From contig JAAUSC010000025.1 in assembly GCA_012031965.1 (NCBI GenBank), forward strand, positions 1 through 49,164: a stretch of DNA of 49,164 nt, given 5' to 3'. The notes under the pieces were generated by a model, which saw nothing but the letters and a program-made list of their open reading frames with translations, was not told the origin of the DNA and made no database searches. The DNA comes from Scytonema sp. RU_4_4. GTDB taxonomy: Bacteria; Cyanobacteriota; Cyanobacteriia; Cyanobacteriales; Nostocaceae. A program made the translations under genes and the position numbers. Positions 1 to 49,164 of this stretch are shown one piece after another. Position 1 is the stretch's first letter. Every line of letters starts with the position of its first letter.

Positions 1-2
1 AA

Positions 3-299
3 GCCAAAAGCTACCTTTGGCAAGGGCAGATAGATCGAGCCTTAGCGCTGTTCGAGGATTGCCAAAGCAAGACATTTCAATGCTTTCGTAACTACCTGGA
101 AAAGCATCGCACTCGCATCCCCAACTAGAAACAATTGCAAGCTGAGAAAACCTGTTCAATTGGCTCTGGAGCGGTTGAGTCTGCTGTCAAGCAAATTGAC
201 CGTCGAGTTAAGATTTCTGGCGCGCAATGGTCGGCTCAAAATGTCCCGAAAGTCTTGGCACAGCGTTGTGCTTATCTCAATGGTTGCTTCTCAGCTTAG
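3..299 (+). pseudogene. ISKra4-like transposase C-terminal remnant
   Basis: Reading from base 3 gives the C-terminal end of a transposase of the type I recognise from cyanobacterial ISKra4-family elements, with the characteristic stretch IGSGAVESAVKQIDRR followed by VKISGAQW and a final LAQRCAYLNG. An in-frame TAG at 126-128 interrupts the frame, probably a former tyrosine codon between RIPN and KQLQAEK. The frame ends at TAG 297-299. The 5' part lies outside the window, so the rest may be intact or not. The motif GAGATGCACCC about 20 bases downstream could mark the element's end, but I cannot confirm an inverted repeat. The nonsense codon makes an active transposase unlikely. Family assignment is from memory of the motif. 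Confidence 0.7.
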
Positions 300-414
300 A
301 TTAACTTACAAAACTGAGATGCACCCAGTGTGACTTCGGACAAGGGATTGGATTGACAAAGATTCAGCGTCAAGATTTACTGCTTTGCGGTGCTAAATTT
401 GATCATGTAGATTT

Positions 415-1299
415 CTAAATTCTAAAATCAATCATCGTCTGCCGATATACATCTGGCAATCCAGTGTCAAAGCATTTTCCTTTGACAACATATCCTGTCA
501 TTCCTTCTTCTTGACGCACTCTATCCAGACAAGATGTTAGCTGAAATTCCCCTCGTTCTCGAAAATTTTGATGAATGTGTTCTTCCAAAAAGTAAAATAT
601 TTTTGGTGTCAGTACATACAACCCAAAGATACAGAGAAACTCATCATCTGCCATTCCTTCTACATGCAAATGTTGACGGGCATAATCAATGGAAGGTTTT
701 TCGTAAACTTGGGTTAGTGAAAGAAGCGAATTCAATGAGTGCCAAATTCCTGTCACACAACCAGCTTTATGGATAATTTCTACTGGCATAACTGTCAACC
801 CAATAACACTTTGATTGACTTGTTCGTAAATATTTATAACTTGACTAGCACAGGATTGTTCAGCATTTGATGAGTAAACATGGTCGCCTAGCATCAGCAA
901 AAATGGCTCATCTTTTACCCATTTCTTAGCATAAAAAACAGCATGACCATAGCCTTCCTGTTCTTCCTGCGTCAAAATTATGATTCTGCTACCTAATTCT
1001 TGAAGATATTTACTGTATTCTTGATTCTGGGGCGAAAGTTTATCGAACAGTTCTTTTTTCGGTGGACTTTTAAAAAACTCTGTAAAGATTTCTTTGTCTG
1101 GTGGTTGTACCACAATCCCAACTTCTTCAATTCCTGCACTCATCGCTTCTTCAACAATCGCCATAATGACAGGTTTTGACCTACCATCTTTATCGATAAT
1201 GGGGAAAAGTTCTTTTTTAACGACTTTAGTCGCTGGAAACAAGCGAGTCCCGAAACCAGCCGCTGGAATCACAGCTTTTCTTACCTTATTTTGTTGCAT
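415..1299 (-). CDS. GalU-like sugar-1-phosphate nucleotidyltransferase
   Basis: A 294-residue protein of the GalU / NTP-transferase fold, which joins a sugar 1-phosphate to a nucleoside triphosphate to give an activated NDP-sugar and pyrophosphate in the cytoplasm. The N-terminus has the nucleotide-binding signature GFGTRLFPATK (residues 15-25); EGYGHAVFYAKKW and the metal-binding stretch LMLGDHVY follow in the order expected of this family. The length matches bacterial UTP-glucose-1-phosphate uridylyltransferases (about 290-300). It overlaps the upstream GHMP kinase by 14 bases on the same strand, so the two are probably translated together and act in sequence: free sugar to sugar 1-phosphate to UDP-sugar. 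GDH replaces the PD seen in many GalU proteins, so the sugar may not be glucose. The substrate is inferred, not shown. Confidence 0.85.
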   Translation of the reverse strand: MQQNKVRKAVIPAAGFGTRLFPATKVVKKELFPIIDKDGRSKPVIMAIVEEAMSAGIEEVGIVVQPPDKEIFTEFFKSPPKKELFDKLSPQNQEYSKYLQELGSRIIILTQEEQEGYGHAVFYAKKWVKDEPFLLMLGDHVYSSNAEQSCASQVINIYEQVNQSVIGLTVMPVEIIHKAGCVTGIWHSLNSLLSLTQVYEKPSIDYARQHLHVEGMADDEFLCIFGLYVLTPKIFYFLEEHIHQNFRERGEFQLTSCLDRVRQEEGMTGYVVKGKCFDTGLPDVYRQTMIDFRI

Positions 1300-2335
1300 A
1301 AATCGTCAATTTTAAACATTGCATTTGTGGGAAAGAATGCTCAATAATTTCGATGACTTTTTGTTGATTGTCTTCGTCTTTGACAATAAACTGCGCAGTG
1401 CCATCTCCCTGTGAACCCACACCTTTGCCACCTAAAATATAAGATTGAATGGGTTCATACTCAAGAAGTTGATGTAGGACAGGAGCAGTTAACTCTTCTG
1501 AACAAGCAGACATTAAATATGTGTCAAATTCTGCCTGTGCTTGTTTCATGAGAATACCAATTTGCTCAGCATCGCCTCTTTGCAAAGCATCAATAGCTGC
1601 TTGGGTTATTCGATAACTAACGGAACCAAGGTATTTCTGCACATTCGCTTGTACTTCATTAGTAGCAAAAGGATAGCACTCATTGAGTTGATTGAGAATT
1701 TTTTGAGTATTTTTGCTAGCACCAAGATCCACAATCACAAAGAACAAATTATTCGGTACTTTTAACTCTATCAAATGAGTGTCACTGCCATCAAATATCA
1801 TGGCAATGGGACGATTACCATAGGCACAAGCTTGATCCATTCGTCCACATTGAGAAGGCGTGGTAATCTCTCCCAGGTATGCAAACTCCATTTCCTGTTG
1901 AAGAGTCATTTTTAAGTCATACACTTGATTGAATGAACGGGCTACCAACACGCAAATTGCGGCGCTGGACGATAGTCCTTTCTTGAGTGGTAAATCTGTC
2001 AGGTAATTGTCAATCTCCAGTCCACCTACAGCAAAGTGAGCAAAAAATTGATAAGCAACGCCAGAGGCATAACTAAAAAAACCACCCTTTTGAGCTTCAG
2101 TTAGTAAAGCCTCTTTTTCCATCAACAGAGTCAAGGTTTTACGGGTTCCATCACTCAAGCATGCGTGAAGAATAAACTGGGTTGGATGAGGTTTGACATG
2201 AGCAGTAAGTCCTTGATTGGTACCCACAAGGAGCGTGCAGCCTATTTCTAAGTCAGGATTTAAACGACGATATCCTCCTGCCCAATCGCTGTGTTCGCCA
2301 AACAGACAAAGACGCCCAGGAACGACAATATGCAT
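1286..2335 (-). CDS. GHMP-family sugar kinase
   Basis: A 349-residue kinase of the GHMP superfamily (galactokinase, homoserine, mevalonate and phosphomevalonate kinases). Three family motifs are visible: the N-terminal substrate loop GRLCLFGEHSDWAGG, the ATP phosphate-binding loop KKGLSSSAA near residue 118, and a C-terminal glycine motif GGKGVGSQGDGTAQ. The HSDWAGG loop is close to the GEHTDY loop of galactokinase and L-arabinokinase, which supports a sugar as substrate and a sugar 1-phosphate as product. It is the first gene of a two-gene minus-strand unit and overlaps the nucleotidyltransferase by 14 bases. The pair looks like a salvage route that turns a free monosaccharide into a nucleotide sugar, perhaps for exopolysaccharide or glycolipid synthesis. 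Which sugar is used cannot be read from the sequence. Confidence 0.82.
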   Translation of the reverse strand: MHIVVPGRLCLFGEHSDWAGGYRRLNPDLEIGCTLLVGTNQGLTAHVKPHPTQFILHACLSDGTRKTLTLLMEKEALLTEAQKGGFFSYASGVAYQFFAHFAVGGLEIDNYLTDLPLKKGLSSSAAICVLVARSFNQVYDLKMTLQQEMEFAYLGEITTPSQCGRMDQACAYGNRPIAMIFDGSDTHLIELKVPNNLFFVIVDLGASKNTQKILNQLNECYPFATNEVQANVQKYLGSVSYRITQAAIDALQRGDAEQIGILMKQAQAEFDTYLMSACSEELTAPVLHQLLEYEPIQSYILGGKGVGSQGDGTAQFIVKDEDNQQKVIEIIEHSFPQMQCLKLTIYATK

Positions 2336-2393
2336 TCAGTTTACCCCGAAATATCCTCACTCTTTAGTTATAGCGGTTTTCATCCAGGTGAAG

Positions 2394-2462
2394 TACAGAT
2401 TTATCTGCGTACCCTGCGGGAAGCCGCCAAGGAGCGTCTATATCTGCGTTTATCTGCGGTTT
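2394..2462. repeat. short interspersed repeat with TATCTGCG copies
   Basis: Three copies of TATCTGCG (from 2402, 2441 and 2451) flank a GC-rich core, CCTGCGGGAAGCCGCC plus AAGGAGCGTCT. The surrounding DNA is much more AT-rich. Such short repeats are common between genes in Nostocales; no function is claimed. Confidence 0.5.
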
Positions 2463-2742
2463 CTTAACTCTTTGATGTACCTCACTGAATTGAAACCCGC
2501 TGTATAAATGACTATGATTTCATGAAATTGAAATTAATAGGTTAACACTAACACATGAATACATAAAAAAAGGTGAAAAATAAAAATTGAAAAATGAAAA
2601 TTATTTGAATTTTACATATAAAATTCTACTTATAAGGTTTCATAGTTCTCTTGACTTTTAGGTCAAAAAAAGTATCAGAAGTCATTTCCGTAATGACTGA
2701 TAAACTAGTAACTCACCTACTAGGGTCAGTTGACAAACTGTC

Positions 2743-2954
2743 ACTCACTTGATTCCGCATTTTATGGTATGAGAGATACTCTTGAATTAGTGCAAGGAGT
2801 GATACCACTTCACCATGTGTTTGCCACAAGTTCTATTCGCAATTCTTCTCACTAGGCGAATATTGCGAGTTTCAAATGTTGCATCAAGTAAGTGAGTTGG
2901 TATGAAATTCTACAGAAGAAGCGCTTGAATGAGAAAATTTTCAAGCGCTTTTTC
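2743..2954 (+). ncRNA. candidate structured small RNA ending in an orphan terminator
   Basis: No protein-coding gene precedes the plus-strand terminator at 2919-2954, so it should end a short non-coding transcript. Upstream the strand folds well by eye. ACTCACTT (2743-2750) pairs with AAGTGAGT (2890-2897) and closes the structure. Inside are a hairpin closed by GGTAT/ATACC (2766-2770 with 2802-2806) with an inner ACTCTTG/CAAGGAGT pairing, and a second hairpin ATTCGCAAT/ATTGCGAGT (2835-2843 with 2862-2870). A TTGACA at 2730-2735 could be a -35 box, but no convincing -10 sits at the right distance. I do not recognise a known family. The 5' end is uncertain and the RNA call is an inference from structure plus terminator. 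Confidence 0.45.
2919..2954 (+). terminator. Rho-independent terminator without an upstream gene
   Basis: An 11-bp perfect stem, AAGCGCTTGAA (2919-2929) with TTCAAGCGCTT (2940-2950), has a 10-base loop and runs into a T tract on the plus strand. On the minus strand no T tract follows, so it acts on plus-strand transcription. Both neighbouring genes on the left run on the minus strand. Confidence 0.7.
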
Positions 2955-3046
2955 ATGTACAAATAACACCATATTGCTCTCTGGGTAAGAATCAATTGAA
3001 ACTACACAGAGTGCATAAAGCAATAGTATAATTGCTTATACCTTAG

Positions 3047-3334
3047 TTATAAATACTTCTGAAGTATACTCTCCAACTGTTGTACTGTTGCCCTAGGAGA
3101 GGGACGAGGCAAGGGTAGTTCCTTCTCCTCTTCTGTGATTTCTGTACCTTTGCGGTTTGCTAAAAAAAGCACTGGCACTTCGTATTGGTAAGCTTGAAAC
3201 CAATCTTCACGAGTCGTAATATCCCGGATTTCTAGCTCTAAGGTGAGGTTTTGTATCTGTTCTAGCTTTTCTTGTAAACCCTCACATAAATGACAACCCG
3301 GCTTGCTATATAATATGATTCGCATTTGCTTCAA
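3047..3334 (-). CDS. glutaredoxin-family thiol-disulfide protein
   Basis: A 95-residue thioredoxin-fold protein of the glutaredoxin-like DUF836 type. It begins with a beta strand, MRIILYSKPGCHLCEGL, in which CHLC is the CxxC redox pair at the start of the first helix. The cis-proline region is seen as YEVPVLFLANR. Proteins of this kind carry out dithiol exchange in the cytoplasm, but the partner is unknown. It is alone on the minus strand and divergent from the CysA-type ATPase gene, about 130 bases away. The tail, ending in QQLESILQKYL, is a typical closing helix. The fold assignment is firm; the precise role is not. Confidence 0.8.
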   Translation of the reverse strand: MKQMRIILYSKPGCHLCEGLQEKLEQIQNLTLELEIRDITTREDWFQAYQYEVPVLFLANRKGTEITEEEKELPLPRPSPRATVQQLESILQKYL

Positions 3335-3461
3335 TCAAAATAGACTCTGTTTTTTGGGATAATACGGGAATGGGGGAACTATCTGCCACGAATAAATTCT
3401 GCAGCAAACGTACCCTAATCTTCTAAAAAATCCATAGATGAGTTGCAGAGGTGCAGTAGCA

Positions 3462-4478
3462 GTGGGCATAGTCGTTGAAAATGTATCCAAACAGTTTGGT
3501 AGTTTTAAAGCGGTTGATGAGGTCAGTCTAGAAGTTGAAACTGGCTCGCTTGTGGCATTGCTGGGACCGTCAGGTTCAGGAAAGTCCACCCTACTGCGCC
3601 TCATTGCAGGTTTGGAGATACCAGATAGTGGTAGAATTTTGCTCACTGACAAGGATGCTACATATCAAAGCGTCCAAGCCCGGAACATTGGATTTGTCTT
3701 CCAGCACTATGCCTTATTTAAACACATGAGTGTTAGGCAAAACATAGCCTTTGGCTTAGACATTCGCAAAGTACCAAAAACAAAAATCAAACAGCGAGTA
3801 GAAGAGTTGTTGGATTTAGTGCAACTGCGTGGACTAGGTAATCGTTACCCATCACAGCTTTCCGGCGGTCAACGCCAACGGGTAGCATTAGCACGAGCAC
3901 TGGCTGTAGAACCTGAGGTATTACTCTTAGATGAACCGTTTGGTGCATTAGATGCTAAAGTCCGCAAAGACCTACGTGCTTGGTTACGCCGCTTGCATGA
4001 TGAAGTTCATGTGACCACTGTTTTCGTCACCCACGATCAAGAAGAAGCAATGGAAGTCTCGGATCAAGTCGTGGTGATGAACAAAGGGCGTGTGGAACAG
4101 ATAGGGACGCCGGCAGAAATTTACGATCATCCAGCGTCAGCATTTGTGATGAGTTTTATTGGACCTGTAAACGTGCTACCAAGTTCAGCGCAAATATTCC
4201 AAAGCAACGGGTTTGATTCTGCACATCCAGAAATATTTTTGCGTCCGCAAGATGTGATTGTGGAAACGACCGCCAACGATGCTACGGTACCAGCGAGGGT
4301 CAGTCGGTTGATAAATTTGGGTTGGGAAGTTCAAGCAGAGTTAACATTGGATGATGGGCAAGTGGTTACGGCTCATTTGACGCGCGAACGGTTTGACGAA
4401 CTAAAGTTGGAACCGCAACAGGGAGTGTATGTGAAGCCGAAGGATGCAAAATCGTTCCCACTGTATTATTCGATTTAG
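3462..4478 (+). CDS. cysA: sulfate/molybdate-type ABC transporter ATPase (CysA-like)
   Basis: ATP-binding subunit of a CysA-type importer that powers sulfate or thiosulfate uptake at the inner membrane. Visible are Walker [10 protein letters not shown], signature LSGGQRQR, Walker B VLLLDEP, the H-loop [15 protein letters not shown], and a C-terminal regulatory TOBE-like region ([10 protein letters not shown]). I prefer the GTG at 3462, which gives [12 protein letters not shown], the usual N-terminus, and lies 10 bases after AGAGG. An ATG at 3438 is also in frame but has no ribosome binding site. No permease or sulfate-binding protein is adjacent, so it is an orphan ATPase here, probably working with subunits encoded elsewhere. 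Sulfate is the most likely substrate from overall resemblance, but other members of the group serve molybdate or other solutes. Confidence 0.85.
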
Positions 4479-4609
4479 TCGTTGTTGTGCTTCTTTTTAT
4501 TTTGTTTTTCTGTTGTTTCGTACTCCTAACTTGTCTAAACACAGGGGTTTTTAGAAGCGGTTCGCACTTAACAGTCAATGAAATGAAGGTTTAGCTAAAA
4601 TCACAAGGA

Positions 4610-5499
4610 GTGCATTCACAGTATGTGGAGTTCACTTCAATGGTCAGCCAAGCTTTGTGCGATCGCGCCTTGCGCGGCTCCCTTCGAGAGCATCGCCCGG
4701 TTAGTCAGTGGCTTGTCTTGAAATCAACGCTCTCTCACTGGCTCATGACACCAACGTTTGTTGTATTGCCACTCCTGATTTTAGTCTTTTTACCTTGGAT
4801 GATTCCACGCCTACGTTGGAAGCGTTTTTGGAGTTGTTTGGGAACTGTGTTACTCGTGGTTTACTTTTCTGCCACTTTTCCACTCACCATTGCTGTCGCA
4901 AAAAAAGGATTAGTTACTTTTATTCCCCCCGATCCTGGTACAACCGCAGATGCAATTGTTGTACTCGGACGGGGGGAACCATTTAGAGATTCAAGGGTTC
5001 AAGTTGCGGCTGAACTTTGGAGGAATCATCGCGCACCATTCATTTTTGCCAGTGGTGCAGGAGATGGTTCTGAAATTGTCGAACAACTAAAAGCAAAAGG
5101 CATTCCTGATGCTGCATTGGGCGAAGAACACTGTTCTCAAACGACGAAGGAAAACGCACTGTTCACCGCATCAATGCTACAACCACGCGGAATCAAGAAA
5201 ATTTTGCTAGTCACAGATTCTCCACACATGCTCGATCGCGACTGACTTTTAAAAGTGTGGGGTTTGAAGTGATTTCGCACACAAGTCCCATACCATCTCA
5301 ATTAACTTCGACTAGAAAAGCAATGCTCATGTTTTATGAGTATATGGGGTTAGTTAGCTATGGTTTGCGAGGAAACTTTCTTAAACAAAACTTACCTCAA
5401 CAGGAAAATCCACCTGTTGCTAAAATCAAGAATTCAGCAAATTTCGCTCCACAAAAACAGCAAATTCAGGATAACAGAGATACAAGTTATGCTCTTTAA
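4610..5499 (+). pseudogene. YdcF/DUF218-family membrane protein, frameshifted
   Basis: Two reading frames make one DUF218 (YdcF-like) protein. The first has membrane segments (FVVLPLLILVFLPWMI, then VLLVVYFSATFPLTIAVA), the domain start ADAIVVLGRG, and TDSPHM. It runs into TGA just after the HIP1-like bases near 5231. The second resumes with VGFEVISHTS and continues to 5499. Adding one base near 5231 would restore HMLRSRLTFKSVGFE, so the break is a one-base deletion or a sequence error. The start is also unclear: a GTG at 4610, or an ATG at 4623 (MWSSLQWSAKLC) that lies 12 bases after AAGGAG but is in another frame. Between the two lies a 40-bp repeat at 4659-4698 that may have shifted the frame. 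DUF218 proteins are linked to cell-envelope processes; the function here is unknown. Confidence 0.75.
4659..4698 (+). repeat. 40-bp interspersed repeat, copy 1 (inside DUF218 gene)
   Basis: A GC-rich 40-bp block starting GCGATCGCGCC and ending GCATCGCCC. Its reverse complement matches 44899-44938, inside the S9 peptidase gene, at 37 of 40 positions by my count. The ends GCGAT/ATCGC are inverted. It probably inserted into the N-terminal coding region. Confidence 0.75.
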
Positions 5500-5546
5500 G
5501 ACAACTATATAATTGGCATGACTCGCAAATAAAGTACACGACATGG

Positions 5547-5568
5547 GTCTGGTCTTTTTTTACCAGAC
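5547..5568. terminator. hairpin between convergent genes
   Basis: GTCTGGT (5547-5553) pairs with ACCAGAC (5562-5568) around a T-rich loop. It sits between the end of the DUF218 pseudogene (plus) and hicB (minus). Neither strand has a strong T tract after the stem, so terminator function is only possible. Confidence 0.3.
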
Positions 5569-5575
5569 TCAAATT

Positions 5576-5788
5576 TTAGGTAGAAATCAAGCGCTGCTTT
5601 GGTTCAGGAATTTTGCGTCCTAACTCCTGAGCAGTCAAAATCCACTCCTGAATGATCATTTCTACATTTTGCAGTGCTTGTTGATAAGTAGAGCCATCAG
5701 CAGCACAACCTGGTAATTCTGGTACTTCAGCAATAAATGCTTGGTCTTCTTCGCTCCAATAGAGAATAATTTCATAGCGAAGTGTCAT
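5576..5788 (-). CDS. hicB: HicB-family antitoxin
   Basis: A 70-residue HicB-like (UPF0150) protein with the partial RNase-H-like fold typical of antitoxins that neutralise HicA mRNA interferases. The core reads YEIILYWSEEDQAFIAEVPE followed by LPGCAADGSTYQQALQNVE, a textbook HicB pattern. It has no C-terminal DNA-binding extension, so it is the short form. The ATG overlaps the end of hicA by 17 bases, the usual toxin-first order. The toxin partner carries a nonsense codon at its third position, so this antitoxin may be a leftover or may guard against related toxins elsewhere in the genome. Confidence 0.88.
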   Translation of the reverse strand: MTLRYEIILYWSEEDQAFIAEVPELPGCAADGSTYQQALQNVEMIIQEWILTAQELGRKIPEPKQRLIST

Positions 5789-6038
5789 TGTGACCTCCTA
5801 GTTGATACTTGAGAATGACTGCACGAACTTGCTTTACTTGATAGGCTTTAGCTTGTGAACCTTTGGGTTGGAGATTTAAGATTTCTTCAACACCTTCTTT
5901 GGTAAAAATATGATGACTGCCACGAATCCGTTCATCAAAGCCTATACTGTGTAATAGTTGGCATAATTGGGCAAATGGAATATTGGCATCAGAGGTGCCT
6001 AATAGAATTTTATCTAGGAGTTTGTCTTGTTAACTCAC
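5772..6038 (-). pseudogene. hicA: HicA-like toxin with a nonsense codon at position 3
   Basis: Reading from GTG at 6036-6038 gives GTG AGT TAA CAA GAC AAA, that is M S stop Q D K, then an uninterrupted HicA body of 85 residues: LLDKILLGTSDANIPF, a CQLLHSIGFDERIRGSHHIF core with the catalytic-type GSHH, and VKQVRAVILKY. HicA toxins are small double-stranded-RNA-binding-like ribonucleases that cleave mRNA. Expected codon 3 is AAA or CAA, so a single substitution could explain the TAA. No ATG, GTG or TTG start follows before the conserved core, so the toxin is probably not made. The end overlaps hicB by 17 bases. It is either a silenced toxin or a sequence error. Confidence 0.75.
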
Positions 6039-6088
6039 GCTTTTTTGTGATAGTCATCTGCTTTAACAATTCTCACTTACCATCTCAC

Positions 6089-6664
6089 TTACCAAATGGA
6101 CTCAAGATTCAAAACAAATCCAGACAAAATATCTTCTCCGGACAAGGTAGTAGGATGTTCTAACACCTCAACCTCTTGTCCAATTCGATAAATTTCTACT
6201 TGTCGAGACTTACGATTAATCAACCAGCCTAATTTAGCACCGTTATCTTGATATTCTCTCATCTTCTCTTGAGTTACTTTCAAACTATCACTTGGCGAAA
6301 GTAATTCAACGATAAAATCAGGACAAAGTGGTAGAAATCTTGTTTGCTGTTCTTGAGTCAGTGCATTCCAGCGTTCCAGTTTCACCCAAGCAGCGTCAGG
6401 GGAACGATCCGCACCGTTAGGAAGTTTAAATCCTGTTGAAGAATCGAAAACTATACCTAGTTTATCTTGCTCATTCCATAACCAAAGTTGACTCGTTAGT
6501 CCAGCATTACGGTTTCCTGTTTCTCCCCCTGTGGGTGGCATTATAATTAATTCTCCTGTTGCATTACGCTCAAATCTCAAATCGGGATTTGCCTGACATA
6601 GTTGGAAAAATTGCTCATCTGTCAGTTCAATCACGGGATTGAGATTCACTGTTAGGGCATTCAT
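6089..6664 (-). CDS. Uma2-family (DUF820) putative endonuclease
   Basis: A 191-residue Uma2/DUF820 protein, a PD-(D/E)XK nuclease-fold family very abundant in cyanobacteria and often near toxin-antitoxin genes. Landmarks are ATGELIIMPPTGGETGNRN, the strand IVFDSSTGFKLPNGADRSPDAAWV with the first acidic residue, and the core CPDFIVELLSPSD with the catalytic ExK-like region, then LGWLINRKSRQVEIYR. It lies just upstream of hicAB on the same strand, with about 50 bases between. A second family member is encoded at 35685-36263, with much the same motifs. The biological target is not known for most members; nuclease activity is a prediction from the fold. Confidence 0.88.
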   Translation of the reverse strand: MNALTVNLNPVIELTDEQFFQLCQANPDLRFERNATGELIIMPPTGGETGNRNAGLTSQLWLWNEQDKLGIVFDSSTGFKLPNGADRSPDAAWVKLERWNALTQEQQTRFLPLCPDFIVELLSPSDSLKVTQEKMREYQDNGAKLGWLINRKSRQVEIYRIGQEVEVLEHPTTLSGEDILSGFVLNLESIW

Positions 6665-6717
6665 AGGGGGATTTAAAATGGAGAATTTAGGCAGGCAATA
6701 TGCCTGCCCTACAAGTA

Positions 6718-9700
6718 CTATTCTATTCCTTCAATCCGATCCTCAACTTCCTGATACAACTCGCGCAGCAATTCTAAATTGCTCTCGCTTGTCTCCCAGT
6801 AACCGCGTCCATTGACTTCCAATAAGGTGGAAACAACCTTACGGAAAGAATGAGGGTTGAGGTTCAGCAAGCGGTTCCGCATTGCTTCATCTTTGATGAA
6901 GGTTTCATTGGTGTCCTCATAAACCCAGTTATCCACAGCGCCAGCGGTTGCACTCCAACCCATTGTATTGACTAAGCGTTTGGAGAGTTCCCGCACACCT
7001 TCGTAACCGTGAGACAGCATTCCTTCGTACCACTTGGGATTTAACAATTTGGTACGAGCATCTAAACGCACGGTTTCTGATAGAGAACGCACTTGAGCGT
7101 TAGCTGTGGTGGTGTCTGCTATGTAGGATGCTGGTGTCTTACCATCACCCCGCAAGCTAGCGACTACTTTGGTGGGATCAGAATCGAAGTAATGGGAAAC
7201 ATCCGTCAAGCTAATCTCGGATGAGTCAAGATTTTGGAACGTAACTTCAGCAGTTTTGAGGGTGCGTTCAAAAATCTTTCGGGATTCTTCCATCGTACCG
7301 GGGTTATCAGCACTAAAGGCGAAGGATTTGCGGTTGAGATACATTTCTTGCAACTCGGCTTCGCTTTCCCAAGTGCTGTTTTCTACCGCCAAGTTGATAT
7401 TAGACGAGTAGGAACCAGAAGCATTGGAGAAGATGCGAGTTGCTGCTTGACGCAGGTTAATCCCCATTTCCTCTGCTTGTTCAAGGGCGTGTTTGCGGAC
7501 ATAGTTCATTGATGATGGTTCATCTGCTTCCGCCGCCATTTTCACCGCTTGATCTAGCAGGTTCATTTGGTTAATAAACAAGTCGCGGAAGACACCAGAA
7601 CAGTTGACAACGACATCAATACGTGGGCGTCCCAACTCTTCCAAAGGTATCAATTCTAACTTGTTCACTCTTCCCAATGCATCTGGAACTGGTCGCACTC
7701 CAACCATCCACATGATTTGTGCCAGTGATTCACCGTAGGTTTTGATGTTATCGGTTCCCCATAGCACACAGGCGATTGTTTCAGGATACTTGCCGCCGTT
7801 TTCTGCCATCTGACGTGCCAGAAGCCTGTCTACAACGATTTTTGCCGACTGTACAGCAGCCGTTGTGGGGATAGATTGGGGGTCGAGGGCGTGGATATTT
7901 TTACCCGTGGGCAAGACATCCGGGTTGCGAATGGGGTCGCCACCAGGACCAGGGAGGATGTACTCGCCTGCTAAGCCTTTGAGTAATGCCCCCAGTTCAT
8001 TATCAGCACAAACTTGCTGCAAGCAGAATTCTAGATACTCAAACACTGGTTTGAGTGCTGTAACATCCACCCTGGTATAACCTGCTTTATGCAGTGCTTC
8101 TACCCAAGGTTCTTTTTTGCCCATGTTGAAGAAGTTGAGCTTGGAAACGAGGGAAACTCGTCCTTCTGCGTCGGTTTGCTCTTTCACAAGGGCAGAAACT
8201 GCGGCGCGGGTTGCCATTGTGATGTCTTGCAGCAGCTGAACATCTTCTAAAACACCTTTGTCGCTGTTTTGGTAGATATCGTCGATGTTGCGCCCGATAC
8301 TGCTAGCTATAATGCGGAGTAGACTTTGAATCTCTTCCTCTTGACGGTCTAAACTAGCAATGTTGACCAGAGTGGCGATCGCCTCTTCAGCCGATGGTGG
8401 TTTCCCAATCACGTGTAGTCCACATGGCAACAATCGCGATTCAATTTCCATCAACTTGCGGTACACCAAGCCAACAATATTATCGCGCTCAAGGGCGGTC
8501 ATATCCTTGGCATCTTGCTCGCTTAAAGCGATATCCTTATCCAGGTTCACCATCCGGCATTTATCCATGATGGAGTTGACGATGGGAATACCACGTCCGG
8601 TATCTTTCAAGGTTTGGTAAGAAGCAATTAACTCGCTGAGTTCTTTCAAACCTTTGTACAACCCAGCATTTTCTGCTGGAGGGGTGAGGTAGGAAATTGT
8701 CTCCGCATAGCTGCGACGCTTGGCAATTGTTGCTTCGCTGGGGTTATTTGCGGCGTAGTAATAAAGATTGGGAATTGCACCAATCAAGTTATCTGGGTAA
8801 CATTCTCCAGACATCCCCATCTGCTTTCCTGGCATAAATTCCAAAGAACCGTGAGTCCCGAAGTGTAGCACAGCGTCAGCTTGCCAAAGTTGTTCTAAGT
8901 AAGTGTAGTAAGCCGCAAAACCGTGGTGTGGACTTGCAGAACGCGAGAACAATAACCGCATCGGGTCGCCTTCATAACCAAAGGTGGGCTGAACACCGAT
9001 GAACACGTTACCGAATTGCTTACCATAAATCAGCAGGTTTTGTCCATCGCTGTTGAGATGTCCGGGAGGTGGTCCCCAGTTTTCCTCAAGGCGTTGCGAG
9101 TAAGGTGTGAGTGCTTCATACTCAGGAACCGACATGCGATAAGCAATGTTGAGTTCAGGGCTGCTGTACTGCGCCTGCGCATCGTGGATGACTTCTTCCA
9201 TCAACTCTTTGGCTGACTCAGGCAAGTCTTGCACATCATACCCGTTGTTCTTAAGGGCTTTCATCACCTCGTAAATTGAGCCGAACACATCTAGGTATGC
9301 AGCGGTTCCGACATTGCCTTTATCAGGTGGGAAGCTGAAAACGGTGATGGCAACTTTCTTGTTTAGCTTCGGCTTACGGCGTAGGTTAGCCCATTTAAGG
9401 ACGCGTTGTGCAACTATTTCGATGCGGTCTTGCAGGGCGATCGCCCTCCCTGTTGTCCCATCCCGTCCTGATAATATGATCGGCTCAATTGCGCCATCTA
9501 ATTCAGGAATGGCAATTTGCAATGCGACTTGAATGGGATGTAACCCTAAATCACTATCTATCCATTCTTCCGTTGTTTGGAAGATCAGAGGTAAAACTAC
9601 CATGTAAGGACGGTTCAACCGCTTGAGCGCCTCAATTGCCTTAGGATGATCTTGGCGTGCTGGTCCACCTACTAGGGCAAAGCCCGTTAGAGATACAACT

Positions 9701-10707
9701 GCATCAACGAGTGACGTTTTCGTTGTCGGTTCGTAGAAGTGTGCATCCACAGGTTTGGAAAAGTCCAAACCCCCGGCAAACACTGGAATCACCCGTGCGC
9801 CCATAGCTTCGAGTTCCTGCACCATTGCCACATAATGAGCATCATCCCCGGTCACAAGGTGTGTGCGTTGCAACACTAACCCAATACAAGGTGCTAGCGG
9901 ATCTTTTACATCATTGAGAATATCTTTACGACTGTTGTACCAGTTGAGGTATTCTCTGACATCTTCAAACATTGTCGGCGCAAGAGGATGCCAAATTCCC
10001 ATATCGGGATAAACAACTGGTTCTTTATATTGTAAAGACGCCAAAGTTCTCGTCTCTACATTATTTTTTAAGACGTACTTATCAGCGAGCATCAGCAAGA
10101 AGTTTTCCAAGTTGTCTGGAGAACCTCCCAGCCAATACTGAAAGCTGAGCATGAAATTTCGGGCGTCCTGTGCTTTGTCCACAGGCAAGTACTTGAGCAC
10201 TTGCGGCAGTGTCCGCAGCAGCTTTAGCATTCCATCTTGGAATCCAGAGCCAGATTTTTCCTTGCGCTTTCGCATGAACTGTGCTATTACACTTTTAGAT
10301 TGCCCCAATTGTGCCAAAGAGAAGCTGCCCATTTTGTTTAGGCGCATGACCTCAGGCATTGAGGGGAAAACAACGGCAACATCCAGGCGATCGCGATGTG
10401 GTGCTACCGCTGTGACTAACTTTTGTGCTAAGTCTTCTATAAAAATCAACGAGGCAATAAAGATATTGGCACTTGCGATATCCTTTTTGAACTCCTCATA
10501 GTTTTCTTGGTCTCGGAGTTCTTCAATCAAGTAACCACTGATTTCAATCGCCAAGTTGGGATGATTTTGGTTAATTTCCCGAACCGCTTGTGACAATGCA
10601 CTCTGGTACTGGGACTCTAACACGACATAGACCACCTTAATAAAATGACGCCCCCGCAGATTATCGGGCGCAATATGTCTAATGGTGGACTTGACGTGAG
10701 TGAACAT
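6718..10707 (-). CDS. chlH: magnesium chelatase subunit H
   Basis: A 1329-residue ChlH/BchH protein, the porphyrin-binding catalytic subunit of magnesium chelatase. With ChlI and ChlD and ATP it inserts Mg2+ into protoporphyrin IX, the first committed step of chlorophyll synthesis. The length and the CobN/Mg-chelatase core are typical: FHTHVKS-type N-terminus, [20 protein letters not shown], the conserved [19 protein letters not shown] and [21 protein letters not shown] stretches (in part), and [15 protein letters not shown]-like region near the C-terminus. The ATG at 10707 follows GAGGAAG. It is monocistronic here and divergent from the lpxB-like gene. The reading frame is intact throughout. 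Confidence 0.97.
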
Positions 10708-10857
10708 GCTTCCTCGGCTCCTTTGATGCGTGTTCTCGTTTTGGAAAGTACGATGTAGGCAAAATTTGCCTAATGATGACTCTCTTTGTTCGGCAATATG
10801 AGATTTTTATCAGAAAAAGCTTGCTCAGTGGGGATTTTGTCGCCTATCTGACACAAA

Positions 10858-10886
10858 ACGATATAAAAAGCGAAACATTTTGTAAA
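10858..10886 (-). promoter_or_regulatory. possible sigma70-type promoter for chlH
   Basis: On the minus strand TTTACA (10881-10886) and TATCGT (10858-10863) are separated by 17 bases, about 150 bases before the chlH ATG. The match is moderate in an AT-rich stretch; no transcript data support it. Confidence 0.3.
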
Positions 10887-11079
10887 AATTGTTGACTGAT
10901 AAGTTAAGTGAATACTCCGATAAATTTAATATAAATTAACATAAATTTGATGAATGAACTGCTTTAGTTTCACCAACCTGTGTATCAGAGGAGCGTCTGT
11001 AGAAACAACTGTTAGTAGGGGTGGGAACTAATATCTGCTAAATATTGACTAGTGACTAATGACCAAGGACTCATGACTC

Positions 11080-12459
11080 ATGACTGCTGATATTCTGATT
11101 CTCTCAAACGGTCCTGGAGAGGTAACAACTTGGGTACGTCCAGTCGTTAGGCAATTGCGCCAACTACTAGGAAATGACCGAAATCAAATAAGAATTTCTG
11201 TGGTTTTGTCGCCCTGTCCAAACTCTAGTGGCAAAGAAGCAGATATTGCCCGATCTTATCCCGAAGTTGACCGAGTGCAGGCAGCAGAGCATTTTTGGCA
11301 GTTTTTGCTATGGGGAAAGACATTTGAGAATTGGGACTGGCGTAAACACGGTGTTGTTGTTTTCCTAGGTGGGGATCAGTTTTTCCCTGTCGTCATTGGC
11401 AAAAGGCTAGGATATCGCACTGTTGTCTACGCAGAATGGGATGCGCGTTGGTACAGCATGATTGACCGCTTTGGAGTGATGAAATCTAAAGTTGCTGAGC
11501 GTGTTCCTCAGAAATTTGCCCACAAGTTTAGCGTTGTGGGAGATTTGATGCAAGAAGCCCAAGCGCAAGAGGACACGGGGACACGGAGACATGGAGAGAA
11601 GAGGACACGGGGACACGGGGACACGGAGACATGGAGAGAAGAGGACACGGGGACACGGGGAACTCGGGGTCCCCACGGAGTGGGGATTAGGGGCGACGGG
11701 GATAGCTCCACACTTCCTACTGAATTGATTGGTATACTTCCTGGTTCAAAGCCGTCAAAGTTGATGCAAGGGGTTCCCTTAACATTGGCAATTGCGGAAT
11801 ATGTCTATGCTAAGAGACCACAAACTAAGTTTGTGATTCCTGTAGCCCCGACCTTGGATTTACAAACTTTAGCTAGTTTTGCCGATCCACAGAAAAACTC
11901 TTTTGTTCAAACCTTTGGTTTTAGTGGTGCTTCTTTAATTGTCCCAAAACTCGGCACTCATTCAGAGCTTCCTTTCTTGAAGACAGGAACAGGTTTATGC
12001 GTCCAACTGTGGACTCAGACGCCAGCATACGACTTATTATCCCAGTGCTGTCTGTGCCTAACGACAGTGGGAGCAAACACTGCTGAACTGGGTGCTTTAG
12101 CTGTACCAATGATTGTTCTGCTACCAACACAACAGCTAGATGCTATGAGATCTTGGGATGGTTTACCTGGTCTGTTGGCAAATTTGCCTTTGGTTGGTTC
12201 TGGTTTTGCCAAGATGATTAACGCTCTGGTACTAAGACGATTGGGTTTGCTAGCATGGCCCAATATTTGGGCGCAAGAAATGGTTGTACCAGAATTAGTT
12301 GGAAAACTTCAATCCCAAGAAGTCGGAGAAATGGTTTTAGATTTTCTTGCTCATCCAGAAAAGTTAGACCAAATACGAGCAAAGCTGCAGAGTATCCGAG
12401 GTGAACCTGGTGCAGCACAAAAGCTAGCAACTTTGGTTAAGGAAGAGATGAAAAGTTGA
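11080..12459 (+). CDS. lipid-A-disaccharide-synthase-related protein
   Basis: A 459-residue protein of the cyanobacterial family related to LpxB, a GT-B-fold glycosyltransferase. It starts MTADILILSNGPGEVTTW, contains VVFLGGDQFFPVVIGKRLGY in the N-terminal Rossmann half, and IGILPGSKPSK plus LCLTTVGANTAELGA in the nucleotide-sugar-binding C-terminal half. True LpxB joins UDP-diacylglucosamine and lipid X; many cyanobacteria with this paralogue do not make classic lipid A, so the acceptor is uncertain. Residues about 164-210 are a low-complexity Arg/Gly/Asp/Thr-rich insert encoded by a tandem DNA repeat (11569-11705), lying between the two domains without breaking the frame. It is divergent from chlH. 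Confidence 0.85.
   Translation: MTADILILSNGPGEVTTWVRPVVRQLRQLLGNDRNQIRISVVLSPCPNSSGKEADIARSYPEVDRVQAAEHFWQFLLWGKTFENWDWRKHGVVVFLGGDQFFPVVIGKRLGYRTVVYAEWDARWYSMIDRFGVMKSKVAERVPQKFAHKFSVVGDLMQEAQAQEDTGTRRHGEKRTRGHGDTETWREEDTGTRGTRGPHGVGIRGDGDSSTLPTELIGILPGSKPSKLMQGVPLTLAIAEYVYAKRPQTKFVIPVAPTLDLQTLASFADPQKNSFVQTFGFSGASLIVPKLGTHSELPFLKTGTGLCVQLWTQTPAYDLLSQCCLCLTTVGANTAELGALAVPMIVLLPTQQLDAMRSWDGLPGLLANLPLVGSGFAKMINALVLRRLGLLAWPNIWAQEMVVPELVGKLQSQEVGEMVLDFLAHPEKLDQIRAKLQSIRGEPGAAQKLATLVKEEMKS
11569..11705. repeat. in-frame tandem repeat inside the lpxB-like gene
   Basis: A unit starting GAGGACACGGGGACACGG and ending CATGGAGAGAA occurs at 11569-11600 and, with one extra 8-base block, at 11601-11640; a third partial unit begins at 11641 and leads into G-rich bases to about 11705. 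These purine-rich repeats are typical of intergenic DNA in these genomes, but here they are translated. Confidence 0.85.
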
Positions 12460-13499
12460 CCAGCCAGCATCACTAATTGATTTAGGGACTTCCAAAGAAT
12501 AAATTAAGGGACTTCCAAATAATAATTGACCCAAAAAAATCAAGCGACAGCGACAATGTTTAAAATATCATGATAATCATAAAACCTCGTGGGAAGTGTG
12601 GAAACGAGCGTGTCTTTAGACCTGAGAGGAAATACTACTCAAGCGACTTTAGTCGCCTGATTTCATTACCGCCTTGGGGTTACTTGACTCGGTGTACTCT
12701 TGTTTTGTACTTTCAGTAGGACAATTACTACCTCAAATCGTTCACCCTGTACGCATAATGTTTTGCTCCGTGGAGCCTTCCCTTGCGGGAGTAAAGTTAG
12801 CTGAGTCCCAAGGGGACACGCTGCGCGAACGACAATGTTTAAGGTCGGTAACTATCCAAAGGACACTAACTTAACCCAATAAATCTGTTTAATCCTTCGG
12901 TTCTAGAGCAAGGAACTAGCTACGCATTCCTTGGTATGAACTTGAACACTTACCTTAAACGTAGCTCAGTTAAGAACTTAGTCTGGTCAACTACGGTCTG
13001 TAAATCTAGGCTAGAAGCAAGCGTGTCTTCAGACCTGGGTTATTGACTATGCAATAGAAGACCTGAATCCAGTCACTTGGTAAACTCCTCAGAAAACGCG
13101 AAAACCTGGTCAGGAGGGACCAGGTTCTTCTAAAAGATTTCGTAATGAACAAATTGCTTTTATCGTCAAGAAATACAAACGTTTTGCAACTAGGGTGAAC
13201 AAAAACACTCACAAACACAGCATAGCTTTGTTTTTCCGCTTTGGGATTTGGCTTCGCCTTTCAACACAGGCGCTGTGCCACTTAGTTACCAGACTTATGC
13301 TGATATTTGCGTGGGCTGGTGACGGGAAGGACACCGGGTCATTTGCCCTTTTCAGTTTGGTTGTGCCTTGTTTGGTGTCCTATTTATAAGTTATCACCCC
13401 TTTATGGAATTGACAGCAGTTGTTTACTGAAGTTAACAAGTTGTAGAACTTCTCAATAAGAGGGCAGAGGCGGAAAGCCGCCGCGCCTCTACTGAAGGA
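12460..13499. other. gene-free stretch with decayed, partly duplicated DNA
   Basis: About 1 kb without a convincing gene. Two blocks recur in the same order: CGACAATGTTTAA at 12551-12563 and 12830-12842, and a 26-base segment containing AGCGTGTCTT at 12601-12626 and 13014-13039 (22 of 26 identical). The first pair of blocks is 37 bases apart, the second 171. A short palindrome GCGACTTTAGTCGC lies near 12643, and GGGACTTCCAAA occurs twice near 12485. The pattern suggests a decayed mobile element present twice, but I cannot name it. Confidence 0.5.
13103..13126. terminator. strong hairpin in the gene-free stretch
   Basis: AACCTGGTC (13103-13111) pairs perfectly with GACCAGGTT (13118-13126) around a 6-base loop. 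On the minus strand the stem is followed by TTTTCGCGTTTTC, so it could end minus-strand transcription; no gene is seen there. Confidence 0.4.
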
Positions 13500-14459
13500 T
13501 TACCAATGCCACATAACTGGGCTATCGTCTAAATGGTCGGTCACAATACGCCCAATAGCATCTATTTGGTGCAGGTCTTTAGGAGAAAGTTGAACGGAAG
13601 CAGCTTGGGCGTTTGCGGTTGCTTGTTCGGGATGACGCGCACCGGCGATCGCACCACTCTGTGGTTGAGCAATTAACCATGCTAGCGCTAACTGGGCAAG
13701 AGTACAGTTGTGACGTTCTGCAATAGGATGCAACTTTTCTAAAGCTATTTGATCTCGTTCAAAATTTTCTCCCTGAAATAGCTTATTCTTGGCGCGGTTA
13801 TCTTGTGGGTCAAATTTATGACCAGAACCAAATTTTCCTGTCAACAATCCTTGAGCTAGAGATGAATAAGCAATAATCGTGATCTTGTTTTCGATACAAT
13901 AAGGCATTGCATCTTTTTCTACATACCGCCAGAATAGAGAATAAGGAGGTTGTAAGCTATCAATACGTCCGTACTGGGATGCTTCTTTTCACTGAGCACG
14001 AGAAAAATTGGAAACACCAATACTCCGAATTTTCCCTTGCTTTTTGAGATGGTTGAGAGCGCTCATTGTCTCCTCAATTGGAACAATTTCAGAATTGAAG
14101 GAGCCAGCGGGCCAATGAATTTGGTACAGATCTATGTAGTCAGTTTTGAGGTTTTTCAAAGAATGGTCACAAGCCTCAATCACTTGGTTGTATTTCAGAT
14201 GGTTAGCAAACACTTTCGTCGCATACTCGACTTGATGGCGAACATCAGATAAAGCTTCAGCAACAATTCTTTCTGAGTGTCCGTCACCATAAACCTCAGC
14301 AGTATCAACTGTTGTGATACCAGCTTCAAATGCTGCTCGTATTGCTTTAATCGAGTCAGTGTCCTCAACTCCCACCCATGCTTTTTTACCAGCTTGCCAA
14401 GTTCCCATGAGAATAGGCGTTATTTTCACATCCGATGTACCGAGTGTTCGCTTTTGCAT
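13500..14459 (-). pseudogene. aldo/keto reductase interrupted by an in-frame TGA
   Basis: One continuous frame of about 319 codons encodes an aldo/keto reductase (NADPH-dependent, TIM-barrel) but contains TGA at 13989-13991. The N-terminal part from ATG 14459 (after AAGGA) has GTWQAGKKAW, the catalytic Asp/Tyr region TTVDTAEVYGDGHSE, the catalytic-type Lys in ATKVF, and DLYQIHWPAG. After the stop, the frame continues KEASQYGRIDSLQPPYSLFW and, from codons near 13907, to IDAIGRIVTD at the end. A Trp TGG or Arg CGA codon changed to TGA would explain it. No frame change is needed. It is a recent pseudogene or a sequence error; selenocysteine is not plausible at this site. Confidence 0.8.
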
Positions 14460-14570
14460 AATAATTCCTTGACTATTCCTTAATTCATTTCTGCAGACAG
14501 TGACATAGTGTATCGGTCTTGGCGTCAAATTCAATCACAGTTAAAGTAGATGCTTACGGAAGAACTGACT

Positions 14571-15152
14571 ATGACGAATCATGCACTCAAAGAATGGGCA
14601 GTTGCTATCAATGCCTTGGAAACAGGCAAAACAATCATGCTCCTCCGCAAAGGTGGTATCCATGAACGTCATGGACGCTTTGAGGTTGACCATAAGCAGA
14701 TTTTGCTTTATCCAACGTTTGAACATCAACAGCCTTTCTTGCTCAAACCCGAGTATGCTAATTTAGTGATTCCAGTAACACCTGGTTGGCGTCCAGAAAC
14801 AGTTCGTATCAGTAGTTGGGCTGAGATTACAGATATTTTCCCGGTCAGTGAGGAGTCAATAGTCAATGCTCTACTTCCATTTCATCTTTGGAACGAGTAC
14901 TTTATTAGCGATCGCCTCAAATGGAAACCGCGTCAGCCACTTTATATTCTCCTGCTGCGGACTTACAAACTCCCCCAAGAGCAGGAAATTCCCTATTACC
15001 CCAAGTATGGTGGCTGTAAATCATGGATTGATTTGGCTCAACCAATTTCGCTAAAAGGAGCAGAACCAATTTTATCTTCTTCGGTATACACCCAATTAGT
15101 CACTCAAATTCGCAACATTGTGAGTGATGAGCTATATGCCCCATACATATAA
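14571..15152 (+). CDS. DUF1802 family protein
   Basis: A 193-residue DUF1802 protein, a family I know mainly from cyanobacteria, with no established function. It reads MTNHALKEWAVAINALETGK at the start, then a glycine/arginine turn LLRKGGIHERHGRFEVDH, and repeated aromatic and proline residues (LLYPTFEHQQPFLLKP). I chose the ATG at 14571 because GGAAG lies 11 bases before it; an in-frame ATG at 14550 would add MLTEELT. No signal peptide or membrane segment is seen, so it is probably cytoplasmic. It is divergent from the aldo/keto reductase pseudogene. The C-terminal part (CKSWIDLAQP) is typical of the family. Confidence 0.82.
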   Translation: MTNHALKEWAVAINALETGKTIMLLRKGGIHERHGRFEVDHKQILLYPTFEHQQPFLLKPEYANLVIPVTPGWRPETVRISSWAEITDIFPVSEESIVNALLPFHLWNEYFISDRLKWKPRQPLYILLLRTYKLPQEQEIPYYPKYGGCKSWIDLAQPISLKGAEPILSSSVYTQLVTQIRNIVSDELYAPYI

Positions 15153-15419
15153 GGCAAAACTATCTAAAAAAGTACTCAACAATACATCAATTTTTGTGAA
15201 GCGTAGATAGTATTAGGTAAACACAGAGGTTGGCTGCGTTTATTTCTGTAGCCCTTCAGCTATAAGGCTTCTGGGTCTTAGTTTGGTTTGCATTCTGTGA
15301 TTTGTCTTGAGGTTAATAGTTGTGAAGGAGAAAAAAATTACTCCAAAAGGGCGATGTTAAGATTGACAAATGTCTGCGATTATGCTTAAAAGCTAAATAA
15401 CATACATGAGGAGTTTGCC

Positions 15420-15680
15420 ATGCATCAAAGAATGTGCTGGTTATCAAAGCCTGGCGACAGCGGAGAAAAAATTTTGCACTTGCAGACTGCACCCAATGAA
15501 CCTTGGCGTCCTTACACAACTTTTCGGCAATATGCAGTTCCAGATTACGAAATACCAGGTGGTTCCAAGGGTTGGGCGACTTACCAAAAACTGTTAAAAG
15601 CAGGTTGGACTTTGATACCAAGTGCGAGAGCAAACGAGTTTTCCTCTTCCACGACTTCGATTCATCAAGAAAGAAAATAG
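15420..15680 (+). CDS. small hypothetical protein
   Basis: An 86-residue protein with a strong ribosome binding site, GAGGAG, 7 bases before the ATG. It has a compact pattern of aromatic and proline residues (NEPWRPYTTFRQY, VPDYEIPGGSKGWATYQKLL) that I believe recurs as a conserved hypothetical protein in Nostocales, but I cannot name a domain. There is no signal peptide or membrane segment. It converges with the gamma-glutamyltransferase gene, 16 bases away. The function is unknown. Confidence 0.6.
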   Translation: MHQRMCWLSKPGDSGEKILHLQTAPNEPWRPYTTFRQYAVPDYEIPGGSKGWATYQKLLKAGWTLIPSARANEFSSSTTSIHQERK

Positions 15681-15696
15681 AAAAGTTCTTCATTGT

Positions 15697-17577
15697 TTAG
15701 AAACCCCTAGGAGAACCTTCACCACGCGGATCAGCTGCTCCTTCTAATATTCCATCTGGTGTTACGACAATCGAGTTAACATTACCCCAAGGCTCAATTT
15801 GTTTAATTTTGTATCCTCGACGCTGCAACTGGGCAAAAGTCAGAGCTTCTAAACCGAGAGGTTCTACTCTCAATTCATCTGGTAACCACTGATGATGTAT
15901 GCGGGCTGCAGAAACAGCCGCGCCAGCATCCATATTGTATTCCAAGACATTCAACAGAACTTGCAACACAGATGTGATAATAGTACCGCCACCAGGCGCA
16001 CCTACTGCCATACGAAGGTGACCGTTTTCAGTGACAATAGTGGGAGTCATGCTAGATAAAGGTGTTTTACGCGGTGTGATTGCATTCGCTTCTGCTCCCA
16101 CAAGCCCAAATGCATTCCGTACTCCAGGTGCAGCGGCAAAATCATCCATCTCATCATTTAGTAGAATACCAGTCCCTGGCACTACTACTCCAGATCCAAA
16201 ACCGTAGTTGACTGTGAAAGTTAAGCTAACAGCATTGCGTTGTTCATCTACAACTGTCAGATGACTAGTTTCAGGTGATTCATATTTAGGACAGCCAGAC
16301 AAAGGGACAACAAAACAAGAAGATGCAGGGACACGGGGATGTAGAGACGCAAAGAAGGTTTTTCCCCTTGTCCCCCTATCTCCCTCTCCCCTTGTCTTTC
16401 CCTGGTTAGGCTGACTCAACTGCTGCAATGTTTCCTTATCTGCTGGCTTGACTTCACTTGAAGGTGTCGCTCTTTCCATATTGATTTGTTGACGCCGTTT
16501 TTTGGCGTAAGCTCGGCTGATAAGTTGTGCTACAGGAACTTTGACAAAATCTGGATCGCCCAAGTATTTAGAACGATCTGCGTAGGCGATTTTCATTGCT
16601 TCCACCATCAGGTGGAGAGCATCAGGGTGGTGCCATCCTAAAGATTTCAAATCTGTGTCACCAATAATATTTAGAATCTGTAATAGGTGAACACCTCCAG
16701 ATGAAGGAGGTGGCATTGAGCAAACTTTAGCTTTGCGAAAATTGCCACAAATTGGAGTACGCCAGACTGGCTTGTAAGATTTCAGATCCTCAAGAGTTAT
16801 TAAGCCACCGTTTTTTGCCATGTCGGAAGCAATGGTACGAGCAATATTTCCGGTGTAGAAACTTTGGGGGTTTTTCGCAATTTCTCCCAAAGTCCGCGCT
16901 AAATCTCGCTGTACTAACCTTTCTCCAGGACCGAAAAACTCATTGTTGCGAGTAAAAATTGCTCGCGCTGCTGGATTATTAAGAATAACTTGCTTGCGAT
17001 CCTCGTATACTTTTATAGAACGCCAAGTCTGGTTTGAACTGATGATAAACCCATCTTTAGCGAGAGAAATTGCAGGTTTGACCAGTTCTTTCCAAGGCAG
17101 CTTACCATAACGACGATGGACTTCGTACAGTCCCGCAACTGTCCCTGGTGTCGCTACTGCCAAATAACCGTCCACACTGAGATTTGGACGTACCTTACCC
17201 TGAGCATCCAAGTACATATTTCTTGTCGCTTTTAGCGGTGCGCGTTCGCGAAAATCCAACGCCTTCATTTCGCTAGTTTTCGACTGATGCAATAGCAAAA
17301 ACCCACCACCACCAATTCCTGCGGAAAAAGGTTCTACTACAGAAATAGCAAAAGTCGTAGCCACAGCAGCATCAACAGCATTTCCACCTTTGCGTAACAT
17401 CGCAACTCCCGCTTCACTCGCCAGGGGATGAGCTGAAACAACCATCGCTTTTTTTGTGCGTAAGGGTGGGACAATAAATGCTGACGCAGATTTCTGGCTG
17501 TTAAACAGCATTACGGAGAAACAAATATAAAACAAAAAACTTGCAAACCGCGTGCATCGGTCAACAAAAAAATACAT
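15697..17577 (-). CDS. ggt: gamma-glutamyltransferase
   Basis: A 626-residue Ntn-hydrolase precursor that cleaves gamma-glutamyl bonds of glutathione and related peptides, normally in the periplasm. An N-terminal hydrophobic segment (FASFLFYICFSVMLF) fits a signal peptide. The mature fold starts near KKAMVVSAHPLASEAG with GGNAVDAAVA; the catalytic Thr437 lies in PETSHLTVVDE, where the proenzyme cuts itself; downstream are DEMDDFAAAPG and the glycine-rich PLSSMTPTIV. Residues about 394-431, just before Thr437, are a low-complexity insert encoded by repeat DNA and absent from usual family members of about 580 residues. It lies in the linker that ends the large subunit, so processing may be tolerated. 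The gene is alone on the minus strand. Confidence 0.92.
   Translation of the reverse strand: MYFFVDRCTRFASFLFYICFSVMLFNSQKSASAFIVPPLRTKKAMVVSAHPLASEAGVAMLRKGGNAVDAAVATTFAISVVEPFSAGIGGGGFLLLHQSKTSEMKALDFRERAPLKATRNMYLDAQGKVRPNLSVDGYLAVATPGTVAGLYEVHRRYGKLPWKELVKPAISLAKDGFIISSNQTWRSIKVYEDRKQVILNNPAARAIFTRNNEFFGPGERLVQRDLARTLGEIAKNPQSFYTGNIARTIASDMAKNGGLITLEDLKSYKPVWRTPICGNFRKAKVCSMPPPSSGGVHLLQILNIIGDTDLKSLGWHHPDALHLMVEAMKIAYADRSKYLGDPDFVKVPVAQLISRAYAKKRRQQINMERATPSSEVKPADKETLQQLSQPNQGKTRGEGDRGTRGKTFFASLHPRVPASSCFVVPLSGCPKYESPETSHLTVVDEQRNAVSLTFTVNYGFGSGVVVPGTGILLNDEMDDFAAAPGVRNAFGLVGAEANAITPRKTPLSSMTPTIVTENGHLRMAVGAPGGGTIITSVLQVLLNVLEYNMDAGAAVSAARIHHQWLPDELRVEPLGLEALTFAQLQRRGYKIKQIEPWGNVNSIVVTPDGILEGAADPRGEGSPRGF
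16286..16400. repeat. repeat-derived in-frame insert in ggt
   Basis: The plus strand reads GACACGGGGATGTAGAGACG in the middle and ends in C-rich CCCCTTGTCCCCCTATCTCC-like bases, the same purine/pyrimidine-skewed repeat class seen inside the lpxB-like gene at 11569-11705. It encodes roughly residues 394-431 of the enzyme. Exact borders are uncertain. Confidence 0.65.
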
Positions 17578-17629
17578 TTCATGCTCCTTATAGCATTTAT
17601 CTGTTGTTCAATTTTAAAAATAGGAACTT

Positions 17630-18454
17630 TTATAATTTTTGAGCAATATGACAAGCCGAGAGGTACGAAAGCTGAATACTTCCTTCAAATTTTGTCTCTA
17701 TTTTTGCCCTCAAACCTGTAAATAAAGAATCTTTATTCTTTTGCTCTAACTTGAGATATGGCGAGAAAGTTTGTAAAAGAGTCAGATAATCATCAACATT
17801 ATATATAATTTCACAAGGAAAATATTCAAAGACTACATCTTGAAATTGACCTGAGTTAATAACAATTTGTCCAAGCCCTTTAAGTATCTCTTCCTGAGTT
17901 TTCCTATCTTCATATTGTGCAAGCGATGGAGCATAAATTTGATAAACTTCATTCAATGTTTGGTAGACTTCATAGTGAGGTTGAGGTGTCATGTTCCACA
18001 GTAAAATTAAATAACCACTATTCTTTAATGCATCAGCGGCTTTCGGATAGCCTACCTCAGGTGGAATCCAATGAAAAGCATTGGCTGCTAAAACAGCGTT
18101 GAATTTCCCAGGCTCTAACTCCCACTCTTCAAACGAGGTATTGCGAATCTCAACATTAGGATACTGGGCACAATTTTGGCGTGCTAGCTGAGAACATTCT
18201 TGACTTGGTTCAAGACAAACCATTGAGAAACCCAATTTAGCAAATCCTACCGTTGCATTCCCAGGACCACATCCCACTTCCAGGATAGTTGCATTTGAAG
18301 AAAGTTTGGCTAACTCCACAGCACGATCAATGATTTCTTCTGAGTAGCGTGGTCTGACTTTGTTGTAAGCTTCTGCTACTGGAGAATACCAGGTTTTTCT
18401 TTTTTCCAAGTCTTTGGAATACCAGGTTTTGATTGTTTCTTGCAAGTCTTTCAT
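17630..18454 (-). CDS. class I SAM-dependent methyltransferase
   Basis: A 274-residue methyltransferase with a Rossmann-type SAM-binding core: motif I ILEVGCGPGNA near residue 60, the acidic end of strand 2 in MVCLEPS, and the motif IV-like FNAVLAANAFHWIPPE. It is preceded by a short helical region, and the C-terminal half (YFPCEIIYNVDDYLTLLQTF) resembles the substrate-binding cap of small-molecule methyltransferases in the Methyltransf_11/25 group. The phrase AFHWIPPE is common in that group. The substrate cannot be told. The N-terminal lines KTWYSKDLEKRKTWYSP contain a short internal duplication of KTWYS. The gene stands alone on the minus strand downstream of no obvious partner. Confidence 0.83.
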   Translation of the reverse strand: MKDLQETIKTWYSKDLEKRKTWYSPVAEAYNKVRPRYSEEIIDRAVELAKLSSNATILEVGCGPGNATVGFAKLGFSMVCLEPSQECSQLARQNCAQYPNVEIRNTSFEEWELEPGKFNAVLAANAFHWIPPEVGYPKAADALKNSGYLILLWNMTPQPHYEVYQTLNEVYQIYAPSLAQYEDRKTQEEILKGLGQIVINSGQFQDVVFEYFPCEIIYNVDDYLTLLQTFSPYLKLEQKNKDSLFTGLRAKIETKFEGSIQLSYLSACHIAQKL

Positions 18455-18522
18455 GAACTCTTTGGACGTGCTTTTGCTTTATGATATTATGCTCGGCAAA
18501 TGATATATCATAGAAATTGTGT

Positions 18523-18576
18523 GTAGTAAAGGCTTTAGTCCTTGTTCTGGTGGAAGAAGACTAAAGTCCTCACTAC
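18523..18576. repeat. 54-bp imperfect palindrome
   Basis: GTAGTAAAGGCTTTAGTC and GACTAAAGTCCTCACTAC form the arms of an imperfect inverted repeat between the methyltransferase and devA genes. It is a small interspersed palindrome of a kind common in these genomes; as it lies just beyond the devA stop codon it could act as a transcript end, but no T tract follows on the minus strand. Confidence 0.6.
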
Positions 18577-18589
18577 GATTTTTGCACGG

Positions 18590-19273
18590 TTATTCAATTG
18601 GACATGATATACGACCATCTTCCATATGCACAATGCGATCCGCAATATCTAAAATGCGGTTGTCGTGAGTCACAAGTAAAACAGAACAGCCTTCTTCCTT
18701 TGCAAGACGCTGGATGATATCAACAACATCTCGACCCGTTTTTCTGTCTAGCGATGCTGTGGGTTCATCTGCAAGTAACAATCTGGGTTGAGCAACCAAG
18801 GCGCGGGCGATCGCCACTCGTTGCTGTTGTCCTCCTGACAAATTCGCTGGGTAAGACTCTACTTTATCGCTTAGTCCGACTGCTTGCAGTGTTGCGACAG
18901 CTCGTTGTCGATACTCCTTTTTAGGAATTTCTGGATGCAGTTTCAGAGACATACGGACATTCCCATAAGCGGTTAGGCACTTTAGCAGGTTGTGGTGTTG
19001 GAAGATAAACCCAATGTTGTTACGAACTTTAGTAAGTTGTCCTTTATTGATACCTCGTAGTTCTCTACCAAGAACTTTTAAACTACCCTCCTGTACAGAG
19101 CGCAATCCTCCAATGAGTGATAATAATGTTGTCTTACCACTACCAGAGGGACCTGTGAGGATGACAATTTCTCCTGGGTATATGTCTAAATTCACATCGT
19201 TGAGTACAGGTTTACGTAATGTTCCTTGACCGAAAGAGTGATTGAGATTGTAGACAGCAACAGTAGATTCCAT
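18590..19273 (-). CDS. devA: DevA-family ABC exporter ATPase
   Basis: A 227-residue ATPase with Walker A GPSGSGKTT, signature LSGGQQQR, Walker B RLLLADEP and the H-loop LLVTHDNRILDIADR. It belongs to the MacB/LolD-like group and most resembles DevA, the motor of the DevBCA exporter that works with a TolC-type outer-membrane channel to export heterocyst glycolipids in Anabaena. It is the last gene of a minus-strand devB-devC-devA order. Nostocales carry several paralogous dev operons with different or unknown cargos, so glycolipid export is not certain for this one. The gap to devC is about 150 bases and contains a CGCAGAGGCGCAGAGGACAC interspersed repeat. Confidence 0.87.
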   Translation of the reverse strand: MESTVAVYNLNHSFGQGTLRKPVLNDVNLDIYPGEIVILTGPSGSGKTTLLSLIGGLRSVQEGSLKVLGRELRGINKGQLTKVRNNIGFIFQHHNLLKCLTAYGNVRMSLKLHPEIPKKEYRQRAVATLQAVGLSDKVESYPANLSGGQQQRVAIARALVAQPRLLLADEPTASLDRKTGRDVVDIIQRLAKEEGCSVLLVTHDNRILDIADRIVHMEDGRISCPIE

Positions 19274-19420
19274 AGTATAGTTCTTTCACTTCTCACGACT
19301 CACGACTAACCAGTTCCCATCAGAAGAATACCTATTTTTTAACCGCAGAGGCGCAGAGGACACAGAGAAAGGAGTCAATCACTATAGGTAATCTTAGATC
19401 GGGAAGGGAGTAAGCAGTTC

Positions 19421-20704
19421 TTAAAACACATCGGCTGGGTCAGCAGAGCGAAGTTTGCTTGTGGCGATCGCACCTGATACTGCACACATGACTAGGGTAA
19501 GAATAAATACTTGAATAGCTACACTCACTTTCATGGTTAAAGGGATTCTTGTGAGTGTGACTAGCAATTGATAGAGACCGACTGAGGCGATAAAGCCAGG
19601 GATAAACCCCATGACACCAAGAATAATGGCTTCTTGAAGTACAACCATAAGCAGTGAGCGATCAGAATAACCCATTGCCTTAAGGGTGGCGTATTCGGAA
19701 AGGTGGTCGCTAATATCAGCGTAAAGAACTTGATAAAGGATGATGACTCCAACTACGAAGCCTACAATAGTACCAAATTTTAGGATAACACCCTCTGGTT
19801 GTGAGGCATGAAATTGCTGTTCCCGCTGAATTAATTCCTTACGAGTCAGGATAGTAACATCTTTGGGAAGGCGATCGCGCAGCTTTGCTTGCACTGTTTC
19901 GATATTTGCTCCTTTTTCTACGGTGAGAACTCCTATCCTGACTTGTTGAAGACTCTTTTGCCCGTTGCGTTGAGCATAATTCCAGTCACTCATGATAACA
20001 TTACCTTTATCATTTATGGTGCTGCCCATATTGAAGAGTCCAACAACATAGGTGCGGTGATTGTCCATGATAGTTGCTATCTCTTCACGCTTATTAAGTA
20101 GCTTTGGGATATCTCCAAGAGACGGTTGGGAAAGGCGATCAAACAATACAGCATCTGGAATAGCGAGTTTTGCCAATTGTTGATTGACTTCTGGTATATT
20201 GAGTGTTGAAGATTGAGCAGGGTTAAAGGCAATAACTCTAACTTCGTTGCCAAAAGGACGCGAGCGTGAACGTTTTTCTTTGTTAAGATAACCTTCTCCA
20301 GAAAAAGAGACTTGATTAGGATTCACCCAATTTGCTCTGCCAATATAAATTGGGCTGACAGAGGCGACACCTTCTACCGCAGCAGCTTGATAAAGATAAG
20401 CGCGAGGAAAAGATATCCTAAATAATAAACTTGGACTAAATGAGGAGACTAACAGCAAATCTCCTCCCAAACTGTCATGAAGCTTGATTGATCCATCGAT
20501 CAACATTGCTAGAAGTCCTAGCTGACTAAACATGAGGATGTTGGCAAAGCAAACGCCTGTTGTTGCGACAGCAAGGCGAACCTTTTGATGAGACAATTGC
20601 GCCCAAGCAAGTGGAGTCTCAAAATCAAGGTTTTTGAAGAACGATTTGAAATAGGGAAATTTCATCATCAAAGCAAATAGAGGACAAATCAATTCAAAAT
20701 TCAA
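19421..20704 (-). CDS. devC: DevC-family ABC exporter permease
   Basis: A permease of the FtsX/MacB-like DevC group, up to 427 residues. Near residue 45 is a first membrane segment (LAVATTGVCFANILMF), then a large periplasmic domain, then three membrane segments towards the C-terminus (IVGFVVGVIILYQVLY, AIILGVMGFIPGFIASVGLY, VAIQVFILTLVMCAVSGAIA). The sentence LKAMGYSDRSLL is a family hallmark. The true start may be the ATG at 20668 or 20665 (MKFPYFKSFF) rather than 20704; no strong ribosome binding site decides. It forms the membrane path of the tripartite exporter with DevB and DevA. A MITE-like repeat separates it from devB. Confidence 0.87.
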   Translation of the reverse strand: MNFELICPLFALMMKFPYFKSFFKNLDFETPLAWAQLSHQKVRLAVATTGVCFANILMFSQLGLLAMLIDGSIKLHDSLGGDLLLVSSFSPSLLFRISFPRAYLYQAAAVEGVASVSPIYIGRANWVNPNQVSFSGEGYLNKEKRSRSRPFGNEVRVIAFNPAQSSTLNIPEVNQQLAKLAIPDAVLFDRLSQPSLGDIPKLLNKREEIATIMDNHRTYVVGLFNMGSTINDKGNVIMSDWNYAQRNGQKSLQQVRIGVLTVEKGANIETVQAKLRDRLPKDVTILTRKELIQREQQFHASQPEGVILKFGTIVGFVVGVIILYQVLYADISDHLSEYATLKAMGYSDRSLLMVVLQEAIILGVMGFIPGFIASVGLYQLLVTLTRIPLTMKVSVAIQVFILTLVMCAVSGAIATSKLRSADPADVF

Positions 20705-20712
20705 AATTTAGC

Positions 20713-20813
20713 AGGACTTACGCAAAGAAACCCGGTTTCTGCTAAAAATCATCTGTTTCGCAACCAAATACGAACAAAGAAACTGGGTTTCTAGAAGGTG
20801 GTGCGTAAGTCCT
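20713..20813. mobile_element. 101-bp MITE-like element between devB and devC
   Basis: Perfect 12-base terminal inverted repeats, AGGACTTACGCA (20713-20724) and TGCGTAAGTCCT (20802-20813), enclose internal inverted segments (AGAAACCCGG / AACTGGGTTTCT). It has no coding capacity. Short elements with these ends are familiar from cyanobacterial genomes and look like non-autonomous transposon derivatives. The whole element can fold into a long hairpin within the operon mRNA. Confidence 0.75.
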
Positions 20814-20837
20814 ATTTAGAATTTCTCTATCTCTTCC

Positions 20838-22043
20838 TCACTGGGAATCAGTGTCAATCTTGACTCTTACTTGCATACCCGTGAGAGCAGCGATTTTAGG
20901 ACTATCTTGTGAACCTATGCGGATTTTGACTTCTACTACGCGAGCATTAACATCATTGGTTGGGTTACTTTGGTCTTGATTCAAACGGGTTTTACCGATT
21001 TGTAGACCAATTTGGTCAACTTTTCCTTGAATTTCTCCTTGAAAACCGCCGTATTCGCTGATTACTATAGCTTGCTGTCCTAGACGTATTTGAGTAATAT
21101 CGGTTTCGTAGACTTCAGCAATCGCATACATTTGGTTTGTCCTCCCCAGTTCTGCTATCCCTTCTTGAGTACTGACGAGTTCTCCAACGCGGGTGTTGAT
21201 TCTTAAGATTTGTCCTGCAATTGGGACTCGCACTTGGGTGTTATCTAATTCAGCTTTGCGCTGTTCTACCTGAATGAGGGCTTGCTCTAATTCAGCTTTG
21301 GCAATTTCTACATCAACAGGACGCACCTCCTGTAATCTCCCTAAATTTGCTTGTTCTTTAGTAAGTTGTGCCTGTAAAGTTGTCTTGGTATTTTCTAATT
21401 CAGCTTTGTTGACTGCAAGAGTTGCTGTCGCTTTGTCAAACTCCTCTTGTGTATTATCTAAGTCAGATGTGCTGATAGCTCCTTCCTTTGACAAAGCAAG
21501 ATTACGCTGATATTTCAACTTAGCATTGCGCAGAGTCGCTTCAACTTGAGCGATCGCCGCTTCTCTTTGTTTCGTTTCAGAACGAAGACGAGCCTCTAAC
21601 TCAGCGATCGCAGCACGTTGAGCTGCAATTTCTCCCTGTTTCACGTCTCCCTGTTGGGTTTTCAGCAATTGTGCCCGCTTTATGGCAACATTTGCTTTAG
21701 CATCCCTCAGTTGTTGTTCAGCTCTATCCTTTCCTTGAAGGACAGCAATGATTTGATTTGCTTTGACAAACTCACCTTCCTTCACAAAGATTTGGTTAAC
21801 CCGACTGTCTTGAGCATTGGCGACTGAAATCTTGATAACATCGCCCATTGGGACTAATTTACCAAGAGCAACGACTCGACTAGTAGAGTTCAGATTTGTT
21901 GGAGAAGGAGTTGGGGAGGTATTATTCTGTGCTTGGATTGTACCGCTACAAGCAGTACACAAACAAAGAATAACTGTGTAAGTCACACGCAGACAAAGAT
22001 GAAAACAGACACCTCGGGTCAATCCATGTTTGAGTTGAACCAT
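20838..22043 (-). CDS. devB: DevB-family membrane fusion protein
   Basis: A 401-residue HlyD-type adaptor that links the inner-membrane DevCA complex to a TolC-like outer-membrane channel. An N-terminal hydrophobic segment (YTVILCLCTACSG) may be a signal anchor or lipobox. Then come a lipoyl half-motif (VNQIFVKEGEFVKANQIIAVL), a long alpha-helical hairpin rich in Ala, Glu and Gln (about residues 110-265), the second lipoyl half (VRVPIAGQILRINTRVGE) and the beta-barrel part (QIRLGQQAIVISEY). It is the first gene of the operon. The long coiled-coil hairpin is expected to reach across the periplasm. Confidence 0.88.
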   Translation of the reverse strand: MVQLKHGLTRGVCFHLCLRVTYTVILCLCTACSGTIQAQNNTSPTPSPTNLNSTSRVVALGKLVPMGDVIKISVANAQDSRVNQIFVKEGEFVKANQIIAVLQGKDRAEQQLRDAKANVAIKRAQLLKTQQGDVKQGEIAAQRAAIAELEARLRSETKQREAAIAQVEATLRNAKLKYQRNLALSKEGAISTSDLDNTQEEFDKATATLAVNKAELENTKTTLQAQLTKEQANLGRLQEVRPVDVEIAKAELEQALIQVEQRKAELDNTQVRVPIAGQILRINTRVGELVSTQEGIAELGRTNQMYAIAEVYETDITQIRLGQQAIVISEYGGFQGEIQGKVDQIGLQIGKTRLNQDQSNPTNDVNARVVEVKIRIGSQDSPKIAALTGMQVRVKIDTDSQ

Positions 22044-22337
22044 AATGATAGCGGTTCTCAGTGGATATAATATAGCGGGGGTGTGGAAAACGAAATAACG
22101 TGCCTAAAGACTTATAAACGTTTAATTTATCAAAGTTTTACTAAGTATAAATTCTTGTAATACAATTCTTGTAATAAATTGAAACTACAGACGAGTTAGA
22201 CTCAACAGACATCTGCAAAGTTCCCAGTTGATAAATTATAAGCTGGAAAAGAAAGGAGTCAGAAGAACTGTACTTAGAAAAGGTTAAAATCTTAAACATT
22301 GACTTATCCTGACTCCTAAAGTCCAACTTTTTAACCT

Positions 22338-23084
22338 TTAATTTCGACTAACAAATACAAATCCTCGAGTTTTACCAGAAGTTGGATCAGGCGTTGTTGC
22401 CATAGCCTTCCACAAATCTGCTGTTTTCACCCAAACAGGTGGATATTTGTAACGAGAAACATCCATGATTAAAAATCTATCTGTTTTCTCGTTATATGCT
22501 GCTAGAGGTGAAATATGTCCACCTTTTTCTTGTCCAATTTCTTTACGTAAATAATTAACTAAGACAAAATTACCTGGCTGCTTCAAATTTTCCGATGCCA
22601 GTTTTTTAAAAACTTGTAGGTTAGTATCACCCGCGTGGTAAACCTTTACTTTCACACCATAACTACCTAAGAATTGTCCTATTTGTTTAAGCGTCATACC
22701 CATACGAGAAACAACCTCGGGCGCTAACACTTTTCGGGTAGCTTCGTTATTAAAAAAATTTTCTTGAGTAAACACACGGTAGGGAGAATACTGCGGCGCT
22801 TCTGGTGCAGGAATTTGCAAACCATTCAGCACCATAACGATGCTCGCAACCCCACAATATGCCTGATTATGTTGAGTGACAAACTGCATGCTGAGTGGAA
22901 AGAAATCTTCTCTTGATTGACTTTCAACTAATAATTTTTCACCTTCATCTGAATTGAAGCTGATTAAATTCTGAGGCAGAGTGAGTGTTTGAGCAAAGAC
23001 ACTTCCAGCAGCCACAAAAGCACCTATTATTAAAGCCTTAAGAGGGATTTTGATAGTTTTGAGTAAATTGTTCTTCATAGTCAT
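22338..23084 (-). CDS. phytochelatin-synthase-like protein
   Basis: A 248-residue papain-fold protein of the prokaryotic phytochelatin synthase family. The triad is present: Cys77 in NQAYCGVAS, His190 in KGGHISPLAAYN and Asp208 in FLIMDVSRYKYPP. A signal peptide (ALIIGAFVAAGSVFA, cut near residue 31) points to export. Bacterial members such as the Nostoc enzyme hydrolyse glutathione to gamma-Glu-Cys and make little phytochelatin because they lack the C-terminal sensor domain, which is absent here too. The gene is alone between devB and an osmoprotectant-type transporter. Gamma-glutamyltransferase lies 5 kb downstream on the same strand, so both could act on extracytoplasmic glutathione. Confidence 0.88.
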   Translation of the reverse strand: MTMKNNLLKTIKIPLKALIIGAFVAAGSVFAQTLTLPQNLISFNSDEGEKLLVESQSREDFFPLSMQFVTQHNQAYCGVASIVMVLNGLQIPAPEAPQYSPYRVFTQENFFNNEATRKVLAPEVVSRMGMTLKQIGQFLGSYGVKVKVYHAGDTNLQVFKKLASENLKQPGNFVLVNYLRKEIGQEKGGHISPLAAYNEKTDRFLIMDVSRYKYPPVWVKTADLWKAMATTPDPTSGKTRGFVFVSRN

Positions 23085-23165
23085 CTGTTCTGAAAGAATC
23101 TATAATAGAACACTTTACCAAAACGAGAACGCATTAGATAAGGATAAACGAAGCGACGGAGATAA

Positions 23166-24077
23166 TTAGGCTAAACCCTTGGCTTTGCGAAACTCGCTGA
23201 CAACTTCTTTAACATCACGTAACTCGCCCTCAACCAAATAGTTTAACTGGCGCATTTCATCTGCCGAAAATTTTCCCACAAGTTGGGCGATCGCCTTCCT
23301 TAATTGCGGGTATTTTTGCAAACTTGCTTTACGTACTATTGGAGTCGCTTCATAAGGTGGAAAATACTGCTTATCATCCTTTAACACAACTAAACCCAAG
23401 CGAGAAATTTGCCCATCAGTCGAATTGCCATTTACCATGTCTACTTGCTTTTGCACCAGCGCTCGATAGATTAACCCCAAATCCATGATGCGAGGAGAAT
23501 GGGCAAAGCGTAAACCGTAGGTTTTAGCCAATCCAGGAAAACCATCTTCTCTTTCTATAAATTCGTAGCTACAACCACCACGCCATTGAGGTGTATACTG
23601 AGCAGCTTCAGAAAGAGTTGTCATATTGTAACGCCTTGCATCTTCGCCGCGTATAGTCATCACAAAAGTGTTTTCAAAGCCCAAGGATTCCATCACTTCT
23701 AAATTGAACTGTTGGGCGTAAGCTTGTTTTAAACGTTGATAAACTTCTTTTGGATCACTAATTGCTTTTTGCTTCAAAATTCCAGTAAAAGCCGTACCTG
23801 TGTATTCAACATAGGCATCAATTTTGCCAGCAGTCATTGCTTTATGAGTCACAAAAGAACTCGTAAAGCGGCGACGTTCAACTTTTAAATTTGTCGTTGC
23901 TTCTATTTGCTGCGCCAAAAGTTCGCTTAAAATATCTTGTTCAGTAAAACCCTTGGAAGCAACAACAATATCTCCACCACCACTGCCATTTGTGTTGGGA
24001 TTACAACTAGCAATTCCCAATACCAAAACAAAAGTTAAAAGGAAAAAGGCAAAAATTTTTTTCAATTTTTTTTTCAT
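23166..24077 (-). CDS. osmoprotectant ABC transporter substrate-binding lipoprotein
   Basis: A 303-residue solute-binding protein of the OpuAC/OsmF type, which binds quaternary amines such as glycine betaine or choline. It starts with a lysine-rich lipoprotein signal MKKKLKKIFAFFLLTF and the lipobox GIASC, placing it on the outer face of the inner membrane. The domain opens with IVVASKGFTEQDILSELLAQ, a clear family mark; later GGCSYEFIEREDGFPGL and MVNGNSTDGQI form ligand-loop regions. It is the last gene of an ATPase-permease-binding-protein operon. The ligand is predicted by family only. Confidence 0.88.
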   Translation of the reverse strand: MKKKLKKIFAFFLLTFVLVLGIASCNPNTNGSGGGDIVVASKGFTEQDILSELLAQQIEATTNLKVERRRFTSSFVTHKAMTAGKIDAYVEYTGTAFTGILKQKAISDPKEVYQRLKQAYAQQFNLEVMESLGFENTFVMTIRGEDARRYNMTTLSEAAQYTPQWRGGCSYEFIEREDGFPGLAKTYGLRFAHSPRIMDLGLIYRALVQKQVDMVNGNSTDGQISRLGLVVLKDDKQYFPPYEATPIVRKASLQKYPQLRKAIAQLVGKFSADEMRQLNYLVEGELRDVKEVVSEFRKAKGLA

Positions 24078-24142
24078 TTATCTCTCTTCCTCCTCCTCTG
24101 TGATCTCTCTTGCCTGGTGCGGTTTATTCATGACAACACACC

Positions 24143-24802
24143 CTACTTTCTTGTAATTTTCAATTTCCCCTCCAACCAACCAATGCCAAAATCAGCAACT
24201 AAAGCAATGATCGCCGCAGGAATCGCACCAGCTAAAAGTAACTGATTATTCACCACTGCAATACCTCGAAAAATTAACTCCCCTAAACCACCAGCACCAA
24301 TGGCTGCAGCAATAGTAGCAATCCCAATCGCAATCACTGTCGCCACCCGCACTCCTGCCAAAATCACACTCAGCGCCAAGGGAATTTCCACCTGAAGCAA
24401 TAGTTCTCTATCTGTCATTCCCATCCCTCGCCCAGCTTCAATGATGGCAGAATCCACTCCAGTGATACCCGTATAAGTATTGCGAATTATCGGTAATAGA
24501 GAATACAGAGTCAAAGCAACAATTGCAGGGCTTGCTCCAATTCCGCCGATACCAGGTACGGGAATAAGCAAGCCAAATAGCGCCAGACTGGGAACAGTTT
24601 GCAGAATATTCGCAATCCCAAGAATAGGTTGGCGGAGGTTTTTGCGTCGGGTAATTAATATACCAAGCGGAATACCTACGAGAGTGGCAATCCCGATAGA
24701 AACCACTACTAGCAGCAAGTGTTCTAGAGTGCGTTCCAGGATTTCCGAGGCATATTTTATCAAGAAGAAGTCATTAAAATTCATAGCGTTGGTTTGAGAC
24801 AT
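24143..24802 (-). CDS. osmoprotectant ABC transporter permease
   Basis: A 219-residue inner-membrane permease of the OpuBB/ProW type with about five membrane segments (LLLVVSIGIATLVGIPLGIL, IVALTLYSLLPIIRN, ALSVILAGVRVATVIAIGIA, LLLAGAIPAAIIALVADFGI). The EAA coupling loop, IEAGRGMGMTDRELL, is well conserved. It overlaps the upstream ATPase gene by 22 bases on the same strand, so they are co-translated, and it precedes the binding-protein gene. The three together make a complete importer, likely for a quaternary-amine compatible solute. Confidence 0.9.
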   Translation of the reverse strand: MSQTNAMNFNDFFLIKYASEILERTLEHLLLVVVSIGIATLVGIPLGILITRRKNLRQPILGIANILQTVPSLALFGLLIPVPGIGGIGASPAIVALTLYSLLPIIRNTYTGITGVDSAIIEAGRGMGMTDRELLLQVEIPLALSVILAGVRVATVIAIGIATIAAAIGAGGLGELIFRGIAVVNNQLLLAGAIPAAIIALVADFGIGWLEGKLKITRK

Positions 24803-25530
24803 TGCAGAAATGCCAGGGCTTCTGGGTGTTGAGAACGCAGAAATTCCTCTGGAGTCCCCAATACTACCAATTGTCCTCCATGCATTAACCCAATTCTTGA
24901 TGCTAAAACAAATGCTTCTTGGATATCGTGAGTAACAAACACAACTGTCTTACCCAGTTCCTGCTGTAACCGTTTAAATTCTTGTTGCAGTTCTAAGCGC
25001 GTAATTGGATCGAGTGCGCCAAAAGGTTCATCCATCAACAACACGGGCGGATCTGCGGCGATCGCCCTTGCTACACCAACTCGTTGTCTTTGCCCTCCTG
25101 AAAGTTCATGCGGATATCTTTGAACAAATTTTTCTGGTTCTAAACCGACTAAATGCAACAATTCACGGACTCGCATTTTAATTTGCTTGGGTTTCCATTT
25201 TTCTAAAGATGGAACTAAACCCACATTGCGTTCTACCGTAAAATGAGGAAATAAACCCGTTTCTTGAATGACATAACCAATTTTACGCCTAAGTTTAATT
25301 TCATCCCATTGAGTTGTGGAAATGCCGTCAAAGAGTATTTCGCCTCGTGTGGGTATAAATAGGCGATTGATTAATTTCATTGTCGTAGTTTTGCCACTAC
25401 CACTGCGCCCAAGTAGTATCAGTGCTTCTCCCTGATGGATCGTGAAATTGAGGTTTGATACCAGAGGGCGATTGTTCCGACTAAAGGTGACATTGTGAAA
25501 TTCGACAGCGATTTGCTTATCTTGTGGCAT
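24781..25530 (-). CDS. osmoprotectant ABC transporter ATPase
   Basis: A 249-residue ATPase with Walker A LGRSGSGKTT, Q-loop YVIQETGLFPHFTV, signature LSGGQRQR, Walker B PVLLMDEP and H-loop FVTHDIQEAFVLASR. The QETGLFPH form of the Q-loop is typical of the OpuCA/ProV group. It lacks the C-terminal CBS domains found in some osmosensing members, so osmotic gating may be absent or lie elsewhere. It is the first gene of the operon. A Fur-like palindrome lies 80 bases upstream (25609-25627), which could affect it or the divergent sodC gene. Confidence 0.9.
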   Translation of the reverse strand: MPQDKQIAVEFHNVTFSRNNRPLVSNLNFTIHQGEALILLGRSGSGKTTTMKLINRLFIPTRGEILFDGISTTQWDEIKLRRKIGYVIQETGLFPHFTVERNVGLVPSLEKWKPKQIKMRVRELLHLVGLEPEKFVQRYPHELSGGQRQRVGVARAIAADPPVLLMDEPFGALDPITRLELQQEFKRLQQELGKTVVFVTHDIQEAFVLASRIGLMHGGQLVVLGTPEEFLRSQHPEALAFLQCLKPTL

Positions 25531-25608
25531 GTGTAATTTACAAGCTGGTTTTTTGTTATTATCTTCTGATTTTATTAATATGCGTTATCAATACCTAATG
25601 ATGACAAA

Positions 25609-25627
25609 TATAGTGATTATCATTTGC
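25609..25627. promoter_or_regulatory. Fur/Zur-like 19-bp box
   Basis: The minus strand reads GCAAATGATAATCACTATA, which matches the classic Fur consensus GATAATGATAATCATTATC at 15 of 19 positions by my count; the core ATGATAATCA is shared with Zur boxes. It lies between the divergent ABC operon and sodC, 80 and 260 bases from their starts. The region is AT-rich, so chance is not excluded. Confidence 0.4.
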
Positions 25628-25886
25628 ATAGAATACATGCATGTATTGGAGGCACAGCATTGCCGTATTCCTACAAATAACACGGCAGTTGCACTCAATT
25701 GAGAATGACTCTAATCAGCAACCCGATACTTGTTTCTCCATGTACGTTTCGTATACTTTATTTATGCATCAGTCAGAAAATAATGCGTAAGTCATAATAT
25801 ATTAAATATTACCTACTCGATTGTCAGATTTGCGGAATGTAAGGTCTAGCTCAAGTCATTTGTCGTTACTTTAGGAGGTTATAATA

Positions 25887-26501
25887 GTGAAGTTTTCTCT
25901 ACAAAAATCTTTGTTTATTTTTGGAGTCACCTTTTGCTTGGTGCTAGTCTGCGGATTTGCATTGTGGCAACCGAGTATGGCTCAGAGTGAGACAGGAACA
26001 CGAGTTCAGATTTCAGGGACAAACATTGCTGGAACCCTCATCCTAACGCAGCAACAGAATGGGTTGGTGAGGATTCGGGGTAAGATTCAAGGTGATCCAG
26101 CAACGCTGACTCCCGGTGAACACGGACTCCACATTCATGCTGTAGGTGTGTGCGAACCCGATGCCCAACCTGCTTTTAGCACCAGCGGTGGACATTTTGA
26201 CCCTGGTGACTTTGGTTCGGAAGTTCCCGTAGAGGCGAACCATCCGTATCATCTGGGTGATTTGCCAAACCTTGTGGTGGATGAGCAGGGATATGCAACA
26301 TACAATGCGCTCACCAGTCGAGTCACCCTGAGTGAAAGTCCCGTTAGCGTGTTTGACGAAAATGGTAGTGCAATCATCATTCATCAGTTAAAGGATCAAC
26401 AAAAAGCAAAAGGGTTGGCGTCAGAAACAGGCGGGGGACGGTTAGCCTGTGGGATAGTGACGAGTAATAATGAAACTCAGCAATCAGATGAGCAAGTGTA
26501 A
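25887..26501 (+). CDS. sodC: Cu/Zn superoxide dismutase
   Basis: A 204-residue exported Cu/Zn superoxide dismutase. A signal peptide (SLFIFGVTFCLVLVCGFALW, ending near MAQ) sends it to the periplasm. Metal ligands are all seen: copper His82 and His84 in GLHIHAVG, bridging His103 in GGHFDP, zinc His (119 or 122) and Asp125 in HPYHLGDLP, and copper His166 in AIIIHQLKD. Cys89 and Cys188 (RLACGIV) can form the conserved disulfide. The start is a GTG preceded by AGGAGG at 8 bases, stronger than any other site nearby. Most cyanobacteria rely on Fe, Mn or Ni enzymes, so this one is a less common complement. Confidence 0.93.
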   Translation: MKFSLQKSLFIFGVTFCLVLVCGFALWQPSMAQSETGTRVQISGTNIAGTLILTQQQNGLVRIRGKIQGDPATLTPGEHGLHIHAVGVCEPDAQPAFSTSGGHFDPGDFGSEVPVEANHPYHLGDLPNLVVDEQGYATYNALTSRVTLSESPVSVFDENGSAIIIHQLKDQQKAKGLASETGGGRLACGIVTSNNETQQSDEQV

Positions 26502-26588
26502 TCTTGCTTACTGATGTCAAAACCGATGTTAAAGAATTATATCAATGGGGAATAGCGTAAGTGTTGTTCCTCACTGAGTTCCTTCGTA

Positions 26589-26618
26589 GGTTGGGTTGAA
26601 CGAGTGTGAAACCCAACC
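26589..26618. repeat. inverted repeat between convergent genes
   Basis: GGTTGGGTT (26589-26597) and AACCCAACC (26610-26618) form a 9-bp perfect stem with a 12-base loop between sodC and the minus-strand tail gene. It is a common interspersed repeat in these genomes and may also end transcripts. Confidence 0.55.
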
Positions 26619-26678
26619 ATATTATCAAGTTGACTGTAAAGTTGGATTGCGTTCTTCAAAATTGGTTGACATATTCCC

Positions 26679-27035
26679 TCAAGCAATAAGTAATCTCGCC
26701 TTATCTGCTTGCTCTTGCACAGTTTCCTTGAGCCACTCACTGATAGCTTTACCCAGTTTGACAGCTACTGTTTGATCTACAGTCAAAGTCTGTTGGATTT
26801 TTTGCTGCAACTCTGGTTTTTTCTGACCCGCTAGTTCGTCAATTCTTTTATCTGAAACCAATGCACGTATCCAACCAGGAATATCTGTTTCCTTAACTAT
26901 AGACTCACCGAGAAAGTAAGCTAATATCCCAACTATCGGTGCAATGATGCCAGCAAAAAGTAGGATATGAAATAATCCTGCTAAAACAACACCTACGATT
27001 AAAGCAACAAGGTGTCCAACAAATATAGAAAGCAT
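26679..27035 (-). CDS. free-standing copy of the Hsp70-like protein's membrane tail
   Basis: A 118-residue protein almost identical (116 of 117 aligned residues) to residues 544-660 of the 660-residue ATPase encoded at 32323-34305; the only difference I see is Gly for Arg in DELAGQKK. It has an ATG start, two hydrophobic segments (LVALIVGVVLAGLFHILLF and IIAPIVGILAYFL) and an amphipathic, charged C-terminal helix. The DNA copies differ at about 10 of 355 positions, 9 of them silent, suggesting the short gene is under selection. It is the last gene of the island's minus-strand series, about 100 bases after the penicillin-binding fusion. It may form a membrane anchor or partner; function unknown. 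Confidence 0.7.
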   Translation of the reverse strand: MLSIFVGHLVALIVGVVLAGLFHILLFAGIIAPIVGILAYFLGESIVKETDIPGWIRALVSDKRIDELAGQKKPELQQKIQQTLTVDQTVAVKLGKAISEWLKETVQEQADKARLLIA

Positions 27036-27140
27036 AATTTAAATGTTATTTTGGGTAAACAAATAAAATCTGCTATTGTTGCAGCAATACATCTTTATCT
27101 CGAATTGCTATTACACCAATACATTCCCTATTCCCATTTG

Positions 27141-30100
27141 TTATTTAGTAATTCTACCCATATAATTCCCCCACAGTTGAGATGCTGGAGCGCTGCTGCT
27201 AGATGTTGGGGAATTGTTGTCATTTCCTAACCAAATACCAGTGACCAGTCGCCGACTGGGAATAAAGCCAATAAACCACAAGTCAGCGTTCTCATCTGTT
27301 GTACCAGTTTTACCCGCTTCCCCCAGTCCTATGGCAGCACTGCGACCAGTACCGTTTGTGACTACGCCGCGCAGCAACCGAGTCATTGTATTGGCTACAT
27401 TAGTTTGCAGCACTCGTCTGTTGGCGTCTGCATCTTGGTCATAGGAGTAAATCACGCGGCAAGTTTTCAGGTCGTTTCGGTCGCGGCAATCACTGCTATC
27501 TAGAATTCGGCTAATTGCATGGGGGCGATTCCACACACCGCCATTACTAATAGCGCCAAATGCACCGGTCATTTCCAGAACATTGACTACACTTTGACCG
27601 AGCACTAAGCCAGGAACCGGATCTAGCTTTGATTTTACCCCTAATCGTTGTGCCATTGCTACGACTTTATCTAGCCCGACTTCTTGGGCAACCCTTAATG
27701 CAATGGGATTTTCCGATAATGCTAGCCCTGTGGCGATATCCAAACTAGCTGCGCCAGTACGACAGGGTTTATAGGTAAAGCCTTGCCAACGAAAAGGGGA
27801 GCAGGAATATGAGTTTCCCGGTGAAATCCCTTGCTCAATAGCGGTAGTATAAGCAAAGATGTTAAAGGTAGAACCTGGTTGTCTTTTTGCCTGAACAGCA
27901 CGGTTGAACTGGCTTGTTTGATAATCGGTGCCTCCTACCATTGTCAGGATGGCTCCATTGCTGAAATCAAGAGTCACCATCGCTCCTTGTGAAAAATTAG
28001 AAGTTGACCCAGCATTGCGGACATGATTACGCAATGCTGTTTCTGCTTGTGCTTGAATTGCTGGGTCGAGCTGAGTTTCAATGATAAAGTTCCCTTCTGT
28101 TGCCAGTTCCTTTCCCAGAATATTTTCTAGTTCTTGAAAGACATAATTGTAAAAATAAGGAGCAATTGTCTTAGCTTGCTGTTCGCATACTTTAGGGCTA
28201 ATTTCAATGGGCGATCGCCTAGCTCTGTTGTACTCGTCTTGTTTGATTTTGCCCATCTCCAGCATCCGCTTTAAGAGTCGATTGCGGTACTCAATGGTTG
28301 TGAGCTTATTCTGGCTATCTCCACAAAAATCGAAGGCGTTAGGATCGGGTAAAATTGCCGCTAATGTCGCGGCTTCAGACAGAGTTAATTCTTTTGCTGA
28401 CTTGTCAAAGTAATACCGAGCAGCATCCTCAAAGCCGGAGGTATCTGCTCCTAAGAAAACCCGATTTAAATAAGTCAGTAAAATTTCATCTTTACTGTAA
28501 TATGTTTCTAATTTCAGGGAGACAACCGCTTCTCGAAGTTTACGCCCAAGGGTATCTTGCCTACCGACGTAATCACGGAACAAACTCCTCGCAACTTGCT
28601 GCGTGACTGTACTTGCTCCTTGCTGGATATCACCGCTGTTGCTATTTAGAAACACAGCTCGCAAAATCCCTCGTAGATCAACTCCAAAGTGCCAGTAATA
28701 ACGGCTATCTTCAGAAGCAACGACTGCGGTGGGTAAGTAAGGACCAAAGTCCTGCAACCGCTTCATATCTATATGAGTAGTCATCCGAGGTTCGCGTAAC
28801 TTGGTGACTCCATCACGAGCGTAAACAACCACTGGTGCTCGTGTTGGTCCAGGTAAGGGTTTGACAGCAAATTTCAGCGATTCAACGCCAATAACCAGCG
28901 CCATAAGGGTAGTGGCTCCAGCAACCCCATAAGCTGCCCAAGTTGCTGCTCTGACATACCAGGGAGGTGGATCGACGTATTGCAGTCTCACGGAGGCGGC
29001 GAGTTCTGGAGGTCCGAGGGTGAGGATATCGCCGTGACGTAACTCCAAAGAATTGATCCGACGTTTACCTCGATAAATTCCATTCGTTGAGTTTTCGTCT
29101 TTAATGACGAAAACAGGTTGTCTTTGAGTCGAATCTCGTGACAGTGACAGGTGAATTTGGGCGACAACTGGGTTACGGACAACAATATCGCAGGATTTGG
29201 AACTACGACCTAGAATGTAGCGATCGCCCAACAAGGGATACACCTCTGCCTTATCCGCCCCCGCATCCTGTACCCAGAGTTCTGGTACTCTGGCATTAGG
29301 CTCGAGCGCCAGTTTAGAGAAATCGACTCTCGCTTGACTTGTCTGTACTGCTTGAGTTAGCTGAGCAAGCAAAGTTTGTGGTTGTCGAGATGGTTGGGGA
29401 GAACGTCTCGGTCTCTCCTTCGGAATGAGTTCTTCAAAAAAATTTCGTAGTTTCGAAAATATTTGGCTAGATGAGCTCGATTCAGATGTCCTCTCTTCTG
29501 GCGGATGGGTGGAGGTAGGGTTCGGGCTGTCAATATCTTGACTAGATTTCAAATTTACTAAAGCCGTATTAATCCAACTTTGTTCAAAAATGCGCTCATA
29601 CAAGCGGTTATAAACTTTTAACCTTCCTTGTTGCTTGACCACTAAGCCCGATAGCCGCAATTCCATTTGTTCGGGACTGTCATCAGCTAGAATTCCTCCC
29701 TGTAGTAAAATTTTTTTATAGAGATCTAGCCGCCGTTTGGTGTTGCCTTTTCCGCTAAGAATGCGCTCTTTGATCGTTGTAAAATGCTGTTGATGATCCT
29801 GCGCTTGCCAATTCTGAATTATGTGCAAAAACACAATTTCCTCAATCAATTGCGCTTCTTGGCCAACACGACTAGGCGAGGAATAGGTGCGAATCAGTTC
29901 GCACAGCCGTTGGGTTAGAAATGGTTGTCCACCCGTCCACCTTAGGACCTCTTTTAGCACTGCTTGAGGATTGGTAACTTTGTTCTGCAATCCCTTCTGT
30001 AAAGGCTCAGTTTGCTCGAGTTCAAAGCCAGTCAGTTCAATTGGTATACCAATATTAAAAGTTGAGTTGATTTTATCTCCAATCAAATCCGCAGGTGTCG

Positions 30101-30656
30101 CTACCCCTAGTAGTGCAAAGGTGAGGCGCTCGAATTTTGGTTTGGACGCGCGTTTGTTATAGCAAGAACGGATAAAATTAAAAAAATCGTCTTTGAAATT
30201 TAAGCTGAGAACACTATCAATTTCATCGACGAATATAACAATATTCTGAGTAATCTTCTCAAGCAGTTCTTCTTCAATAAATTTACTCAACTTCACCAAA
30301 GAAACAATATGGCTGTTCTCACCCCACCATTTTCCTTCGTCAATATGTAAACCGAACTCGTTTACCAAACGACTGAAAAAACCCCCATAAAATTCATCAT
30401 CTGTAACACCATGTGTACAAAGCTCCCTCATTTCAATTGCAGCACAGACAAACCCTTCGTTTTTTAGGGTTTTCATCGTTTGTACGCGCAAGCTAGACTT
30501 TCCCATTTGTCGGGAGTTCAACACATAACAAAACTCTCTAGCCTTTAACCTTTCATCGAATTCTGTGTCTGCTTGCCGCCTTACATAAGTACTGGCAGAT
30601 TCAGGTAGACTTCCTCCAACTTGATATTGGTAACCTGAATTAGGTGTTGCACTCAT
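27141..30656 (-). CDS. AAA-like ATPase / FHA / class A penicillin-binding protein fusion
   Basis: A 1171-residue fusion. Residues 1-365 are an AAA-like (AAA_35-type) ATPase with Walker A NSRQMGKSS (Lys53) and Walker B IVIFVDEID (139-147). Residues 365-450 are a Ser/Pro-rich linker. FHA domain: YILGRSSKSCD to ENSTNGIY (479-527), a phosphothreonine reader. One membrane segment spans about 571-591. Then a GT51 glycosyltransferase with Glu649 in SEDSRYYWHFG, ASTVTQQ and RKLRE, all intact, and a transpeptidase with SEN (981-983) and KTGT (1116-1119). The catalytic SxxK is STFN (929-932): the lysine is Asn. So glycan polymerisation looks possible, cross-linking doubtful. FHA-PBP proteins are usual in cyanobacteria; the added AAA-like module is not. 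Domain order places the ATPase and FHA in the cytoplasm. Confidence 0.9.
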   Translation of the reverse strand: MSATPNSGYQYQVGGSLPESASTYVRRQADTEFDERLKAREFCYVLNSRQMGKSSLRVQTMKTLKNEGFVCAAIEMRELCTHGVTDDEFYGGFFSRLVNEFGLHIDEGKWWGENSHIVSLVKLSKFIEEELLEKITQNIVIFVDEIDSVLSLNFKDDFFNFIRSCYNKRASKPKFERLTFALLGVATPADLIGDKINSTFNIGIPIELTGFELEQTEPLQKGLQNKVTNPQAVLKEVLRWTGGQPFLTQRLCELIRTYSSPSRVGQEAQLIEEIVFLHIIQNWQAQDHQQHFTTIKERILSGKGNTKRRLDLYKKILLQGGILADDSPEQMELRLSGLVVKQQGRLKVYNRLYERIFEQSWINTALVNLKSSQDIDSPNPTSTHPPEERTSESSSSSQIFSKLRNFFEELIPKERPRRSPQPSRQPQTLLAQLTQAVQTSQARVDFSKLALEPNARVPELWVQDAGADKAEVYPLLGDRYILGRSSKSCDIVVRNPVVAQIHLSLSRDSTQRQPVFVIKDENSTNGIYRGKRRINSLELRHGDILTLGPPELAASVRLQYVDPPPWYVRAATWAAYGVAGATTLMALVIGVESLKFAVKPLPGPTRAPVVVYARDGVTKLREPRMTTHIDMKRLQDFGPYLPTAVVASEDSRYYWHFGVDLRGILRAVFLNSNSGDIQQGASTVTQQVARSLFRDYVGRQDTLGRKLREAVVSLKLETYYSKDEILLTYLNRVFLGADTSGFEDAARYYFDKSAKELTLSEAATLAAILPDPNAFDFCGDSQNKLTTIEYRNRLLKRMLEMGKIKQDEYNRARRSPIEISPKVCEQQAKTIAPYFYNYVFQELENILGKELATEGNFIIETQLDPAIQAQAETALRNHVRNAGSTSNFSQGAMVTLDFSNGAILTMVGGTDYQTSQFNRAVQAKRQPGSTFNIFAYTTAIEQGISPGNSYSCSPFRWQGFTYKPCRTGAASLDIATGLALSENPIALRVAQEVGLDKVVAMAQRLGVKSKLDPVPGLVLGQSVVNVLEMTGAFGAISNGGVWNRPHAISRILDSSDCRDRNDLKTCRVIYSYDQDADANRRVLQTNVANTMTRLLRGVVTNGTGRSAAIGLGEAGKTGTTDENADLWFIGFIPSRRLVTGIWLGNDNNSPTSSSSAPASQLWGNYMGRITK

Positions 30657-30689
30657 TAAGTATCATCTCCTGAGCAATTGCAGCATTAC

Positions 30690-32330
30690 TTACAAACGAT
30701 TACGGAAATACTGACTATACAACTTATAGCGCGGCTTCGCTTGATTGTTTTGCAGTTTCACCAGTCCTAACTCATCTAACTTCACTGCTAGATCAGGATT
30801 TAAGTCTAAGTTTAATTTCACTGGGTTTACGTCGTTTGCTATGACTACCTTTTTGAGTTCTGCAGCTAGCTGTGGGTTATTTTTTAATTTAGTCAAGTGT
30901 TGTCTCAAGTGGTCGCGATAAATTCCATTTTCACTAGAAGCTGTTTCCAACAGATGCTCAAGCGCCATATCCAGCCGCGCTACCTGTTCGAGGGCTTTCG
31001 CTACTAGATAGGGATGCCCTCCTATCATATCCATTAGCTGCTGCACTTGAGTTATGTTCCAGTTCAGTCCATATTGCTGTGCTAAATCTTGCACCTGTCT
31101 CTGGCTGAAATCTGTTAATTTTATCTCTGTCCCTGCATTAAACGGTGACTGATTTATATCGATCTGAGTGTAAACTTCGGTATGCAACACGACCAGCCGC
31201 ATATGTCTCCAAAGCTCACGAGTTTTAGCGTCCTCATGCCAGGTTCGCAGCATACCCAAAAACTCTCCAGCAATTTCCGGATGAAGGAAAAGTTTGTCTA
31301 CCTCATCTAAAGCTAAGGCTAGGGGACTTTCTCCAGGCAACAGATACCTTTCAAAATAGGTTCTACACTTAATTTTGCTATTACCAACACTCCTACTCCA
31401 GTGTTCATCCACTGGTTGAGTTAGCTCTAGCTTTACAGAAACGCTAGTACAGAACCACTGTAAGAATGTATCCAAGTTGCTGAAATCTTTTGGCGTTCCC
31501 TCCCGCAGGTTCAAAGCTACTGTTCGAAAGCCATGCTTATCTGCCTGTTCCAGAATTTTGGACATTAGCAAAGTTTTGCCCATTTGCAAAGGAGCTTTGA
31601 TTCGGATCAAGGCACCAGGCTGCAAAATTTCCCTGTAACACCGAGATTCATCAGGTTCTCGCTTCACATAAGCCGAATCGAAATGGACTTGCCCCCTTGG
31701 ATAACTCGAAAGGAGGTTGTTGGGTATAACAATTAGGTTCTGTGTAGAGACTTGGTGTCGAATCCGCGCTTCGTATTGGGCGAGAGCAAGTTTTGCAGCT
31801 GCCGATCCGCGTCTTACCAATTCTTCTTTTTGTGCATTAGTCAGGTCAAACGTTAGGGTGTCGAAACCTGACACATCAATTTCAATATCTATATAGTTGG
31901 GGTCTTGAGCGATATTTTGAGGAGGTAGGCTTCCACGTCTCATCATTAGATTGATCGTCGCCTGTGCTATCTCCCACACCTTCGGTGACTCGAAGTACTT
32001 TAGTGGTTGTTTGAACCGTACACCAATCAATGCACAGTTTTCCTTTTGCGCTCGTGAATATAAAAGTTCGACTGGTAAATTGAGTAGCAGTCCACCATCT
32101 ACTAATTCTTGCCTTTGGCTAACCCGTGACATTGGTTTGAAAAGACCAGGAATCGAAATCGAAGCACGTACAGCAAATGAGACAGTTGTGCTTGGCTCTT
32201 GATCTTTGTCGAACACTACGGGGAATCCTGATTCACTGTTCAAGTCGCAGGCTACGATTGCCAAGTAGATATTCTTAAACTGATACAACTTAGCAAAGGT
32301 AATATCTGTACTGCATACTCTCTCAAGCAA
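30690..32330 (-). CDS. truncated patatin fused to an AAA-like ATPase
   Basis: A 546-residue frame. Residues 1-190 are the C-terminal half of a patatin-like phospholipase, including the catalytic Asp78 in LVDGGLLLNLPVE, but the nucleophile motif GxSxG and the oxyanion loop are missing. Residues 200-540 are an AAA-like ATPase with Walker A APLQMGKTLL (Lys252) and Walker B PLALALDEVDKLF. The only start is a TTG at 32330 inside the stop region of the upstream gene (8-base overlap), with a stop codon just before it in frame. So the gene has lost its 5' part at the junction with the upstream gene's duplicated tail. It cannot be an active lipase, though the ATPase could still be made by translational coupling. 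Confidence 0.75.
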   Translation of the reverse strand: MLERVCSTDITFAKLYQFKNIYLAIVACDLNSESGFPVVFDKDQEPSTTVSFAVRASISIPGLFKPMSRVSQRQELVDGGLLLNLPVELLYSRAQKENCALIGVRFKQPLKYFESPKVWEIAQATINLMMRRGSLPPQNIAQDPNYIDIEIDVSGFDTLTFDLTNAQKEELVRRGSAAAKLALAQYEARIRHQVSTQNLIVIPNNLLSSYPRGQVHFDSAYVKREPDESRCYREILQPGALIRIKAPLQMGKTLLMSKILEQADKHGFRTVALNLREGTPKDFSNLDTFLQWFCTSVSVKLELTQPVDEHWSRSVGNSKIKCRTYFERYLLPGESPLALALDEVDKLFLHPEIAGEFLGMLRTWHEDAKTRELWRHMRLVVLHTEVYTQIDINQSPFNAGTEIKLTDFSQRQVQDLAQQYGLNWNITQVQQLMDMIGGHPYLVAKALEQVARLDMALEHLLETASSENGIYRDHLRQHLTKLKNNPQLAAELKKVVIANDVNPVKLNLDLNPDLAVKLDELGLVKLQNNQAKPRYKLYSQYFRNRL

Positions 32331-32676
32331 TCAGCAATCTCGCCTTATCTGCTTGCTCTTGCACAGTTTCCTTGAGCCACTCACTGATAGCTTTACCCAG
32401 TTTGACGGCTACTGTTTGATCTACAGTCAAAGTCTGTTGAATTTTTTGCTGCAACTCTGGTTTCTTCTGACGCGCTAGTTCGTCAATTCTTTTATCTGAA
32501 ACCAATGCACGTATCCAACCAGGAATGTCTGTTTCCTTAACTATAGACTCACCGAGAAAGTAAGCTAATATCCCAACTATCGGTGCAATGATGCCAGCAA
32601 AAAGTAGGATATGGAATAATCCTGCTAGAACAACGCCTACGATTAAAGCAACAAGGTGTCCAACAAATATAGAAAG
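32322..32676. repeat. 355-bp duplication, second copy at 26678-27032
   Basis: The two blocks align without gaps and differ at about 10 positions (97% identity by hand count). One copy ends the 660-residue ATPase gene, the other is a separate short gene 5.6 kb downstream. Direct repeats this close could recombine and delete the two genes between them. Confidence 0.9.
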
Positions 32677-34305
32677 TCCGCTTAAATCATCAAAAGATAT
32701 AGATGTAGGAACCTTTTGTGTGTGGTCACCCAAATCAATTGTTTTGCTACCAAATGTGCCTAATGGTAAACCATACTTCCTACAAATTGAATCTGTTTTT
32801 TCTCTGACCTCGTTTTGAACTTTTGACAGCCACTCAACTAAACAGGTTGTCATTTTGTCATTAGCATCATTTCCTGTTAGCCAAGCTTTGGCTTTCTGCT
32901 CTATTTCTGACTCAAGAGATGAGAGCGTTATGATGTCTCTGTTCCGCCAAGATTGCACACTTGGCTTTATAACTTTGTCTACCAAATCATTTGCTAATTC
33001 TTCTGCTAATTTTTCCCAGAATGCGGGTATGTTATTTCCAACAATACCTGTCAGTTCTCGGTCAAGGAATTGGCTAATTTCTTCCATAAATCCTTCTGTG
33101 CGAATATATACCCGTCCCCAACGTGCCAATCCTCTAGCAATACAAAGCTCAGGTTCTCCATCTCGTTTACAAGGTAAATCAGGAAATACTTCTTGGCATA
33201 TTTCCAGAACAAACCACATTTTAGAAGCACTACCTGTGAGGAGAATTGCACTCGGTTGAATGCTTATTTGTTCTAACTTTTGTTTGACTGTCTGCAACTG
33301 GTCACGGAAAGCATCACACCAACTTTTATTACCAAGTTCTGGCAGAGGTTGACTCAAGATTGCGTTTATCATTTTGCCATTGACCAAAGGCAAAAATTTA
33401 AATCTTCTTTGAATATCTTCAATACCTACGTTAACGATGGTTTCTTCGTAAGAATCTTGATAGGTAAAATACTCTTCTTTTGCTTTCCGACATCGAAGTT
33501 CACAGCGATTTTTGTACAATGGGTTTTGCTCCAAAATATTTTCAAGCTGTGAAATTTCTTCTAGTTGCAAAATCTCTTCATCTCTGAGAATATCTCCAAG
33601 TCGTAATATTTCTTCACGTCCTTCTCTATATTGTTTCTGACATTCCAAGGTTTTCTGAAGAATTTGTTTTTCAATAAGGGAAGCACCTAAGTCGTGTCCA
33701 AAATCGATTGGTGTGTCAGACATACCCTTGACGAGGGTGTAGTCTGTAGTGGACGATCCAATGTCAATGACTAGTACTGATTTTTGTAATTCTTCTATGG
33801 TGAATATACCACTTTCTTTAGCGTGCATTAAAGCAGCGCGTGACTCCTTGACTACGGTTGTATTTGGCAAGCAATCTTCAGAAAGGAGTTGTTTGTAACT
33901 CTCAATTTCTTCTTGCCACCATCCTGATGGACAACCTATAAAAAAGTAGTTGTTATCTGTTGATTGAATTTGTTTGGTATCAAACAAATGCTTATAAATA
34001 GCATTGACAAATTCTTTGAGATTTTTTCTGTATACTATTTCATTAAATTGCCGAGATTTCAAAGCAATTTCAAAGATGGTTGCATCAGGCATCTGACACG
34101 CCATTTCGCCAATGAAAATTCCTTTTTTAGGATGATGGGCGATAGCGGTGATTTGGCTTTTCCTGTTATTAATGAGTAGACTTTGAGGAGTCGTTTCTGG
34201 ATTATCTGCTCGCACCCATGTTAGAGCTGTTTCTCCGTGTCCCAAATCAAACCCGATGATTTTGATATTGTGATAATCATGCATGAGTAACTCTGTTTGC
34301 TCCAA
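32323..34305 (-). CDS. Hsp70/actin-like ATPase with C-terminal membrane hairpin
   Basis: A 660-residue protein with the actin/Hsp70/sugar-kinase ATPase fold: phosphate-1 loop IGFDLGHGETALTW (17-30), phosphate-2 loop VIDIGSSTTDYT (179-190) and adenosine motif ILLTGSASKMW (354-364). Residues 205-300 are a charged, helical insertion. After about residue 545 two hydrophobic stretches (LVALIVGVVLAGLFHILLF, IIAPIVGILAYFL) anchor it in the membrane, followed by a charged helical tail. No standard substrate-binding domain of DnaK is seen. The gene follows the glycine-rich protein gene at 90 bases and overlaps the patatin/AAA gene. A role as a membrane-bound chaperone-like switch in a conflict system is inference. 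Confidence 0.85.
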   Translation of the reverse strand: MEQTELLMHDYHNIKIIGFDLGHGETALTWVRADNPETTPQSLLINNRKSQITAIAHHPKKGIFIGEMACQMPDATIFEIALKSRQFNEIVYRKNLKEFVNAIYKHLFDTKQIQSTDNNYFFIGCPSGWWQEEIESYKQLLSEDCLPNTTVVKESRAALMHAKESGIFTIEELQKSVLVIDIGSSTTDYTLVKGMSDTPIDFGHDLGASLIEKQILQKTLECQKQYREGREEILRLGDILRDEEILQLEEISQLENILEQNPLYKNRCELRCRKAKEEYFTYQDSYEETIVNVGIEDIQRRFKFLPLVNGKMINAILSQPLPELGNKSWCDAFRDQLQTVKQKLEQISIQPSAILLTGSASKMWFVLEICQEVFPDLPCKRDGEPELCIARGLARWGRVYIRTEGFMEEISQFLDRELTGIVGNNIPAFWEKLAEELANDLVDKVIKPSVQSWRNRDIITLSSLESEIEQKAKAWLTGNDANDKMTTCLVEWLSKVQNEVREKTDSICRKYGLPLGTFGSKTIDLGDHTQKVPTSISFDDLSGLSIFVGHLVALIVGVVLAGLFHILLFAGIIAPIVGILAYFLGESIVKETDIPGWIRALVSDKRIDELARQKKPELQQKIQQTLTVDQTVAVKLGKAISEWLKETVQEQADKARLLIA

Positions 34306-34394
34306 TTTATACTATTGATTTATACTCTTGACTTGCTCCCTGCTCTGCATGAGAACGAGAGTAAAATAGAGTAAAAGAATAAATATTGATCACC

Positions 34395-35474
34395 CTAGGA
34401 TACCGAAGACGATGTAGGCTCAACTACACTGCCTGGTAAAAGTACTTGGTCATCTTTAACAAAAGCGTGTTTTAGGGTAATGTAATCTATCATTTGTGGA
34501 TCAAGACTCGGCTCAAAGTAGAACATTGACCAAGCTTCCATATCCGCGTCTTGTTCCTGTGTAGGTTGATAAACTCGTGTCTCAATTCCGTAGCGTCTCA
34601 AGATTGTCGCAGCTTGTTCAATACGTCTACGCACCGCAGTTGGAAGTTGATTCTGTTCATCCAGTGCATCCGCCATCAAGTCTTGTAAATACTCTAACAA
34701 GTCTAGATAATTCTCCAGACCGGGTTTGAGTGCTTTTTCTTCTGTTCCCCCATATGCAGCGATAGTTAAATCAATTGTTTGAAAAGCTTGGTAGAGATGG
34801 TCAAGCAGTTTATCAATATCTACACCTATTTTCAACTCATTTTTAGAAGGTGTCGCCTGCGAAACAAAACTTGTGTTCTCAGACAACTTCGTTTGCTGAA
34901 CTAGAATTCCAATCACGCTTCCCGTAATTGCTCCTATTAACCCCCAAGAATAACCCCCTGCCAAAGTTCCTGTTATACCACCAGCAAGTAGGCTACTCAC
35001 AACCTCACGATTTTGCTGCATTTGTTGTGATAACGCTTGCTTGTAATAATCAAGCGATGTCAATGCTTTCAGATTTTTTTCTATCTGAACCATTGTGTTA
35101 AATGGTGATAGAGTGTTAGAGGCTAATTCAGTTAAGACTAGCTGGTTTTCAGATTGAAAATTGGCACTGTTGTTAGATTTCTCTGGAGTATTTGCTGTTG
35201 AATCTTGCAGTTTGACTAAGATTAAAACGCTTGTGTATTGATTGAGCGCCTTTAACATGACTATCGCCAGGCGTGCCTGTGGTGGAGTCAATCCTTGAAT
35301 GTAATCACCACTGTAGTCTGAAAGCTGATTAATCTCTTCTTGAACTATCTTAACGACTTGTTCAGTTGTTTCTGCACGTTCTAATTGAGATTTTAGCTTT
35401 TCTTTTATTTCTTTGTAATGAGATATAAGTGTTTTCATAATAGAATTCAAGATAAGAAAATTCAAGGCATCCAT
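34395..35474 (-). CDS. glycine-rich membrane protein, possible partner of the Hsp70-like ATPase
   Basis: A 359-residue protein of no family I can name. The N-terminal 60 residues are charged helix (KEIKEKLKSQLERAETTEQ); then comes a linker rich in Asn and Ser, then a glycine-zipper hydrophobic region GITGTLAGGYSWGLIGAITG plus SVIGIL near residue 175. The last 90 residues (RRRIEQAATILRRYGIETRV, FYFEPSLDPQMIDY, VLLPGSVVEP) faintly recall the C-terminal beta domain of GrpE, the nucleotide exchange factor of Hsp70. Its place directly before the Hsp70-like gene fits such a role, but the likeness is weak and by eye. ATG 35474 follows AAGGA at 10 bases. Confidence 0.6.
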   Translation of the reverse strand: MDALNFLILNSIMKTLISHYKEIKEKLKSQLERAETTEQVVKIVQEEINQLSDYSGDYIQGLTPPQARLAIVMLKALNQYTSVLILVKLQDSTANTPEKSNNSANFQSENQLVLTELASNTLSPFNTMVQIEKNLKALTSLDYYKQALSQQMQQNREVVSSLLAGGITGTLAGGYSWGLIGAITGSVIGILVQQTKLSENTSFVSQATPSKNELKIGVDIDKLLDHLYQAFQTIDLTIAAYGGTEEKALKPGLENYLDLLEYLQDLMADALDEQNQLPTAVRRRIEQAATILRRYGIETRVYQPTQEQDADMEAWSMFYFEPSLDPQMIDYITLKHAFVKDDQVLLPGSVVEPTSSSVS

Positions 35475-35684
35475 CTCTATGGTATCCTTGCTATCTCAGA
35501 AGTCTATCTTTAGATTGGTTGGGTTTGCATACCTTTAAAGTCGTAGTTTTAAGTATGTATTCTTTGTGTTAAATCAAATACAAAAAATTCTCCATAATTA
35601 ATTATGGCTGAGCAATGCACTGCTTTGGTACATTCCTCTGGAATAGATTACCAAAACTGTGGAGTCAATGAGGCGGCGTGTTAC

Positions 35685-36263
35685 TTACTGCCAAATCTCA
35701 GTTAAGTCCAAAGTAAATCCCACTAGCACATCTTCTCCTGAGAGGGTGCTGGGATTGTCTAATACTTCCACATCTTGCTCTTGCCTGTATACTTCCACTT
35801 TTCGGTTGTTACGATCAATTAGCCACCCTAAAGAAGCTCCATTTTCTATGTATTCCCTCATCTTTGCCCGCAACTTTTCTATACCGTCAGAGGGTGAACG
35901 CAGTTCTACAACGAAATCTGGACATATGGGAGCGAAACCTTCTCGCTGTTGGGGTGTGAGTGCTTCCCATCGCTTTAATCTCACCCAAGACGCATCTGGA
36001 GAACGATCAGCTCCATTAGGGAGGTGAAATCCGGTGGATGAGTCAAATACCACCCCCGACTTAGTTTGACGGTTCCAAAGCCAAAGTTGTCCTTCAATGT
36101 CTATGTTTCGTTTTCCTGTGTCGCTTCCAGTGGGGGGCATAACAATTAACTCTCCAGTCGCAGTTCTTTCTAGCCTTAAATCACGGTTAACGGCGGCGAG
36201 TTCTTTGAACTGCTCATGACTGACTTTGAATGTTTCAGGAATGATGACGGTGGGGTTAACCAT
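35685..36263 (-). CDS. Uma2-family (DUF820) putative endonuclease
   Basis: A 192-residue Uma2 protein with the same order of motifs as the one at 6089-6664: ATGELIVMPPTGSDTGKRN, VVFDSSTGFHLPNGADRSPD, CPDFVVELRSPSD and LGWLIDRNNRKVEVYR. PD-(D/E)XK fold is predicted for the family. It sits between a vapBC-like pair and the glycine-rich/Hsp70-like genes, all on the minus strand, but a gap of about 210 bases separates it from the next gene, so it may be a separate unit. The target is unknown. Confidence 0.88.
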   Translation of the reverse strand: MVNPTVIIPETFKVSHEQFKELAAVNRDLRLERTATGELIVMPPTGSDTGKRNIDIEGQLWLWNRQTKSGVVFDSSTGFHLPNGADRSPDASWVRLKRWEALTPQQREGFAPICPDFVVELRSPSDGIEKLRAKMREYIENGASLGWLIDRNNRKVEVYRQEQDVEVLDNPSTLSGEDVLVGFTLDLTEIWQ

Positions 36264-36307
36264 ACGGTAAAGTCTCGCTAATATCCTAGACTGCTAAGGG
36301 ATATCTT

Positions 36308-36337
36308 TGTTACTGTCTGTTACTGTCTGTTACTGTC
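36308..36337. repeat. three tandem copies of a 10-bp repeat
   Basis: TGTTACTGTC occurs three times without gaps, ending inside the last codons of the PIN-domain gene. Copy number is likely to vary by slippage. Confidence 0.8.
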
Positions 36338-36752
36338 GAAACACACGCTCAAAAGGTTGGCGACGATAACGACGATAAATATCAAAATCTTTATCAAGAG
36401 TTGCAATAGCTGCAATATCTAAACGTTCGGAAATAACAACCAGTGATAAATCTGCAAAATCTCCAGGTAAGTCAGCGTATTGGGTGTTGAGTTCAGCAAT
36501 ACGTGTAAAATCCTGCGGTAATAACGGCTCACATTTATAGATGTTATTAGCAAGAGCGGATAAAAAATTGTTTTGCAACTGCCAATCAGCACCCAACAAC
36601 CACATGACTTCAGTCACACAAGCAATGGTAGTTACTAAATCACTCCTACAACTTGCAAAAAAGTTACAAACTTGAGCATGATATTCATCTGTGGCATCAT
36701 AGTAAGCCACTAGTACCGACGCATCTACAAGAATGACAGGATAATAAGTCAT
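36330..36752 (-). CDS. PIN-domain toxin (VapC-like)
   Basis: A 140-residue PIN-domain ribonuclease of the VapC type, expected to cut tRNA or other RNA when freed from its antitoxin. The acidic metal site is complete: Asp10 in ILVDASVLVAYYD, Glu in VTEVMWLL, Asp in PGDFADLSLV and Asp in ATLDKDFDIY. It overlaps the upstream antitoxin gene by 4 bases (ATGA), the usual coupling. The last codons run into a 10-bp tandem repeat, so the C-terminus FERVFRQ may be newly shaped. No sign of inactivation is seen. Confidence 0.87.
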   Translation of the reverse strand: MTYYPVILVDASVLVAYYDATDEYHAQVCNFFASCRSDLVTTIACVTEVMWLLGADWQLQNNFLSALANNIYKCEPLLPQDFTRIAELNTQYADLPGDFADLSLVVISERLDIAAIATLDKDFDIYRRYRRQPFERVFRQ

Positions 36753-37030
36753 ACTTCCTGTTTCTGAGAATGTCTCTGCCGCTTTTGTAGATATTCAGCA
36801 ATATACTGCCGTCGTACATCTCTGTCAGATAAATTACCTGGGCTGTCAGGTAGATGGCGAGGAATGCTACCCACTTCTTCTAATCGCTCTAAAACCGTTT
36901 TCCGAGACTGTAATTTTTGCCAATGTTCGTGTATCAGCCGTTTCATCAATTCACTGCTTGTGGATTTTTCCTGTGCAAGAATCTCCACTAAATACTTCTC
37001 TGTCTCGTCATCCAAGCTTATGTTTATCAT
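36749..37030 (-). CDS. ribbon-helix-helix-like antitoxin
   Basis: A 93-residue protein starting MINISLDDETEKYLVEILAQ, a beta strand plus helix typical of ribbon-helix-helix antitoxins, then SSELMKRLIHEHW as second helix and a charged C-terminal tail (RRQYIAEYLQKRQRHSQKQ) likely to bind the toxin. I chose the ATG at 37030, after GGCAGAG, instead of a start 31 codons upstream that would add a poorly conserved leader. It is the first gene of the pair and overlaps vapC by 4 bases. Such antitoxins usually repress their own operon. Confidence 0.75.
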   Translation of the reverse strand: MINISLDDETEKYLVEILAQEKSTSSELMKRLIHEHWQKLQSRKTVLERLEEVGSIPRHLPDSPGNLSDRDVRRQYIAEYLQKRQRHSQKQEV

Positions 37031-37130
37031 AAAAATCTCTGCCTTTCCTTGAGTATAAAATGAATTGTGCGTTCTCAAATTTTCAATCACCAGGTTCTTT
37101 AGCAATAACTCTATTGTATGCAATGTTTAC

Positions 37131-38977
37131 CTACAGACTTCTCTTATATTCTTCTAACAATTGTGGAATGTAATCATACCCATCTACACCAATGACTGCA
37201 ATTATTTTAGAACGATTTTTCTGCAAGAAATTTCTGAAAGATTCTTCGCCTATTTGTCCTTGCAAAATTGTGAGTAAGCCCGCAGATTTTTGCCATTCAT
37301 TTGAAGCAATTTGGTTTAGCAAATACATTCCTAAACAACCAGCATAAATTGCGTTTTCTTGGTCTTGTAAAGAATAATAAGCTTCGCCTAAATTCGATAA
37401 ATTCAAACCTTGGAGATACAAATCACCAGAAATTTGCGCTGCTTGAAAGCCGTCTTCTAAAGATTTCATCGCTATCTGAGGTTGTTCAATAACTAAATAG
37501 GCTATGCCTAAACTACTAAAACACAGAGCTTTACTTTGAACATCGCCCAGTCGTTCTGATAGTGTTAAACCTTGTTGCAAGTAGTTAATTGCTGTCTCAT
37601 AAACTTCTGGTTCTGCATGTTCCATCTGCTGGGCTTGCATGACTTCGCTATAGCCCAAGTTTACCAGAGCATTTGCTTCGCCTGTGCGATCGCCTGTTTG
37701 CCGACTCAGTATTAATGCGCGTTGGCTAAAGTCAATTGCCTCAGCATACATTTTTTGAGCAACAAAGGCACGGCTGAGGTGATTAAGATTGGCAATTTCA
37801 CAAGGGCGATCGCCTGCACTGCGTGCTATATCCAAAGCTTGCTGATGAAACTCCACAGAGCGCCTATATCGCCCGAATGCTCGCACAGAAGAACCTAAAA
37901 GTGTCAGAATTCGTGCTTTTTCTTGAGTCCCTTCTACCTGGCGCAATGGTTCATCAAGGTAATTCAGCGCATCTCGCAAGTAGCTACCAGAAAAAGAGGC
38001 GAAAATTCCCCCGTACAGGGGAAAGTATGGACGCTGTGCAAAGGTTCGCAGAATTTGTAGCATGACTTGAGAACAACCAGCGCTGTATATCTGCGCAACG
38101 CCACCAAAACCATTTGCCAGTTGACTCCAAATCACTGCAAACGTCAAGAAAGTTGAAATTGACAGCTTCGACCCTGCCTTAACATTGTAAGGCTGTTGGT
38201 CAAACCAGTTGACTAACCCCCGTTGCAAGTACTGCAAAATGATTGCCATCTCCACCCAATCACGGAGGTTGATACTGGTATGCTGCTGTGCAAATTCTAT
38301 TGCAGACTTCTCCAGTGCTAAGTAGCGAAACAGTGCTTGGGGAAACTCACTATTCACTTGCTTTGCCCAAGTTGCCCAAGGACCACGTTCTCCTGGTACG
38401 CCACCAAATCCGAGTGATTCTCGACTTTGCTCGTACATCCAGCTGACCAAGTGGTCTTGCAGTCGCTGCCAGCCGATTATACCACGATTGATACCATCTG
38501 ATATTTGCTGAAAATCCGAATCAGCTTGGGCAAATTGCTGTAAAGATTTTGACACTTGCTGAAGTTGTTGCAAATTCAGTGCATTCTTTCGGTTAAAGTC
38601 GATAGTACGTAAGAATGCAGCCAGACGACTCCCTGATTCGGCTGTCCTGACTTCTCTAACTGCTGAGATAATGGCTTCTGTAGTTTTATTCTGCTGTTGA
38701 GCGCGTTGCCATTGACTTTGAATTGTTTTGATTGCTCTGAGACTGCGGGTTGCTTTTGCTTGCTTGAGTTCATCTTTTCAGTATCTACCTGTCGCTGAGT
38801 AGAATTCAGGCGATCGCTCAAAGCGAGTTCAAAAATTTCCCCCGTGTCAGCAGTCACACCTTTGAGCAACATTTGATAGACTTGCTCTTGAGAGCTAACC
38901 TTGCCCTTCAGCGTGTTTTGGACAATTTCGTCGATTAAGGCGAGATACTTTTCGCGCAACGGCAGAGAGTCAGACAC
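37131..38977 (-). pseudogene. TPR-repeat protein, frameshifted
   Basis: Two frames form one gene. The first (from ATG 38977) reads MSDSLPLREKYLALIDEIV, then EIFELALSDRL and ends off-frame at 38576. The second carries, when read upstream to about 38775, DELKQAKATRSLRAIKTIQ, then SWMYEQSRESLGFGGVPGERGPW and at least four tetratricopeptide repeats with phrases such as ALVNLGYSEVMQAQ, ALCFSSLGIAYLVI and GLNLSNLGEAYYSL, to the stop at 37131. A missing A in the run at 38775-38778 would join them. So it is a recent frameshift or a homopolymer error. This family often lies next to CHAT-domain proteins in cyanobacteria; here a CHAT gene is divergent and about 490 bases away. Confidence 0.78.
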
Positions 38978-39127
38978 ATTAGCAACCAGAATAGGGATAC
39001 GTCAATTTTAATTCCTGTCTTGGTTAAGTTGCAGAAGGAAAACCGTCAACTTGTTGAGCAAAAACACCTGGCGAATAGAATGATGTTGTTGATCAATTCG
39101 TGTGGAGTGATAAACCTCATAAGCTCG

Positions 39128-39229
39128 TTTCCAGCCTGAGGCTGGAAATGCAGGCGGCGAGGCTCAGCCTCGATCTCAGTACTGGAGGCGGAGCCTCTTA
39201 GTAACGCATTCCCTGGCTCAGCCAGGGAA
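39128..39229. repeat. cluster of four short palindromes
   Basis: TTTCCAGCCTGAGGCTGGAAA (its first 20 bases from 39128), GAGGCTCAGCCTC (39159), GAGGCGGAGCCTC (39185) and TTCCCTGGCTCAGCCAGGGA (39209) form four hairpins in 102 bases. The rest of 38978-39464 has no convincing gene; it also carries GC-rich interspersed repeats such as CGGCTTGTAGACGCTCGGAG. Confidence 0.8.
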
Positions 39230-39464
39230 CGAGAAGCGAAGGACTAATTACAGCCTGCTAGTCACGGCTTTGTTTGTATAGCCGAGCCAGTGCTCGAAAG
39301 TGGGTTTCCCGGCTTGTAGACGCTCGGAGGGCGGCTTTCCATAAGGTAGCACCTGGCGTCCAGACTTCCAGTCTGCGGGTAATTTGCACATTTGGGATGC
39401 TCCCCATCCAACTTGCCATTTACTTGATGTTAAGCGGTTTTGCCTTTCTTTCTAGAAATCCAGA

Positions 39465-41060
39465 ATGTGTTCAATAAACAATGTGATAAAAAAAAACCCG
39501 TCCAAAGGATACGATGCAGAAGCACTGCACATCAGCGAACGCTCTCGCGCTAGGGGTTTGATAGAACTTTTAACCGAAGCTCGTGCTAATATCCGCAAAG
39601 GCGCTGATCCGAAACTCTTGGCAGAAGAACGCCGCTTACAATTTCTTTTGGAAGCGCGACAGAAACGGTTACTATCACTATCTGAATCTAATACCAAAGT
39701 CAGCGAACCTCAAGCCGCAGCTTTGAACAGAGAAATTGCAAATCTCCTGAACCAATACCGCGAATTGGAAATAAAAATCCGTAGGACGAGTCCGAAATAT
39801 GCTGCACTGAAGTATCCCAACCCCTTGACTTTGCCGCAAATTCAGCAACAGCTAGATAAAGACACGTTGCTATTGCAATATTCCCTCGGTGAAGAACGCA
39901 GCTACCTTTGGGCGGTGACTCCTAATTCCGTACAAAGCTACGAACTTCCAGGACGCAAAGAAATAGAGCAAAAAGTAGAGGATTTACGCAAACTCTTACA
40001 AGATCCTGGGATGAATGGAGTTTCGCCAGAACAAACAGCAAAAGTCGCCCAGCAACTGAGTCAACTCATCCTTGCTCCTGTTGCAAAAGATTTGGGTCAA
40101 AAACGCTTGCTAATTGTCGCCGATGGTGCATTGCAATATATTCCTTTCACTGTGCTAACTGTACCAAAATCATCTGTTCGCCCAGAAAATTATCAACCAT
40201 TGTTACTCAACCACGAAATAGTTAGCTTACCTTCTGCTACAACCATTGACATTCTCCGCCAAGAGCTCAAAGGACGCCAAAAAGCACCAAAGACTTTAGC
40301 CATTCTTGCTGATCCAGTGTTTAGCCGCACAGATGAACGTGTTAAAGGAGTTACCGAAAGCTGTTTTCTCGACAAAAATGACCAGCGAGCAACTGGAGCA
40401 TTCCAGAATACATCTTCCGCAGTTGACCTAGAAAAGTCTGCCTTAAGGCGGGCAATTAGAGACATAAACATGGGCAATATTCCGCGACTCTGCGGAACAC
40501 GGAAAGAGGCTGAGGAAATAATGAAACTACTGCCCCAGTCAAACAGATTACATGCTTTTGATTTCGATGCTAATTATACCTGGGCAACTAACCCACAACT
40601 CAGCCAATACCGCTACCTGCTTTTTGCAACCCACGGTATACTCAACGAGAAAAACCCAGAATTATCAGGAATAGTGCTATCCCAGGTAGATAAAAACGGC
40701 AACCAACAAAAAAAAGGCTTTTTGCAATTGCCTGATTTATTCAATCTCAACTACCCAGCAGAATTACTGGTACTGAGTGCCTGTCAAACCGGACTGGGCA
40801 AGGAAGTCAAAGGGGAAGGATTGGTGGGCTTGACAAGAGGATTAATGTATGCAGGTGCAGCGCGAGTTGTGGTGTCTTTGTGGAAGGTTGATGATGAAGC
40901 AACATCAAAGTTGATGAGCGAATTCTACAAAGAAATATTGCAACAAGGCAAAACTCCAGCAGCAGCAATGAGAGCAGCGCAACTAAAAATGTGGAAGCAG
41001 GAGGAGTGGCGCAACCCTTATTCTTGGGCGGCTTTTACCCTGCAAGGGGAATGGCGGTAA
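39465..41060 (+). CDS. CHAT-domain caspase-like protease, N-terminally truncated
   Basis: A 531-residue protein whose C-terminal half is a CHAT domain, a clan CD (caspase-like) cysteine protease fold. The dyad is clear: His390 in LLFATHGILNEKNPELSG and Cys440 in LVLSACQTGLGKEVKGEG, followed by MYAGAARVVVSLWKV. The region SERSRARGLIELLTEARA (25-42) is the helical segment that normally joins N-terminal TPR repeats to CHAT, but the TPRs are missing: homology seems to begin at NPSKGYDAEA, about 10 codons in, after repeat-rich DNA. No ribosome binding site precedes the ATG at 39465. So the gene has lost its 5' half. The protease part looks intact. Confidence 0.87.
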   Translation: MCSINNVIKKNPSKGYDAEALHISERSRARGLIELLTEARANIRKGADPKLLAEERRLQFLLEARQKRLLSLSESNTKVSEPQAAALNREIANLLNQYRELEIKIRRTSPKYAALKYPNPLTLPQIQQQLDKDTLLLQYSLGEERSYLWAVTPNSVQSYELPGRKEIEQKVEDLRKLLQDPGMNGVSPEQTAKVAQQLSQLILAPVAKDLGQKRLLIVADGALQYIPFTVLTVPKSSVRPENYQPLLLNHEIVSLPSATTIDILRQELKGRQKAPKTLAILADPVFSRTDERVKGVTESCFLDKNDQRATGAFQNTSSAVDLEKSALRRAIRDINMGNIPRLCGTRKEAEEIMKLLPQSNRLHAFDFDANYTWATNPQLSQYRYLLFATHGILNEKNPELSGIVLSQVDKNGNQQKKGFLQLPDLFNLNYPAELLVLSACQTGLGKEVKGEGLVGLTRGLMYAGAARVVVSLWKVDDEATSKLMSEFYKEILQQGKTPAAAMRAAQLKMWKQEEWRNPYSWAAFTLQGEWR

Positions 41061-41073
41061 TAATTCAAAATTT

Positions 41074-41109
41074 ACGCATTCAAACACGCATTCAAACACG
41101 CATTCAAAA
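41074..41109. repeat. three tandem copies of a 12-bp repeat
   Basis: ACGCATTCAAAC is repeated three times (last copy ends in A) between the CHAT and trypsin-like genes, followed by a degenerate copy. Confidence 0.8.
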
Positions 41110-41148
41110 TTCATGCATTCACAATTTCGGAGTTAGGACGAACTACAA

Positions 41149-42081
41149 ATGAAACGGCAATTTATTCTCCCTTTTTTAGCAGGTATTCTAGGTACGATGG
41201 TGTTAGGTGCTTGGGTAACGCTATCTGTGCAAGCACAGTCTAAGCCAGTACCGCCCAAGTTTACTACAGTTACAAATCTTGCAGATTTTAATTTAGTCAT
41301 TGACAAAAAACCTGTCTCGCTAAGCAATGTCAAAGAAATTGGTGAACCACCTGGAAGACGTGATATTGTTGGCGCAGATGATCGTATCCCGATGACTAGT
41401 AGAAAAAAACCTTGGTCAGCAGTTGGTAAAATCGAAGGGATCAGTGCTGACGGTCAAAGCTACAGTTGTACGGGTACGCTGATAGCTGATGATTTGGTGT
41501 TGACTAATTCTCACTGCGTAGTTAATCCTGATACTGGTAAACTCAGTCGGGCGATCGCCTTTCTACCAAATTTAATTAACGGTCAAGTACGCAATAAAAA
41601 TGATATCGCTTACGCAACCTTTGCTAAGCCTGGAACAGATTTCAAAAACGGGGCATTGGAAGATTTTGTAGACGATTGGGCTATTATCAAACTTGACAGA
41701 CCTCTTGGGAAAAAATACGGTGTTATCTCTTTGAAATCTTTACCATCCTTCGACCTCGTAGGGGATACTCAAAAATTTGCTCTGGTTGGTTATTCTGGTG
41801 ATTTTCCTAACCCCAAGCAAAAGGGATATCAAGAATTTACAGCTGGAGAAAGCATGACTGCTGGCGTTCACTTAGGATGCAGCATTCTCCGGCAAAAGGA
41901 TAGCTTACTATACCACAACTGCGATACTAAAGGCGGGGCTTCTGGCGGCGCAATTATCGGCAATATTAACGGCAATTATTATGTCCTTGCTTTGCATTCT
42001 GGCTGGAACCAAGTTAACGGACTGAAATTAAACCGTGCAGTTGAAATATCTCGCATACAACCAGCTTTGCAAGGAAATTAG
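41149..42081 (+). CDS. trypsin-like serine protease
   Basis: A 310-residue secreted S1-fold protease close to the glutamyl-endopeptidase group. A signal peptide (FILPFLAGILGTMVLGAWVT, cut near VQAQ) leads to a pro-region. The triad is His122 in LTNSHCVV, Asp176 in DDWAIIKLD and Ser265 in KGGASGGAII. Cys107 and Cys123 (SCTGT and SHC) can pair as in other S1 enzymes. It follows the CHAT gene on the same strand at about 90 bases. Pairs of trypsin-like and CHAT proteases are known in cyanobacterial conflict systems, although most trypsins there are cytoplasmic, while this one carries a signal peptide. Confidence 0.88.
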   Translation: MKRQFILPFLAGILGTMVLGAWVTLSVQAQSKPVPPKFTTVTNLADFNLVIDKKPVSLSNVKEIGEPPGRRDIVGADDRIPMTSRKKPWSAVGKIEGISADGQSYSCTGTLIADDLVLTNSHCVVNPDTGKLSRAIAFLPNLINGQVRNKNDIAYATFAKPGTDFKNGALEDFVDDWAIIKLDRPLGKKYGVISLKSLPSFDLVGDTQKFALVGYSGDFPNPKQKGYQEFTAGESMTAGVHLGCSILRQKDSLLYHNCDTKGGASGGAIIGNINGNYYVLALHSGWNQVNGLKLNRAVEISRIQPALQGN

Positions 42082-42257
42082 AGAGCTTCGCCAGCACCGA
42101 AACTGTTGTAGGGAGTTGGCAAGTCATAAGTTTTGAATGGCTCTAAAGGTGAAATATCTTCATTACTATCAAGTTCTTCCGCTAAAATGCGGATCAACTT
42201 GAGTTTATCGGGTGCAGAAAGCTGTCGAATGGCAGGAAGTAACTCTGTAAGTGTCAT
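42078..42257 (-). CDS. small antitoxin-like hypothetical protein
   Basis: A 59-residue protein reading MTLTELLPAIRQLSAPDKLK, then LIRILAEELDSNEDISPL and ending TPYNSFGAGEALL. GAGG lies about 8 bases before the ATG. Proteins of this look are common in cyanobacteria and often listed as antitoxin components, but no toxin gene is next to it here. It overlaps the end of the trypsin-like gene by 4 bases, tail to tail. The role is unknown. Confidence 0.65.
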   Translation of the reverse strand: MTLTELLPAIRQLSAPDKLKLIRILAEELDSNEDISPLEPFKTYDLPTPYNSFGAGEAL

Positions 42258-42430
42258 GTTTTAAGCCTCATCCTCTCTAAATCTATGAATGATTTAGGAT
42301 TGCTATTTCGCAAATATATTTAGTACACGTTACCTTAAAAGAATATAAATAAAATTCGTAAAGCAGGCTACGAAAGCTTGACAAAAATACTATCCTGTGC
42401 ATAAAGACAATAAGATAATTCTATAAAACC

Positions 42431-43420
42431 ATGAACCAGGTAGATTACCTCCGCATAAGTTTAATAGACCGCTGTAATTTCCGATGTCAATACTGTATGC
42501 CAGAGGGAGCAGAACTTGACTACATCCTCAAGCAGCAGTTGTTGACTGATGAGGAACTTCTAACCCTCATTGAAGAAGTGTTTATCCCCGTTGGATTTAC
42601 GAGGTTTCGTTTAACTGGGGGAGAACCTTTACTACGTCCCCGTGTGGTGGAATTGGTGAGAGCGATCGCCTCTCTCCCCCAAACCCAAGACCTCTCAATG
42701 ACAACAAACGGCTTTTTACTTGCTCCATTAGCGCAAAAGCTGTACGATGCTGGTTTGCGAAGAGTCAATATTAGCCTAGATTCCCTTGATTCCGACATCT
42801 TTGACCAAATTATTGGTAATCGCGGTCGTCCACGCTGGGAACAAGTTTGGCAGGGAATTCATGCAGCTTATTGCGTGGGATTTGACCCGCTGAAGCTGAA
42901 TGTGGTGGTCATTCCTGGCGTCAACGACCACGAAGTTCTGGATCTCGCGGCGTTGACAATTGATAAGCAATGGCACGTCCGATTTATTGAGTTTATGCCA
43001 ATTGGTAATTCGCAATTGTTTGGCGATCGCGGTTGGATATCTTCCCAAGAGTTACGTCAACGCATCCGCGAACGCTGGGGATTGACAGAATCTCAAGTTC
43101 GTGGTAATGGTCCTGCTGATGTCTTTCAGATTCCGGGAGCGAAGGGGACACTGGGATTTATCAGTCAGATGTCGGAGTGTTTTTGCGATCGCTGTAACCG
43201 GATGCGTCTTTCCGCTGATGGCTGGTTGCGTCCCTGTTTATTAAATGAAACGAGTCAAATTGATTTAAAAACTGCTCTGCGTGAAGGTGTCAGCACAGCC
43301 GAATTGCGGGAGCAGGTTAGGCACTTATTGGCAATTAAGCCAGAAATTAACTTCAAACAACGTTACTCAGGTACGACGACTGGTGTCTACACTCGCACGA
43401 TGTCACAAATTGGTGGTTGA
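42431..43420 (+). CDS. moaA: GTP 3',8-cyclase MoaA
   Basis: A 329-residue radical-SAM enzyme that starts molybdenum-cofactor synthesis by converting GTP to 3',8-cyclo-7,8-dihydro-GTP. The SAM-binding 4Fe-4S cluster motif is Cys15, Cys19, Cys22 (RCNFRCQYC); the GGEPLLRP stretch binds SAM; the second cluster is ligated by CFCDRC and the later Cys in GWLRPCLL, as in true MoaA. The C-terminus lacks an obvious GG pair beyond QIGG, which matches the conserved terminal Gly-Gly. The gene stands alone on the plus strand. Confidence 0.95.
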
Positions 43421-43533
43421 CACTGCTTCTAGTCCTTCAAGAAGGCAGTAATATTATGTCCGGTTAATCACTTACAATATGTCATTGCGTTAGCGCAATG
43501 ACAAGTATTCAAGCGGACATGATATAAAAAGTA

Positions 43534-43575
43534 AAAGGCAAAAAGAAAGAAATCATTCCTCTTTCTTTTGCCTTT
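43534..43575. terminator. hairpin between convergent moaA and rpsD
   Basis: AAAGGCAAAAAGAAAG (43534-43549) pairs with CTTTCTTTTGCCTTT (43561-43575) with one bulged A. A/T-rich bases follow on both strands, so it could end both transcripts. Confidence 0.45.
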
Positions 43576-43596
43576 TGCCTTTTGCCATTTGCTTTT

Positions 43597-44205
43597 TTAA
43601 GCTTGACGTGAGTAGTATTCCACCACAAGCAGTTCGTTAATTTGTAGCGCCACCCACTCGCGCTCAATGAGGCGGTTGACTTTGCCAACCAGCTTGTTTT
43701 TGTCAAACTCCAGATGGCTGGGTAGGTTTGCCAAACCAGGGTATTGTAAGTTAGCTTCCACCAACTTCCGTGATTGTTCCCGGTTTCTGACGGCAATTGC
43801 CTCTCCAGCACGACATTGGTAACTGGCAATATTGACAACGCGACCGTTAACTGTGACATGACCGTGATTCACCAGCTGACGAGCTGCGGGAATCGTGGGA
43901 GCCATTCCCATACGGAAAATTGTATTATCTAACCGCATTTCTAGCAACTGCAGCAGCACTTGTCCGGTAGAGCCTGTAACGCGTCTAGCTTTGCGTACGT
44001 AGCGCAGCAATTGTTTTTCCGTCACACCGTAGTTAAAACGGAGTTTTTGCTTTTCTTCCAACCGGATGGCATATTCAGAACGCTTTTTGCGGTTCTGACC
44101 ATGCTGACCTGGCGGGTAAGCGCGTCTAGCGCTTTTACGAGTTAATCCTGGTAAGTCGCCTAAGCGACGTACAACCCTAAGGCGTGGTCCTCTGTATCGG
44201 GACAT
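43597..44205 (-). CDS. rpsD: 30S ribosomal protein S4
   Basis: A 202-residue S4 protein, a primary 16S rRNA-binding protein that starts 30S assembly. [20 protein letters not shown] is the standard N-terminus; the S4 RNA-binding domain contains [12 protein letters not shown] and [15 protein letters not shown]; the end is VVEYYSRQA. Length is typical for cyanobacteria. It is a single gene here, between moaA and the S9 peptidase. Confidence 0.97.
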
Positions 44206-44386
44206 GAGTTTCTTAAATTTAATCCTGCTTAACTTTACCCAGACATATAATTATATAGCAGTCCTATTTGAGTTGTGACATCAAGGGATTGGATGAACAA
44301 AGATACTAGAAAAGTGACCATTGCGGGATGTATCCTGAGTCAGGTATTGGTAATTTTGAATATGAGCTTGCCTTCGCTGACTCAAA

Positions 44387-46792
44387 ATGGACAATTTCCC
44401 TATAAATCCCCCCATTATTGAACAATTCTGGCAATCTCCTCCAGAACCGATTAACCAAATTCTTGATGTTCCACCGCCACCCGCTATTTTGCTCTCTCCC
44501 AACAGAGAATGGATGGTAGAGTTGGAAAGACCATTGTTGCTTCCCATTTCCTTGCTTGCAGAAACGGAAGTTCCTTTGGCAGGTTTTCTTATTAATCCTA
44601 AAACGAATGCACCTGCTCGCTCTAACCCTTTTCAAAGCATGAGAGTTAGGACCCTCATCTCTGTTGAGATGAGTAAAACGGTGGCGCTTCCTGACGACGC
44701 CCAGATTGGTTTCTTAAAGTGGTCACCTGATAGCCGAAAACTTGCCTTTACTCTCACTCAAGCCACGGGATTGGAACTGTGGTTTATGGATGTTGCAGAT
44801 TTCATTCCCCAGCGGTTAACAGAGCCAGTTCTCAACGCTGCATATGGAGAACCGTATCGTTGGTTGTCAGATGAGACACTGATCTGCAAGTTCATTCCGG
44901 GCGATGCTCCAGAAGGGAGCCGCGCAAGGTGCGATCGCCCTAAGCCTCCTTCTGAACCAGCCGTTCCACCAGGACCCCTGATTCAAGAAAATCTGGACGG
45001 TAAAAGCCCAACTCGTACTTACACAAATCTACTGCAAAATCCTCACGATGAGGCGCTACTTGAATACTACTTAACCTCGACCTTGGAGAAAGTGACGCTA
45101 GATGGTCATCGCACTTTGTTAGTGTCTAGCAGTCTCATTCATGAAGCCATACCTTCTCCTGATAGCAAATTTATTCTACTCACCACGCTGCACCGACCGT
45201 TTTCTTACCAAGTTCCAATCTCGTATTTTCCCAAAAAAATTGAAGTTATTGATGATACAGGGAAATTGGCTTATGAAATTGCCGATATACCTCTTTTTAT
45301 CCGTCGTACAACTAAATTTGATGAAGTTCGCACAGGGCGGAGGGGAGTCTCTTGGCGCAGCGATGCAAAAGCGACATTATCTTGGTTAGAAGCTTTAGAC
45401 GAGGGTGATCCAACACGGGATGTTCCCAAACGGGATGCTTTATTTGAATTGGATGCTCCCTTTATCGATACACCAAAGCAACTTTGGCAATCCGAGTACC
45501 GCTTTCATAACCTTGCTTGGGGTAAAGAAGATGTCGCTCTGGTTTGGGAACGATGGTACGATACCCGCAAAGAACGAATCTGGCGTATCTACCCCAAAGC
45601 ACCTGAAACACCGCCACAACTACTCTTTGACCGCAGTTATGAAGATAAATACACTGACCCTGGGTCAACCTTGATGACTGTGGGACCTTACAGGTATAGG
45701 GTTTTGCGCTTTGCACCACAGGGCAATATCATTTACTTGAGTGGGCGAGGAGCTTCAGCCAATGGAATGTATCCGTTTTTAGATTGCTTGGATTTGGAAA
45801 CAGGAAACAAACAACGCTTATGGCAATGTCAAGACCCATATCTTGAGGAAATTTGTTATTTATTGGATGACGAAGCACAAACTGTGATCACTCGTCGCCA
45901 ATCTCAAACTGAGCCACCCAATTATTTTCTCTGGAACCATCAGGATAACCAGATTCCTATCGCGCTGACACATTATCAAGACCCTGCTCCCCAATTGGCT
46001 GGAGTTTACAGTGAGTTGGTGAAATATCAGCGAGGTGATGGTGTGCAACTGTCAGCGAAGTTATATCTGCCTCCTGGTTATGATACTAAGCGAGATGGTC
46101 CTCTGCCGATATTATTTTGGGTTTATCCGGAGGAGTTTAAAGATAAGGAATTTGCAGGACAGATTACGAAATCTGAAAACACTTTCAGCCGTCCCAATCG
46201 TGCTTCTGTTTTATTTCTACTAACGCAAGGCTATGCAGTTCTTTCTGGTCCTACTTTACCAATTATTGGCGAAGGTGATGCAGAGCCAAATGATACCTAC
46301 GTAGAGCAATTAATTGCTGGAGCACAAGCAGCAGTGAACTATGTGGTAGAGCGTGGTATTGCCGACCCCAATCGTATTGGTATTGGAGGACACTCTTACG
46401 GAGCGTTTACTGCTGTGAATTTACTTATACATACAGATTTATTTCGTATAGGTATTGCTAGGAGTGGTGCTTACAACCGAACCCTGACTCCCTTTGGTTT
46501 TCAAGGAGAGCAACGCAATTTCTGGGAAGCACAACAAACTTACATTCATATGTCTCCTTTTACTCATGCTGCAAAAGTTAAAGCGCCACTTTTGCTGATT
46601 CATGGAAAAAAAGATACCAATCCTGGTACTTATCCATTACAAACAGAACGACTGTATGAAGCGCTTAAGGGATTGGGAGCAACTGTTCGCTTGGTAGTAT
46701 TACCTTTAGAAGACCACGGCTATCGTTCTCGTGAAGGGGTTGCTCATGTCCTTTGGGAGATAATCAACTGGTGCGATAAGTATCTCAAATGA
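44387..46792 (+). CDS. S9-family prolyl-oligopeptidase-like peptidase
   Basis: An 801-residue S9 serine peptidase, with an N-terminal beta-propeller (WSPDSRKLAFTLT and PSPDSKFILLTTL are propeller blades) and a C-terminal alpha/beta-hydrolase. Triad: Ser670 in GIGGHSYGAFTA, Asp743 in HGKKDTNPGT and His777 in LEDHGYRSRE. No signal peptide is seen. It resembles plant and cyanobacterial glutamyl-endopeptidase-like S9 enzymes by overall plan. Residues about 172-184 (APEGSRARCDRP) are encoded by a 40-bp repeat (44899-44938) also found inside the DUF218 gene; it keeps the frame and lies in a loop rich in Pro. No ribosome binding site marks the start well. Confidence 0.9.
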   Translation: MDNFPINPPIIEQFWQSPPEPINQILDVPPPPAILLSPNREWMVELERPLLLPISLLAETEVPLAGFLINPKTNAPARSNPFQSMRVRTLISVEMSKTVALPDDAQIGFLKWSPDSRKLAFTLTQATGLELWFMDVADFIPQRLTEPVLNAAYGEPYRWLSDETLICKFIPGDAPEGSRARCDRPKPPSEPAVPPGPLIQENLDGKSPTRTYTNLLQNPHDEALLEYYLTSTLEKVTLDGHRTLLVSSSLIHEAIPSPDSKFILLTTLHRPFSYQVPISYFPKKIEVIDDTGKLAYEIADIPLFIRRTTKFDEVRTGRRGVSWRSDAKATLSWLEALDEGDPTRDVPKRDALFELDAPFIDTPKQLWQSEYRFHNLAWGKEDVALVWERWYDTRKERIWRIYPKAPETPPQLLFDRSYEDKYTDPGSTLMTVGPYRYRVLRFAPQGNIIYLSGRGASANGMYPFLDCLDLETGNKQRLWQCQDPYLEEICYLLDDEAQTVITRRQSQTEPPNYFLWNHQDNQIPIALTHYQDPAPQLAGVYSELVKYQRGDGVQLSAKLYLPPGYDTKRDGPLPILFWVYPEEFKDKEFAGQITKSENTFSRPNRASVLFLLTQGYAVLSGPTLPIIGEGDAEPNDTYVEQLIAGAQAAVNYVVERGIADPNRIGIGGHSYGAFTAVNLLIHTDLFRIGIARSGAYNRTLTPFGFQGEQRNFWEAQQTYIHMSPFTHAAKVKAPLLLIHGKKDTNPGTYPLQTERLYEALKGLGATVRLVVLPLEDHGYRSREGVAHVLWEIINWCDKYLK
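44899..44938 (-). repeat. 40-bp interspersed repeat, copy 2 (inside S9 peptidase gene)
   Basis: Reverse-complement match (37 of 40) to 4659-4698. With flanks it is bounded by GGGCGAT and ATCGCCC. Here the host gene stays in frame. Confidence 0.8.
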
Positions 46793-46834
46793 TTTCTGCA
46801 ACAAGTTATCACCCCTAGAGCAAATAGGTGAATC

Positions 46835-47620
46835 ATGAATCATGCCAAGCTGTATCATATTGGGTTTGGAAGAAATGACTTTGGAGAGCAACCACCAACC
46901 ATTGCTTTATTATCTGGTGACCCTGAACGAGCACGGCTCATTGCTCATTCCTATTTGCACTCTGTGCGTATTTTGTCCGAAAACCGAGGGTTGAATAGTT
47001 ATGTAGGTATTCTACCTAACGGGAAAGCGCTTTTATCTGCGACGAGTGGGATGGGAGCACCATCCACAAGTATTGTTGTTAACGAGTTGATCCAAGTTGG
47101 CATTCGGCTGATCATTCGTGTCGGCACTTGCGGCTCTATTCAAAAACATGTATCAGTTGGTAGCATCGTGATTACGAGTGCTGCCTTATGTCGGCAAGGA
47201 GCAGCTAACGATATTGCACCTGTTGAGTATCCCGCAGCTGCTGACCCGTTTGTGACGGTAGCTTTGGTTGAGGCGGCGCGGGAACTAAAGGTGAAACACC
47301 ACATGGGCATTACCGCCTCAGTTGATACTTTCTACGAAGGACAAGAGCGAACCCAGGCTGTAAACCGACATTTGTTGCGCTCACTGCGCGGCGTGACAGA
47401 AGAATATCGCTCTTTGAACGTGCTGAACTACGAAATGGAGTGTGGGACTTTGTTCAAAATGGCGGGGGTGTATGGTTTTAGAGCAGGCTGTGTATGTGAT
47501 GTCGTCGCCCAACGTACAGTTGGTGAAGAGATCATATTGGCACAGAAAGATGTTGCGATTGACAATGCAATCAAGCTAGCTGTGCAGGCAGTACAGCACT
47601 GGAAGGAACCAGAAGAATAA
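46835..47620 (+). CDS. nucleoside phosphorylase (uridine-phosphorylase-like)
   Basis: A 261-residue protein of the PNP/UDP family, which splits nucleosides with phosphate to free base and ribose 1-phosphate. Marks are LLSGDPERARLIAHSYL (phosphate-binding Gly and Arg), SGMGAPSTSIVVNELI, IRVGTCGSIQ, and the substrate loop NYEMECGTLFKMAG with the conserved Glu-Met-Glu. The length and SGMGAPS form fit uridine phosphorylase more than purine enzymes. An AGGTGA ribosome binding site lies just before the ATG. It follows the S9 peptidase gene at about 40 bases and may be co-transcribed. Confidence 0.9.
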   Translation: MNHAKLYHIGFGRNDFGEQPPTIALLSGDPERARLIAHSYLHSVRILSENRGLNSYVGILPNGKALLSATSGMGAPSTSIVVNELIQVGIRLIIRVGTCGSIQKHVSVGSIVITSAALCRQGAANDIAPVEYPAAADPFVTVALVEAARELKVKHHMGITASVDTFYEGQERTQAVNRHLLRSLRGVTEEYRSLNVLNYEMECGTLFKMAGVYGFRAGCVCDVVAQRTVGEEIILAQKDVAIDNAIKLAVQAVQHWKEPEE

Positions 47621-47802
47621 AAACTTTATAATTTTTTACAAAAATTGACAAGTCTTTCCAATTTAAATATTCCCGTCTTTTGGTAGATGGTTAATACTTC
47701 GTAAGAAAGTTTTATAAGAAAGTTGGAAAAAATCGGGAACAGATAACTAAGCTCTGGTTCTAGTACAAATACATAAAACTAAAAACAGCGAGTAGGCTCA
47801 AG

Positions 47803-48504
47803 ATGCAACTGGCTCCCTTGTTTCCTATTTTCTACCGCATCCTCAAACCAGCATTTCCTAACTGCCTTTGGTGTGGAGATGCAAACTCCAAAATCATCGC
47901 ACTGACCTTTGATGATGGTCCGCATCCCCAATATACGCCGCAACTGTTGAAAGTTTTAGAGCATTACAACGTCACAGCTAGTTTCTTCTGGCTAGGTGCT
48001 TGCGTCAACCGTTCACCAGGTATAGCCAAACAGGTGTGCGATCGCGGACATTGGATTGGCTTGCATGGCTATGAACATCAAAATTTTCCCATGTTGTCCC
48101 CGACAGAGCTTAAGGACAGCTTAGAAAAAACCCAAGCTGCTATCTACAGTGCTTGTCATCTGACATCCGAAAAAGTGCGCGATGTCCGTCCACCCAATGG
48201 TTTGTTTACACCTACAACATTAAAATTATTGAGCCAGTGGAATTATCGCCCTGTTATGTGGAGCGTTGTACCGGAGGACTGGGTAAGACCAGGAATCACC
48301 ACAGTGACGCAGCGAATTCTCCACCAGGTCTGTAACGGTTCACTGATTGTTTTGCATGACGGTGCATGCGGCGGACAGGATGTCACAGCAACAACACAAG
48401 CCCTTATTCCTCAACTTATGGAACAAGGCTACCAATTTGTAACGGTAGACACTCTCTGGAAGCAAGCTAGGGGGAAATGGGGAATGGGGGAGTTGAGAGA
48501 GTAG
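47803..48504 (+). CDS. polysaccharide deacetylase (NodB domain)
   Basis: A 233-residue NodB-homology (CE4) deacetylase acting on N-acetylated glycans such as peptidoglycan or exopolysaccharide. The metal triad is Asp in LTFDDGPHPQYT and the His pair in HGYEHQNF; the catalytic RPPNG and LHDG motifs follow in order. No signal peptide is obvious; the N-terminus MQLAPLFPIFYRILKPAF is only mildly hydrophobic, so location is uncertain. The C-terminal tail RGKWGMGELRE is encoded by G-rich bases that look repeat-derived. The gap before it (47621-47802) holds no gene that I can see. Confidence 0.9.
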   Translation: MQLAPLFPIFYRILKPAFPNCLWCGDANSKIIALTFDDGPHPQYTPQLLKVLEHYNVTASFFWLGACVNRSPGIAKQVCDRGHWIGLHGYEHQNFPMLSPTELKDSLEKTQAAIYSACHLTSEKVRDVRPPNGLFTPTTLKLLSQWNYRPVMWSVVPEDWVRPGITTVTQRILHQVCNGSLIVLHDGACGGQDVTATTQALIPQLMEQGYQFVTVDTLWKQARGKWGMGELRE

Positions 48505-48543
48505 AGAGAAATAATAACCGATGACTCTTGACTTTTGACTAAC

Positions 48544-48870
48544 TTACCGCGTTTGAGCAGCTTCAGATTTCAAGCTGGGAGTTAAGGAAAGTTCGTCAGT
48601 TCCTAAAAGATGATGTATCTCGCTGAGTGAACTAGGTTTTGCAGCAGGCTCATCGGGTGAATCGCTTGTGTGTTGAATTAAATCTTCTACTTGGCAATTC
48701 AGAGCTTTGCAAAACCTGATGATTCTCTCAATGTGATCTGTCCCAGTCCTTCCGCTTTCCCAGTTCTGAATGGTACTTTCGGTCACGCCCACGAGGCGTG
48801 AAAGCTCAAGTTGGGTCAGTCCCGCCTTTTCACGTAGAAAAGCGATTCGTGGTTTTGCCTTCTGTTTCAC
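48544..48870 (-). CDS. XRE-family helix-turn-helix regulator
   Basis: A 108-residue protein with an N-terminal XRE/Cro-type DNA-binding domain: FLREKAGLTQLELSRLVGVT, then ESTIQNWESGRTG as recognition helix, and FCKALNCQVEDLI closing the five-helix fold. The C-terminal 40 residues are acidic and serine-rich without a known domain. It is divergent from a reading frame that starts at 49061, with about 190 bases between, an arrangement typical of a regulator and its target. Regulon unknown. Confidence 0.88.
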   Translation of the reverse strand: MKQKAKPRIAFLREKAGLTQLELSRLVGVTESTIQNWESGRTGTDHIERIIRFCKALNCQVEDLIQHTSDSPDEPAAKPSSLSEIHHLLGTDELSLTPSLKSEAAQTR

Positions 48871-49060
48871 AGCTATAGCGTATTTATCTAACCTTTAGCC
48901 GTAGATTCTAGCACCAAAAAAAACTTGTGCCCAAAAATTTTCCCCAAAAATTTTTGTCCAGGCTCTTGACGCACCCAAAATCTTTAGTTAAAACATTTAG
49001 GTATAGAGTTCACCTCTATCTCTAGTCATCTTTGGGGGAGAAGGGCAAAACAGAGAGCAA

Positions 49061-49164
49061 ATGAAGCGCATCGCGCATTTTTCAAAAATCTTTTTAGAGA
49101 AATACGAAATGATGCAATTCGATGATGTAGTTCTCAATAGGAAAACAAACAGAGAAAAAAACAC
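49061..49164 (+). CDS. 5' end of an unidentified gene, cut by the window edge
   Basis: From ATG 49061 (after CAGAGAG) the frame MKRIAHFSKIFLEKYEMMQF then DDVVLNRKTN stays open to the last base. It is too short to recognise. Its divergent XRE neighbour and the ribosome-binding-site-like purines make it plausible. An inner start at 49109 is also possible. Confidence 0.4.
   Translation, partial: MKRIAHFSKIFLEKYEMMQFDDVVLNRKTNREKN

Follow-up and report, generated by a model that had tools for sequence, protein, structure and literature searches.

The window analysed here is the whole 49,164-nt stretch of one contig of the filamentous cyanobacterium Scytonema sp. RU_4_4. One unbroken open reading frame in it encodes 1171 amino acids and starts at an ATG, with AGGAG, a sequence resembling a ribosome-binding site, a short way upstream (Table 1). 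A preliminary description proposed that this chain joins an ATPase, an FHA domain, a membrane segment, a GT51 glycosyltransferase and a transpeptidase, and our Pfam domain search agreed. All four Pfam matches exceeded their curated cut-offs; AAA_35 (PF14516) scored 103.4 bits against a cut-off of 27. A hydropathy scan predicted one membrane segment in the fused chain and the same in an ordinary FHA-penicillin-binding protein (PBP), with scores of 1.62 and 1.61 that were both barely over the threshold of 1.6. The full chain, modelled together with 24 relatives, reached a mean pLDDT of 37, too low for the predicted fold to be used.

Table 1. Positions of the fused gene, its domains and changed residues, its partner gene and the insert in the window.
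Feature	Position	Strand	Basis
Fused gene, AAA_35 (type B), linker and whole FHA-PBP, 1171 aa	27141..30656	-	
AAA_35 NTPase domain, residues 15-316	29709..30614	-	Pfam, 1.5e-29
Fusion point, CCG-AGA-CGT (residues 416-418) against CCG-ATG-AGT at the ordinary FHA-PBP start codon	29403..29411	-	DNA alignment
FHA domain, residues 480-548	29013..29219	-	Pfam, 1.4e-13
S499A, Ser to Ala in the VSxxH motif of FHA	29160..29162	-	Comparison with relatives
Hydrophobic (putative membrane) segment, residues 573-591	28884..28940	-	Plain hydropathy scan
GT51 glycosyltransferase domain (Transgly), residues 630-798	28263..28769	-	Pfam, 6.2e-50; E649 and E709 retained
Transpeptidase domain, residues 891-1145	27222..27986	-	Pfam, 6.1e-29
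K932N, catalytic lysine of SxxK to Asn (PGSTFN)	27861..27863	-	Comparison with relatives
Partner gene A, 3' part of patatin domain (without GxSxG) and type-A AAA_35	30690..32330	-	
Inserted segment, absent at the same site in G006	27033..32313	.	Comparison with G006
Direct repeat, copy in the 3' end of the Hsp70-like gene 32323-34305	32314..32676	-	
Second copy of the direct repeat (96.7% identity), at the opposite insert border	26670..27032	-	

The fused copy matches the ordinary cyanobacterial FHA-class A PBP from first to last residue, through FHA, membrane segment, GT51 and transpeptidase. It differs in having AAA_35 ahead of these parts, in lacking the SxxK lysine and the FHA serine, and in lying inside an insert. 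Its residue 417 aligned with Met1 of the ordinary protein, whose own start codon is lost in the fusion. The joint, at residues 416-417, falls within the linker at residues 365-450 where fusion had been expected. Protein matches running through upstream stops had suggested that residues 396-414 came from non-coding DNA 5' of the ordinary gene; we rejected this, as the DNA homology begins at the start codon. An ordinary FHA-PBP (L002) is present elsewhere in the same genome, separately assembled on contig C27, with 88% DNA identity to the fused copy and 89% protein identity over 755 aligned residues.

The architecture had been thought unusual, and this was borne out: the AAA_35-FHA-PBP chain was a single instance among the genomes examined. 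The search for FHA-PBPs covered 155 genomes of the family and 176 of the order, two draws that overlap, and 153 and 168 of these, respectively, had one; among the matches listed from them the other FHA-PBP frames were 619-952 aa long. At none of 67 named-genome FHA-PBP loci did we find the ATPase.

The fused gene and its upstream partner are carried by a 5.3-kb insert, both flanks of which are collinear with the relative G006 within one 49-kb contig. No orthologue of the pair was found in six other genomes of the genus. The draft consists of 400 contigs, which leaves room for separate AAA_35 and FHA-PBP genes to have been joined into a chimera during assembly. This is unlikely, and we give it hardly any weight, because the flanks are collinear with G006, the separate C27 copy is 88% identical in DNA, the frame is open across the joint, and 12 of 363 sites differ between the direct repeats, which are therefore not one sequence placed twice. 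The presence of private changes in the fused copy and the lack of a long shared sequence at the joint also speak against it.

Pairs of adjacent AAA_35 genes, A and B, form a recurrent module, and the fused gene is its B half. In this module, gene A encodes TIR, trypsin or patatin followed by AAA_35, and gene B encodes AAA_35, a membrane segment and an exchangeable module (WD40, TPR, CHASE2, amidase). A B half was defined by an N-terminal type-B AAA_35, a membrane segment, a C-terminal module and an adjacent same-strand type-A gene. All of these are present here; the partner gene A ends 33 bp upstream and is cut short at the insert border. Among 22 Pfam-scanned B proteins, the C-terminal modules were WD40 (6), TPR (4), HisKA (1), FHA (1), CHASE2 (1), GUN4 (1) and Amidase_3 (2), and seven had none; one Amidase_3 protein is also counted under WD40, one TPR protein (L103) is a fragment with AAA_35 split over two frames, and loci without a Pfam scan, in which WD40 or TPR was judged by eye, were left out. 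A hydrophobic segment was found C-terminal to AAA_35 in 13 of 14 B proteins tested. The two halves coevolve: the A and B trees were correlated with a Mantel r of 0.957, reached by none of 5000 permutations, after removal of L120 (two B copies) and then of L105, L112, L115 and L099 (not adjacent on one strand); with the latter four included, r was 0.931. Rows for the A/B work were restricted to BLAST hits covering >80% of the query. The B-type NTPase was matched in 104 of 386 genomes of the phylum. In the open-access literature, to which the search was confined, we found no description of this module.

The NTPase part showed no erosion. Walker A (G52-K53-S54) and D144/D147 were invariant across 35 type-B AAA_35 domains, and the fused chain had three departures in this part against 0-9 in other rows. 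The preliminary description had placed this ATPase in the conflict type, with which the TIR, trypsin, patatin, EAD8 and Trypco1 domains of same-module relatives are in accord. NPHP3_N was matched in at least four of 20 proteins scanned, among the matches listed (8.6e-06 to 7e-04, one over the cut-off). The STAND/NLR-like layout, in which an effector stands at the N-terminus and sensor repeats at the C-terminus, fits when A and B are taken together. No solved structure matched the AAA_35 part in sequence at E up to 1, a scan of viral contigs gave no relative of it, a PADLOC search at E up to 0.001 gave no model for either gene of the pair, and no EAD or Trypco component was matched in 10 window proteins scanned.

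The PBP part, by comparison with its relatives, has lost two key residues. All 67 named loci keep the SxxK lysine, as do all 35 relatives in a second set that overlaps the first, and the solved PBP1a chains 4oon and 3udf align a Lys with residue 932; only the fused copy has Asn. Its transpeptidase retains S929, S981-E982-N983 and K1116-T1117-G1118. Of the motifs of an active class A PBP, the chain keeps SEN, KTG and the GT51 glutamates and has STFN in place of STFK. E649 and E709, the catalytic glutamates of GT51, were invariant across 25 sequences. The FHA serine, a phosphate-binding residue, is likewise kept in all 67 named loci, and the solved chains 2n84, 5yyx and 6ccd have Ser at the place of residue 499. 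The fused chain reads VAQIH there and lacks the SxxH serine of a phosphothreonine-binding FHA. Judging from these residues, crosslinking and phosphopeptide binding have probably been lost, so that glycosyltransfer is the one activity that may remain. The proposal that an NTP- and phosphorylation-gated sensor directly drives an active wall synthase has in its favour the single frame holding every domain and the GT51 glutamates. K932N and S499A weaken it, and we consider an active synthase of this kind very improbable.

We found 10 departures in the fused copy from columns common to at least 29 of 30 relatives; the five rows used as controls had 0, 3, 1, 1 and 0. Its private changes comprised 26 amino-acid and 12 synonymous ones, against 5 and 17 in L083, a copy of similar branch length (Fisher P = 0.001); pooling the remaining 11 ingroup rows gave 27 and 40 (P = 0.008). 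For the PBP part as a whole, omega was 0.136-0.176 to seven ordinary copies of the genus and 0.101-0.183 among those copies. As this is within the ordinary range, the case for changed constraint is made by the conserved sites alone. In the tree, the PBP part was placed outside the ordinary copies of the genus. It is possible, but we think unlikely, that the pair is a recent, non-functional import, in which insertion cost the partner its catalytic half and the PBP now drifts. The patatin without GxSxG that ends at the insert border, the excess of private amino-acid changes at conserved sites and the lack of an orthologue in the six genomes would all fit decay. However, the 3.5-kb gene has no frame break, omega is as in ordinary copies, the AAA_35 motifs and the ribosome-site-like sequence are intact, and the frame is open even though the PBP copy branches outside those of the genus.

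Another explanation is that the chain is a suicide effector: the NTPase would release a bifunctional PBP that polymerises glycan without crosslinking it, a toxic futile cycle as in beta-lactam-poisoned synthases. According to part of PMC5549755, uncrosslinked glycan from drug-inhibited synthases is toxic in E. coli. The fused chain has E649 and E709 and no transpeptidase lysine, and two relatives carry a wall-degrading amidase in the same B slot, in one of them with the catalytic Glu intact. We nevertheless regard this as distinctly unlikely. A named C-terminal module was present in 15 of the B proteins scanned, and in 10 of these 15 it consists of recognition repeats (WD40 or TPR, in one case also with amidase), not toxins; P661L, V766A and V794L of the fused copy fall in the GT domain; and GT activity would need restraint until a trigger arrived. 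That all wall enzymes in the B slot are dead was a separate idea, which we dropped: the amidase on plasmid pNsp_e of Nostoc sp. ATCC 53789 keeps its catalytic Glu, and such enzymes may therefore sometimes be effectors, which counts against the sensor or decoy reading given next. This Glu was read in 27 of 30 amidase loci, themselves part of 55 matches; three did not fit the search pattern.

Our preferred reading, possible though somewhat short of probable, is a membrane NTPase receptor with a pseudo-PBP in its sensor slot, serving as a wall sensor or an integrated decoy. The broken active site of the captured enzyme suggests that the cell may use it as bait or sensor and not for wall building. 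The A/B pair would be an NTPase module of conflict (NLR-like) type, in which A joins one AAA_35 to an executor domain, which in relatives is TIR, trypsin or patatin, and B, anchored in the membrane, offers a C-terminal slot for exchangeable modules. In the fused gene this slot would have acquired the coding sequence of an entire FHA-PBP. Its transpeptidase and FHA ligand sites would have been lost afterwards while the remaining chain stayed open and constrained. Most likely, the predicted extracytoplasmic pseudo-PBP would bind its ligands without turning them over, be they wall precursors, peptidoglycan, or drugs or invader proteins directed at PBPs, and would signal wall damage or attack across the membrane to the NTPase pair, as a sensor or as a decoy of the working FHA-PBP. 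The patatin partner is truncated here, so that the pair in the window may not work as it stands: after import it may have come to depend on a different A protein for signalling, or may have no function. More doubtful is the bolder view that bacteria have here an equivalent of the integrated decoys of plants: the sensor half of a paired NTPase receptor would have captured a full copy of one of the cell's wall synthases, disarmed it at the catalytic lysine and the phosphopeptide site, and would present it on the outer side of the membrane to lure attackers of the real enzyme. The same doubt attaches to the B slot as a fast-changing sensor socket (WD40, TPR, CHASE2, GUN4, amidase, PBP), which is part of this view.

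If an FHA-PBP copy forms part of an NTPase receptor, it would illustrate a way in which these systems might monitor the cell wall, and it is informative because FHA-PBPs are so common in the family and order. With a disabled full-length copy and a working gene in one genome, the decoy idea becomes directly testable in bacteria. The A/B module also occurs on a plasmid.

The closest known pair is that of G009 (L092), which groups as sister to the window pair in the A as well as the B tree of AAA_35, with support of 100 in each. It has a wall enzyme in the B slot (EAD8-AAA_35-TM-Amidase_3) whose catalytic residue, a Glu, is likewise changed to Asn; it differs in having an amidase in place of the PBP, a full patatin on A and an N-terminal EAD8 on B. 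The pNsp_e locus (L220: Trypco1, trypsin-TIR-AAA_35, AAA_35-WD40-Amidase_3) is also an A/B module with a wall enzyme ending B, but the amidase Glu is kept (ILIETGF), WD40 lies between, and the location is a plasmid. The EAD8 of L092 and the Trypco1 of L220 connect relatives of the window module with the EAD/Trypco NTP-dependent conflict systems, for which part of PMC7159879 proposes inactive enzyme copies as decoys and describes membrane-associated versions; its main text does not name AAA_35, and unlike those systems the scanned window genes have no MoxR or vWA domain. In plant paired NLRs, as described in part of PMC12856790, executor and sensor NTPases work together, and a domain resembling a host protein is fused to the sensor as an integrated decoy. 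The likeness to the A/B module is one of analogy, with no claim of homology, and the cyanobacterial B protein would differ in being a membrane receptor.

The preliminary description had claimed an ATPase, an FHA domain, a membrane segment, a glycosyltransferase and a transpeptidase in one chain, and the analysis found all of them in a single frame. AAA_35, FHA, Transgly and Transpeptidase each exceeded the Pfam cut-off, and a single hydrophobic segment lies at residues ~573-591. The source genome, a draft of 400 contigs, also has a 755-residue ordinary FHA-PBP on a separate contig, and part of the fused gene is homologous to it with 87.9% DNA identity. CCG-AGA-CGT of the fusion is aligned opposite CCG-ATG-AGT of the ordinary gene, so residue 417 of the fusion corresponds to Met1 of the ordinary protein. 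Therefore, the captured piece is the entire FHA-PBP coding sequence, start codon to stop codon. By eye, the DNA preceding the start codon of ordinary FHA-PBP genes is similar across five relatives, and the fusion lacks it.

The architecture had also been called unusual, and the search of other genomes agreed: among the matches listed, no second AAA_35-FHA-PBP chain, and no single match spanning both parts outside the source genome, was found in 40 genomes (the source genome and 39 relatives, with at most 17 candidates scored per genome). Of 155 genomes drawn from the family, 153 had an ordinary FHA-PBP, as did 168 of 176 drawn from the order; the two draws overlap. Among the matches listed for them, the open frames were 619-952 aa except that of the window (1173 aa). 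The longest other frame, 952 aa (G352, locus L088), has an LspA-like sequence (by eye), not AAA_35, running into the FHA-PBP without a stop. Query residues below 382 were unmatched in all 67 named FHA-PBP loci, and none of the plasmid records matched the fused chain over 80% of its length.

Positions of the features discussed (on the window unless a locus is named)
Feature	Position	Strand	Description
Insert	27033-32313		~5.3 kb, absent from G006
Direct repeat copies	26670-27032 and 32314-32676		363 bp, 96.7% identical, bordering the insert
Fused gene	27141-30656	-	one frame, 1171 residues
FHA-PBP-homologous DNA	27138-29404
Partner gene	30690-32330	-
Hsp70-like gene	32323-34305		660 aa
Segment over two transporter-like genes	23296-24790		label by eye
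Inverted repeat	4652-4700 / 44897-44945		49 bp, 90% identical, 40 kb apart
L097, source genome	6923-10459		A-B single chain
L220, Nostoc plasmid	2430-9322		three genes in a row
L222, mobilizable Nostoc plasmid	3848-8659		FHA-PBP with intact SxxK

The repeat unit is the last 363 bp of the Hsp70-like gene, and in the related genome G006 the far-flank DNA of the insert directly follows that gene. The gene also occurs without the insert in 18-kb stretches of G001, G002, G004, G005 and G011, where the other flank is not collinear. The identity between the repeats is higher than that between G000 and G006 at the same place (~91%). At the 12 differing repeat sites, five of six relatives are closer to the in-gene copy, and G006 is closer to the other (6 to 4). 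The patatin domain of the partner is cut before GxSxG, at the insert border. The six other genus genomes yielded no orthologue of the fused gene or its partner; their best AAA_35 matches (62% and 61%) lack the patatin part. The FHA-PBP copy of the window branches outside all seven ordinary genus genes (support 99). It is likely that the fusion was formed in an older lineage and then recently imported; alternatively, the fused copy might be an old paralogue that was lost in other lineages.

The Hsp70-like protein has no match beyond a weak, chaperone-like one (PRK11678, 7.2e-06). It is conserved in G011 and in all but one of the six other genus genomes. The segment over two transporter-like genes is missing from the collinear G006 region, and the window also carries a distant inverted repeat.

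The fused protein has PGSTFN, compared with PGSTFK in 67/67 named loci and in 35/35 relatives of a second, overlapping set. The Lys, a catalytic residue, is also present in aligned solved PBP1a chains. The FHA motif is PVVAQIH, compared with PVVSQxH in 67/67 named loci; Ser is found in 34 of the 35 relatives of the second set (the remaining one does not fit the pattern), in 30/30 relatives of a separate alignment and in three solved FHA chains. With SxxK Lys changed to Asn and FHA Ser to Ala, the active synthase gated by NTP and phosphorylation that had first been proposed has the weakest support among the functional readings. Glutamates E649 and E709, catalytic in GT51, are still present.

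The fused protein departs at 10 columns common to at least 29 of 30 relatives, compared with 0, 3, 1, 1 and 0 in five control rows. In a rough test restricted to invariant sites, its PBP part had 26 amino-acid and 12 synonymous private changes, compared with 5 and 17 in L083, a branch of similar length (Fisher p = 0.001), and 27 and 40 when the remaining 11 ingroup rows were pooled (p = 0.008). A second rival reading is that the fusion is in decay. Counting against the result of the rough test, omega for the whole PBP part was unremarkable, at 0.136-0.176 between the window copy and the seven ordinary genus copies and 0.101-0.183 among the ordinary copies compared. The chain is therefore not a free-drifting pseudogene. 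Judged by sequence, the PBP part stands out by loss at sites all others keep, not by overall drift.

The partner gene ends 33 bp upstream of the fused gene and terminates in a second, distant AAA_35. This A/B couple recurs in other genomes. In the Pfam scan, the 11 A-type proteins, counting L097, had TIR (6), trypsin (3), patatin (2), HTH_26 (2) and, in 2, nothing further above the cut-off; one protein may carry several of these. L097, in which TIR, type-A AAA_35 and type-B AAA_35 form one chain, is a natural fusion of both module halves. A hydrophobic segment follows the type-B AAA_35 in 13 of 14 B proteins tested (that of the window, two amidase fusions and a further 11), the exception being a histidine kinase fusion. 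The C-terminal modules of 22 Pfam-scanned B proteins were WD40 (6), TPR (4), HisKA (1), FHA (1), CHASE2 (1), GUN4 (1), Amidase_3 (2, one also counted under WD40) and none (7). The B proteins of L118, L119 and L120 share a type-B AAA_35 and an alike C-terminal region of ~450 residues, which had no Pfam match in L118 and L120, the two that were scanned. The A-domain tree mirrors the B-domain tree (Mantel r 0.957 over 22 adjacent pairs, 0/5000 permutations as high; 0.931 with 26 A/B pairs). Choosing the loci for their similarity to the window and to L092 may have inflated r.

The pair L092 of genome G009 and the window pair are sisters in both trees, each time with support 100. Its gene A is a full patatin-AAA_35 and its gene B is EAD8-AAA_35-membrane-Amidase_3. 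Among 217 family genomes, matches reached the patatin part only in G009, G425 and the genome of the window. No other match covering this amidase fusion was found among the matches listed for 388 order genomes. The L092 amidase has Asn where 27/27 readable amidase loci (among 30 fetched of 55 matches) and three solved amidases have Glu. In both sister pairs, this slot holds a wall enzyme in which one catalytic residue has become Asn, a striking parallel. However, the more distant amidase fusion of L220 keeps Glu, which counts against it.

Recognition repeats occur in 10 of the 15 scanned B proteins that have a named C-terminal module. Because of this, a PBP part unable to crosslink would fit best as a sensor or decoy. 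A real rival is a suicide effector, in which the fused PBP polymerises glycan and cannot crosslink it, since PMC5549755 reports that, in E. coli, glycan that disabled synthases leave uncrosslinked is toxic.

In the open literature, AAA_35 is mentioned in five papers, including one on cyanobacterial sigma factors, and FHA domain, PBP and cyanobacteria are mentioned together in six. In the open literature, we did not find an AAA-like domain together with cyanobacteria and WD40, anything relevant on an inactive PBP as sensor, or a wall-sensing bacterial NLR; a search for prokaryotic integrated decoys gave plant and fungal NLR work only. The main text of PMC7159879 has no mention of AAA_35. The FHA-PBP of L222 lies near Ser/Thr kinase and PP2C phosphatase genes. 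L220 has Trypco1, trypsin-TIR-AAA_35 and AAA_35-WD40-Amidase_3 in a row, and these neighbors tie the module to the conflict systems treated in PMC7159879, a paper that proposes a decoy role for inactive enzyme copies.
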